DNA from: Cephalotus follicularis
Lineage: Eukaryota; Streptophyta; Magnoliopsida; Oxalidales; Cephalotaceae
Assembly (NCBI GenBank): GCA_001972305.1
Contig: BDDD01002285.1
Span: 1 to 64,000, forward strand
Direction: 5' to 3'
DNA: 64,000 bases
Position numbers and translations under genes: made by a program. The notes under the pieces were generated by a model, which had not been told where the DNA came from, searched no databases, and worked only from the letters and a program-made list of their open reading frames with translations. Positions 1 through 64,000 of the stretch are shown here, piece by piece (positions within the stretch are counted from its first letter, which is position 1; each line of letters begins with the position of its first letter).

Positions 1-444
1 CAATCCAAAGCAATCATCTACATTTACAAAGCTTTACTCTTTACATTACATACACTTGTAGCTTTGTTCAAAGTGAGCTTCATTGTAAACAAATTCACTA
101 CGAATTTGTAACTTCTTAAACACTTATTTCACTCATACAAGAGAGGTTGTCTCTTGTATTGCTCGGTTGGAGCAAAGTTGTAATTCGCTTGGTTGGAGCG
201 AAAGTTGTTGGAGCTCGGTTGGAGTTTAAAGCCCGTATTAGGGCATACTAGTGAAATACTCAAGGGGAGGCCTTGGGGAGTGGACGTAGGCGGTTTGCCG
301 AACCACTATATATCCGTTTGCACTTTCTAAACCCTACACTCTTTACATTTCCGCAATTGTGTGTTTGTGTTTATTGAATTATTTTGTGGTATTTTTGCTA
401 GTAATTTTTATAAGTCTATTCACCCCCCCCCCTCTAGACTTCCT
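1..444 (+). repeat. Ty1/copia (SIRE-like) LTR, 3' end
   Basis: This is the 3' part of a copia LTR entering from the left edge. It shares with the LTR of copia element J (18608-19252, opposite strand) the string of features 'ggacgyaggc', 'tttg(g)ccgaac.actata', 'gtttgcactttct' and a C-run (423-432) followed by CTCT. No coding sequence follows; RNase H of element A starts directly at about 445, so this LTR either belongs to a copia element lying to the left that inserted into A, or marks a deletion junction. The exact LTR end is uncertain: 'ctaca' near 440-444 is a plausible ACA terminus. ORFs reading through here are chance. Confidence 0.7.
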
Positions 445-2329
445 ACACAGATTTATAGTGATGCTTCAAAAAAAGGGTTTGGGTTGTGTTCTGATGTAGC
501 ATGGTCTTGTGATAGCATATGCTTCGAGACAGTTGAAGCCTTACGAGTTGAATTACCCTACACATGATCTCGAGTTGGCAGCAGTTGTGTTTGCATTGAA
601 GATTTGGAGGCACTACTTGTATGGAGAAACTTGTGACGTCTTTACCGATCATAAGAGTCTCAAGTACATCTTCACGCAAAAGGAATTGAATATGCGTCAG
701 AGATGTTGGTTAGAGCTTTTGAAGGATTACCACCCTGGTAAAGCAAAAGTGGTAGCTGATGCTCTGAGTAGGAAGAGTTCTGGGAGTGTGGCGGGTTTGG
801 TTACTCAGTCACTTTTGATAGCAGACATGGAGAGATTGGATTTGAATCTGTTTGTTCGGGGTTCAGATGGATATATGGCTGGCATGTGTATGGAGCCTAC
901 CCATATATCTCGAATTAAGGCAGCTCAGAGTGATGACGGTGAGCTTTGGGCCTTGGTTCAGAATGTCGAAAAGGGTAAGCAATCAGAGTTTCGTGTGGAT
1001 GAGCATGGAGTGATCTGGTTGGGTAGTCGGTTGTGTGTTCCGGCAGATACTTCCATCAGAGATGCTGTCTTGTCTGAAGCACATAGTTCCCCATTCTCTA
1101 TACATCCGGGTTCTACAAAAATGTACAGAGACTTAAAGGAAAATTTCTGGTGGAATGGAATGAAGAGGGATGTAGCGGAATTTGTCGGGAAGTGTTTGGT
1201 CTGTCAGCAGGTTAAGATCGAACACCAGCGTACTAGTGGGTTGTTAAAGCCCTTGGAAGTTCCAGTATGGAAATGGGAGAGTATTGCGATGGATTTTGTT
1301 ACAGGCTTGCCAAGAACTTACAGGAGAAACGATGATATTTGGGTTGTGGTGAATCGGTTGACCAAATCAGCTCACTTCTTGGCAATCCGAGAGGACTTTT
1401 CTGTGGACCGATTGGCGGAGGTTTTCTAGCGGGAGATTGTGAGATTGAATGGGACTCTCGTATCTATTGTTTCGGATAGGGATCCCCTTTTCACTTCACA
1501 GTTTTGGAAGGGATTTCAGAAAACTTGGGGTACGAGACTAAATTTCAGTACAACTTTCCATCTATAGACAGATGGGCAGACAGAGAGGACCATTCAGACC
1601 TTAGAAGATATGTTGAGGTCTTGTGCTTTAGAGTGGACTGGGAGCTGGGATGAGTATTTGAGCCTAGTGGAGTTTGCCTACAATAACAGTTGGCATGCTA
1701 GTATTCGTATGGCTGCGTTTGAAGCTCTTTATGGGAGGAAATGTCGAGCTCCGACATGCTGGGATGAAGTCGGAGAAAGAGTTATCGAGGGGCCAGAGTT
1801 AGTATGAATCACTACTGAGAAGGTGGCTATAGCAAGGGAGAGGTTGAAGACAGCTCAATCTCGACAGAAAAGTTGTGCAGACAAACATCGAAAGGATTTG
1901 GAGTTCAAAGTAGGTGAACATGTGTTCTTAAAAGTTTCACCTTGGGAAGGCGTCCGACGGTTTGGACTGAAGGGAAAGTTGAGTCCTCGGTTTATAGGAC
2001 CATTTGAAATTCTGGAGAGGGTTGGCGCAGTTGCGTATCGGTTAGCTGTGCCTCCATAGTTATCTCATGTTCATGATGTGTTCCATGTGTCCTTGTTTAG
2101 GGGTTATCAGTATCATCCCCTACACGTGTTCCACTATCCTCTGGACAGCATTCGGGAGGACCTATCATATGATGAGGAGGCGGAGGCTATTCTGGATCGA
2201 CAGGAACAGGTTACGCGTAGCAAGACCGTTCCGTTTGTGAAGGTGTTATGGAGGAACCATCCCGAACGTGAGGCTACTTGGGAAATGGAGGAACACATTC
2301 GGGAACGATATCCTCGTTTGTTCGTTTAA
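445..2329 (+). pseudogene. pol: Element A: Ty3/gypsy RNase H, integrase and chromodomain remnant
   Basis: This is the C-terminal half of a gypsy polyprotein. RNase H starts at the YSDAS motif (about 450) and runs through FTDHKSLKY to DALSRK (about 770). Integrase follows: an HHCC zinc region ([11 protein letters not shown] ... CLVCQQ, 1081-1206), then the catalytic triad in MDFVTGLP (about 1291), SDRD (about 1473) and TDGQTE (about 1570). The [10 protein letters not shown] block (about 2000) and a chromodomain (VKVLWRNHPEREATWE, 2237-2285) end the protein. The chromodomain typically directs integration to methylated-H3K9 chromatin. Breaks: a 1-bp frameshift and a TAG in RNase H (near 480-500), and stops at 1427, 1567, 1805 and 2057. 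Protease, RT and gag are absent because the left side is cut by a copia LTR. Fit to the chromovirus (Tekay/Del-like) lineage is good; exact clade is inference. Confidence 0.9.
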
Positions 2330-2370
2330 GGTATGTGTATGTTAAGATTTCGGGACGAAATCTTCTTTTT

Positions 2371-2381
2371 AGGGGGGTGGA
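2371..2381 (+). other. Polypurine tract of element A
   Basis: The purine run AGGGGGGTGGA lies directly before the 3' LTR start (TGTAATACC at 2382) and after a TCGGGACGAAATCTTC block typical of these elements. It would prime plus-strand cDNA synthesis. Confidence 0.8.
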
Positions 2382-5173
2382 TGTAATACCATGCTTACCT
2401 GTGCGTATTTTCTTACGGGTTTTATCTGTTTCGTTTAAGTATTTGTCTGTTTTATGTTGGGTTTATGTTTTTGGGCTGACTGATACCAGCCTTAATTTTG
2501 GGCATGTTGGTATGGATATTTTGTTTGGTATATTTAGTCATATTATTTTTATTACAAAACCATTTTTATCAAATACATAATTATCTTCTTATAATCTTAA
2601 ATTGATTTTATTAATTAAATTTTCAAAAATTCGTTTTTAAAAACAAAATCTTTATCTTTAATATTTTCCTTCTTCTTCCCAAACTCTCTCTCCCGTATCT
2701 CTATCTCTCCAATCACCCTCTCCCTCACAACTCTATCTCTTTCCTTCTTCTCTCCCTAAAAATCTTCCCTTTTTCCTTATCTAACTAGATTAGGTCTCTT
2801 GTTTCCGTATTCTAGCCGAACTCTCTCTCTTTAAGTATGTTAATTCAATTGTGTTTCTGTCGTCTCTCTCTTTGCTTGTGGTTGCTGCCGAACCTGCCAT
2901 TGGAGAGTCATTGTGTTTTTGGTGTTCTTGCTTCATCAATCAGGTTAGTTTCTTCATGGTTTCAATGTAGGAATCATTTTTGCAATGTTTGGTATAGTTG
3001 ACAGGCTTTGAATTCTTGATATCTTCCTCTCGTTTTCCTTTCTGATCAGCCACTGTGTCCTCCGAATTGGTGTTTCTGCAACTGTTTTTGACATCCATCA
3101 GGTTGGTTTCCTATGTTGTTAAGTCATGGTGATTGGTTATATGTTTTTGTCTATCGAATTCTTATGTTATAGGCTGCTAGAATTCCTTTAATTCAGTTTG
3201 GTTCCTGCCTTCTGTCAATAACTTTCTGAGTTGGTTAGCAAGCCATTGTCATCTCATATGTGTTATGTAATCTGGTTTAATAAATTGAATATGGCAATTA
3301 TGCAGAAAAGTGATTAGGAAGAGACATGCATGGTATAAATTTTCTGTCACTCTTAAATAATTTTCTATCAATAGGTCTCTGTCGAATTCTGTGTTGTAAC
3401 ATTGTTTTACATGCCATGCAAGGTTGTCTTTAATGTTGGTAATCTTCTAGTGTCGAAAAATTCGAGTCTTGGCTGCTAAATTGCACAAAATCGCACTGAA
3501 TTGGTGTTCTGTCACTCAGAACAGTTGACTGCCCATATGAACAGTCGACTGCTTTGTGTTGAGTAGTCGGCTGGACCCCTGATTCAGTCGACTGCTTGCA
3601 TGTCCAGGTTGAGTAGTCGACTGGCGCTGTTGCGTAGTCGACTGCCACCCCTTGATTAGTCGACTGGATTCCTGAAACAGTCGACTGGTTTGTCCTGTAA
3701 ACCCCTGTTTTCATCCATTTGTTCTTCCGATGATCCGGATCTATTCTAAACATCATTATGATTCTGTGTTATGTTCAAAATGAATTTTAGACCCTTATTT
3801 GAACATTGTTATGTTGAATAGATTATTGTGCTACGTGAAGCAAATTAAGTTTACCGGATATTCGTAAGTTGGTCTGTGATCGCATAAGGTATGGATTTTC
3901 GTTCCTTCATAAACTCTTACTGATTCAGTTCTGTTTTGAGAATAAATATAGATTCTTTATTTTGGTTTTATCTGAATTGAAGCTGTTTTGTTTTAATGAG
4001 ATGAATGGATATTTCTTTTTGGGCATCTGGTTTATTTGAAATAAATTCAGTTTATGAATATGTCCCTTTCAGATTATGAACTCCGTTATATTTTGATTTT
4101 GAAATAAAGTCAGTTAACATTTTATTGAATATATTTTATGGCTTAATGAACTCCGCTATGTTATGTTTATGAAATGTTATGCAAATGTTTCTTTATTGTG
4201 AAAATAAAAAAGTTGCATTTCGATTATGAAAGTATATGTTATGTGAAACTATATCGTTTGTTAACGATTTATGATTATGTTGGGAATCCTTTCTATGTAT
4301 TTTAAATGGATTTGATGAAATCAAAGTTTTGAAATGGTGAAATACTGAGCTTTTATAACCACCTATGGGGGCACCATAGGCATGCTGTGAGCCTGGCACG
4401 GGGGCATGACACTTTCCGTAACGGTGTGATTAGATTACGGCGTCTCTCTGGGATATCTTTGGATAGGATTTGTGACAGAGGCGTTTGGATCGATCCTAGT
4501 TATATGTTTTTGGGATATGCTTTGGGATATGAGAATTGTATGTGTAGTGCCGTACACTGCAATTCCATTTGGCAACGTGGGTGTCGCGAACCCCTTGCTA
4601 CTATGTGTTTCTGATATGTTATGGGTTTTGGTGCTCAGTTATGGAACCTATGTTTTGGAAAGGTATACTTTATGGTTTCAAAGTTATGAACTTGGTTTAT
4701 ATGTTTTGCCGTGGGCATTTACAAAGTAGGTTCAAATTATTTTATTGCTCAAGATTTCTGTTTTAAGGTACTTTTGAAATCTTCTTGCTTTAAAATACCA
4801 TTTACTGTTTTACATTCTATATTCGTACTGAGGTTTGCTCAACCGCGTTTTTTGTTTCCATGCGGCAGGTTATCAGGAGCAAAGGGGCAATGTGCGATGA
4901 GAGTGACTCCCATATGTCTGAGGATCATCTAGGAGCTGATCCCTCTGTGTTTGTGTGGTCGTAGTGGGACCTGTTTAATAAACAATATGTTATTTCATTT
5001 TTATGACTTTTGGATTATGAATAAGTTTCAGTTTATGATCAGTTTCGGTATGTTATTGGATATGCTTTAAACCATCACGTTTTTAATAAAGATGAACTTT
5101 TCTAGTATGTTAAGTTATGTTAAGATTCTGTATTTTGCACCTGTGGCGACTCCCACAGCTCGGGGGTGTTACA
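2382..5173 (+). repeat. 3' LTR of element A (2.79 kb)
   Basis: It begins TGTAATACC after the polypurine tract and ends CGGGGGTGTTACA, giving matched inverted ends. A pyrimidine-rich stretch (2660-2800) and a phased GTCGAC array (3524-3685) lie inside. Blocks at 4370-4480 and 4859-4880 (CCATGCGGCAGGTTATCAGG) recur in the H LTRs and in the solo LTR at 46354-48801, so these three are one LTR family. The 5' LTR is not in the window. The short ORFs here (for example 3430-3756 on the other strand) are translations of LTR repeats, not genes. Confidence 0.88.
3524..3685. repeat. Phased GTCGAC palindrome array in A LTR
   Basis: Eight sites of the type AGTCGACTG (six perfect GTCGAC, one GTTGAC, one GTCGGC) have cores starting at 3524, 3544, 3566, 3587, 3616, 3637, 3659 and 3680. 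The spacings are 20, 22, 21, 29, 21, 22 and 21 bp. Sequence between the cores is not conserved. The function is unknown. Confidence 0.85.
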
Positions 5174-5551
5174 CCTAAAACTAGTCCCCTTCCATCACGT
5201 TTCATGTCAGTATTGTAGCGTGTCTGATATTCGACACAAAGCATCGACGTTTATGTATGAGCGTCGGCGCTTATATTGCTTTGTTCTATTTGCGTCGACG
5301 CGTATCTATTGCGTCGATGTTTAAGCATTCAATTTAAACGCGCGTTTCAATGTGTCAAGGCGTCGACACTTTAGCTTATGGCGCCGACGCTGTAGCCCAA
5401 TTTCCCAATATTTTAATTCAATGCAACCTTTTAATATTGCTTACTTCAAAATCAACATTATTAACCGGGTAATTCAACATTTCTCATTAATTCGTGACAA
5501 TTTACAAATGGGAATTACAATATTACACGAACGAAAATCCTGGGCGTTACA
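5174..5551 (-). repeat. LTR fragment K, gypsy, minus orientation
   Basis: Read on the minus strand, this begins TGTAACGCCCAGG at 5551, the usual start of these LTRs, and continues with the order of features seen in the G LTR start (51793 leftwards): a stretch with 'aattacaaatg.gaattac', then a GTCGAC cluster (5235-5400: gcgtcggcgc, gcgtcgacgcg, gcgtcgatg, gcgtcgacac, gcgccgacgc). It is cut on the left by the end of the A LTR, consistent with A having inserted in it, and it interrupts element B on the right. Confidence 0.65.
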
Positions 5552-5877
5552 TATATGGAGTTCAGTATTGATTTAATGCTAGGAACTGCTCATATTTCTA
5601 AAGCTCCATATAGAATGGCTGTTGCTGAGTTAAAGGAGTTAAAGATTCAATTGCAAGACTATCTCGATAAGAGATTTATCAGACCAAGTGTATCACCGTG
5701 GGGAGCACCGGTATTGTTCGTAAAGAAGAAGGATGGATCGATGCGATTATGCATTGATTATCGGTTATTGAATCAGGTGACGGTGAAGAACAAGTATCCT
5801 TTTCCACACATTGAGGAGTTTTTCGATCAATTACAAGGCTCAACTGTGTTCTTTAAGCTTGACTTGATGACAGGCTA
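5552..5877 (+). pseudogene. pol: Element B: gypsy reverse transcriptase, N-terminal part
   Basis: The translation gives the start of a gypsy [66 protein letters not shown] and [10 protein letters not shown]. The reading frame is open over this stretch. It is cut on the left by LTR fragment K, so protease and gag are missing, and interrupted after TGY by a solo LTR; RT resumes at 8640 with GYHQLR. The 5-bp GGCTA at 5873-5877 is repeated at 8640-8644 and is the target-site duplication. Confidence 0.9.
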
Positions 5878-7135
5878 TGTAGCGCCCCCGACCCGAGACC
5901 GCTTTAAGCTCAAAGTGAGCTCCGAAGATCGGTGCGTTACGTGGGTGTAACCTTTGATCGTCAAATTATAAAGTCATTTAATGATCCATTACATATCATT
6001 TAATCTTAGCTTAGATTTAAAACCTAGCAGTATTACTTAATAACTTCACAGGATCGCATATGCTTATATCTTTGAAACATCAATTTCAAAATGTCATATT
6101 CTCATTATCATGATCATTTCTAATACCTTTACATTTATACATCACTTAACATGTGACCTTACACAGCGGAAAAACATAAACTTATCACATCATAAAACAA
6201 TCATATACTCGCCTTTATCATTAACATCTCATACACTCAAGTATGTTCAATAACCTTTGATATCATCATCTTACATAAAAACATCATAACCTATGGCATT
6301 TGTTTCTATACTATAACATCTATACACCGTTTATCATAAAACGTTACATGGCACAAAACATTAACACATGACATTAAAGCATAACTGCATAGCATATCAT
6401 ACTCCTTTTTCCTTACACTTCTTTTGCGAACTTCCTCTACAGCTCGCAACTTCACGTTCAACATTTTCTTGAAGATTTGTTTAAAAATAAGACATTGAAA
6501 GGAGTGAGCTTTTAAGAGCCCAGTAAGAAGCATAGTCATAAAATGTTATCGAAGTCCGTTATTTTTGATAATTTATATCAAAACATTTCACTCATCATAC
6601 ATTTCATAATATCTTTGAAAATCATCTTCTAGTTTTATAAAATCAGAACATTTCTAAAATCATACATTTTCTGGTATATATAACCAGCATACTTGAAAAC
6701 AATCAAAAACGTTTTCCAATCATACCTTCTTTTGGCTTGTATCACCGCCATACTTGAAAACATCAGTAAAATCATTTCCTTCACATTCATAAGCAAAACA
6801 TCTTTTAAACCCTTTTTCTGTTCATATCTCATGAAACAGAACATTTCATAAAACTTGGTGGTTGTGAACCTCTGGTGAACCCTTTACACCGCTTCACCGG
6901 GGCATTGTGCACTCCCCGACTACTATCCTTACATCACATGCATGTCCGTGAGCATGCTCGGCTCCATTAACTTTGAGCATCTCGCTCCATTTCCCTTGGA
7001 TCACAATCCAAGGGTGGTTCATTCATTAATCTTTTACTAGATTAATCCTCACTGGATCGCAATCCAGTAGTTGGCCATTCATTTCATAAAACATTTCATA
7101 AAACATTCTTATACTTTGAGTGACCAGCTCAAATA

Positions 7136-7440
7136 ATTCATAACACATTTCTCTTCATTTGAGTAATTAACTCAAATGCATTCATAAAACATTTCTCTTC
7201 ATTTGAGTAGTTAACTCAAATGCATTCATAAAACATTTCTCTTAATTTGAGTAGTTAACTCAAATGCATTCATAAAATCTTCCTTAATACCTTGAGTGAT
7301 CAGCTCAAAGCATTCATAAAACATCATTGTAAAACCTTTCTAAAACTGGTTTTCCATATAGAAACCATGATTTCATTTCCTTTCACAATTCATAAAATAT
7401 TTCTCATCACTTTGAGTAATTAACTCAAAAACCTTTATAA
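7136..7440. repeat. Tandem palindromes TTGAGTAnTTAACTCAA in the solo LTR
   Basis: A unit of roughly 44 bp, containing TTGAGTAGTTAACTCAA followed by tgcattcataaaacatttctc, is repeated three to four times, then continues as degenerate forms (CTTGAGTGATCAGCTCAA near 7300; TTGAGTAATTAACTCAA near 7420). Each unit holds a near-perfect palindrome centred on an A/T dyad. Confidence 0.8.
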
Positions 7441-8185
7441 AACAGTTTTGCACCACTTTAATAAAATAGATATTTCATATAGAAATAATCACTATCATAG
7501 AAAACTTAAAACATAAAAGTTAAAGCAGACATCCCAATGAAACTATAGAGATAAAAATCATAAAATTACATTGAGAAACGAAGCTGCAATGAATTTTTAA
7601 AGTTGCAGTTTCCTTTTAAAAATAGGACCTGAGCAGTAGAAGAAAACATGGTTTTTCATCAAGAATTCGACAGAATTTAGAGATTCATAAAACATAACAG
7701 TTAAAGTAGACATCTTAAGGTTTTCAAAACATTAAACTATTCGAAAGTTCATCAAGAAATGAGAAAGATATGAATTAAACTATCTGCTACATAATTTGGA
7801 AGTAAAACAGAGGAATAACTTTGATAAAATGGGTATAGAATCTCCTTACCTCACTTGATCTCCTTCTCTTATTCTCTCTCAAGCATCCTCCTCTCTAATC
7901 TCAGAAGAAAGCAACCCTTCATCAGCTGAGAAAGTCCACATATATAAAGAGAAAGGGAAACTTGGAGGCCAAGCTTGGATGGTGTCATCCATGACCTCAC
8001 CCATGTGCCTTTGCCCCCTTAGCAGCCCATGTGATGGAATTCCATCCAATCCAATGATGCCACCTGCCCCTTTCTAGCAGAAAAACATAAGTCTTCCTTA
8101 CCTTGCTTGACACGTGTCCGTAGATCCATTTAATTCCTCCAAAACAGGATAAAAAGCTAGAATTCTGCACCTGACACAGGGCAAA

Positions 8186-8515
8186 GCGTTGACTCTTTAT
8201 CTCTAAGCGTCGACGGTCACGACCTTATACTGAGTTCTTCAACTTATATCTTGACTAAAGCGCTGACGCTTTCCTACAAAGCGTCCCCACTTTAAGTCTC
8301 CTCCAGGTCAACTGACACACTTGTCATCAAAGCGTCGACGTTTACATTTAGAGCGTCGACCGTTACCCAAAGCGTCGACTCTTTATCCCTAAGCGTCTAC
8401 GGTGTGAGGGCTTTGTCCAATTTACCCTTGCACTAGTTTAAAGCGCAGATAGAAGGGGTCTAAGCGTTGACCGTTACTACCCAAGCGTCGACGCTTGAAG
8501 TGGAACTATCGGCGC
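8186..8515. repeat. GTCGAC array in the solo LTR
   Basis: Cores start at 8188 (GTTGAC), 8209, 8262 (degenerate), 8283 (degenerate), 8334, 8355, 8374, 8395 (GTCTAC), 8445 (degenerate), 8466 (GTTGAC) and 8487. Neighbour spacings are 21, 53, 21, 51, 21, 19, 21, 50, 21 and 21 bp. The flanks are mostly AAAGCG on the left and CG or CTTT on the right. Confidence 0.8.
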
Positions 8516-8639
8516 TTAAGACAGTTTTCCCTCCCATCACTTAGGGTCATACTACGGGTCCCTTGAACTATTTGCCAATTTACACAATAGCAATCATTTT
8601 CCATAATTAATATCTTTATTGGAAATTCGGGTCATCACG

Positions 8640-11128
8640 GGCTATCATCAGTTGAGGATCCGTAAGGGCGATGTTGAGAAGACTATTTTTCGAACAAGAT
8701 ATGACACTATGAGTTCCTGATATTGCCATTTTGTTTGACTAATGCTCCTGCAACATTCATGTGTTTATTGAACCAAGTATTTAAACCCTATATGGATCAG
8801 TTTGTTGTGATCTTATTAGACGACATTCTGATTTACGCGAGGAGTATTGAAGATCATATGCAGCATCTGAGGATTGTGTTGCAAACTCTTCGGAAGGAGC
8901 GCTTGTTTGCTAAATTCAGTAAATGTGAATTTTAGCTAGATCGGGTGACTTTCCTCGATCACATTGAATCTAGTGAATGCTTATCGGTGGATCCTTCAAA
9001 GATTGAGAGTATTTTAAATTGGCCACAACTGAAGAATGTTACTGAAGTTCGTAGCTTCTTGGGATTGGAAGGCTATTATCGGAGATTTATTGAAGGATTT
9101 TCCAAGATTGCTATTCCGTTGACCCGTTTGAATAAGAAGAAGTCAAGTTTTGATTAGGATGATGCTAGTGAAGCAAGCTTTCAGGAATTGAAGAGTCGGT
9201 TGATTTCAGCTCCTATTTTGACATTACCTGAGGGAAATGAAGACTTTACTATTTATAGTGATGCTTCTGGGAAAGGCTTAGGTTGTGTTCCCATGCAACG
9301 TGGTGGAGTAATTGCTTATACTTTGAGGAAGTTGAAACCGTATGAGGAGAACTATCTTGTACATGATCTTGAATGAGCTACCATAGTGTTTGCTTTACAT
9401 AAATGGAGACACTATCTTTATGGTGCTCAATTCCAGATATTAACCGACCACAAAAGTTTGAAGTTCTTATTCTCTATTAAGGATTTGAATATGAGATAGA
9501 GAATGTGGATTGAATTCTTCAATGATTATAAGTGCAATATTCAATACCACCCAGGGAAAGTGAATGTCATTGGGGATTCCTTGAGTCGCAAAGCAATGAT
9601 TGTTGGGGTGATGGTCTCGCAGTGGAAATTACTAGAGGATTTTCAAATATGGACGGTTTTCAGAGGTGTTGTTGTAGAAAATCTTAGAGCACAACCTGAA
9701 CTTCTTGATCTCATTAAGAATGCTCAGTTCAGTGACATGGAGTTATGGAACATTCGTGAGAATTTAGAATCAGATCTAAAGACTAATTTCTCCATACATT
9801 CCGATGGTATGTTGAGGTTCTGAGGGAGAATATGTGTTCCAGATGATGAGAGTCTAAGGGATGAGCTATTGCAACAAGCTCATAAATCCCATTACAGTAT
9901 TCACCCTGGTAGCTCTTAGATGTGTCATGATCTGAAAGGGAACTACTGGTGGAATGGCATGAAGAGAGATATTGCCGAATTTGTGGCCAGATATTTGACT
10001 TGTCAGAGAGTCAAGGTAGATCATCAGAAACCTAAAGGATTGATACAATCCTTACCAGTGGTAGAATGGAAGTGGGAACATGTAACCATGGATTTTGTGT
10101 CAGGCTTTCCGAGATCACAGAATCGCCATGAAGTAGTTTGGGTTGTCGTAGACAGACTCACTAAGTCTGCTCACTTTCTTTCGATGAATATGACATATTC
10201 TATTGAGAAGTTAGCTCGGCTACATATTCGAGAGATTATGAAATCGCATGGAGTGTCGGTCAGTATTGTTTGTGACCGCGATGCGAGGTTTACCTCAATA
10301 TTTGGGAGGAAGTTACAATCAGCTATGGGACAACCTTGAATTTTAGTACGGTGTTTCACCCACAGACTGATAGATAGTCAGAACATACTATTCAAACTCT
10401 AGAAGATATGCTCTGAGCTTGTGTGATTGATTTTGCTGGAAGCTGGGAGGATATTATTCCACTTATTGAATTCTCCAACAACAACAGTTATCATTATAGC
10501 ATGGGGATGGCTCCTTATGAAGCCTTATACGGAAGGAAATGTAGATCTCCTATATGCTGGGATGAAGTGGGTGAAAGACAAGTATCGGGACCTGACATTG
10601 TCCAAGAAACTACCGATAAGGTTATGATAGTCAGGAAAAGGTTACTCGCTGATCAGAGTCAGCAAAAGAGTTATGCCGATAAAAGAATAAGGAAGTTGGA
10701 GTTTGAGAATGGAGATCATGTTTTTCTAAGAATCTCACCTTCGAAAGGGATATCCAGATTTGTCCAAAAAGGAAAATTAGCTCCATGATACGTCAGACCC
10801 TACGAGACATTAGAGAGAGTTGGGGAAGTAGCGTATCAAATAGTATTACCACCCAACTTATCCAATGTACACAATGTATTACATGTTTCCATGCTACGGA
10901 AATACGTAGCTGATCCTTCTCATGTATTGAGCTATGACCCAGGATTTATCAGTGACAATCTATCATACGAAGAAAGGCCAATGAGGATTATGGACAGAAA
11001 GGAGAAAGTTTTAAGAACAAAGACCATTCCTATGGTGAACGTTCTATGGTAGTTTCACGGAGCTGAAGAAGCTACATGGGAACGTGAGTTGAAATGATGG
11101 AAACATTCCTCCATTTGTTTGATATGTA
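8640..11128 (+). pseudogene. pol: Element B: rest of RT, RNase H, integrase, chromodomain
   Basis: RT continues from GYHQLR with the catalytic LLDD at 8813-8824 and SKCEF (about 8920). RNase H follows ([11 protein letters not shown] about 9256; TDHKSLK about 9448; LSRKA about 9580), then integrase (HYSIHPGSS about 9890, MDFVSGFP about 10090, CDRD about 10270, TD..SEHTIQTLED about 10366) and a chromodomain (EATWERE about 11069). The first zinc cysteine is Tyr (ARYLTC). Many stops occur, including TAG for Trp at 8934 and 9155, TGA at 9822, and TAG near 9919 and 10375, plus frameshifts near 8712 and 10330. It most resembles element G. It cannot encode a working enzyme. Confidence 0.9.
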
Positions 11129-11171
11129 AAGATTTAAATTCGATGACTACTTTTTTGTAAGAATGGGAGAA

Positions 11172-13620
11172 TATAATAACCGCAATTTCAATTTTAAAGT
11201 ATATTGTATATATGATGAATAAATCATACATTGAATTGAAATTTATGCTTAATTGTTCATTGATTAAGTCAATAATTATTATTGGGTTAAGTTAAGGTCT
11301 TAATTGAACGGAATTAAAGGAATGAAGAACTAAATTGAAATAAATTGGAAATTATTTGAAAGAAGATTTGAGGAGATAAAGTCTGACGCATAAATGTCGA
11401 TGCCAAAGATAGACGTCGACCCCTTGAGCTAGACAAGTGCACTGATACGTGTCTGTTTAAAGAGAATAATATAAATGTTTGTGCCATAGAGGAGGACATC
11501 GACGCATTGAACCCAGATAAGTGTTCGGATGCGTGTTAGTGGAAAGAAAGTAGATGGCATGCTTGGCTTTCACTTGGATAGGTGTTTGCTAGTGTGAAAT
11601 AGAGAAGGAATGTGGCACACATTGGAGACTCAAACGCTGGCTGCTAACTACTGAAGAGCTCAGTGTCCTAAAGTCCTGTAACCTGCAAACTGAGAAGAGA
11701 AAACAAAATAGTGAGTTTAGTGGAGTAGAGAGTGAGAGAAGGGAAAATGTTGAGAACTTGAGTTAGCAATTTAGATGAACCATTGAGATAATTCCTCCAT
11801 ATCAGGCATTGTTGAGAGACGAATTGAGGATTATAAACATTTTGTGAAAAAAGAGAAACAATATGAAGTACTGAGTTCATGCAAAAATGGAGTTCAAAGA
11901 GGAACTTGAGGCTTGAAGTGGTTGGTAAGCTTCTGGTCGAGTTCAATGTTTGTATTATAGTTAATCAGTTTATATGTACTGATTTCGTATTCGATGTTAA
12001 CATGGAAATGATTGTTTATATGGGATTGTTTAAGATTGAATTGTTTGAGGAGTATTGGAGTGTAAAGATAAGAATCAATCCAATTTGATTCTGGGATAGC
12101 AATTGAGGTAGGGTTTATGACGTGTTTATGAAGCTATAACTTGTATATTGTGTTATGGTAGTTTATGTGTGGTTGCATGTTAATGTTTGACTGAATTAGA
12201 AGGGTAAATTCATGCTCTGGTTTGAAGTAGTATTCTGTGTATTGGGTTATGCTGAGAATGACGCACAAACCCAGGATAAACGTCGACGCCTAAAAGAGAT
12301 AACGTTGATGCTTAAAGCTAATGTCTTAAAAGACATTAGCGTCTAGGAGGAAAACGTTGACGCTTAAGGTTCCTACCATAACACGTCGACGCGAATGTTG
12401 AATGTCGACGCCAATAAAAGAGAAAACATTGATTGTTAAGTTTCCTACCTTAACGCTTCGACGCAAAAGATACACGTTGACGCTAAAGGTTAACGTCAAC
12501 GCCTAAGATATATACACTGATGCCATACTGAAACAGTAGAGAATTTTCTCCTGTTTATAGTTGATTCACATAATATTACACTAGTTTCCTCATTGTGAAC
12601 TGTTATGTATCATTACTATTTTGATAGTGATTGTACTGTTGTGTAAATTGCATATTCATGGAATGTATTTACTATTAGAGATGTATTATATCTATCAAAG
12701 TAATTTTTATAATTACTACAGTTTCAAGTATTTCAAGAACTAAGTGCTATATGCACGACTGAATATTTTAACAGCTATTGTACTGTTTTCAGAAATGAGA
12801 ACTTACTGTTACTGATTTATTATTACTGTTTTCTGTACCAAATGAGACTACTGATTATATGACATTATATATGTAATAACTGAATTGATTGTGATTGATA
12901 GTCTGTTATCCTAGTGATCAAAGTGTATCACTGGCTATAGAGGTGGGCCTAGGTACTAGGAGTTGGCCAGAGCTTATACACCAAACATATCTGCACTGCA
13001 GATCTTGACTGTTAATTGCTCGCTAAATGCCAGTAATACTGGTTACCTTTTCTATCATCGTCGGAAGGTATGGTGATAGTTAGGTGGTGCATAATTGGGG
13101 CTAGGATGTAGCAAGGTGTGACACCCACCAGTCTTTGGACAACTGTACTATTTGTACCCTTTGTGGTATTCTTGATATCTAATTGATTGTAGCTACTTGG
13201 CATGGTTTCTTATATATTTTGATTTATATATATACCTTATTGAAATATAAACTGTCATGCATGATTACATCTATATATTCATTTTCATGCATACTTCTTA
13301 CTTAGCCGAGTAGACAAAAGGCTAATACCTACAAATTTCAGATTGACAAGCAAGGGATCGGGACAAGTGCTGTCGAAGCTTTACTTTGAAGGTTTTTATT
13401 AAGGTTGTAAACTGTAATAAGTCATACCCTTGTGTTATATTTGTATTTTCAATATGTAATATATAACTTTGAATTGTATAAGTTTAAACATGTAGTATGG
13501 GCTGCATGTGTATACTATTTGGACAATCCAGTATTATTAATGCTTCCGCAAAAGTTAAAAAATCCAATTAATTGGAAAATATTGGATTAACCATGTGTTA
13601 ATAAAAATCAGGGTGTGACA
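11172..13620 (+). repeat. 3' LTR of element B (2.45 kb)
   Basis: It begins (TA)TAATAACCGC at about 11172, after a weak purine tract (gaatgggagaa), and ends CAGGGTGTGACA at 13620, where copia pol begins abruptly. It carries two GTCGAC clusters, near 11385-11520 and 12281-12500. In the second, core starts include 12282, 12304, 12356, 12385, 12404, 12428, 12476 and 12495 with less regular spacing (19-29 bp, with gaps). No coding features. Confidence 0.82.
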
Positions 13621-13785
13621 AGACCTAGTAGATACACCTAGTCTAGGATTACCTATGATTGCCTCCTGAGGATGTCCTCTTGCAACCTTCAAAGTTTTGT
13701 TTTGAAGAGCTTCTCGGTAGCTTTCTTGAGAGGTTTCTACTTGTATAGGCTCCTCCTTTTTGCTATCGTCAATGCTTAGCTTCTC
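13621..13785 (-). pseudogene. pol: Copia element J: linker between integrase and RT
   Basis: The minus strand encodes the conserved copia stretch before RT: ALQNKTLKVARGHPQEAI, then IIGNPRLGVSTRS, corresponding to the usual '..KDHP.(D/E)QIIG(D/N)P..GV.TRS'. It is in frame with the end of the copia integrase across the solo LTR at 13786-16082. Copia RT and RNase H should lie to the left, but the 3' LTR of B abuts here and they are not seen. Confidence 0.85.
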
Positions 13786-16082
13786 TGTAACGACCCAGGT
13801 CCAATTTGGATATTGGACTTTGTTGTTTGGGGCCTTGGAAATTTTTCTTTTGGTTAAGAAGAGTTGGACCTTTGGCTTGGTTTGGGCTTAAGTGGTTTGG
13901 ATGTTGGTTTTGCTGTTGCTCCCTCAGTTTGGGGCGTTGGCGTGTACAGGTGCTAATGGCAGGATGTGTAAGGGAATGCAGTGTCAAGCCCCCAACCCCC
14001 GCTTTGAGGCAGTTGAGCAGGTAGAGAATCGTTGTAATAGTTGTCGGTACCAGAAGTAAGTAGTTGAGAGAAGTGTGTAAGTTCTCAATGTTTCTTCTTT
14101 CTCCTTCTTCCTTCTGAAGTTCTCCTTTGGCCAAGACGTTTTGCTTGAAGAACAAGATCGTTGCGTTAGCAGAGGTGAGATCTTCCTTTCTTCGTCTTCT
14201 TTCCTCTGTTCCTTTGGCAAGGTGCGTGCCAACCTCCCAGTTACGATGAAGGCAGAGATGGTGATGGTGATCGTGGTGCTCCATGGTGGAATGTTGAGCG
14301 TTGTGGATGGTCTGGATCACTATCCGAGGAGGCGATCATGCATGTAGGCTATATGCATATTTTTCCTCTGTTTTTCTTGCAGACTGTGCTAAGTCTGTGT
14401 TCTTTGTTCTTGTAGCTGAGGATCCGAACGTTGATCCTGGGCTATAGGAAGTGGTGCGGAGGAGCGGATAAGTGGTGAGTGGGACGTTCCTTTCTTTATT
14501 CTTGACACAGTTAAGAGTCTTAAGCTTAAAGTGTGTCCTCTTGTTTTATGTTATTCCTTCCATGGTGTCTTTGTTCTGGGAGTCATATCTTCCTTGTATG
14601 ACATATTCTTTTCAGTCGATATTGATTTCAGAGCTGGTGAGCTTGAGGTTCTGGATGATATTTCCCCTTGTTTATCCTGTTTATATATGTCATAACTTTT
14701 GCTTGATACCATGTGTTGTTGAGTATGGATACTGGATACTGGGGACCGTGGTGACCGATGGTATGATTCTATGAGATTCCCAGCGTGTACTCAAAGTGTC
14801 TTTTGATCCTTGTTGAGAATCCCCGGATGGTAAGCCAAGGACTGGGGTTTGGCCTCTTGGGCATAACCTTTTAATCAGCGTCCAGTGTCGTTGGACGTTA
14901 ATGAATCATTTCTCTCCCCTCTCACTAGTCATTGGACTTATCCCCTCCCAGGTTGTTATTTTGTAGTTTCAGTAAGCAGGTGAAGTCTTCCCCACGTCTG
15001 ACCACGAAAAAGGACTTGTTGCGAGGTAGACCGAGGAGCTAGCTCTTCCCCTGGCCTTCCCGGCTAGTCCCCCTTCATGAATATGGACATACTTTTGGGT
15101 TTTGTTTTGGGTTGTAACCTCTGTAAAACAATCTTTGGAGAATATTCGTGTACAATATTTATATTTTATTCTATGGTGATTGTTTATCTCTATCTTTGTC
15201 GATGCTTGATGTTTTAGGTTGTTTAGACCTTAGTGCTGAGCTCCATAGGTGAGATGTGGATGTATGTTATGTTTTGGAGATGATGGTTGGGCTCTGTTGA
15301 CCTTAGATTTAACCTGGGTGCACGGCAGACTTCCTCGACTTGAAGTCAGACCATCACGGTCATTGCCGAGCATGTCCCTAGTCCTCGGAAATAGAAGCCA
15401 GATCACTAGGTTAGTTGGCAGTCCTTTGACGTGAGGTATACCTAGAACCTTGGTGAGAGTCTTAAGACTTGGTATCCTTACACTTATGTTGGTTGGTATC
15501 CCTGGACCTTGGGGAGTCCTCGGATATTTGGTGGTTGTCCTCGGACTTGGTGTGTCCTCAGGCACTTTTGGTATGTCCTCGGACTTGAGTGAGTCCTCAG
15601 ACTGTTTGCATGCTCTTGTATCTCGGTGCATCCTCTGGCGTTGGTTTGTCCCAGGACATTCTGGCGACCTCGGGCCTTTGGTTCCTCGGGCATCCGCGGA
15701 CGTCTAGTTTCATGTTGAGGCCCAAGTGCCCTTGAGTTTGTTGCCGAGGTGATGAGTTGCAGCGTTTGGCTCCTCGGGCTTTTGGTAGACCTTGCTGTTT
15801 GCCTGAACACGTGCGAGGCGCATGTGGGGTTCCTCGGGCTTATTTGAAATGGTGAGTTTGGTTTCCCAGTAGTTTCTTTGAGTCCTCAGCCCTTTCTTTT
15901 GATATTGCGTTGTATCGCAGGGTCCTCTGCCCTGGCGTTCCTGGTCGGGCTTTAGCATATTCGACGCCTGTAGTCATTTGCTCGGCGCTTTTGTTGAGTG
16001 GTTTGGTTTGGAGGGTTCTTGGTAGGTTTTCCATCCCCGGCAAAGCTCGTTTCCTCGGGTGTTTTGGGAACGGGTCCTGTTA
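13786..16082 (+). mobile_element. Solo LTR of the D family inserted in copia J
   Basis: It starts TGTAACGACCC like the D LTR at 27377 and is flanked by the direct repeat TTCTC (13781-13785, 16083-16087); copia codons continue in frame across it. Landmarks shared with the D LTR are 'tgagtggga.gttc' (14475 and 27971), 'ctcactagtca.ttggact.atcccctc' (14923 and 29036) and 'ttcatgnat.tggacat' (15074 and 29183). It ends CGGGTCCTGTTA, a decayed GGGTCGTTACA. At 2.30 kb it is shorter than the D LTR (about 3.15 kb), so it is internally deleted or a variant. ORFs at 13769-14320 and 15230-16174 are LTR translations. Confidence 0.85.
15360..15720. repeat. TCCTCGG short-repeat tract in D-family LTR
   Basis: Repeated copies of a GTCCTCGG/GTCCTCAG core followed by an A/C and CTTGG-like sequence occur irregularly every 20-40 bp, for example near 15380, 15510, 15537, 15555, 15577 and 15593, with further TCCTCGG copies out to 16060. 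A few similar cores occur in the D LTR around 30490. This produces several spurious overlapping ORFs. Confidence 0.7.
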
Positions 16083-18544
16083 TTCTCAACTCCATTTTCC
16101 ATGAAATCTATAATATCAACATTAATAACTTCTTTTGGAAGTTTTGGGTTAGATTCATAAAAAATAACATGCATAGATTCTTCAACAAGTAAAGTTCTTT
16201 TATTAAAACACCTAAAAGCTCTGCTAGTAGTTGAGTAGCCAAGAAATATACCTTCATCAACTTTGGATAATGTATTGAATGCTTGAAAATGGTTGACATA
16301 CCAACATGACCAAGTCTCCTATGCCATAACCAACTATCATCATTTATGGATACAAGAAATTTGACATTTTGTAAATCATTTATATCTACAACATACACAT
16401 TTCCATGTCTATATCCAATAAACTTAGTTTGGTTATTTTTTATGTCAATTACTTTGCAAAAGTCTTTTTCAAAAATGACTCTACAATCCTTGTCACATAA
16501 TTGACTTATGCTAAATAGATTGTGTTTGAGTCCATCAATGTATAAGACATTATGAATAGAGGTTTGATCATTACCTATGGAGCCAAATCCCATGATCTTT
16601 CATTTCACATTGTCTCCAAAGGTGACGTCTCCTCCTTGCTTTGATTTGAAGTTGACAAATAAGCTTTTGTCACCTGTCATATGCTTGGATCACCGGTCAT
16701 ATGCTTGGAGCATCCACTATCCAAATACCATTGCATCTTCTTGGATAATGCCTTCAAGCATATCTACAAAAAATAGATTCAAAATTTTGCTTGAGGTATC
16801 CAATTCATTTTGCGTCCTTTGGGGTTAGTTACAATGGTTCCTTTAGGAATCCAAATTGTCTCAAGTTGAACAAATTTTGATTCATGCAACACATTTTTCT
16901 TGTAAAAACACGAAAAAGGAATATGACCTTTTTTTACTACAATAGTTACAAGTAACATTTACATTTCTCTTATACATGACATTTCTTTTATAAAAACAAG
17001 ATGATGATACATGTCCATGTTTACCATAATGGTTACAAACAATATTTACATTTTTCTTTTTAAAAGAATCTTTTTCAATTTTATCCTTTTCAATCCTTTC
17101 CTTTCTTTCAAAGAAGTTTTGATCAAGCTTAACATTTTTCATTTCCTCATATCCTAAGCCGGCTTTATCAAAAATGCATCTTTGTATTCCTGAAAGGTAT
17201 TCTAATTTCTCACCACTATTAGAAAACTTTGAGAAAGTTTTCTTTAAAGCATCAATCTCAACTTTAAGATTTTTATTTTCTTTTTCTAAAAAATCTATTT
17301 CATTTTCTAAAATGTCTATTTCAACTTCCGTTGAATTATCTTCCTTGGTTAGACTAATTGTTTCAATTGATTATTTTCATTTGTTAAACTCTTAACCTTT
17401 TTCTTTAAGGAAGCAATATTAGAACTATATTTTTCAACTATAATAACAAGTTCATCGTAGCTTACCTCATCAACATTGTCTTCTTCTTCTTCTTCCTCTT
17501 CTTCCTCAATGGCCATCAATGATAATTGAGCAACTTCTTCATGTGAGTCTTCATCGGAGCTTGACTCATCACTATCATCCCAAGTAGCAAGAATTGCTTT
17601 CTTTTTCTTCAAATGCTCCTTCTTTTTAAGTCTTGGGCAATCGCTTTTGCAGTGCCCGGGTTTGTTGCATTCGAAGCATATAATTTCTTCAAGCTTGCTT
17701 GACTCTCCTTTTTGATAAATTTTCTTGTTTGGTTTACCACCAAACTTCTTCTTGCTTGCAAGGAACTTCTTGAATTTTCTTGTGATTAGAGCAAGCTCTT
17801 CATCACTATCATCTTCAAAATCTTCAATTCTAGATGAGTTCAAGGCAACAACCTTTTTCTTCCTTTTCTCCTTCTCTTCATCATCATCCTTCTTCAACAT
17901 AGATAGCTCATGGGTCATTAGAGACCCTAGAAGGTCCTCCAAGGGAAGGGTGTTGAGATCTTTTGCTTCTTCAATCGTGGTCACTTTAGGCATGCATGCC
18001 CTTGGAAGACACCTAAGAATCTTCCTTACCATTTCACCATCAGAATAGATTTTATCCAAAGATTGCAAAGCATTTGTAATATTAGTAAATCTAGTGAACA
18101 TGGATTTAATATCTTCATTTTCGTTCATGGTAAGCATTTCCTATTCATAGACTAGCATACTAATTTTTTCTTCTTCGACTTGATTGGTACCTTCATAGGT
18201 AACCTCAAGTTTATCCCACATTTCCTTAGCCAAAATGCAAGATGAAACTCTATTGAAATCACTAGAATTGATAGCACAAATTATAATGTGTTTTGCTTTA
18301 GCATTCATTTGAACTCTCTTCCTTTCTTCATCATTATAACTACTTCTAGGTTTGCAATGATCTCACCCTTTTTATTTCTTATAGAAGGCAAGTTTGGACT
18401 GTCTACAATGAGGTCCCAAAAATTATAATCTAAAGATTGAATAAAGATGGTCATCTTAGCCTTCTAATGGCTATAGTTATTTCCATCAAAATATGGTGGC
18501 TTGGAGATGTTTTGGCTTTCTCCAGAATTCAAGTTCATTGCCAT
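16083..18544 (-). pseudogene. gag-pol: Copia element J: gag, zinc knuckles, GAG-pre-integrase, integrase end
   Basis: Minus strand, start codon at 18542-18544 (MAMNLNSGES, then PPYFDG.NYS), the usual copia gag opening. A CCHC knuckle CFECNKPGHCKSDC lies at about 17640-17680, preceded by acidic, lysine-rich low-complexity sequence; two decayed Cys-rich repeats follow (17030-16930). GAG-pre-integrase (WLWHRRLGHVGMS, about 16305) is followed within about 15 residues by the far C-terminal integrase block EGIFLGYST.SRAFRCFNKRT and VEESMHVIF (16250-16160). The catalytic integrase core, normally some 300 residues, is therefore deleted. Stops and frameshifts also interrupt gag near 18140-18360. The element is of the SIRE/Tork type and inactive. 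Confidence 0.9.
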
Positions 18545-18589
18545 AGTGGATCTTTAAGACTCTAACAATTAAGAATTACAAGTTTACCA

Positions 18590-18600
18590 CTTTGATACCA
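18590..18600 (-). other. Primer-binding site of copia J
   Basis: The minus strand reads TTGGTATCAAAG, one base off the plant initiator-Met tRNA site TGGTATCAGAG, directly inside the 5' LTR and about 45 bp upstream of the gag start. It orients J on the minus strand. Confidence 0.85.
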
Positions 18601-18607
18601 ATTGAAA

Positions 18608-19252
18608 TACTATAAGAGAGAGGGGGGGGGGGGGGGGGAATTGTAGTGTGACTGAACTTTTTCGAATTATCAAATTAAGCTATAAAATAAAAACAAACAA
18701 TAAAAAGACTATTAAAAAAAATTATAAGTAAAGAGAGAGTAAGAAAGTGCAAACACGATTTTATAGTTGTTCGGCCAAACTCTTGCCTGCGTCCACTTTT
18801 CCCAAGGACCTCATTGAGTTTCCACTATTCTCCGAATATCTTTTCAGGTACTATAAGTAAAGAGAGAGTGTATGATGTTTTGTGTAACCTCTCTAAGCTT
18901 GGATTTTGAATAATTTTGCTCACTTACAATAGCTTAGAGTTTGCTCACAAGATAACAATAAAGAAGCTTTGATATGGCTTGTGCTAATTTTTTTTTGTGA
19001 TTTGAAAGTTGTGAATCTTGTTCTTGTAGTTGTTGTTTTTTTTAATCTTGTTTCAGTCTTCTATTTATAGTTTACTTCAGTTTGTAGTCGTTATAGAGGT
19101 TATAGAGCCGTTGGAGTTGCCTTGGGAATTGTTGTCTTAAAAACGGTGTTTGAAAAGATGCTTCATTGAAATCTTCCCGCGCGCAAAGCGTCGACGGAGT
19201 TGTTCTAAGCGTCGACCGATATGCATTTGAATTTGAAATCCCCTGCTTAAAC
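18608..19252 (-). repeat. 5' LTR of copia J, downstream segment
   Basis: It runs from beside the primer site to the insertion point of element C. It contains a 17-G run (18622-18638), matching the C-run in the copia LTR at 423-432, and the same 'gtggacgcaggc...tttggccgaac' block. Two GTCGAC sites (19190 and 19211) lie near the C junction. The LTR resumes at 35935, with TAAAC duplicated (19248-19252, 35935-35939). Confidence 0.85.
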
Positions 19253-19554
19253 TGTAAAACCCTAAATATTATAAAAAAAATATTATTGGGCTTTGTAATG
19301 ATTTTTTCCCACCTTTTGGGCTGGGCCCGAATTTTTCGATGTATTTATTTGAGCCTTAATGTGATATAATTTGTGAACTCGGGCTAAAGAGTTTATGTTT
19401 TTCTCCTTGGGCCGGATTTAATGCTATAATTAGATTTTTGGTCTTGTATGTGGAAAGTCTAATTTGGCCCAAGTGGGAGGAGGTTGGCCCAAGCCCAGCA
19501 GAGGCCTGCACCGGTAAGAATTCTGTCAAGAATTCTAGACTCTTCCATGACCAT

Positions 19555-19562
19555 TATAAAAG
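19555..19562 (+). promoter_or_regulatory. TATA-like box 1 in C LTR
   Basis: TATAAAAG followed by GGGAAAGG lies about 300 bp into the LTR and is conserved in the 3' LTR at 27191-27198. Together with the second box 150 bp downstream it is a candidate Pol II promoter. Confidence 0.55.
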
Positions 19563-19704
19563 GGGAAAGGAACCTAGTGAAAACACTTTTGGCCATTTCT
19601 TGCACAGTTTCTCTAGAAAAATCGGGAGAATGAGAGAGTGGGAAGAAGATGTGGACAAGAGGGGCACTGTCCACGGAGCCCCCATGTCCCCTGTGCTCTA
19701 ATCG

Positions 19705-19712
19705 TATAAATA
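19705..19712 (+). promoter_or_regulatory. TATA-like box 2 in C LTR
   Basis: TATAAATA followed by CCCTTTCC is a near-ideal plant TATA box, conserved in the 3' LTR at 27341-27348. The likely U3/R boundary would be some 30 bp downstream, near the GGATGGTAC block. Confidence 0.65.
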
Positions 19713-20394
19713 CCCTTTCCTTGGGACCAAGGATGGTACAAGGAAGGAGAAATTGGCAAGGCTAAAGGTGTGTAACAGACCCCCGATGGAAGGAAGTCCA
19801 GAATTAAGGAGGAGGAAGAGATCTCCATTTTCAACCATTACTCCAGGTAGGTTACTCCATGTCCGAGTGCCTACCAGCTTGTGTGTGTGCTTATGTACTT
19901 GCTATGCATGTTTGTTATTGTTTGTTGCTATATGTGATTTATTGGTTGCGTGTAATCGTTTAGTAAAGTAAAATTATGCATATATGTGTTCGCGGGTATG
20001 TACCTTAGCCGAACAATGCGCGTAGCACGTGATTATTTCCTCTTCCCATCCTATGCGTTCCTATACGCACATGATGCTTGCGTTTTATTCCTGGGGCTTT
20101 GTCCTGGTACGCACTAACAGTGCAAAAAGCACATAGGCATCGTTGCAAAGACGTCGTGGTGAAGTTGAGTTCTCTTGGCCATGCGTCCAGGCCTGGCGAC
20201 TCGCTGCGCCCTCCCCGGTAGGCATCGAGCTCCCTCCATCGCCAGCGAGCAAAGATCATGCGTCCAAGGCATGAAATGCATGAAGGCCGAGGTGCCAAGA
20301 TGCGCTATGCATGTACCTGGGAAGAATGCCAGAGGCGCCCATCTGCGGAGCTGAAAAGATGGGGTACCGGGGGAGACTTGGTGTCGAGCTGCCA

Positions 20395-20640
20395 TGCCGG
20401 AGCTCCTCTACCATGCCTGAGCAGCCTTGATGCTGAGCTGCCATGCCCGAGCAACCATGCCCGAGCTACCATGCCTGAGCTGCCATGCTCGAGCTGCCAT
20501 GCCCGAGCTACCATGCCTGAGCTGCCATGCCTAAGGTGCAATGCGCTGCCATGCCTGAGCTGCCATGCCTAAGGTGCAATGCGCTGCCATGCCTGAGCTC
20601 CATGCCGAGCTCTAGGACATGAGGTGCCGAGCTCCAGGAC
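20395..20640. repeat. 14-bp minisatellite GAGCTGCCATGCCT in C 5' LTR
   Basis: The unit GAGCTgCCATGCCt is repeated head to tail, with CAT/ACC variants and interspersed 12-bp units AAGGTGCAATGC and GCTGCCATGCCT. About twelve to fifteen units are visible. The matching region of the 3' LTR (34440-34620) has clearly fewer, so copy number changed after insertion. Confidence 0.85.
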
Positions 20641-21149
20641 ATGCCAGAGCTGCCAATATACCCGAGTCACCATAGCGCTGAGCTCCATCCCTAGGCTGCC
20701 ATGGTCCCAGAGATGGCAAGTGATAAGCGAACACACCAGGGATGACACTTGGGGAGCTTTTGAGTGAGGTTCCATGTAAGGCACCGAACTTCCTCCTTTG
20801 CCATGTGCATTGAAGCTTTGCCTGCACCCAAGCATGAGACGACACCTCTGCCATACGTCCCTGTATGCTCCAAGAAGAAGAGGCAATATAGTGTAAGCAA
20901 GCATGCGTCCTTGCATGTGCAGGCTTTCTACAGTACCTAGCGCATATGTTCCCTGGTATATGCATAGGTGTTTATTTATAACCCTGGCAGGCAGTTATGT
21001 GGTATGTAATGGCTGTGCATGCGCCATGAACATGTTGAGCATTGTGCATGGGAAGTGCCATGCACAATGATGTACTCTGGTAAGACTTAAGGAATGGATT
21101 ATAAATATTAAAGGAAAGGAATAGGATTAGTAAAAGAAGTATAAGGAAG

Positions 21150-21380
21150 ATCCCAGGCAGGTGAGCCCAACTAAGGAGAATTCCGCCGAGCAGGTGAACC
21201 CAAGGGGTGAATACCGCAAGGCAGGTGATCCTCCGGCAAATCCGCCAAATGGTGAACCTAAAGGTGAATTTCGCCAGAGCTGGTGATCCAAAGGGTGAAC
21301 CGCCAGAGCAGGTGAGCAAAGGGCGAATTTCGCTCGGCAGGTGAACCTGGAGGAGAATTCCGCGGCTGGTGAGCCTAAAG
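21150..21380. repeat. GCAGGTGAACC tandem tract in C 5' LTR
   Basis: Irregular units of about 30-38 bp of the form GCAGGTGAACCnAAGGGTGAAT followed by TnCCGCC occur at least seven times. The same tract is at 35125-35360 in the 3' LTR. Each unit contains CAGGTGA, a sequence resembling a plant 5' splice site. Confidence 0.8.
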
Positions 21381-21968
21381 GTGAACCTTACATACTGACA
21401 AAACCAAAGGATGATCAGACTAGACTCCTCTATAAAGTGATTGATGTGTATGATTTAAGTAGAGTAGTCCGAGGACAAAGTATGATGATGTTATGTTATG
21501 GATTGTGGTCTGCCTTCATGATGTGCATGTATTATTATTATTTCTCCTCTGGTTTTATTGGTTGTTCCTCCGGTATGTGCTCGTATATGTGGTAACCTAT
21601 ACAACCCCCAGGGTTGTTGACCCATTCTTTTGAATGGGCCGGGTAGAGGAACAGGTAGTGGTGACACATTGCAGCAACGTCAAGGATAAAGAGTGAAGTA
21701 AGTTCCTCCTCCTCGGCAGTACGCTTTATGGTTGGATTTTTGAAGAATAAATTATGTATTTATTTTTTATTATCTGCTGGTTTGTAGCAATGTATTTTAT
21801 ATGTTTCGAACTGGGTCTGTATATCCACACATTAAATAAAGAATTATGTTTATGATTTATTTAAGTTTAAATTTTTTCATGGTTAATTATTATAATGATG
21901 ATGATTGTACAGATTTCCATGTGTCAAGTCGTGGGGCCCAACCCATGGTTAGGGGCGTGACAATGTTT

Positions 21969-21982
21969 TGGTATCAGAGCCG
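21969..21982 (+). other. Primer-binding site of element C
   Basis: TGGTATCAGAGCCG matches the complement of the 3' end of initiator-Met tRNA and lies 6 bp after the 5' LTR. Confidence 0.92.
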
Positions 21983-22072
21983 TACTATTCTGGATATGCC
22001 GGGATAGGACCCTTGGCAAGTGGAATTAAGATACATGTGTGGATATTGCCCCGTTCTTTTATGTGAATCATA

Positions 22073-25000
22073 ATGGAAGGACGACGAAGTAGAAGCGTAC
22101 GAGGAGAGAGGTCTGGGCCGTCGACTAGGCGTACCCATTAAAATAGAGGTGTCGAAGAACAAGGAGAAGTTAATGCACCTCAGGAAGCAGAACCTGCTAC
22201 TCCTGCGAGAGAGGAATGGTGAGGATTTATGAGGAGAATGCATGCCATGATAAGTCAAATGCATGAATTTATGCAATGGCAACCAGATGAAGATGAACAA
22301 CCACCTGCTGCTGTACCAGTTAGACGTGCAGTTGAGGCTTCTGAGCAGACATCAGCCGCTCAGCCAGCCAGGCGGGCTGTAGCTGCAAGGATATCAGTCG
22401 ATAAACCTTCACGACGAGAGAACCTGTTTATCGGATTCTTGAAGTTAAATCCTCCAGCCTTCATAGGAGATCCTGATGGTATATCGGTTGAGAGATGGCT
22501 AATGCAAATGGACAAGATTTTCTGAGTTATGGGTTGCTCTGCTCTCAGAAGGTTATGTTTGCAACGTACATGTTACAAGGCAAAGCAGAACACTGGTGGA
22601 AGATGATTGAATCCCAGTGGGAGATATCTGGAATGACATATTCTTGGGATACTTTTAAAGCAGAATTCAATGACAAATTCTATCCCGAGGTGGAGATTAA
22701 CAAAAGAGAAACTGAATTTCTAGGCTTGACATAGTGAGATATGACTATGGCCCAGTATGAGGCCAAGTTCATCGAGTTATCGAGGATAGCTCCATATATG
22801 GTAAACATTGAGTCAAGGAAGGCTAAGAAGTTCCTTGGAGGACTTTGACCTGATATTCAAGAGAAGTTAGTGCCCATACATCTACGACCCTTCTTTGAGC
22901 TTTCTAGTAGGGCACGTGAAGTGGAAGCCTTGGCCCAGCGGTTCCAGAGTTTAGAGATCCAGACAGGCCAATGGAGACCTGCTCCTTGTGGTGAACAATC
23001 GGGAAAAAGTTCTGGAAGTAGTAATAAGTCCCGCAAGTCCGGTTATCACAGTAGTCCAAGGCAAGGAGAATCTCCCCACAGTGTTGGCAGCCCAGTAGGA
23101 CCTTCGAGGTTGGGAAGGCAATCTCGTGGTTCTCAGCAAAGAAGACCCGGTCGTGATACACGACGGAGGCACCAGTGGAGGACAGCTTCGTAGGGAGATT
23201 CTTGTAAACCTTCCAATGATGAGAAGGAGTCTGTTGAACCCTGTGTGCATTATGGTCGTACCAACCATGCTTCTGAAGATTGCTGGTCGAAAGATGGTAG
23301 GTGTTGGACTTGTGGAGCCCCAGATCATATATCCACTCAATGTCCACAGAATCAGTTCAACAGAGAAGGTTAAACATGACAAGGTTCAAACCAATCGTAG
23401 GGAAGTTTCTAGCAAGGCCGCCCTAGCACCAGTTCACGTGGAGACCGTGGCAAGCAGCCGATGGGATCCGCACCAACAGTACAAGGAAGAGTATATGTTA
23501 TGGATCAGCAAGCTGCAGCTGGATCACCCTCAGTGATTGGTGGTATGGTTTATGTGTCTCAGCTTGTGGCATGAACTTTGATTGATCCAGGCTCGTCCCA
23601 TTCATATGTTGCTTCTAATTTTATAAGTCGTATGAATATGGAGCTCGAGCCTTTACCTTTAATGATAGATGTCAGCATACCAGTAGGAGAGTCGCTTACC
23701 TCCCAATGGGTGTGTAGATCTTGTGCCATCGAGATTTGTGGACACGTTCTTCCGGCAGACCTTAGAGTACTGTCGATGGGCGGACTTGATATGATTCTCG
23801 GTATGGATTGGCTGTCAGAACATTATGCATATGTGGATTGTAATAGGAAGGTTGTGACCTTCCATTTGCCAGGACAGTCTCCGTTCCAGTTTATCAGGAC
23901 GTTAGAGCATCAGCCAATTTCCATGATATCTGCTTTTTAGGCTGACAGACTCTTGAGACAGGGCTGTACTACTTACCTGGCGCATGTTACAGATGAAAGT
24001 ATATGGACACCAAAGTTGGAGGATGTTCCTGTGGTTTGTGAATACCCGGATGTGTTTCCGGAAGAACTGCCATCCTTACCTCCTGAGAGAGACGGGGAGT
24101 TTTCTATAGATCTTCCACCAGGAACAGCTCCAGTATCGATAGCTCCTTACCGGATGGCCCCTCATGATTTAAAGGAATTGAAAGTGCAACTACAGGAGTT
24201 ATTGGATACATGTTTTATCAGACCTAGTGTATCCCCGTGGGGAGAACCAATCTTGTTCATGAAGAAGAAGGATGGATCCTTGAGAATGTGTATCAATTAC
24301 CGACAGTTGAACAAAGTGATAGTCAATAACAAGTATCCACTGTCGCACATCGACGATCTGTTTGATCAGCTAAATGGATCTTCAGTGTTCTCTAAGTTGG
24401 ACCTGAGCTCAAGATATCACCAGCCCCGAGTTAGAGCAGAAGATATTCCCAAGACTGCTTTTACATCACGATATGGAGACTACGAATTCGTAGTAATTCC
24501 TTTCGGGGTGACCAACGGCCTTGCAGCATTTATGAGCTTGATGAACAAGATATTCAGTCCATATCTTGATCAGTTTATAGCGGTGTTTATTGATGATATC
24601 CTGATTTATTCTAAGTCCATGGAGGAACATGGTGAACACCTGCACTTGGCATTGCAGACGCTCAGAGACCACCAGTTATATGCCAAGTTTAGCAAGTGTG
24701 AATTCTGGTTGTCAGAGGTAACATTCCTTGGTCATGTTATATCCAGCGCATGATTGTCAGTAGATCCTACAAATATTGAAGCAGTGAAGAGCTGGAAGCA
24801 ACCAACAAATGTGACCGAAGTCTGGAGCTTTCTTGGCTTGGCAAGATACTACCGTCGGTTTGTAGAAGGGTTTTCAAAAATAGCTACACCTCTGACCCGA
24901 TTGATGCAGAAGAATGTGGCTTTTGTTTGGGATCATGCTTGCGAATAGAGTTTCCAAGAGTTAAAGCATCGCCTGACTACTGCGCTAGTCCTAGCCTTAC

Positions 25001-26851
25001 TAGACGGCAACGAAGGTTTTGTTGTTTACAGTGACGCATCAGACAGTGGCTTGGGATGTTCCTTATGCAGAATGGTAGAGTGATCGCATACGTCTCAAGG
25101 AAACTAAAGCCCCATGAAGAGAACTATCCAACTCATGATCTTCAGTTAGCTGCGAAAGTGTTTGCTCTGCATAAATGGAGGCATAATCTATATGGTACCA
25201 AGTTCGATGTTTACACCAATCACAAGAGCTTAAATTACTTGTTCTCACAGAAGGACCTGAATATGAGACAACGGAGATGGCTAGAGTTGCTCAATGACTA
25301 TAAATGTGAAATAGAGTACCATCCAGGCAAGGCTAATGTTGTTACAGATGCCCTCAGTCATCGATTAGCTTGTCTAACCATTGCTCATATTCAGACACAT
25401 CAATGGTTAACGGACCCAGTACGTAAAGCTCATAGCAACAACGGAGATTTGCTTAAGACAGCTTTGAGCAAAGATGGAGGTTTGAAACCAGATTTCTCTG
25501 TACAAGGTGACGGATTAATCCGATATCAGGGCAGAATATGTGTTCCAACAACAAAGAGCTGAAGGATGAACTGTTGTCGCAAGCGCATTGCTCCAGTTTC
25601 TTTGTACATCCGTGAAGTACCAAGATGTACCGGGATCTAAAGCTGGACTGTTGGTGGAATAACATGAAGAGAGAGATAGCAGAGTGTGTTGCTCCTGTTT
25701 GACATGTCAACAGGTTAAAGTAAAACACCAAAGACCAGCAAGATTGTTGTAGCCGTTGCCCGTGGCATAGTGGAAATGGGAACACATAATGATGGATTTT
25801 GTGATAGGACTGCCCGGAACAAGGAATGGTCGTGATGCTATATGGGTAATCGTTGACCGCTTTACTAAATCTGCTCACTTTCTCGTGATCAAGACGAACT
25901 TTTCTCTCACACGGCTAGCAAATTTGTATATAGTTGAAATTGTAAGGCTCTATGGAGTACCAGGCTCCATGAAGTACCACTCAGCGTGGTGTCTAACAGA
26001 GACCCTCGTTTTACGTCGCAGTTTTGGAGAAAACTGCAAGAATCTTTTGGTACTCAATTGAACTTTAGCACAGCTTTTCATCCTCAGACTGATGGGCAGT
26101 TTGAGCGGACCATTCTGACTCTGGAAGACATGCTACGGACATGTGTTTTGGATTATGGAGGTAGATGGGAAGACCATCTACTGTTGGTAGAGTTCTCGTA
26201 CAACGACAGTTTTCACACTAGTATTGGTATGGCACCATTCGAGGCTCTTTATGGAAGAAAATGTAGAACCCCGATCTGTTGGTTCGAAGTGGGTGAATAG
26301 AGTCTTGTGGGACCCAAGCTTGTGCAAGACACAATTGAGAAGGCAAAGGTTATCCGGGAAAGACTCTGTACGGCACAAAGTAGACAGAAAAGCTATGCAG
26401 ACACCGCAGGCGAGAGTTGGAGTTCATTGTGGGCGATCATGTATTCCTTAAAGTCTCTCCGACTAAAGGATTTATGAGGTTCGACAAGAAAGGAAAGTTG
26501 ACCCCTCAGTTTATAGGACCTTTTGAGATCCTTGAGAGAGTGGGCGCTGTTGCTTATCGACTTGCCTTACCACCCATCCTGGAAGATGTGCACAATGTAT
26601 TTCATGTTTCGATGCTGCGGAAGTACCATCTTGACCCTTCTCATGTTTTACGATGGGAGCCACTGGAGTTGAGAATGGATTTGAGTTTTGAAGAGATACC
26701 AATCCAGATTCTTGTCCGACGGATCAAGCAGCTGAGGAACAAAACCATTCCGTTAGTGAAGGTATTGTGGCAATACCACAGAGTGGAAGAAGCTACATGG
26801 GAAAGAGAAGATGGTATGCAGGCCAAGTACCCCCAGTTATTTTCATCCTAG
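22073..26851 (+). pseudogene. gag-pol: Element C gag-pol: gag, protease, RT, RNase H, integrase, chromodomain
   Basis: The start at 22073 (MEGRRSRSVRG) matches that of element E. Gag holds two zinc knuckles; the second is CWTCGAPDHISTQC (23302-23343). Protease: DPGSSHSY at 23584. [13 protein letters not shown] (about 24220), FIDD at 24586-24597. RNase [11 protein letters not shown] near 25030 with a 1-bp deletion at about 25058. Integrase: MDFVIGLP (25792), then an inserted 17 bp near 25960 that breaks the frame, and SNRD where the catalytic Asp is Asn. The chromodomain [15 protein letters not shown] (26758-26802) closes it, ending before TAG at 26849. Roughly a dozen stops, most as CAG to TAG or CGA to TGA (for example 23938, 24946, 26298). 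Closest relative in the window is E. Confidence 0.92.
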
Positions 26852-26875
26852 GAAATCTCAGGATGAGATTTCTAT

Positions 26876-26888
26876 AAGGAGGGGAGGA
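26876..26888 (+). other. Polypurine tract of element C
   Basis: AAGGAGGGGAGGA lies directly before the 3' LTR start TGTAAGAACCC at 26889. It would prime plus-strand DNA synthesis. Confidence 0.88.
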
Positions 26889-27376
26889 TGTAAGAACCCT
26901 AAATATTATAAAGAATTATTATTGGGCTGTGTAATGATTTTTTCCCACCTTTTGGGCTGGGCCTGAATTTTTTTATGTATTTATTTGAGGCTTAATGTGA
27001 TATAATTTGTGAACTTGGGCTAAAGAGATTATGCTTTTCTCCTTGGGCAGGATTTAATGCTATAATTAGATTTTTAGGCTTGTATGTGGAAAGTCTAATA
27101 TGGCCCAAGTGGGAGGAGGCTAGCCCAAGCCCACCAGAGGCTCGCACCCGTAAGAATTCTCTCAAGAATTGTAGACTCTTCCATGACCATTATAAAAGGG
27201 GAAAGGAACCTGGTAAAAACACTTTTGGTCATTTCTTGCACAGTTTCTCAAGAAAAATCGGGAGAATGAGAGAGTGGGAAGAAGATGTGGACAAGAGGGG
27301 CACTGTCCATGGAGCCCCCATGTCCCCTGCCTTCTGATGGTATAAATACCCTTTCCCTGGGAGCAAGAATGGTACA
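26889..27376 (+). repeat. 3' LTR of element C, first segment
   Basis: It matches 19253-19740 of the 5' LTR, including both TATA boxes, up to GGTACA, where element D begins. About 120 bp of LTR (corresponding to 19745-19867) is missing between this segment and the second at 33897. Confidence 0.93.
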
Positions 27377-30300
27377 TGTAACGACCCGCATGAATTTTGG
27401 GTAAATTGATGTTTGGGCTTGGGGGAATTTTTTTTTTCTTTTCTCCTTGGTTGTGGTTAGCTTGGGCTCTTTTCCTTGGGTAAGTGTTACTTTGGCTTGG
27501 GCTTGGTGGAGGCCCAATGTTATATGATGTGGTTAAGAGATAAGATATTTTTAGTTGGTGTTGGGATATGTGCAAAGCTTGCTTAGGAAGCTTGGCATTT
27601 GACTTTAGATAGATATCATATCTATGATATCACTCTTGAAGAAGCATTTGGAAGAGTGAGCTTTCATGTTTCATCTTTCTTCTGAAGCTTTGATCGCTGT
27701 TTGAGGTTGGGACTTTCTTTTTCCCATCTACGCGTCTAGCAGGTGAGTGTCCTCCTCAGTACATTTTGGGCATCGCATGGTTGGTGCAGGCACGATCTTT
27801 GAGGCCGAGGAAGAGTTTCGCCGTGGTTTTCATGGATGTATGTGGTTCATGCATAGCTTCAGAGATGTTGTTCATGGTAGCTAAGCGTTGTTGTGTGTTG
27901 GTCTTGCAGAGGAAGATCTAGGCACGGAGCCCGCGCAACAAGGAAGCTAGCTGAGGAATCTACTGATACTAGTGAGTGGGAGGTTCTTATTTCTATCAAT
28001 TGATAACTGAGAGTTTATTGTTTATATGCCATTCCATGATATTATTTTTGACTGGGACTTCTTCTCCTGTCATCTTGTTGATATTGCGTGTGAATACTTT
28101 TGCTTTCGAGCTGAGGGCTCCATGCCTGGGTTGAACTCATTGTTCCCCCTTTCTGTTTAAGTATTCATGCTTTATTTGATATCATGTGTTGTTGTCCTCG
28201 AGTACTGGTTACTGGGAGCTGGTTACTTGGTTATGTATGAGATTGTCGGCACGAGATTGTCTAAGTGGTCATACATTTACCTCTGAGCCGATGTTCTCCT
28301 CTGTCATCTCGTCAAGGGTGGAGCTAAGAGGTGATTCGTGTGCCCCTTGGACGATACTAACGCTATGTGATTGCTGATGAGGTAGCTTCTCGATCGAGGT
28401 TCACCTGGTGTAGTGCTGAGCTCGTGATTGCTGACAGGGGTGGGCTTGCGTAGCCCCTCGATCGAGGTTCAAGTAGGGAGGTACCCCAACGTGTGATTTC
28501 CGGGGGAGGAGTGCTAGCGTAGCCCTTCTACCGATGTTCATACGGTGCTCTAGAAGTGGGTATCTATATGCGTATATGAGGGATGTGTTCTATCCTATAA
28601 CCCATGATCGCATTGATAGAACGTCAACGGAGTTGTTATTTGTGCTTGCCGAGGTGGTTCCGGCTATGGAAGTGTGTGAGAATGATGTGTGCATGTGCGT
28701 GTGTGGAGTGTCCCTTTGATTGATACAGTACTAGTAGTCTCCTTGATAATTGTTGATCCTTAGAGTTGATCTTTGGTTGATCCTTGGATCCCTGGCATGT
28801 TCTGACATATAAACTGTTGTTTATCTTCTTTCCTTGAGGTCGGTCATTGAGTTGGTAGCTCTGATCTCTCCTCGGGCTTTCCTTTTTACTGAAATCCTTG
28901 TATATTTTCACCTCTGCCTTGTTTTGTTGAGAAGTGGATATGGGTTGTCCCCAGCCCAGTTGGGGCAGGGCATGTTCACCTTGGCTCTTGGCACCCCGGT
29001 GGAAGTGGGTTTGCCCAGAATATTCCTTGATCTTACTCACTAGTCAGTTGGACTAATCCCCTCTCAGTTTTGTCTGCAACGGGAGTGGGGCAGCAGTGTT
29101 CTTGAGATCCACTAAGGACAGCGTGTGAAAGAGGTAGACTCCGGACGCAGCACCTTAGGATGGCTCCTAGGCCACTGGTACCTTCATGCATTTGGGGACA
29201 TTCTTGGGGGTTTTGTTGTATAGATTTTGTTAATGTCTATGCCTTGTAACCCTTTTGGTGTAAGCATGTGTCTAAACACTTGGATGTTGGCCGTCCTTGG
29301 CATTTTGCCCAGGACAGTGTATATAATTCTCTTGTTTTATATACTTTGTTTTTTGAGCTGTTTTCCTAGCCCTGGCGTTGTTTATGTTAAGTGTTTGGGC
29401 GTGCATGGACGACGTATGAGTTCGGGGGTTGTTTGACCTTATGCAGAGGTGTAGGTCTCCCCAGCCCTAGCCTTGGTGAAACTTCAGTGTTTCTCCCCGG
29501 GCCCTTTTGTGCATGGAACCTCTGCTGAGATGCCAGGGGAGGGTTGGCAGTGTTCATGGTTGGTCAAACCATAGGTTGACTTCGTAACTCGGGTTAGTTA
29601 ACCCTAAACTGGGGTCTAGTGGCGTCCCCGGGTGTTGTCCCCGAGCATGCCGTAGGCATTAAGTGGGAGTAGGCAGTTTTCCTTAGTTTTACCCATCCTC
29701 CTGACCATGGACCAACTCGGTCCCTGGAGTCGTTTTGGTGGGTGAGCCCTGGTGGATCCCATAGGTGCTTGACCGAGCCGAGATTCCATCTCCGTAGTGT
29801 AAGTTGAGCGTTGGTGGGACCTCGGGTGGTTGTCCTTTACTCTACTTTTGTCCCTGGTGCCCTTGTGTTGATCTCAGGCTTAGTCTTATGTTTAAACGTT
29901 GTCGTTTCATGTGCCCATGCATAACCTTGTTTGTATGGGTCATGCCCTGGGGAGGACATGTCCGAAGTTAGTCATCCAATGAGGACATGCTTGAGGATGG
30001 CTCGTCCGGGGAAGGCATGTCTTAGGATGGAAGCGCAGGCCTGGCTTGTGTTGCGTCTTGTTGTGTTGGCATGCCCTGCCCGGGACCCCAGGCAAGACGT
30101 AGGGTTATGTTCTTTGCCCTGGCTCCTTCCCCTGGCATGTTCCTTTAGTGGAACGGTGCATTTGCTAAGAGGTGTTGTGTGTGTTTCCTTTAGTTAAACG
30201 GTGCGTTTGCTAAGTGGGTGTTCTGTGTGTATCGTTTAGTTAAACGGTGAGTTGTGGGAATGGTTTTAAGTAAGGGTTATTTATAGTTTTACCCTTCCTT

Positions 30301-30530
30301 CTTTGTCCCTTCTCTGTTGTGTGTTTCTTTGGGAATTTCTTGTTTTTATGCCTTAGGCGCGTTTGGCCTGGGGAGCACGGTTCTCCTTGGCAGCGTGTTT
30401 TTAACGCCTGACCTGGCCTTAGCGTTAGCCTTTGTTTTTGTTGGGATTTTGGTTAGGGATCCAGGTATGGAATTCTTCCACCTGGCACGGTCGTCCTCGG
30501 GCGGGGTTGCTCGGGAACTGGGCGTTTAAG
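27377..30530 (+). repeat. 5' LTR of element D (about 3.15 kb)
   Basis: It begins TGTAACGACCCGC; the end is decayed (GGGCGTTTAA, about 30530) just before the primer site. It belongs to the same family as the solo LTR at 13786. It contains two copies of the palindrome CTCGATCGAG followed by GTTCA (28388 and 28458), and a roughly 50-bp unit 'tttagt.aaacggtg.gtttgctaag' repeated about three times (30140-30250). No GTCGAC array. Confidence 0.82.
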
Positions 30531-30536
30531 CTTTTT

Positions 30537-30550
30537 TGGTATCAGAGAGA
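30537..30550 (+). other. Primer-binding site of element D
   Basis: TGGTATCAGAGAGA matches the first 11 bases of the initiator-Met primer site, just beyond the LTR end and 110 bp before gag. Confidence 0.85.
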
Positions 30551-30660
30551 CCGATTTAGTTTCCTTGTGTTTCTTTGGAGACTTTTGAGGGGTATGCATG
30601 CATTGCATTTAATGTAGTATACATGTTAGTGATGTCCTAACCTTGCATGTGAAGGTAGAT

Positions 30661-33600
30661 GGTGCCTCCGCGTCAGACTCGAGGAAGTGGCATGGGTAGG
30701 GGACGAGGAGTCTCCCCAGCCAGAGAACATGGTCAGGGTAGAGGAAGAGAGACCTCCCCACCACATGTGGATCAAGAACTGCCTCCTGTTAGACCTGGTG
30801 TGCAGGCTAACCCTGGGATGGTTGAATAAGAAACTGGACCAGCTGTGGTAGCTGAGGTCCCGGCAGCGTAGTCAGCAGCGTAGGTACCTCCTCTGATTGG
30901 TACTAGTGGTCAAGTAGAGTGGATGCAGTTTGCTACGATGATAGCACAAGCTTTGAGTTGTTCCCGACCTCAAGCTTTACCGGTGGAACGTTTGCAACGT
31001 TTAGGTGCTGCAACCTTTGAGGGAACGGATGATCTAGCTGATGCAGAGGCATGGTTGAATCATCTTGAGATGCTCTTTGTACATATGGGAGTTTCGGACG
31101 ACTCACGCGTTGGACTTGCCGTCTTCTTGGTAAGGAAGAATGCTCTTCGATGGTGGGAAGCTCTCCAAGCTAGGCATACTGATGTTGCTATGATCACTTG
31201 GGATGTTTTCAAGAGAGAGTTTCGTCAGTACTTCTTCATGGCTACCTTCGTGAAGCGGAAGAGGAGAGAGTTTCTGCATTTGCGTCAGGGGAGTATGACC
31301 GTGACCTAGTATGACTACCGCTTTATGGAGTTGTCTCATTTTGCTCCGTCTTTGGTTGCAGACCAAGAGGACAGGTGTGAGAAATTATTGGATGAGTTGA
31401 ATCCTGAGGTGAGACATACTGTGGCATCAACCAACTGGACTGTCTTTGGAGATTTGGTGGAATCTTCCAAGAGGGTTGAGCAGAGTATTACGGAGCAGAG
31501 GAATCGCCAGGAAAGGGGACAAAAGAGAGATGGATAGCAGGCTGCTCAAGGGGAGGGTTCCTCCCGAGGACAAGGGAAATGAAGGAAACGGTACCCCAAC
31601 CAGAAAGCTGACGGTGGAAACCGGAGACAGGCTAGGTCTGATGGCCTGGGGACATTTTCTTTGCAGCAGACGAATCCTCCTATAGCCAGTGGTGCGCAGT
31701 AGAGCAGGCACCAGAGCTCTTCAATTTCTCAACAGCCTCCCAAGTGCCAGAAGTGTGGTCCCTTCCACTTTGGCAACTGCAAGGCAGATACCCATGAATG
31801 TTTCTGGTGTGGCCAGGTTGGGCACTTCAAGAGGAATTGTCCACAAGCCCAGCAGACCACGAAGACACCTGGATCAGCTGATTCTAATAGACAACCTGTG
31901 GGAGCCAGAGGTGGATCAACGGCTTCGCAAGTGGGATCATCCAGGGCTGGTGGAAGTCATCAGCAGGGTAGATCAGCGGCGATAGATAGAGTCTATGCTA
32001 TTAACAGAGAAGATGCTCTCGAATCCGCGGACGTGGCTATAGGTAAGGCTCTTATCTTCAGTAGAGATGCCACGGTTTTGTTTGACACGGGAGCCTCTTT
32101 ATCCTTTGTTGTCCATGCATTTTGCAAACATGCATGTGGAGTGTTGAGTTCCTTGGACGAAGAGATTGTCGTATCTGTTCCTACGGGCCAGAGGTACCGT
32201 GTATAACGAGTCTACAGAGGTTGTGACGTTGTGATCAAGGAACGGAGTTTTGTAGCCGACCTTATTCCCTTCAAGATTGAGGACTTTGATGCCATCCTGA
32301 GCATGGATTGGCTGGTAAGGCACCAAGCAGTGGTCGATTGTTCGCGTAAGGTTGTTTCCTTTTGCTTGCCCGACGAGTCAGGCATGGAGTTAGTTTGCGA
32401 GCAGCGCTCGGCACCTCTGAAGTTGATCTCGGCTATGGTTGCACGTAAGGCTTTGGGTAAAGGTGTGCAAGGATTCTTAGCTCATGTTGTGGATGCTCGG
32501 ATGACTAAGCCAGAGGTAGGGGACATACCCGTGGTTTGTGAGTTTCCCGATGTCTTCCCCGACGAGTTACTAGGTCTTCCTCCGGATAGGGAAATAGACT
32601 TTGAGATCGAGTTGATCCCTGGTGCGGCTCCTATATCCCTTGCTCCTTACTGTATGGCACCTGTAGAGTTGAAAGAGCTAAAGGTACAGTTGGAAGACTT
32701 TTTGGATAAGGGATTTATCCGACCTAGTATTTATCCATGGGGTGCTCCGGTCCTGTTGGTGAAGAAGAAGGATGGAGCTATGCGCTTGTGTATCGACCAC
32801 AGGCAACTCAACAGGGTCACTGTGCATAACAAGTACCCGCTGCTAAGGATCAATGACTTGTTTGATCAGTTGCGAGATGCCTGTGTGTTCTCTAAGATAG
32901 ATCTTCGGTTTGGATATCACCAGTTGAAGGTGAAGGAAGAGGATGTTCTAAAGACAGCCTTTAGATCTCATTATGGTCTCTATGAGTTCTCAGTTATGCC
33001 ATTTGGTTTATCCAATGCACCAGCTGTTTTCATGGATTTGATGAATCGTGTGTTCCAACCCTTCTCGGACACCTCTGTGGTGGTGTTCATAGATGATGTG
33101 ATGGTATACTCGCGGAGTATGGCTGAGCACGAGGAACACCTGAGGATTATTTTGCAGACCTTGAGAAACCATGAGTTGTATGCTAAGCTCAGTAAATGTG
33201 AGTTTTGGTTGGATAGGGTTGTGTTTTTGGGCCATGTGATCTCGAGCCAAGGTGTTGAAGTGGACCCGAGGAAGGTTGAAGCTGTGTTGGCTTGGGAAAG
33301 ACGCAAGAGCGTACTTGAAGTGCGCAGTTTCCTTGGACTTGTTGGCTATTACCAAAGATTCGTGGAGGGATTCTCGGCAATAGCGGCTTCTCTGTCGAAG
33401 TTGACAAGGAAGGATGTGAAGTTCGTTTGGTCAGAAGACTGTGAGAAGAGCTTCCAGATGCTGAAGGATAAGTTGACGTCAGCTCTGGTGTTGACCCTTC
33501 CTTCTCTGGGGGTTGGTTTTGTGGTGTACAATGATGCTTCTTTGCACGGCCTTGGTTGTACGTTGATGCAAGAAGGGAAGGTTATTGCCTATGCTTCTCG

Positions 33601-33896
33601 GCAGTTGAAGGTACATGAGCACAATTACCCTATGCATGACTTGGAGTTAGCTGCGGTGGTGTTTGGTTTGAAGATATGGCGTCATTATCTGTATGGTGAA
33701 GTCTGCCAGATCTTTACCGACCACCAGAATTTGAAGCATTTGTCTTCTCAACCACATTTGAACATGAGGCAGAGGAGATGGATCGAGCTCATCAAGGATT
33801 ATGACTGTACCATCGAGTATCATCATGGTAAAGCCAACGTGTTTGTTGATGCGTTGAGCAGGAAGTCTTCCGCTTCCTCGGCTCATGTGCGGTTGG
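30661..33896 (+). pseudogene. gag-pol: Element D gag-pol: gag, protease, RT, RNase H (integrase lost)
   Basis: The start at 30661 (MVPPRQTRGSG). The retrotransposon gag domain lies around 31000-31300 (ADAEAWLNHLE, RWWEAL), with a knuckle CFWCGQVGHFKRNC at 31799-31840. Protease DTGASLSF at 32084; RT with FIDD at 33086-33097; RNase H with [10 protein letters not shown] (33530) and TDHQNLK (33717). From 32231 the frame is open to 34006, the longest in the window, but its last 37 or so codons are C LTR sequence. Upstream stops, all single-base: TAA near 30826; TAG near 30868, 30880, 31307, 31535 and 31700; TGA near 31576; TAA at 32204. Reading frame is otherwise kept, so it decayed mainly by point transitions plus the terminal deletion. 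Confidence 0.92.
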
Positions 33897-35934
33897 TTTA
33901 CTTGCCTACCAGCTTGTGTGTGTGCTTGTGTGCCTGCTATGCGTGTTTGTTATTGTTTGTTGCTATATGTGATTTATTGGTTGTGTGTAATCATTTAGTA
34001 AAGTAAAATTATGCATATATGTGTTCTCGGGTATGTACCTTAGCCGAACAATGCGCGTAGCATGTGGTTATTTCCTCTTCCCATGCTATGCGTTCCTATA
34101 CGCACATGATGCTTGCGTTTTATTCCTGGCGCTTTGTCCTGGTATGCACTAACAGTGCAAAAAGCACCTAGTCATCGTCGCAAAGACGCCGTGTTGAAGT
34201 TGAGTTCTCTTGGCCATGCGTCCAGGCCTGGCGACTCGCTGCGCCCTCCCAGGTAGGCGTCGTGCTCCCTCTATTGCCGGCGAGCAAAGATCATTCGTCC
34301 AAGGCATGAAACGCATGACGCCCGAGGTGCCGAGATGCACTATGCATCTGCCTTGGAATAATGCTAGACGTGCCCATGTGCAGAGCTGGAAAGATGGGGT
34401 ACCAGGGGCGACTTGGTGTCGAGCTGCCTTGCCGAAGCCCCTCTACCACGCCTGAGCAGCCTTGGTGCCGAGCTACCATGCCCAAGATACCATGCCCGAG
34501 CTGCCATGCGCTGCCATGCCCGAGCTCCATGCCGAGCTCCGGGACATAAGGTGCCGAGCTCCAGGACATGAGGTGTAGATATCCATGACATGAGGTGCCG
34601 ACCTCCATGCCATGCCAGAGCTGCCACCATACCTGAATCGCGATAGCGCTGAGCTCCATGGCTTGGCAGCCATGGTGGCAGAGGTGGCAGGTGATAAGCG
34701 AACACACCAGGGATGACACTTGGGGAGCTATGGAGTGAAGTGCCATGTAAGGCGCTGAACTTCCTCCTCTGCCATGTGCATTGAAGCTTTGCCTTCACCC
34801 AAGCATGAGACGGCGCCTCTGCCATACGTCCTTGTATGTGCCAAGAAGAAGAGGCAATATAGTGTAAGCACGCATGTGTCCTTGCATGAGCAGGCTTTCA
34901 ACAGTACCTAGCGCATATGTTCCCTGGTATATGCATAGGTGTTTAATTATAATTCTGGCAGGCAGTTATGTGGTGTGTAATGGCTGTGCATGCGCCATGC
35001 AGACGTTGAGCATTGTGCATGGGAAGTGCCATGCACAATGACGTACTCTTGTCAGACTTAAGGAATGGATTATAAATATTAAAGGAAAGGAATAGGATTA
35101 GTAAAGGATGTATAAGGATGATACCAGGCAGGTGAGCCCAATTGGGGAGAATTCCACCGAGCAGGTGAACCCAAGGGGTGAATACCGCGAGGCATGTGAT
35201 CCTTCGGCGAATCCGCCAAATGGTGAACCTAAAGGTGAATTCCGCCAGAGCCGGTGATCCAAAGGGTGAACCGCCAGAGCAGGTGAGCAAAGGGCAAATT
35301 ACGCTCGGCAAGTGAACCTGGTGGAGAATTTCGCAGGCTGGTGAGCTTAAAGGTGAACCTTAAATACTGACCAGACCATAGGATGACCGGACTTGACTCC
35401 CCTGTAAAGTGATTGATGTGTATGATTTGAGTAGAGTAGTCCGAGGATAAAGTATGATAATGTTATGTTATGGATTGTGGTTTGCCTTCATGATGTGCAT
35501 GTATTATTATTATTTCTCCTCTGCTTTTATTGGTTGTTCCTCTGGTATATGCCCGTATATGTGATAACCTACACAACCCCTAGGGTTGCTGACCCATTCT
35601 TTTGAATGGGCCAGGTGGAGGAACAGGTAGTGGTGGCACATCGCAGCAGCATCAAGGATAAAGAGTGAAGTAAGTTCCTCCTCCTCGGCAATACGCTTTA
35701 TGGTTGGATTATCGAAGAATAAATTATGTATTTATTTTTTATAATCTGCTGGTTTATAGCATTGTATTTTATATATTTCGAACTGGGTCTGTATATCCAC
35801 ACATTAAATAAAGAATTATGTTTATGATTTATTTAAGTTTAAAATTTTTCATGGTTAATTATTATAATGATTATGATTGTACTGATTGCCACGTGTCGAG
35901 TCGTGGGGCCCAACCCACGGTTCGGGGCGTGACA
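33897..35934 (+). repeat. 3' LTR of element C, second segment
   Basis: It is colinear with 19868-21962, from 'tgcctaccagcttgtgtgtgtgc' to GGGGCGTGACA, including a shorter minisatellite (34440-34620), the GGTGAA tract (35125-35360) and the hairpins (35574-35614). The TSD copy TAAAC follows. ORFs on either strand here mirror those in the 5' LTR. Confidence 0.92.
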
Positions 35935-36483
35935 TAAACTGCCGAAGCTTTGAGTTTGATGTTGATAGTTTGGCTGAAAGCACTGATGGTTTCTTCAGAG
36001 CCTCGCCGTTGTGGGTCCATCAAATGATTTTATTTGTTTCTGTACTAGACGACTGACATATTCTCCTTAAGCGCTGGCATCTTGGTGTTAAGCGCTGACA
36101 TCTTGGTGTTAAGCGCTGACGGTTTCCCTATGACCGTCGACGCTTTGAGCATTTTTTATTGTCACTTTGAATGTTCAACTATTGGCGCTGTGTGGTATTC
36201 CTTCGTTGTTTTGCATAAGCGCTGGTGGTTCCTTCATACCATAGAGGCTTTACATAATTCGTTAAAGGCTCAAGTCCTTCTGTAATAGACCGCTGATGCT
36301 TTGAGCAAAACCTTCGTCAGTTTCCCTTAAGCACGGACGGTTGTATTCAGACCGTTGACGCTTTGCCCTGTTTTTACAACTTTGTTTTGTTTTGCGATGT
36401 CAACTTTTTCTTGCACAAAAAGAAACAATGTGAGATGAAAATATGTTATCATCAAAATTCGGATTGAGACATAAATGTCAACA
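35935..36483 (-). repeat. 5' LTR of copia J, upstream segment
   Basis: On the minus strand this starts TGTTGACATTTATG at 36483 and continues TTTTGATGATAACAT, a typical SIRE-type LTR start. It joins 18608-19252 once C is removed, giving an LTR of about 1.2 kb. It includes a cluster of sites (36050-36370) of the form aagcgctgac/ccgtcgacgctttg, the copia version of the GTCGAC arrays. Confidence 0.83.
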
Positions 36484-36640
36484 GTTGACATGAGCCACAT
36501 AGCCTTGCTAATATGAAACTATGCACATGAAATATGAATGGAATTCAGAATTGTATAAATCAAGAGTGTATATATATAAACAATGAGTCATATCTTGGCA
36601 TACAGGGACACCCCTAACCTAACACTAGGAGTTGGCGCTT
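36484..36640. other. Unassigned segment between copia J and element E
   Basis: AT-rich and non-coding. It is not recognisably part of the copia LTR, nor of the E LTR as represented at 42497-45088. It may be the flank that copia entered, or an E LTR variant. Confidence 0.4.
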
Positions 36641-37498
36641 AGAGTCGTTAAGCGTCGATGCATGCGTGCTAGGCGTCAATGCTTAGCGCCTAAGCGTCGA
36701 CTCCTACGCACTAAGCATCGACGGTTAAGGTGAAGCGTCAAAGCTTAGCCATTTGAGAAATATAAAGCATCGACGCCATGCACTACAATATCACTCATAA
36801 ATTGTCGACTGAGTAACACAAAGCATAGACTAATCAGTGCAAAGCATCGACGCTTTGCGCTAGGCGTCGATGTTTTAGTCATGGAATAGTTAGAAAACTA
36901 GATTAAAATCCATTTCAAAACCATTTAAAACCCACTTTAATCTGTTTATTCACCATACAACACCCATATCAATCTATCAACCATATAACAATCAATCAAT
37001 AACAATAACATCATGCCAATCCATCAATTATATGCAAATTAGACATATGTATAACCTACCTGTGAGTAGCAGCAACAGTTCTTCGTGCGCCAATTTCTTC
37101 CACTTTCCTGCCTCTCCATTTCTTTCTTTTTTCTTTCTTTCTTTCCTTCCTTCTTCTTCTCTGCCGTTCTTTCTTTCTGTCTTTCTCCCATTCTCTACCT
37201 CTCTTTCCATGAGGCAAGACGTTAAAAATGAGAGAGACAATTTCTCTGGAAGGAAGACGCCACCTTTGGCGTTTTCTGCCAATTATTAAGGCATTGGGTC
37301 CCTTATACTGCGCATTGTAATATTAATAAATCTAACCGCCCACTAAAAGAACATGATGTTAACATAATTATTGAGCCTTACAATTGTGGGCTGCAATACA
37401 CAATATCTTTTATTGTTTCTGGCCTCCATTGGGCTTTACTACAGCAATATACTACTCCAAATATTACAACAATCATTTATATATTTTGGGGCATTACA
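36641..37498 (-). repeat. 3' LTR of element E, truncated
   Basis: It matches 44235-45088 of the E 5' LTR on the minus strand, from its start (37498, TGTAATGCCCC) through the CT-rich tract and the GTCGAC array. Core starts include 36654, 36675, 36696, 36717 and 36737. About 1.7 kb of the LTR is missing on the left. The LTR ORFs at 37028-37289 come from the CT-rich tract. Confidence 0.87.
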
Positions 37499-37511
37499 TC
37501 CTCCCCTCCTT
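37499..37511 (-). other. Polypurine tract of element E
   Basis: On the minus strand AAGGAGGGGAGGA directly precedes the 3' LTR; it is identical to the tract of C. Confidence 0.88.
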
Positions 37512-37541
37512 AAAGAAATCTCGTCCTGAGATTCCTTAAGG

Positions 37542-40500
37542 TTAGAACAAGTAAAGGTACAAGGCTTTTATTTCATCCCCACGCTCCCAAGTGGCTTCTT
37601 CTGGTCCATGATCTTGCCATACTACTTTTACCAATGGGATGCTCTTGTTTCTTAGATGCTTAATTCGACGGTCAACGAACTGGATAGGCCTTTCTTCATA
37701 GCTCATATACCTCCCTAGCTCTAACAGCTCAAATTGTAGCACGTGAGAAGGATTTGGATGATACTTTCTGAGCATTGAAACATGGAATACATTATGCACA
37801 TTCGATAAAATGGGCGGTAGAGCAAGTCTGTAGGCCACTGCACCTACTCTTTCAAGGATTTCGAAGGGTCCAATAAACCGAGGAGCTAATTTCCCCTTAT
37901 TTCCAAACCTCATGATCCCCTTGGTTGGAGAAACCTTGAGGAAAACATGGTCACCCACTGAAAATTCTAGCTCTCATCTACGATGATCTGCATAACTTTT
38001 CTGTTTGCTCTGGGCTGTTAGGAGCCTATCTCTTATGATTTTGTCCTTCTCTGTCGTTTCTAGCACAAGCTTTGGTCCCAAAAGACTCAGTTCACCCACC
38101 TAAAACCAACAAATCGGGGTTCTACACTTTCTACAATAAAGAGCCTCAAATGGTTCCATCCCAACTCTGACATGATAACTGTTATTAAACGAGAACTCTA
38201 CTAACGGTAGATGTTCATCCCAACTGTCACCCCAATCCATTACGCATGCTCGTAATATGTCCTCCAAAATCTGAGTAGTCCGTTTAGACTGGCCATCAGT
38301 TTAAGGGTGAAAAGTTGTGCTGAAGCTCAATTGAGTACCAAATACCGTCTAAAATTTCTTCCAGAATCGCGATGTAAACCGGGGGTCTCTATCGTACACC
38401 ACGCTAATTGGTACTCCATGGAGCCTGACAATCTCTGCAATATACAAAGTTGCTAACCGTTCAAGAGAATAAGTCGTTCTGATCAAAATAAAATGAGTAG
38501 ATTTGGTAAAGCGATCGACGAAAACCCATATGACATCATGGTTATTCCTTGTTCTTCGAAATCCATATACAAAATCCATAGTGACATGCTCCCATTCCCA
38601 TTGAGCAACAAGCAGTGGCTGAAGTAGTGCAGCAGGACTCTGGTGCTCTGCCTTAATTTGCTGGCATGTTAGACAACAAGAAACATATTCTGCTATGTCC
38701 CTCCTCATATTATTCCACCAATAATTAAGCTTTAGATCTTGGCACATCTTTGTACTCCCCGGATGCACTGAGAAACTAGAGTGATGGGCCTGCGATAGAA
38801 ATTCATCTTTCATCTCTTTGACTTTAGGAACACATATCCTGCCTTGAAAACTTATTGAACCGTCATTGTGAATAGAGAATTCAGGTTTCAAACCACCATG
38901 ATCATTCAATGCAACTTTAAGCAAGATTCCATGTGCACTTTAAGCTTCTCTGATTCTCTCTAATAACCATGGACATGCCTGAATTTGAGCTATTGTCAAG
39001 CATGTTAGACGATGACTCAAGGCGTCTGCCACTACATTAGCTTTGCCTAGATGGTACTATATTTCACAATTGTAATCATTTAGCAGCTTCATCCATCTTC
39101 TTTGCCTTATATTCAGGTCCTTCTAGAAAAACAGATGCTTTAACCTTTTGTGATCGCTATATGTTTCAAACTTCGTGCCATACAGATAATGCTTCCATTT
39201 GCGTAACGTGAAGACTATCGATGCCCACTCAAGATCGTGAGTTGGGTAATTCTCTTCGCGAGGTTCTAATTTTCTTGAGGCATAAGCGATCACCTTTCCA
39301 TTCTGCATAACAACGCATCCTAAGCCACTTCCGGATGCATCACTGTATACAACAAAGCCTTCATCGCCCTCTAGCAAAGCTAAAATAGGTGCGGAAATTA
39401 GGCAGTGCTTTAACTCTTAAAAGCTCTTCTCTCAATTGTGATCCCATACAAATGCTATTCCTTTCTAGGTTAACTTGGTAAGAGGTGTGGCTATTCGTGA
39501 GAACCCCTTGACAAAACGGCGGTAGTATCCTACTAAACCCATAAAACTGTGCACCTCTACCACGTTCGTCAGCCTCTTCCAATCTTTTACCACTTCGATC
39601 TTGGCTGGGTCCACTAGTAGATCGGCACTAGAAATGACATGACCCAGAAAAGCCACCTTTTCACAATTGCTAAACTTGGCATACAACTGATGTTCTCTCA
39701 AGTTCTGCAATGCCAGATGCAAATGTTTCCCATGCTCCTCCATACCCTTAGAATATACCAAGATATGATCAATGAAGACTACGATGAACTGGTCAAGATA
39801 CGGACTAAACACCTTGTCCATTAAACTCATGAATGCAGTAGGGACATTGGTCAACCCGAACGACATCACTACAAACTCATAGTGTCCATATCTCGACCTA
39901 AAAGCTGTCTTAGGAATGTCTTCAATTCATACCCTTAGTTGATGATATCCAGTTCTCAAGTCGATCTTCGAGAATAATGAGGATCCGCTCAATTGATCAA
40001 ATAATTCGTCGATATGCGGCAGAGGATACCTGTTCTTGACTATAGCCTTGTTCAGCTGTTGGTAATCGATGCACATCCTGAGGGATCCATCATTTTTCTT
40101 CACAAACAAAGCAGGTGCTCCCCATGGGGATACACTAGGCCTGATGAAACCCTTATCGAGCAACTCATGTAATTGTAATTTCAACTCCTTCAATTCATGA
40201 GGGGCCATGCGATAAAGAGCTCTCGAAATCAGTGTTATCCCTAGCAGGAGGTCAATCTCAAACTCCACATCTCTTTTTGGAGGTAAGGAGGTAAATTCTT
40301 CTGAAAACACGTCCAGGTATTCACAGACTACCGGGACATCCTCTAACTTTGGCGTCCATTTCCTGCCATTCATTACATGTGCTAGATATCCATTACAGCC
40401 TTGTCTCATAAGCTTGTTAGCTTGCATAGCAGAAATCATTTTGATTGGTTGGTGCTCTAAGGTTCCAATAAACTAGAACCGAGATTGACTTGGCATATTA

Positions 40501-42298
40501 AAGGTCACAACCTTCCCGTAACAATCCATATGGGCATGATGTGCCGCTAGCCAATCCATCCCAAGGATCACATCTAGATCGCCCATCGGTAAGACTATCA
40601 TATCCACTAACAAAATGTGGCCAGCAATCCCTATGATGCAAGACTTGCATACCCATTCTGAAATAACAGACTCTCCGACTGGAGTGCTAACCTCTATCAT
40701 GAAAGGCAAAGGCTCGGGTTCCACATTAACATGGCATATAAAATGTGATGCAATGTATGAATGTGATGAGCCCGGATCTATGAGAGTCCGTGCCATATGC
40801 TAAGAAATAAAGATAGTACCTCCTATCACTGATATAGATCCTTTCGCGGCACTCTGATCCATCGCATACACCGGACCCTGCACGATAAGTGTTGACCCCA
40901 TAGGTTGTTTCCCCCAATCTCTCTCTGCTACTGAGGGCAAACTGATATTGGGACGGCCCTGTTGCTGCTGGAAACCTCCCTGAAATCGATTCGAGCTTTG
41001 CCCTAGTTGACTCCCTGAACCATATTTATCATGAGAACACTCTCTTCCACGTTATCAAAAGCCCCACATACCATGCATTTACCAACTCTCCACCAACAAT
41101 CATCCGACGTGTGGTTAGTGCATCCACAGTGTACACACAGCTCAATGGAAGCCTAGCTACAACAACTGGAAAGTCTAGAGTGACCTCCCTGAGAAGGTGT
41201 CCTCCTCTGGTCCGTCTGCCGGAAGCCATGTCCTCCACGCCTCTGCTGTGAACTTTTGGACTGTCTCCTTTTCCCTGAAGAACTAGGTGGGCTGCCAATA
41301 CTCCGAGGTGAGTCATCTTGTGCAGGACTGCTATTTCCTGATCTCTGGGACTTGTTACTACTCCTAGAACTCCTCCCTGATTGTCCACCTGAAGAAGATG
41401 GCCTCTTATTACCAGCCTGAATCCTCAAATTACGTAACGCACCAGATACAATGTCAATCTCTCTGGCTCTACTAGCCATCTCGACAAAAGATCTCAACCG
41501 TTGCGGTACCAATGCCAGTCTATTATTTGGTCTCAGCCCATTAAGGAACTTTGTAACCTTTTGGGTCTCTGTGCTGACCATATGAGGAGCGATTCTTGCT
41601 AACTCAATAAACTTGGCTTCATATTGGGGCATCCTCATATCCCCCTGCACCAAACCAAGGGACTCAGCTTCCCTTTTATCAGTCCCTATCTCAGGAAAAT
41701 ATTTTTCATTGAATTTTGCTATAAACAAGTCTCAAGAATTCTCTGTCCCAGAGATTTCCCAGGAGGATTTAATCATCCTCCACCAATGTTCTGCCTCACC
41801 CTGCAACATATAAGGGGCGAAGGTAACCTTATCTGAGTCCGAACATCCCAATACTTCAAAAAATTTCTCCATTTACATCATCCACCTCTCAAAGGCCATT
41901 GCATCTGCATCCCCCATAAAAACTGGAGGGTTTAGCTTAAAAAATCTGACTAAGGAATCCTCTCTGCGTGAAGGTAGATCAACTTATCTCTTTTCTATTT
42001 CTGCCCGCCTAGTTGGACTTTCTACTGGGATTTGTTCTGGTCCTTCTGGTGCATATCAGACCGGCCTTTCGGCTGGGGTTTGCTCTGGTGCAGTCTTGTG
42101 ACGTTACATGAATTCACTCATTCTAGCCAACATAGCACACATCTCCCTTAAAAAACCCCTGGGCCTTTCTTGGGTAGGAACAACATTTTCCGCTTCTTGG
42201 TCCGTAATTTCTTCTTATGCGACTCTATTAGTTCGAGTCTGTCTAGTTGTCGACCCAACTCCATCTCCTCTTGCTGTTCTCCCGCGTCGACCTTCCAT
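37542..42298 (-). pseudogene. gag-pol: Element E gag-pol: gag to chromodomain
   Basis: Minus strand, start at 42298 (MEGRRGRTARG). Gag includes two Cys/His knuckles, the second partly decayed (about 41120-41030). Protease DPGSSHSY at about 40756-40778. RT covers 40440-39470 with [11 protein letters not shown]; its active site reads FIDH (39765-39776) instead of FxDD. RNase H ([10 protein letters not shown] about 39355). Integrase with HHCC ([15 protein letters not shown]) and MDFVYG and YDRD, but the catalytic Glu in TDGQSE is Lys (38283-38285). The chromodomain (KVVWQDHGPEEATWE) is at 37560-37640. It also has stops near 39925, 38300 and 38100. Gene order and sequence parallel element C. It is enzymatically dead. 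Confidence 0.92.
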
Positions 42299-42480
42299 TT
42301 CTACCTTGTATAAGAGACAAAAGTCAGCTATCAACTTTCAAAATGAAAATTCCAATAAACTCAATAAAAGATATATTATCTCCGCAATTCAAAATAACTC
42401 CAAATAACACTTTATTCAATCAATCACTTTCAATTATTAATAGCCAAGGACCCTATCCTGGCATATCCAGCATAGTTTTG

Positions 42481-42494
42481 GGATCTGATACCAA
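42481..42494 (-). other. Primer-binding site of element E
   Basis: The minus strand reads TTGGTATCAGATCC, matching the initiator-Met site over its first ten bases, 2 bp inside the 5' LTR. Confidence 0.88.
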
Positions 42495-43439
42495 TATGTC
42501 ATGCCTCGAACTGTGAGGGAAACCCCCATGACCCGACACGTGATCACCTTCCTTTCAATCCTTAAATCTCATTATTCAAAAGTGCTATAAATTTAAAACT
42601 TTAGATCAATCATATCATGTCAGCAAAATAAACGAATCATATAAATACTAACTCTTGTAATTTTACGAAAATCGGGCATGTAGTATTTGTTTATCGGACA
42701 TATGCCCCCGGTAAAAGAAAACACAATCCATATGTTGGGCTCAGCCCTCAGCAGACCACAACATAAATAAGAATTATATCATTCTAATAGCCCGAGTGAT
42801 GAATCCATCCAAATCCAATACATCAACACATATATATATGAAGCACCGCCACAAGTTGACAAGTCAATAGCTGAATTAAAACATGTCTCTTATACATCAA
42901 GGTCTTATGCTAACTCATACAAGCAAACCCATATGCGTAAATAATCCAATTTACTACCCAAATTATGCCTTAGCTATCCCATCCATCTCGGTCTATCTCA
43001 TTGCAATCCATCACAAGTACCTGACCCATTACAATGAATGGGTCAGCGTCCTATGGTTGGGTAGGTTATACTATATGCCATGTAGTGCAACATATATATC
43101 GATATGCCATGCATTCAACATATATATAAATATGTGCCATGCAATGCAACGGATATATAATAACGTGCCATGTGATGCAATATGTATCGTATGTCATATG
43201 TATGCATGACAATTGCAAACAACTTCAATATACCAACCGTCCCTAAGCGGTGGTATACTTGGCTAGTCCTAATCACACCAAAGGCCATAGGCTTGCAGAC
43301 ACTCCATAAAATAATCAATAATCATCCATAGGGTCTGAGTACTATCCCGCCCCTCTAGCTCGAGATAGTACAACCACCGCCTACAGACCCCCCTTTGGGT
43401 TTTAGTCACGTGGTATCGAGATAACATTGATCCCACCGT

Positions 43440-43605
43440 CCATACCATAAGGCTTGTCAATGTTGGTCCTAGCCCATAACATGAGGCTGGTCCACAACGG
43501 TCCCAGCCTGTACCATAAGGCTTGTCCATATCGGTCCTAGCCTGTATCATAAGGCTTGTCCACGACGGTCCCAACCATACCATAATCCCATCGGTCCGCC
43601 CACAA
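43440..43605. repeat. About 34-bp minisatellite in E LTR
   Basis: Units of the form GGCTTGTCCAnnnCGGTCC, then tAGCCTGTAnCATAA, recur four to five times (43451-43600) with substitutions. Confidence 0.8.
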
Positions 43606-44195
43606 TGTGAGGTCCATGATACCCATTTCCCCCATATGATGTGATCTAGCACCCATAACCTTATGATAGAAATAAAGATTATGAATGGGTTATCTCATAG
43701 GTCTCAAACAATAGCAACCATAACCACAACTATACCATACCCGTAACCCCCAACCATAAAACCATTTAAATGAAAGGGACCTCTCATAAAGGATCACATA
43801 GGATCCGCATCCATCAAAACCATTTTTAAAAATCCATTTTCCATTACCATATGCCATTTTCCATAACCACAAATTATTTCTTGGTCCCTATCGGCGTTAT
43901 AACGAAATGGAGAGGAAGTTCGACTAGGAAATCCTCGTCCAGATGTCTCAATCGAGCTAACCTAACCATTCATTGAAAACCATTTCGAAATCCATTTAAA
44001 TGTTGAAAAACCTTTTATTAAACTTCACTTTAAAAATCTATTGGAAAATTGATTTGGAGATTTAAAAGAGTCAAAGAGGATTTCCATAGGTTACAAGGGC
44101 TTAGGGAGGCTTCCTATGGAATCCAATTGAAGATAAAATCCTTATTGGATTAAAACCATGTAAAACAGTACATTTTGGGCTGAGCAGGGTGTTAA

Positions 44196-44460
44196 GCGTC
44201 GACGCATACGTGCTAGGCGTCGACGCTTAGTGCCATTAAGCGTCGATGCATGCGTGCTAGGCGTCAACGCTTAGCTCCTAAGTGTCGACTGCTACGCACT
44301 AGGTGTCGACGGTTAAGCTGAAGCGTCGATGCTTAGCCATTTGAGAAATATAAAGCATCGATGTCATGCACTGCAATATCATTCATAAAGCATCGATTGA
44401 GTAACACAAAGCATCGACTAATCAGTTCAAAGTGTCGACGCCGTGTGCTAGGTGTCGACG
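44196..44460. repeat. Phased GTCGAC array in E 5' LTR
   Basis: Twelve GTCGAC-like cores start at 44198, 44219, 44242, 44263, 44284, 44305, 44325, 44357, 44392, 44413, 44434 and 44454. The spacings are 21, 23, 21, 21, 21, 20, 32, 35, 21, 21 and 20 bp. Five cores are perfect; variants are GTCGAT, GTCAAC and ATCGAC/T. The truncated 3' LTR keeps the same phasing. Confidence 0.88.
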
Positions 44461-45088
44461 GTTTATTAGTAGAACAATTAGAAGACCAGATTAAAATCAA
44501 TTTCAAAACCATTTCAAAACCCATTTTAATCTGTTTATTCATCATACCCAGCACCCATATAAATCTATCTACCATATAACAATCAATCAATAACAATAAC
44601 ATCATGCCAATCCATCAATTATATGCAAATTAGACATATGTATAACCTACCTGTGAATAGTAGCAACATTTCTTCGTGCGCCGATTGCTTCCACTTTCCA
44701 GCCTCTCCTTTTCTTTTTTTTTCTTTATTTCTTTCCTTCCTTCTTCTTCTTGGCATTTCTTTCTTTCTGTCTTTCTCTCATTCTCTGCCTCTCTTTCCAT
44801 GAGGTGAGACTTTAAAAATGAGAGAGACAAACTCTCTGGAAGGAAGACGCCGCCTTTGGCATTTTCTGCCAATTATTAAGGCATTGGGTCCCTTATACTA
44901 CGCATTGTAATATTAATAAATCCAACTGCCCACTCAAAGAACATGATGTTAACATAATTATTGGGCCTTGCAATTATGGGCTGCAACAAACAATATATTT
45001 TACTGTTTTTGGCCTCTATTGGGCTTTATTACAACAATGCACTATGCCAAATATCACAACAATCATTTATACATTTGGGGGCATTACA

Positions 45089-46353
45089 CTTTGGCCCCAA
45101 AAGACTTTGTTCACCCACTTGAAACCAACAAACTAGGGTTCTCCACTTCCTACCATAGAGAGCCTCGAATGGTGCCATTTCAATACTGGCATGATAACTG
45201 TTATTGTACGAGAACTCTACTAACGGCAGATGTTCATCCCAACTACCACCCCAATCCATTAGGCATGCCCGCAGCGTGTCCTCCAAAGTCTGAATATTCC
45301 TCTCGAACTGGCCATCGGTGCGATGGTCAAAAAGCTGTGTTGAAGCTCAATTGGGTACCAAATGAGGTTTGCAGCTTCTTCTAAAATCGTGATGTAAACC
45401 AGGGGTCTATGTCGGACACCACACTAATCGGTACTCCATTAAGTTTTTCAATCTCTGCCACGTATAAGGATTTTAACCGTTCAAGAGAATATGTCTTCTT
45501 GATCGCTAGAAAATGTGCAGATTTGGTAAAGCGATCGACGATAACCCCTATGGCATCGCGGTTAGTCCTTATTATTGGCAACCCAGATACAAAATCCATA
45601 GTGACATGTTCTCATTTCCATTGAGCAACAGGTAGTGGCTGAAGTAGCCCAGCAGGCCTCTGGTGTTCTGCCTTGATTTGGTGGCATGTTAGATAGGAAG
45701 AAACATATTCCACTATCTCCCTCTTCATATTATTCCACCAATAATTAAGGTTCAGATCTTGGTACACCTTGGTACTCCTCGGATGCACAGAGAAACTGGA
45801 GCGATGGGCCTGTGATAGCATTTCATCTTTCGGCTCTTTGTTATTAGGAACACATATTCTATCTTGATATCTTATCTATCCATCACTACGAATAGAGAAT
45901 TCAAGTTTCAAACCACCTTGTTCATTCAACATAGCCTTAGGCAAGATTCCATCCACACTTTGAGCTTCTCGGATTCTCTCCAATAACCATGGACGTGCCT
46001 GAATTTGGGCTGTTGTTAGGCAAGCTAGACGACGACTCAAGGCGTTTGCCACTATATTAGCTTTGTCATGATGGTACTGTATTTCACAATTGTAATCATT
46101 TATCAATTCAATCCATCTCTCTATCTCATATTTAGGTCTTTATGGGAGAACATGTGATTTAAGCTTTTGTGTACTTCAAACTTCGTGCCATATAGATAAT
46201 GCCTCCATTTGCGTAGCGCGAAGACTATCGCTGCCAACTCAAGATCATGTGTTGGGTAATTCTCTTCGTGAGGGTTTAACTTTCTTGAGGCATAAGCGAT
46301 CACTTTTCCATTCTGCATAAGCATGCATCCAAAGCTACTTCCAGATGCATCGC
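45089..46353 (-). pseudogene. pol: Element F: gypsy integrase and RNase H fragment
   Basis: Minus strand. RNase H ([16 protein letters not shown], about 46320) leads to DALSRRL, then integrase with the zinc region (SSFSVHPRS, YLTCHQ), MDFVSGLP, SDID and TDGQFE, the catalytic Glu being intact. Integrase stops in mid-domain (GEQSLLGPK) where the E 5' LTR abuts at 45088, so the chromodomain is lost. One TDHKSLNH residue group is deleted near 46175 and there are stops at 45380 and 45870. It closely resembles C and E. RT lies across the solo LTR at 48802-49142. Confidence 0.88.
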
Positions 46354-48801
46354 TGTAACACCCCCAATACGGTGGGAGCGCTTACAGGACAAATACAAAA
46401 CTAATCAAAGGCATAAACACATAAGCTTATCTTTATAAATCAAAACATCAGCCTTTATTCAAATTACGCGGTAATTTCTAGATCCGATAACAGAATACTG
46501 ATAAACATAATTCTTAACATAAATTCCAAAACCATAAAAACTGTACATAACTCCGGCCTAACATGACCATATGATAACTGAAACATAATAGGATCAAACT
46601 CCTAGGTGATCCTCTGATATAGGTATGGCAATCTCTCATCACACATTTCCCCGACGCTCCTGATAACCTGCCGCATGGAAAACAAAACGCAGCTGAGCAA
46701 ACCTCGGTACGGATATAGAAAATAAACCATTAAATGATCATTTTAATAGAATAGAGAAGGTATTTGAAATTTTAAATCAAAAATCTCATGTATAAGATAA
46801 TTTAACATTATTTCATAAAGTAAGAGAGAATAATCATATAAACAATTGTAACAATTTAAAATAAATATCCAAGTTCAAAGCATTAACCGAATTTCAAAGT
46901 AAAATCCGAATTTCAAATTAATATATGAAAGCAATATCCGAATTTCAAAACAATATTTGAGTTTAATATTTCCATACAGAGAATCCGATGTGTATACATA
47001 TATATAAATATGCAAGGGGTTCACGAGGCCCACATGCCAAACGGAATGATGTGTACGACACTACACAATCAATTCCCAAAATCCAAATCCGATAATACTA
47101 GGGTCGACCCATAAGCCTCTATCCGAAATGTCACAATCCAGTGACCACATCCAAATCTATGTGAGACACCGTAGACTAATCACACCGCTACGGAAAGTGT
47201 CATGTCCTCCGTGCCAAGGAACACGCCTATGGGATCCCCATAGGTAGGTATAATCTAAGTATGTCACTATTCCAAAATAATTTCTAAAACCATTTCAAAA
47301 CATATATAGGCAGTATTTCCGAATAAATCCGAAATCGATGCCAAAACATATTTCCATATCCAAAAATCATACTCATTTAATTTCAATTAAAAGAGATGAT
47401 AACAGTAAAATCAGTATACACAACAATACCAAATTTACAAAATCAGAATTATTCCACTTTAATCATCAAAGTAATAAAACTGATTTTATTCAAATCATAT
47501 CAGAAGCTCATAATCAAAATGGAGATTATTTCAAATAAAAACCGAATGGTAGCAAAAAACGAAGAATCCGTACCTTAGTCGTCCAAATCTAATAAAAAAC
47601 TAGAACAGGACAAAAGAAGACACAGAACCGACTTAACCTTCACCACCGATGTTTCAATACCCTAAACATACAAACTAGATCGAACTACAAAATAAAAGAC
47701 ACAAAAATACAAACTGCCAGAAGAAAGCGTCGACGTTTAGGACAAAAGCGTCGACTTGCACGATAGAAGTGTTGATGCTTAACATAAGGCGTCGACAGTT
47801 TAGGCATAATCGTCGACAATATAAACGAAACAGTCGACGCTTAGACACATGCATGGCGTTTAAAACAGATTTTCTACACACAGTCGTTGACGCTTACTAT
47901 ATAGGTGTCGATGCTTTAGGTCGAAAAACATGAAAACGCGTTGTTAGCAGTTTACAGATATGAACCAAAATCCGATTTTTTCTTAACTATCAATCATAAA
48001 ACAACTGTAAATACATGTTCTAATCATAACTTCTATGTTTGAAAATACCAGTGTAACTATTTAAAAGCATAAACATATATATTTGTAGATTAAACATGGC
48101 AATAACAAAGTTTCAAAATACAATTTTTGGTATTCCATAAATATGACAGTTTCATGAACTAAAAATGGAGTTTTCAACAAACTATAAGCTTATATTCAGT
48201 AAAACAGTAATATATATGACAACAAGGAAATCAGTAGGATGACATACCTTCAAATAATGCAATAAGATGATGAGAAAATATAGAAAATGGCTGTCAGGTT
48301 TGTAAAGAAAAATGTGCAGGTGCAATGTTTTAAAAAGAGAGAAGAAATCATGGGTTTAATGGCCAAAACGTGTAGATTAATGACAGAATCGGTTGGTTTA
48401 AAAGCTTACCATATGAGTAGAAAACGCGGTAAACATAGAAGGAAACAAATATCTGGATTAGGGAAAGAATCTCCCTTTCCAAAAACAAAGCCACCATCCA
48501 AAAACAATACGGAAAGCCGACTTAACCGTCGACGGTCATGCAAAGCATCGACGTTTGACACCTTTTTACACTAAAGCATTGACATCATGCAAAGGCGTCG
48601 ACGTTTTCAATCCTGGACGAAACACGAAAGACCATATCGCTAAGGCATTGACGCTTAGGACAAAGGCGGCGATGCTTAACGTCCAGAATACAAAATGAAA
48701 GAGTTTTTCAAAACAATTTCAAATGGTTCGAACACATAACACATATAACATGAAACATAACATAACATATGACAACCAGCGTAACGAAACGAGATATTAC
48801 A
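46354..48801 (-). mobile_element. Solo LTR (2.45 kb) of the A/H family inserted in F
   Basis: It is flanked by ATCGC (46349-46353, 48802-48806) and interrupts the RNase H frame of F. In plus coordinates it begins TGTAACACCCCCAATACGG and ends GATATTACA. The block TCCTGATAACCTGCCGCATGG (46658-46678) and the 'agtgtcatgtcc..cgtgcca' block (47197) match H and, reversed, A, fixing minus orientation. Two GTCGAC clusters: 47729-47910 and 48528-48600 with degenerate sites to 48680. Small ORFs inside are not genes. Confidence 0.9.
47725..47840. repeat. Phased GTCGAC array in the solo LTR
   Basis: Six consecutive cores start at 47729, 47750, 47771 (GTTGAT), 47791, 47812 and 47833, at spacings of 21, 21, 20, 21 and 21 bp. 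This is the most regular array in the window. Confidence 0.9.
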
Positions 48802-49142
48802 ATCGCCCTCTGGCAAGGCTAATATAGGTGCAAAAATTAGACAATGCTTTAACTATTGAAAGCTCTGCTCACAATTATCATCCCATAAAAATGCCATCCT
48901 TTTCTGCTTTAATCTGGTTAGTGGAGTGGCTATTCGTGAAAACCCCTCAACAAAACGACGTTAGTATCCTGCGAAGCCCAAAAAACTGTGGACCTCCGTC
49001 ACGTTTGTCGGTCTCTTCAAATCTTTTACCACTTCAATCTTGGCTGGGTCCACTAATAAACTGGCACTAGAGATGATGTGCCCTAGAAAACCCACCTCTG
49101 ACAACCTGAACTCGCACTTGCTGAAGTTGGCATACAGCTGAT
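48802..49142 (-). pseudogene. pol: Element F: RT C-terminal fragment
   Basis: Minus strand: [20 protein letters not shown], then [15 protein letters not shown] and SFLGFAGY, the usual RT end, leading into RNase H at 48807 (with the TSD copy ATCGC at 48802-48806). It is cut on its upstream side by the 3' LTR of element G, so the YxDD part and everything before are missing. Confidence 0.88.
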
Positions 49143-51793
49143 TGTCACACCCCGTTTCCACAATAGACCCGGAGGTCATGGTAATTAACATATATTCAGC
49201 TTATACGAAAAACTGGGAAACTTAAAAACTTTTCGAATAATATAATATCTTGCGGAAGCATTAATTATAAGCTGAATTTAAATAACGTAACATGCATCCC
49301 ATAATACATGTTACTCAAAGTTCAACGACAAAATAATATAAACATTGTTAATCGCCCTCAAACAGAACATGAACTATTATTCATTAAATACATTAATCCA
49401 TTTAAACATTTCTCAAAAGAAAATACAACTTTATTCTTCCTTTCAGTCTTCCAAGCATGTGCAATATCAATCCCACTGCATCCATATGAAATTGATAGGG
49501 TTAGCCGAATCCACTGGCAAAGTAGGAAAGATATAAAGGTATTTTGGGGTCAACGATAATAAATGTCATGTGATGAATGCATCGTGATGCAATACGTAAT
49601 ATAACAGTACACATATATATATATATATACACACATCCGTCAATATATAAGCAACATGCCAAGTGGAAACATCCACACAATCCATTAATCATGTCACAAA
49701 GGACCAATCAATCCATTCATACGTACGAAGCGCGTTGCCATCTCCTGGCCTGGACGTCGTACTCCTACCTCAGCCCGGTCTCTGGCCGACTCGAAGCAAG
49801 TCAACAATCTAATGTTACTTGCACTATGGCTAAGTAACCAAAGTGTGGGTGTCCCTAGCCATCTCCTGGCACCTAAAGCACAACCCGCCATTAGCCACCA
49901 GTGACAACCTCCGCCACCACGACTAATACGGCATCAATCCAAATCACAATCCATCAATCAATCCAAAATCAATCCATTTCCAAGTAGTTTATAAGTTATA
50001 AAATACTTGAACAATGTATTTATTCAAAAAGTATAAATAGTCTTTTGAAACAATATTCAGTCTTTGAAACCACATTTCAATCCTTCGAAAATATACATTT
50101 TTGTGTAAAATAATGATTTATTATAAAATCATGTATGCACTTTTCTAAAATGATAAAACAATTTAGAAATCAATAACATCCCAATCCACCATTCAATCCA
50201 TAGTAATTATGCGAGCAAACATATGCTCAAAATGCTAATAGATCCTTTTGGCGTCAACGTGTACTCTCTAGGCGTCAACGCTGATATCAGTCACTTAAGC
50301 GCCTGCGTTCTCCCTTTGGCGTCGACGCTTATATCCCATAAGCGTCAGCGCTTTAACTCTTTGCATCGATGCTTTAAACCAGAAGCTTTATGCGTCAACA
50401 TCTTGTCTCTTTGGCATTGACGCTTGAAGGTAAGAATCCTTAGTCATCGGCGCATAACTCCTAGCATCGACGCTTTAAGGTAGGAAACTTAGTGTCAAGG
50501 CTTGACGCGTCCATTTCCATGCACAACGAACGAAGGCATCGACGTTTCCTCTAAGCATAAACGTTTCTAGCGTTTATATGTCCGCATAACAGTCAAGGCG
50601 TTGACGCTTTTCCCTTAAGTGTCTACGATTCAATGGAACCAGTGTTCATTTCCGTGCATAATAGGTCAAGGCGTCGACACTTTTCCCTTAAGCGTCGATA
50701 GTCAAAGAAAACCAGAGCACCATCTTCTTCAACGCGTCTTAATACCAGTGTAACCAAAACAAAATCATGCATGCAATTCATTTCATTATCGTTTCAATCA
50801 CACATTCATGGTAGGTTAACTTTCCATAGTAACCATAACATCAATTGCACAGTCAACAATCCATAATATCATGTATTTCACCAAATGAACATCTATTACA
50901 TTTGAGCTCAAAATTACAGTTATATAGTCCCTACATCAGATTCCAAGTTAGGAATCGTAGTCCACCTCCTCTAAGTCCACCAATCCGTAGCTTTGAGCTT
51001 CTCGGGTCCGGTACCGCAACTCCAATCCAAGTTCGAGCTTTCAATACTTGGTTCCCAAGCTTCAAGCTTGTGTCCGGTCCAAAAATGGAGAAATATGGTT
51101 CTCTCTCTCTCTCTCTCTCTCTCCCTCTCCCTCTCCTTTCTTTTCCAGGTTTCTCTCATATTTTCTCTCTATTTTTCTTTCTCTTTTCTTTCTTTGCAGG
51201 CACCGTTTGAAAGGGATGAGGGTGTGTTTTATGGTGCATTTCTCTCTCTTTCTTTCTCTTCCGTATGCATGGTGCCAGGTCTCTCTCTCTCTCACTTCCC
51301 ACCTACCGCATGACACACACATGTCTATCCCTATATTCCTTTCTGACATTACAGGCCTGGGGAAACGCCGACCTGTCTAACACGTTACCACTTGGCGTGA
51401 CAAGGTGTCCGAACAGTGGCCTTCACCTGCCGTTCAACACATTTCTGTCAGTGTTTCAAATCCATCTGTTGTCGTGTTTAACCGTCATCAGTTATACCAT
51501 TGGCGTCGACGCTTAATCCTGTGTACTTCATGGCGTCGACGCTATCTCTTGGCATCAACGCTTTGAGGGCATGTATTTTAAGCACGCGTTTTGCTTCCAT
51601 GGCATCGACGCTTTGCTTCATGGCGTCGGCGCTTTAGGCCATTTTCAATATTTTCAATCCATCACAACACTTTTGGCACTCTTTACTCAAAATTCAACAT
51701 CACAAGTTAGAAAACCATAATTCTCATTAATTCATCATTTAATTACAAATGAGAATTACAAAAATACATTGAATGGTAAATCTAGACATTACA
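49143..51793 (-). repeat. 3' LTR of element G (2.65 kb)
   Basis: Plus coordinates begin TGTCACACCCCGTTTCC and end TAGACATTACA, followed by a polypurine tract and pol on the minus strand. Two GTCGAC clusters: 51500-51640 (close to the LTR start) and 50250-50700. In the latter, core starts include 50253, 50274, 50321, 50344, 50365, 50394, 50416, 50446 and 50466. A CT microsatellite (51100-51138) and a (AT)n run (49611-49633) also lie inside. Confidence 0.88.
51100..51138. repeat. (CT)n microsatellite
   Basis: About ten uninterrupted CT units, followed by CTCCCTCTCCCTCTCC. It produces low-complexity ORFs on both strands. Confidence 0.95.
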
Positions 51794-51805
51794 ATCTCCC
51801 CTCCT
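51794..51805 (-). other. Polypurine tract of element G
   Basis: The minus strand reads GAAGGAGGGGAGAT directly before the LTR start TGTAATGTC. Confidence 0.85.
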
Positions 51806-51837
51806 TCAAAGAAATTCATCCTCGAATTTTAAGATTT

Positions 51838-53561
51838 CTAGAACAGGTGAGGGTAACGTTACCGAATATCATCTTCCCGTTCCCACGTTGCTTCATCCAG
51901 ATGGTGAAACAACCATTGAACCTTCACCATAGGAATGGTTCGGTTCCTCAACACTTGAGTCTTTCAATGAAGAATCCTCACAGGTAATTCTTTGCAGGAA
52001 AGATCATCTTGTAACGGGACCAAGTCATAATCCAAGATGTGATTAGGGTCTCGGACGTAACCTTGTAACATGGAAACATGAAAAACATCATGTATACCCG
52101 ACAATGCAGGAGGCAAAGCGAGTTGGTATGCTATCTCCCCAACTCTCTCGAGAATCTAAAAAGGACCAATGTAGCGTGAAGCTAGTTTGCCCTTTTCCCA
52201 AAATCTCTGAACACCCTTCCAAGGAGAAACTTTCAAGAATACATGATCTCCGATATCAAAAGTCAAAGTCACTTCTTTACAATATCAACATAACTCTTTT
52301 GTCAACTCTGAGCTACAAGCAATCTCTCTTTAATCACTCTGACTTATTCCGTAGTCTCCTCAACAAGATCCGATCCAAATATCGTTCGTTCACCAACTTC
52401 ATCCCAACAGATAGGTGATCTACACTTCCATCCATAAAGATCTTCGTACGGAGCCATACCAATGCTTGAGTGATAACTATTATTGTACAAAAACTCTATC
52501 AAGCGAATATGATCCTCCCAAGTACCAGTAAAATCGATCACACAAGTTCGGAGCATATCTTCCAAAGTCTGGATAATACGCTTGAACTGTCCGTCTATCT
52601 GCGGATGAAAAGTTGTGCTGAAATTCAACTTCATTCCGAAAACTGTCTGAAATCTCTTCCAGAAGTTGGATGTAAAAATTGAATCTTGATCGCACACAAT
52701 ACTCATAGGAACACCATGCAGTCTCACAATCACTTTTATATACAGTAGGGCCAACTTGCTCGCTGAATCAGTGACATGTGTAGGAAAAAGGTTAGCAGAC
52801 TTCGTGAGTCTATCAATGATAACCCACACGGCATTATGATGATTTCGAGTCAAATGAAAACCCGAAACAAAATCCATAGTCACGTGTCCCCACTTCCATT
52901 CCACTACTGGCAATGACTGCAATAATCCTGCTAGCCTTTGGTGTTCGGCTTTCACTCTCTGACAATTTAAACACCTAGCGACATATTCGGCAATCTCGCG
53001 CTTCATGCCGGACCACAAATAGTTCCACTTCATATCCTGATACGTTTTTGTACTACCAGGATGAATAATGTACTGAGATTTATGAGACTCATAAAGTAGC
53101 TCATTCTTCAACCAATCATCATTCGGAAGACAAACCCATCGTCGAAATCTCAGTATAGCATCAGAATGCATCTAAAAATCAAGTCTCGATTCCTCGTCCT
53201 CCTGAATTTTCTGCAATTCAGGATCATGAATCTGAGCAATTTTAACCTCGTAAAGCAATGCGGCTGAGCTCGAAGATTAGCAATAAAAATTCTGGGCGAC
53301 TGTGCGAATGGAGTCCATTTTTGAAAATCTTCGAACATCCTCCATTGGGACACCATCGTACTAGCTATCATAGCTTTACGACTTAAAGCATCAGCAACAA
53401 CATTTGCTTTCCCTGGATGGTACTGGATATTACAATCATAGTCGTTGAAGAATTCAACCCATTTACGCTGCCTCATATTCAATTCACCTTGGCAGAATAG
53501 GTATTTAAAACTCTTATGATCAGTGAATATTTCGAACTGTGCCCCATACAAATAGCGTCTC
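51838..53561 (-). pseudogene. pol: Element G: integrase, chromodomain and end of RNase H
   Basis: Minus strand, reading from 53561: RNase H ([25 protein letters not shown]), a linker with a frameshift near 53260, and integrase with the zinc region (SQYIIHPGS, CLNCQR), MDFVSGF (about 52880), CDQD (about 52690) and DGQFK, where the catalytic Glu is Lys (52581-52583). The chromodomain (EATWERED) is near 51880 and the stop at 51838. There are further stops and frameshifts near 52340 and 52140. It continues at 60997 on the other side of H and is most like element B. Confidence 0.9.
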
Positions 53562-54093
53562 TGTAACACCTCTGTTTGAGGACTAGGATGTCACACTAAT
53601 CTAACTTACAGATTCATATAAAAACATCTTAATCTTATTCAATTTATCAGTTCGTGGTGGTTCTAAAATCTGAAAACATATATAAAATCCTTATCATTAA
53701 CTCCAAAAATCAAAATAATGTTCATAACACCGGTCAACATATGATCATAAGCAACTATTCAATTGACAGAATCAACTCCTAAGTGATCCTCTAGCAGAGG
53801 GTAACTCTCTCATCACACTTATCCCAGATGCTCCTGATAACCTGCCGCATGGAAAACAAAAACACGACTGAGCAAACCTCGGTACGGATGTAGAATAATG
53901 AAATAGTTTATGAAACATAACAGTTTACGAAACAAACAGTTTACGAAAAAAACAGGTTACGGAACATAACAGTTCACGGAACAAAATAGTTTACGGAACA
54001 AAACAGTTTACAGAACATAACAATGCAAATCTTTTAACAAACAACACAATTCATAAATAAACCAAATTTATGCAATTCAAATGGTGCTCATGT

Positions 54094-54129
<36 letters not shown>

Positions 54130-56453
54130 TATATATATATATCCACAAATTTTCATAAAGCATATATACGTTTTTGTTCATATCCGATTCCAAACATTTC
54201 CAAACCAGTGCTTTATACTGAGATATGATATACAGTTTAAATACACACATACACACACACATATATATAAGCAAGGGATCCTGCAGAATCCACATGCCCG
54301 ACGGAATGACGTGTACGACACAACATAGTGAATTCCTAAAAAGCTGAATATGATAATAATTTTTCTAGGGCCGATTCATACGCCTCTATTCCGAAATGGG
54401 ATCCAAATCCTGTCCGCAGGATATCAAAAACAGTGAGAGACGCCGTAGACTAATCACACTGGTACAGATAGTGTCATGTCCCCGTGCCAGGCTTACTACA
54501 TGCCTATGGTACCCCCATAGGTGGTTCAGATATATTCTCAATATTTCAAAAATAATGACTTTATCAAAAAATCATTTCAAAATATTGATTTACTCAAAAA
54601 TCAATTCAAAACGTATATACATATACGTACGGTGTTTTTCTGAACATATCCGAAATCATTATCATATCCGTAAAAATATCAACATACTTTCGTAATTGAA
54701 AGTCATGCTCATTTAATTCAACAAATAATTAAAATTTTGACAGTAATAAAATATGAATTTATTTAAATAGATCCGAAGAGATATCCGAGAACAAAAATAA
54801 ATCCGTACTAAAAACATGATAGAATTCATTTCAATAAAATCAAAGGAAAATCCAAGAACGAAGAATATCCGTACCTCATTCATAACAAGTAAAAAGTGAG
54901 TTTATTTTCACAAAATCAGATGAAGATAGCCAAGAACGAAAGTATCCATAATAAAAGTAAAACCGAATTTATTACAATAAAACCTACAGAGAAATCCAAG
55001 AAAGCAGAATCCGTACTTATTTCACCAAAAGCAAAACTGAAATTTTCTAATAAAATCCGAAGATAGCCAAGAATGAGAAAATCTGTACTTTGTTCATAAA
55101 CAGTAAAGCTAAAATATATTCTCAGACAAAATCAATAGGAGAGTGTCAAGGAAACAATTATCCGTACACTTATTCATAAAAGCATAAATAGGATTTATTA
55201 GAATAAAACCAAAGGGAGTTTATCAAAAAGGAAGACGTTCGTACCTTTGCCGCCCAAAACTAATAATCACAAGAATGAACCAAAAACACGTACAGAATCA
55301 CCCTAATCGTCACCACAGATGTTCTATAACCCTAAACATGCAAACCAAATCATATTATCACATAACAGACATAACATATGTTAAATATAAACTGCCAGAA
55401 GAAAACGTGAGAAAGCGTCGACATTCACATCAAAAGCGTCGACGATCAAGGCATGGCATTGACGCTTAAGACAAAGCACAAGACAAAGCGTCGACAAGAA
55501 GCATGACAATTTATGTTGAAAGCGCCGAAGAAAAACATTACAAAACACGACATAAGCGTCGACGCTCAAATAAAAGCGTCGACGGTCAGGACATAAGCGT
55601 CGACAAGAACGAAAAATAGTCGAAGCTGAAGATGAAGAAGATGATAAAAAGAGTTTCAAAAATCCAGTTTTCTCAGTCATAAATCAATAAAACAGTAGTA
55701 TATAAGCATTAAAACATGGTTTCTCAGTTTAAAAAAACTAGTATAACATTTTCGATGCATAGACATATGGATTACAAGATGAAAATAGCAGTGACAACTT
55801 TCAAAACATATCTTCTAACATTTCATCATTTAAAATAGTTTGCATTATCAATACAGTTTTTTTTTGCACAATCTAATGACTTTATATTCAATAGAATAGT
55901 AATGTAAAACAAAGTTATCACATCATATCTTCAAATGGTGGAAAAACAGTGATGAAGATGATGAAAAGAGAAAGACTTCTGCTGATTTGAAAAATGGTGC
56001 AGATGATAAAGTTTTAAAGAGAGAAATCGTGGTTTTGAATGGCAAAAACTTGGTTTAGATTTGTGGCTTTCCTTACATGCAGATACGCAACAAACACTAA
56101 AGGAAAACACAGATAATCGGTTTTATGGCAAAAATCCCCTTTCCAAAATCAAGCCATCGTCCAAAATAAATAAGGAACACTGTTAAAGTGTTTACGGTAT
56201 TGCCAAAGAGTCGGCCCTTAACCCTTTTAATTCAAAAGCATCGATGTCAAATGCATAAGTGTATACGTGATACACCTCTAAAGAAATGTTGAACTAACAA
56301 CGCTTAGGCGTCGACACTTAAGACGAAGGCGTCAACGCTTAACGCCATGAACACAAAACGAATAGAGTTTTCAAAAAAAATTCAAACGGTCCAACGTTAT
56401 AAAACGTATAGCATACGAAGTTAAACATATAGGTAACGGAACGGGATATTACA
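53562..56453 (-). repeat. 3' LTR of element H (2.89 kb)
   Basis: Plus coordinates begin TGTAACACCTCTGTTTGAGG and end GGGATATTACA. Repeated 'aacagtttacg.aaca' units occur at 53915-54020. A CA/TA microsatellite lies at 54097-54141. GTCGAC clusters: 55417-55624 (core starts 55417, 55438, 55458, 55490, 55524, 55558, 55578, 55599, 55619) and 56190-56345. Confidence 0.92.
54097..54141. repeat. (CA)n-(AT)n compound microsatellite
   Basis: About fifteen CA units, then GATATATATATATAT. The other LTR has the same locus at 58491-58541 with fewer CA and more TA units, so it changed after insertion. Confidence 0.95.
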
Positions 56454-56472
56454 TCCTCACCCCCTTAAAAAG
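56454..56472 (-). other. Polypurine tract of element H
   Basis: The minus strand reads CTTTTTAAGGGGGTGAGGA immediately before TGTAATATCCC, preceded by TTTTGGGACGAAATC, the same arrangement as in element A. Confidence 0.88.
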
Positions 56473-56609
56473 ATTTCGTCCCAAAATCTAAAGCACTGCC
56501 ATCCTCTAACTCCCAAACCTCACATTGAAATCGGCATCCAAAAGAAAATCCAGCTCACAAAATTTATCATTGATCATAAAAGCACAATCACAAAATTACT
56601 CTGACACAA

Positions 56610-57802
56610 CTAAAAAAAAAGCCTTACGGTTATCAGGAAAAAAAATCCCGAAACAACTCCTTGAGCATCTTCAGTCTGACGAGTCACGATAGCAAACATT
56701 CTGCCTCATACATTTCGTTGCCCAACATCATTACCATTTCTTTTCCTAACCTTAGCACGAGGGTCAGTACATTCTTTAGCAAAATGACCCACTTGACCAC
56801 ACATGAAACAGGCCCCAATAGCCTTATAACACATTTGGCTCGGCTGTTGCTTTCCACAAGTGTCACAACTGGCCACAAAAATAAAATTGGAGTTACCCCC
56901 GTCTACCATTTTGCCACCACGGCCCCTATCCTGCTGTCCCAAACTCTAATCCTGATGATCATCTTTAGTCCGTTTCCTTCCTCCTTCCTGTCTGGCCGTC
57001 TGAAAGCCCAGCCTTTCCATCTCAATGTTGTTGGCTGCATTGGCCACATCAGACACATATGAAAATCTTTCATTAACCAACTTTCCCCTAAGCCAATAAT
57101 GAAGCTCCCATCTGAGCTTCTCCGCTTGCTCAGCTACGGTCCCCGCCACATATCCAGCAAAACCCGCCAATCTAGTAAACCGGTTTAGAAATTCCGTGAC
57201 TATTTCATCATCTTTTTGCCGGGTAGCCACGAACTCCTGGGCATATGCCTCCTTATAAGCGGTTGGGAAGTACTGCTGATAAAAGACTTCACAGAACCTG
57301 GTCCACAATAGACCAATAATGAACTCTTCCCCCTTGCTATTCTTAGAATCTTCCACCAACGTTGAGCATCCCCTTCTAGCTTGTAGGCAGCCAACCTCAC
57401 TTTTATGATATCACTACACCCTAGTACTTCAAAAAATTTCTCCATATGAACTATCCAATATTCAGCATCTACAGGGATCGATGCTAAATTGAATGCCCGA
57501 GGCCTCTGCTTCTGGAACCTCTCTAACCAGATGTGTACAAAACTATTGGGCCGAACTTCCGCTCTTTCATTAACCTGTGCATTTACCCGCATATTTTCCT
57601 CAACCAGGTTTCTTCGCCACTCTTGATCCAGATTCTGCTGTTGCATGGCTTGAGTCACTTGGGTTACCACATGAGGAATAGCCTAAGCAATAACTTGCCT
57701 CACGAACTCATCCAAAGTTGGCTCATTCCGTACACCCTCTCGGGTAGCAGTTGGCTCGGCTTCCTGAATAACGTTCCTTGGTTGTCCATCTCTATGTGCC
57801 AT
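56610..57802 (-). pseudogene. gag: Element H gag
   Basis: Minus strand, start at 57802 (MAHRDGQPRN). The retrotransposon gag domain (AEYWIVHMEKFFEVLG, QRWWKIL, FYQQYFP) is at 57470-57260, and a CCHC knuckle CFMCGQVGHFAKEC at about 56820-56780. A few residues typical of the gag-protease linker follow (GRMFAIVTRQTEDAQGVV), then the frame ends at 56610 without a protease DTG/DPG motif. Breaks: an in-frame stop near 57684, a frameshift near 57345 and stops at about 56946 and 56706. Normal gag would give the capsid-like particle; this copy cannot make a full one. Confidence 0.9.
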
Positions 57803-57952
57803 CTACGAACAAGAACCGGAATATGATAAAACAAAAAGAAACATCAAACTGAAACAAAGACATACCGAAACGAATAATAGGAAATAGCCATAACCCAATT
57901 TCTACCCATCTCACAGGCAAACCTAGATAGGCTTTCTAAGGAACGAAAACCT

Positions 57953-57966
57953 ATTCTCTGATACCA
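57953..57966 (-). other. Primer-binding site of element H
   Basis: The minus strand reads TGGTATCAGAGAAT, matching the initiator-Met site, 4 bp inside the 5' LTR. Confidence 0.9.
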
Positions 57967-57970
57967 TAAA

Positions 57971-58511
57971 TATAACACCCCCGTTTGAGGACCGGGATGT
58001 CACACTAAACTAACTTACAGATTCAAATAAAAATATCTTAATCTTATTCAATTTATCAGTACGTGGTGGTTCTAGAATATGAAAACATATATAAAAACCT
58101 TAACATAAACTCAAAAAATCAAAATATTGTTCATAACACCAGTCAACATATGATCATAAAGCAACTATTCAATTGACAGAATCAACTCCTAAGTGATCCT
58201 CTGACATAAGGTAACTCTCTGATCACACTTGCCCCAGATGCTCCTAATAACCTACCGCATGGAAAACAAAAACGCGGCTGAGCAAACCTTAGTAGGATAT
58301 AGAATAACAAAACAGTTTACGAACAAAACAGTTTATGAAACATAACAGTTTACGAAACAAACAGTTTATGGAACATAATAGTTTGTGAAACAAAACAGTT
58401 TACGGAACATAACAATGCGAATCTTTTACAAAAACTGAACAATTCATAAATAAACCGAATTTATGCAATTCAAATGGTGCTCATGTCAAGCACACACACA
58501 CATACACACAG

Positions 58512-58543
<32 letters not shown>

Positions 58544-60991
58544 TATACGTTTTTGTTCATATCCGATTCCAAACTTTTCCAAACCAGTGTTTTATACTGA
58601 GATATGCAATATAGTTTATATATATATGCAAGGGATCCTGCAGAATCCAAATGCCCAGAATTATGTGTACGGCACTACAAGTCAATTCCGAAAAATCTGA
58701 ATCTGATAATAATTTTCGTAGGGCCGACCCATACGCCTCTATTCCTAAATGGGATCCAAATCCCGTTCGCAGGATATCAAAAGCAGTGACAGACGCCTTA
58801 GACTAATCACACCGCTACGGATAATGTCATGTCCCCGTCCCAGGCCCACGACATGCCTATGGTACGCCCATAGGTGGTTCAGATATATTCTCAGTATTTC
58901 AAAAATAATGACTTTATCAAAAATTATTTCAAAATATTGATTTACTCCGAAATCATGTCAAAATGTATATACATATATATATACGGTGTGTTTTTGAACA
59001 TATCCAAAATCATTATCATATCCCTAAAAATATCTACATAGTTTCATAATTGAATGTCATGCTTATTGAATTCCGCAAATAATTAAAAAGTTGACAGTAA
59101 TAAAATCTGAATTTATTTAAATAGATCCGAAGAGATATCCGAGAACAAATTTTTTTTTGACTAAAAAAAGAATAGAATTCATTTAAATAAAATCGAAGGA
59201 GAATCCAAGAACGAAAAATATCCTTACCTCATTCATAACAAGTAAAAACTGATTTTATTTCCATAAAATCAGATGAAGATAGTCAAGAACGAAAGTATCC
59301 GTACTAAAAGTAAAACCGAATTTATTTCAATAAAACCAATAGAGAAATCCAAGAAAGCAGAATTCGCACTTACTTCACCAAAAGCAAAACTGAAATTTTC
59401 TAATAAAATCTGAAGATAGCCAAGAATGAGAAAATCTGTACTTTATTCATAAACAGTAAAACTGAAATTTATTCTCAAACAAAATCAATATGAGAGTGTC
59501 AAGGAAAGAATTATCCGTACACTTATTCATAATAGAATAAATAGGATTTATTACAATAAAACCAAAGGGAGTTTATCAAAAAGGAAGACATTCATACCTT
59601 AGCCGCCTAACACTAATAATCACAAGAATGAACCAAAAACACGTACATAATCACCCTAATCGTCACCACAAATGTTCTATAATGCTAAACATGCAAACCA
59701 AATCATATTATCATATAACAGACATAACAAACATTAAATATAAACTGGTAGAAGAAAACGTGAGAAAGCGTCGACTTTCACATCAAAAGCATTAACGGTT
59801 AAGGCATGGTGTTGACGCTTAAGACATAGCGCAAGACAATGCATCGACAAGAAGCATGACAATTTACGTTGAAAGCGTCGAAGAAAAACATTACAAAACA
59901 CGAGCTAAGCATCGACACTCAAATAAAAGCATCGACGGTTAGGACATAAGCGTCGACCAGAACGAAAACAGTCGACACTTAAGAGGAACAAGACGATAAA
60001 AATAGTTTCAAAAATCCAGTTTTTCCAGTCATAGATAAATAAAACAGCAATATATAAGCATTAAAACATGATTTCTCGGTTTAAAAACACCAGTACAACA
60101 TTTTCAATGCATATACATATGAATTACAAGATGAAAATAGCAGTTTGAACTTTCAAAACATATTTTCTAACATTTCATGATTTAAAACAATTTGCATTAT
60201 CAATAGAGTTTTTTTTTTTGCAAAATCTAATAACTTTATATTCAATAGAACAGTAATGTAAAACGAAGTTATCACATCATACCTTCAAATGGTGGAAAAA
60301 CAGTGATGAAGACGATAAAAATTAATTCTGTTATGAAAGGAGTCGATGCTTTAGGAAAGGAGTCGACTTCTTTTTCTGCAGATGGCATTTAGACTTTGAT
60401 ATTCAACTTGTAATTCCTTGCACATAAATCAACTTGGTTAGATGCAAATATGTTATCATCAAAACAAGGATTGAGACTTAAACGTCAACAAAGATGTTGA
60501 AAAGAGTGAGACTTCTGCTGGTTTGAAAATTTATGCAGATGAAAAAGTTTTAAAGAGAGAAATCGTGGTTTTGAATGGCAAAAACGTGTTTTAGATTTAT
60601 GGCTTTCCTTACATACAGATACGCAACAAACACTACAGGAAAACACAGATAATCGGTTTTATGGCAAAAATCCCCTTTCCAAAATCAAGCCACCGTCCAA
60701 AATAAATAAGGAAAACTGTTAAAGTGTCGACGCTTAACCCTTTAATGCAAAAGCGTCGATGTCAAATGCATAACCGTCGACGTGATACACCTCTAAAGAA
60801 ACGATGAACTAACAACGCTAAGGCGTCGACGCTTAAGACAAAGGCGTCGACACTTAAGACGAAGGCATCAAAGCTTAACGCCCTGAACACAAAACGGACA
60901 GAGTTTTCAAAAATAAATTTCAAACGGTCCAACGTTATAAAACGTATAGCATACGATGTTAAACATATAGGCAACAGAATGGGATATTACA
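57971..60991 (-). repeat. 5' LTR of element H (3.02 kb)
   Basis: Colinear with 53562-56453 over its whole length. Differences: the terminal TGT has become TAT at 57971, microsatellite changes near 58491, small indels, and a 177-bp insertion (60314-60490) absent from the other LTR. GTCGAC clusters lie at 59760-59990 and 60726-60870 (core starts 60726, 60755, 60776, 60825, 60846, 60867). Confidence 0.92.
60314..60490 (-). mobile_element. Copia LTR fragment inserted in H 5' LTR
   Basis: Absent from the partner LTR. On the minus strand it starts TGTTGACGTTTAAGTCTCAA, then TTTTGATGATAACATATTTG, the same start as the copia J LTR (36483). AAGAC (60309-60313) and AAGAT (60491-60495) flank it and may be a mutated target duplication. 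Only about 177 bp is present, so it is a much-shortened LTR or a short element. It contains two GTCGAY sites. Confidence 0.7.
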
Positions 60992-63125
60992 GTCTCCATT
61001 TTTGAAGAGCAAAAACAATGGCAGCCAATTCAAGATCATGCGCCGGGTAATTTTCTTCATAAGGTTTCAGCTTCCTTGAAGCATAAGCAATCACCCTACC
61101 ATGTTGCATCAACACGCAACCCAAACCTTTACTCGAAGCATAGCTATACACAGCAAAATCTTCATTACCATCGGGCAATGCCAAGATAGGAGCAGAAATC
61201 AACCAATCCTTCAACTCTTGGAAACTAGGCTCACAGTCTCTATCCCAGATAAATAAAGCCTTCTTCGGGGTTAGTTGTGTCAATGGCGCAACAAGCTTCA
61301 AAAAATTCTGGATGAATCTCCGATAATAACCTGCCAAACCAAGAAAACTGCATACCTCCGTAACATTCTTCTGGTGAGGCCAATCTCAGACAACCTCAGT
61401 CTTCAACGGATCCACGACCAAACCTTCTCCAGAAACTATGTGACCAAGGAAGCTCACATGATCAAGCCAAAACTCGCACGTGCTGAATTTGGTATACAAG
61501 CACTGATCTCTGAGAATTTGTAAAACTACCCTCAGATGGTGTGCATGTTCCTCCTCGTTCCTTGAATATATAAGAATATCATCAATAAACACGACAACAA
61601 ACTGATCTAGATATGATCAAAATACATCATTCGTCAGGGACATGAATGCTACTGGTGCATTGGTAACACCAAACAACATTACTAGGAACTCATAGTGACC
61701 ATACAGCGTTCGAAAAGCAGTCTTTTCAATATCTCCTTCCCGTACTCTCAATTGATGATAACCTGATCTCAGACCGAATTTAGAGAGTACTCTTGAACCC
61801 TATAAATGATCAAAAAATTCCTCAATGTGTGGAAGAGGATACTTATTCTTTATTGTCGCTTTATTCAACATCTGATAATCAATACAAAGTCTCATCAACC
61901 CATCTTTCTTCTTCACAAACAATACGGGTGCACCCCACAGGGAAACACTAGGTCAAACGAAGCCTTTGTCAATCAAGTCTTACAATTGGATATTGAATTC
62001 TCTGAATTCAGCAGGAGCCATTCTGTACGATGCCTTAGAAATAGGAGCTATTCCAGGTACAAGATCAATAACAAACCCCATATACCTCTTTGGTAGCAAC
62101 GATACCAAATGTGTAGGAAATACATCAGGAAATTCATTCACAATAGGAATCCTTTCAAGATTCAAACCTTTCTCCTTCTTACTGTCAGTTACATAAGCCA
62201 GATATCCTTTGCATCCTTTCTCAAGGTACTTTGATGCACGAATGAAGGATATAATCGGTGTAGAAAATCCCTTGTCTCCCTCAAATTGGAAAGTGGTACC
62301 ATCGGACATACAAACTTCACTACCTTACTGTAACAGTCCATACAAGCACGATGAGTTGATAGCCAATCCATACCCAATATGATATCGAAGGCTCGAATGG
62401 GAAACACAATAAGATCTACATACAACAGAATCCCCGCCATAGAAATCACTCAACATTTATATACAAAATCTGTACACATGGAATCTCCAGCAGGTGTACT
62501 CACATCAAGGATATATGGCATGCAATCGGGTGTCATATCCAAATAAGATGCAAATCGAGAAGAAATAAATAAGTGTGATGCTCCTGGATCTAGCAATACT
62601 CTAGCTGAAAAGCCATAAATATAAAATGTACCTCCGATAACAGAAGTAGACTCCGAAATTTTTGTCTAAGTAAGGGTAAAAACTTTAGCTTTCATGATGC
62701 CCTTGCCAGTATCCTTCCACTGTGAAGGTCCAGCTGCAACACCGCTACTACTCGCAAGTCCAGTGGGTACTGTCACCTGACCCTTCAAACAATCTCTTAT
62801 CATATGGCCAGATGCCCCACACCTCATGCACAACCCATTCTTCATCCAATAATATTTTTGCTAATGGCTTGTACGACCACAATGAGAACAAACTCCATAT
62901 CTTGTATTACTCCCCTGACTAGGAGTACCCGGAGTGGTAAACTATTGAGATCTATTCTTTGCTGACTTGGTTGGAGAACCACAACCCTGCCACTTCGAAA
63001 AAGCTGTCCGAGACCATGTAGAGGTTTGTTTAGCCTGCTGTGCACGGGCCCTCTTCGCACGGTCTTCATTCTGAATACTCTCCAACAATCTCGCCTTTTG
63101 GGCGACTTTCACAAAGGTCTCTGAT
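60992..63125 (-). pseudogene. gag-pol: Element G: gag zinc knuckles, protease, RT, RNase H start
   Basis: Minus strand from about 63125: end of gag with two knuckles (CSHCGRTSH..., CMRCGASGHMIRDC, about 62900-62800), protease DPGASHLF (about 62590) followed by ILGMDWLSTHRA (62380), RT ([19 protein letters not shown] about 61940) with FIDD at 61578-61589, and RNase H ([10 protein letters not shown] about 61130, normally SDAS, so a conserved Asp is Tyr) up to the H insertion. Stops occur near 62857, 62680, 62450, 61950 and 61617. The 5' part of gag and the 5' LTR are missing; unrelated sequence begins near 63126. Confidence 0.9.
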
Positions 63126-64000
63126 GGGCATCGTTAAACCGATTCAAAATTACCATAATCTAACAATTTATCAAATGGAAAGTAGGGATCGTTCCCATGA
63201 AGAGCTATGATGATATGCTATAAAAACGAAACTAGTATGCAATTAAACAGAAATAATAAACACTAAATAGAATAATTGCAAAAGACAGTTGATTTGAATT
63301 AAACTACGGCTGTGAGAAATTAGATAATTCAAATTAAATATCTAAAGCAATGTGAATAAATAAATATGAAATTTATGTGAGAAAACAGTCCCATGGATGT
63401 GAGAATCCTCGCATGTATATATATATATATAAATTCATGGCATAAATTCTGGTTTAATGCAGCATCATAGAAAATAATTATTTAGCCTAGGCAGCCTATC
63501 CTGTCAAACCTTAATACTCTCGAAAGGATGATTCGTTAAAGGATGTCTTTGGTGCAATCACATAGAAAGATTAAGAATCATTGCATGATTAAATGAATTA
63601 GAGCTACAAGCACTAAAACATTAAAACAGTTTTTATATCATTAAAATTCCTTCTCATTAATGTTCCACATACATTAATAAGAAAAGATTGTCTTGCATAG
63701 CATGATGTAAATGAATTAGAGCTACAAGCACTAAAACATCAAAACATATTTTATATCATTAAAATTCCTTCTCATCAATGTTCCACATACATTAACAAGA
63801 AAAGATTGTCTTACAAACATGCTATTAAACTAGAAAACCCGAATTCAAAAAATATATATAAAACATCGGCTCATCTACATCAAGGGATTAAGAAACTTAG
63901 CCGGTCATGACGATGGTAGTAGCAATAATCTTCAATTCATTTTTCACCATCCATCAGCCGCTTTTCTTCTTTTTGTTTCACGTAAACCAGCCTCCTTTAG
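63126..64000. other. Unclassified AT-rich repeat
   Basis: No coding domain is recognisable. It starts near 63126 with TTAAACCG..., includes GTAGGGATCGTTCCCATG (63183-63200) and an (AT)n run (63416-63431), and continues to the window edge. It could be the flank or LTR of an element that cut off G, or a non-autonomous repeat. Confidence 0.5.
63593..63828. repeat. 118-bp tandem duplication
   Basis: Two adjacent copies start ATGAATTAGAGCTACAAGC at 63593 and 63711, and both run to 'aagattgtctt.ca'. They differ at only a handful of positions, so the duplication is recent compared with the decayed elements around it. Confidence 0.88.

Follow-up and report, generated by a model that had tools for sequence, protein, structure and literature searches.

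Palindromic GTCGAC sites at a preferred 21-bp pitch in LTRs of Cephalotus follicularis retrotransposons

Why should a short palindrome recur twelve times at a nearly regular distance within a single LTR? The question is raised by positions 44196 to 44460 of the window, the 64-kb stretch of Cephalotus follicularis DNA analysed here, taken from the start of contig 2285. The window is packed with LTR retrotransposons. For one of its pol pieces, the named proteins among the best 120 of 7977 matches come mostly from a range of plants, at identities of 67% or less. The initial annotation of this DNA had placed the sites in an LTR, and the element could indeed be delimited on the minus strand. The array sits in the upper half of the LTR of this Ty3/gypsy element. 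The element and the array are made up as follows.

42497..45088, minus strand: 5' LTR of the Ty3/gypsy element with the array; starts TGTAATGCCCCC at 45088 and ends ...GACA at about 42497
36625..37498, minus strand: aligned part of the 3' LTR of the array element's family; starts at 37498 after a purine tract, with exact sites at 36696 and 36804
44198..44459, no strand: twelve phased palindromic sites, at about positions 630-890 of an LTR about 2,590 long
44198..44324, no strand: two-site module of 42-44 bp in two diverged copies (sites 1-2 and 3-4) plus a weaker third (sites 5-6), from spacer identities and a TRF row at 44189-44311

A PBS-like word at 42493 lies directly past the end of the 5' LTR, and pieces of gag, reverse transcriptase and integrase follow downstream on the minus strand. 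The two LTRs share 89% identity across 876 aligned bp; a further GTCGAC site at 36136 falls outside the aligned part of the 3' LTR. TATA-like words are found in the array-bearing LTR at positions 18, 1930-1991 and 2251.

The twelve cores start at 44198, 44219, 44242, 44263, 44284, 44305, 44325, 44357, 44392, 44413, 44434 and 44454, which reproduces exactly the previously described spacings of 21, 23, 21, 21, 21, 20, 32, 35, 21, 21 and 20 bp. GTCGAC is intact in six cores and differs at one position in four; the remaining pair, at 44357 and 44392, read ATCGAT, with two mismatches each. All eight core substitutions are transitions and seven of the eight are at a CpG, as judged with the present flanks, a pattern expected of 5-methylcytosine decay. 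The CpG observed/expected ratio is 1.41 and 1.18 in the two 200-bp bins of the array, to which the cores themselves contribute CpGs, while G+C is only 0.43-0.47. Elsewhere in this LTR the ratio is 1.29 in the adjacent site-free bin and 0.18-0.89 in the other nine. The spacers are partly related to each other. Identity is 0.93 between spacers 1 and 3 and 0.53 between spacers 2 and 4, which points to two diverged copies of the two-site module; the third copy is weak (0.53-0.60 and 0.33). TRF describes the array as a 21-bp period with 5.8 copies and a 68% match.

Chance does not account for the sites. The window contains 58 exact GTCGAC against 5.57 expected, and the maximum among 100 shuffles was 13. 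In a 244-kb set, composed of the window and 180 kb of other stretches (L010-L028), 29 exact pairs are 21 bp apart, 5 are separated by 20 bp, 3 by 22 bp and 3 by 19 bp, and no exact pair closer than 19 bp was found. Runs of N aside, the 37 self-pairs at 20-22 bp are exceeded only by those of AAAAAA (48). The initial annotation had proposed a test for an excess at 20-22 and at 30-33 bp; the former is borne out, but in the same 244 kb there is no exact pair at 31-33 bp. Across the genome (1.577 Gb in 9746 contigs) a spacing of 21 bp separates 105,145 pairs of GTCGAC but 1,224 of its reversed word CAGCTG; at 16 bp the two words give 68 and 72 pairs. The 21-bp peak that the initial annotation had proposed to look for is therefore present genome-wide. 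A second preferred spacing is found at 28 bp, with 12,877 pairs against 65. From the density of sites in 20 hand-picked stretches (101 sites in 190,292 bases) we estimate that independent placement would give roughly 440 pairs per spacing; the count at 21 bp is far above this figure and that at 16 bp below it. The control word CAGCTG is itself commoner at 21 bp (1,224) than at 16 bp (72) or 28 bp (65).

The sites are concentrated in LTRs. Within the window, 53 of the 58 exact sites fall in ten LTR intervals, which were drawn by us, with the far ends of five assumed and one start (11172) taken from a pol alignment; 48 of these 53 lie at LTR positions 139-302 or 630-1299. The assignment to gypsy covers five of the ten LTRs, namely those adjoining gypsy pol, with 23 sites. 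The other five, with 30 sites, are two solo LTRs, one partial LTR and the LTRs of a nested element. Outside the ten intervals are the sites at 19190 and 19211, in a truncated copia LTR, and those at 22120, 42249 and 42286. The further carriers in the window are listed here, with two flank types, A and B, that are defined below.

3524..3685, plus strand: dialect-B array of six exact sites, downstream of an LTR start at 2382 after gypsy pol
8188..8492, minus strand: dialect-A array; the LTR around it (about 5878-8640) is probably a solo LTR and interrupts gypsy pol
12282..12462, plus strand: dialect-A sites in an LTR after gypsy pol, LTR start near 11172 from the pol alignment
19190..19216, minus strand: truncated Ty1/copia LTR that aligns with the copia LTR of stretch L012 and has two sites at a distance of 21 bp; copia-type gag at 17349-18140
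46354..48801, minus strand: solo LTR flanked at either end by ATCGC, with sites at positions 200-269, 964-1068 and 1694 of the LTR
50321..51540, minus strand: four sites; the 3' LTR begins upstream of them at 51793, after an integrase frame
53562..56453, minus strand: 3' LTR of the nested short element, seven exact sites (55417-55604 and 56310)
57972..60991, minus strand: 5' LTR of the same nested element, eight exact sites

The nested element (53562-60991) has LTRs of about 3 kb, pieces of which are 85-88% identical, with 1.5 kb between them and GAGAC flanks, and it sits in gypsy pol. Its open frames look gag-like by eye, and Pfam gave no match. Its LTRs also carry 17-bp tandem repeats (53901-54022 and 58306-58414). 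The solo LTR at 46354-48801 is about 70% identical in parts to the LTR of this element and has a similar two-cluster layout of sites. Arrays are not universal, since no exact GTCGAC occurs in one LTR family, which occupies 19253-21962 and the stretch from 26889. This family has 14- and 22-bp tandem repeats at 20411-20611 and 34474-34614 (of the CCATGCCTGAGCTG type), possibly a different kind of array. At 63579-63812 the window has a 118-bp unit in two tandem copies with 94% matches.

Ty1/copia elements carry the sites as well. The element in L012 has direct repeats at 3552-4686 and 6931-8090 (90.5% identity), a PBS at 4691 and a copia-type gag (PF14223, E 3.7e-21). Its LTRs have two and three GTCGAC sites and its internal region has none. 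In a copia carrier, AGGGGGAG starts 10 bp upstream of the 3' LTR. The copia LTR of L012 shares only short stretches with seven LTRs of the window, many of which are the sites themselves. These copia/gypsy matches of 30-45 bp, with E values down to 8e-7, leave room for the transfer of arrays by template switching. When 37 clusters were grouped by their flanking sequence, eight groups resulted, the largest (19 clusters) joined by partial LTR homology; the arrays are thus not all independent.

The sites themselves extend beyond the six-base core. Among 80 clustered sites, dyad-symmetric information is found over about five flanking bases per side. The left flank is GC in 36, CA or TA in 22, and neither in 22. 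There are two main dialects of the flanks, AAGC-GTCGAC-GCTT(A), or A, and CA-GTCGAC-TG, or B. A second set was drawn from 100 pairs at the first places listed, which lie in contig 1; its 50 distinct spacers comprise 28 of dialect B, 11 of dialect A and 11 others. At most of the places listed, the 28-bp pairs also have dialect-B flanks. Spacer positions 6-10 carry only 0.01-0.10 bits in the second set, and the identity of spacer centres between arrays is that of chance (0.257 in 397 comparisons, 0.262 in 1531). The bases between the cores had been described as unconserved. This holds between arrays, but not inside the array at 44198, where the module is duplicated. Exact 21-bp pairs within arrays have a centre identity of 0.444 (n=9). 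In a wider set the identity is 0.311 between direct neighbours (lag 1, n=38) and 0.463 at lag 2 (n=19), which suggests that some arrays, that at 44198 included, grew by doubling of a module that contains two sites and is about 42 bp long. The whole unit with its spacer is generally not kept between neighbours, as it would be in a simple repeat; the exceptions are part of the 44198 array and position 9201 of stretch L011, with three identical 21-bp spacers. A simple tandem repeat is therefore not the whole story, because spacer centres between arrays are near chance and the core is kept better. The earlier view that this is not an ordinary tandem repeat stands for the core, with the amendment that duplication of the two-site module contributed to growth.

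Variants of the core keep the spacing. In 256.5 kb, 57 one-mismatch cores have an exact site 20-22 bp away, against 7 for nine off-phase distances taken together. The 57 comprise ATCGAC/GTCGAT (17), GCCGAC/GTCGGC (17), GTCAAC/GTTGAC (12) and six other classes with 11 together. The first and third classes are consistent with CpG decay, and GCCGAC/GTCGGC is not. Conservation was counted in 646 alignments with a minimum length of 150 bp and an identity no higher than 95%, 66 of which have a site on the query side; each pair was counted in both directions, so that the counts are not independent. Among 24 palindromic hexamers in the 646 alignments GTCGAC is the best kept (74/139), followed by CCCGGG (16/38). 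In the 66 alignments 101 of its 139 central CpGs are preserved, compared with 673 of 1184 other CpGs. Identical positions in these 66 amount to 725 of 834 for the cores, 1090 of 1326 for the five-base flanks, 3313 of 4373 for the bases between sites and 36605 of 44024 for sequence outside the arrays. The cores are thus modestly above the sequence outside the arrays, and the flanks are not. LTR pairs of one element or family have lost sites separately, mostly with GTCGAC intact in a single copy, as expected if nothing maintains the sites after insertion.

The initial annotation also held that every site lies on one face of the helix. Twenty-one bp corresponds to two helical turns and 28 bp to 2.7 turns. 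The 28-bp spacing, which is common, does not fit a single face, and no 10.5-bp phase was found in neighbour gaps larger than 23 bp (n=38, R 0.106, p about 0.65). These larger gaps lean towards 21k+7 (28, 49, 70), with a period-21 R of 0.50 when gaps of 41-43 bp are left out (n=32) and 0.37 when they are included (n=38). A single face for all sites is therefore rejected; sites share a face inside the 21-bp runs and not across whole arrays. What remains of the earlier interpretation is its protein. A cooperative, dyad-symmetric DNA-binding factor still reads best with the 21-bp peak and the random spacers between arrays, with the single face removed.

We consider it probable that the arrays are cis-regulatory sites in the U3 part of the LTR for such a factor, that neighbouring sites interact at 21 bp, and that selection keeps them. 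A homodimer would bind each palindrome and cover about 16-20 bp, and neighbouring proteins two turns apart would contact each other or bind cooperatively. The bound array may act as an enhancer or chromatin opener at the LTR, so that elements with an array are transcribed, and selection on transposition would preserve the cores and their spacing. Duplication of the two-site module would be part of the source of new sites, and methylation of a copy after its insertion would lead to their decay. The factor would be supplied in trans, more likely by the host than by the element, since the sites are common to Ty3/gypsy and Ty1/copia and also occur in the nested short element, where no pol could be recognised. 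We favour an activating role, because there would be nothing for an element to gain by preserving sites through which it is silenced. The dyad-symmetric factor is a candidate drawn from the sequence patterns, and CBF/DREB is a weak candidate for its identity. ARF, MYB and W-box factors would be other candidate binders. The VOZ site is GCGT-N7-ACGC, and its half-site distance is wrong for the GTCGAC palindrome.

A CBF/DREB (AP2/ERF) stress regulator would make the arrays cold or drought response elements, which we regard as unlikely. AP2 domains bind as monomers. A monomeric binder needs no palindrome, and the symmetric flanks of two dialects are left over. GTCGAC fits the RYCGAC core, as do the phased variants ATCGAC (17) and GCCGAC (17), and GTCGAC with GCCGAC at 21 bp is frequent genome-wide (19,641 + 19,742 vs 1,964 + 2,072). 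GTCAAC/GTTGAC (12), however, is outside RYCGAC, ATCGAC in dialect A can also be produced by CpG decay, and GCCGAC belongs mainly to dialect B (15 of 17 by flanks). PLACE lists GTCGAC as CRTDREHVCBF2 and RYCGAC as CBFHV (PMC9138379). The LTR of tomato Rider has a CBF site, and the element is described in that report as induced by drought but not by cold (PMC6762207). The sites could also be the targets of an anti-silencing protein encoded by the elements and similar to VANC. The account of VANC targets in PMC5735166 describes motif arrays in non-coding parts that vary among related elements and grow in tandem, and two dialects and a two-site duplication were found here. This analogy is improbable in our judgement: a domain search of nine proteins (eight from the window and one other) gave no VANC-like domain, and the sites are common to two superfamilies and to the short element lacking recognisable pol.

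Could the core instead be functionless, and the arrays neutral 21-bp or 42-bp tandem repeats made by slippage and then decayed? The diverged two-site copies at 44198, the three identical spacers at L011 9201 and the within-array identities (0.444, and 0.463 at lag 2) would follow from this. We give it little credence, since a CpG-bearing core should decay first and yet outlasts the spacers, direct-neighbour centres are near chance (lag 1), and the same core and spacing recur in copia and gypsy LTRs. That recurrence might be shared rather than selected in each family if one ancestral array spread by template switching or recombination, as the 30-45 bp copia/gypsy matches and the partial LTR homology (37 clusters in eight groups, the largest with 19) would allow. 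Many of those matches are the sites themselves, and the spacing is kept though spacer centres between arrays are at chance; such a spread is doubtful as the explanation. Sirevirus LTR palindromes have been discussed in connection with siRNAs, and in an RNA-based role, base pairing between palindromes of the transcript would either promote or counter the production of 21/24-nt siRNAs. Four of six array stretches fold better than nearly all shuffles (z -6.65, -5.12, -4.83 and -2.32), but the other two do not (z +0.16 and -1.52), and pairing of palindromes alone would not set a 21-bp spacing. RNA structure is rejected as a common feature because folding differs among the six stretches, and we think a role of this type very unlikely.

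Returning to a trans-acting, dyad-symmetric protein, a bolder form of the reading is possible, at somewhat less than even chances. One dyad-symmetric protein specific to this plant lineage, with two site dialects, may act as a shared switch of transcription or chromatin for a large share of the Ty3/gypsy and Ty1/copia elements, whose arrays would have evolved independently or been acquired. As part of this reading, and held just as tentatively, the sites would constitute a genome-wide LTR operator at a fixed 21-bp pitch, with on the order of 100,000 phased site pairs. If this is true, a single trans factor would be a master regulator for the mobile fraction of this 1.58-Gb genome. The arrays would then also be a natural experiment in convergent enhancer design, built from a short palindrome that is repeated at a strict 21-bp pitch with spacers free to vary. 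A defined GTCGAC bait would make testable what switches plant LTR retrotransposons on. Arrays of palindromic motifs in LTRs are already known; those described here differ in their 21-bp pitch, in a GTCGAC core without CGG-CCG and in their presence in both gypsy and copia carriers. In open-licence papers, no description of 21-bp phased GTCGAC arrays in LTRs was found among the matches listed.

VANDALs are DNA transposons. Their arrays of short motifs are bound by VANC proteins, which remove methylation (Hosaka et al. 2017, PMC5735166). As in those targets, the motifs described here are short, dense and non-coding, differ between related elements and have grown by tandem duplication. The VANC motif YAGTATTAY, unlike GTCGAC, is non-palindromic and its element-encoded binder is known, and the word 'spacing' is absent from the text of that paper (PMC5735166). 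The CBF site of Rider resembles the present sites in that sites of host stress regulators lie in U3, and GTCGAC and RYCGAC are themselves listed CBF elements; in the portion of PMC6762207 that deals with them, the stress sites of Rider are separate elements and not a phased palindromic array.

The closest known kind are the repeated motifs in the LTRs of Sireviruses, a Ty1/copia group, which the motif section of Bousios et al. 2010 (PMC2829016) reports as Sirevirus-specific with a CGG-CCG core. Those motifs are palindromic and number eight or more per element; they cluster in the upper LTR half, upstream of TATA-like boxes, and are associated with CpG islands. The GTCGAC sites likewise are palindromic with dyad symmetry and lie mostly in the upper LTR half. 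The twelve sites of the array LTR and the seven and eight exact sites of the nested element compare with the Sirevirus copy number, whereas the L012 copia LTRs, with only two and three sites, fall below it. The repeated motif listed for Vitis, CGGTCGACCG, contains GTCGAC (PMC2829016), and the position of AGGGGGAG 10 bp before the 3' LTR of a copia carrier is as described there for Sireviruses. The core differs, being GTCGAC with mostly GC/GC or CA/TG flanks and without CGG-CCG, although one of the 13 motifs listed in that section, that of Tnd-1, also lacks CGG-CCG. The carriers differ too, since 23 of the window sites are in LTRs adjoining gypsy pol. Finally, the sites described here have a fixed 21-bp pitch, whereas the section of PMC2829016 on the repeated motifs gives no spacing between copies.
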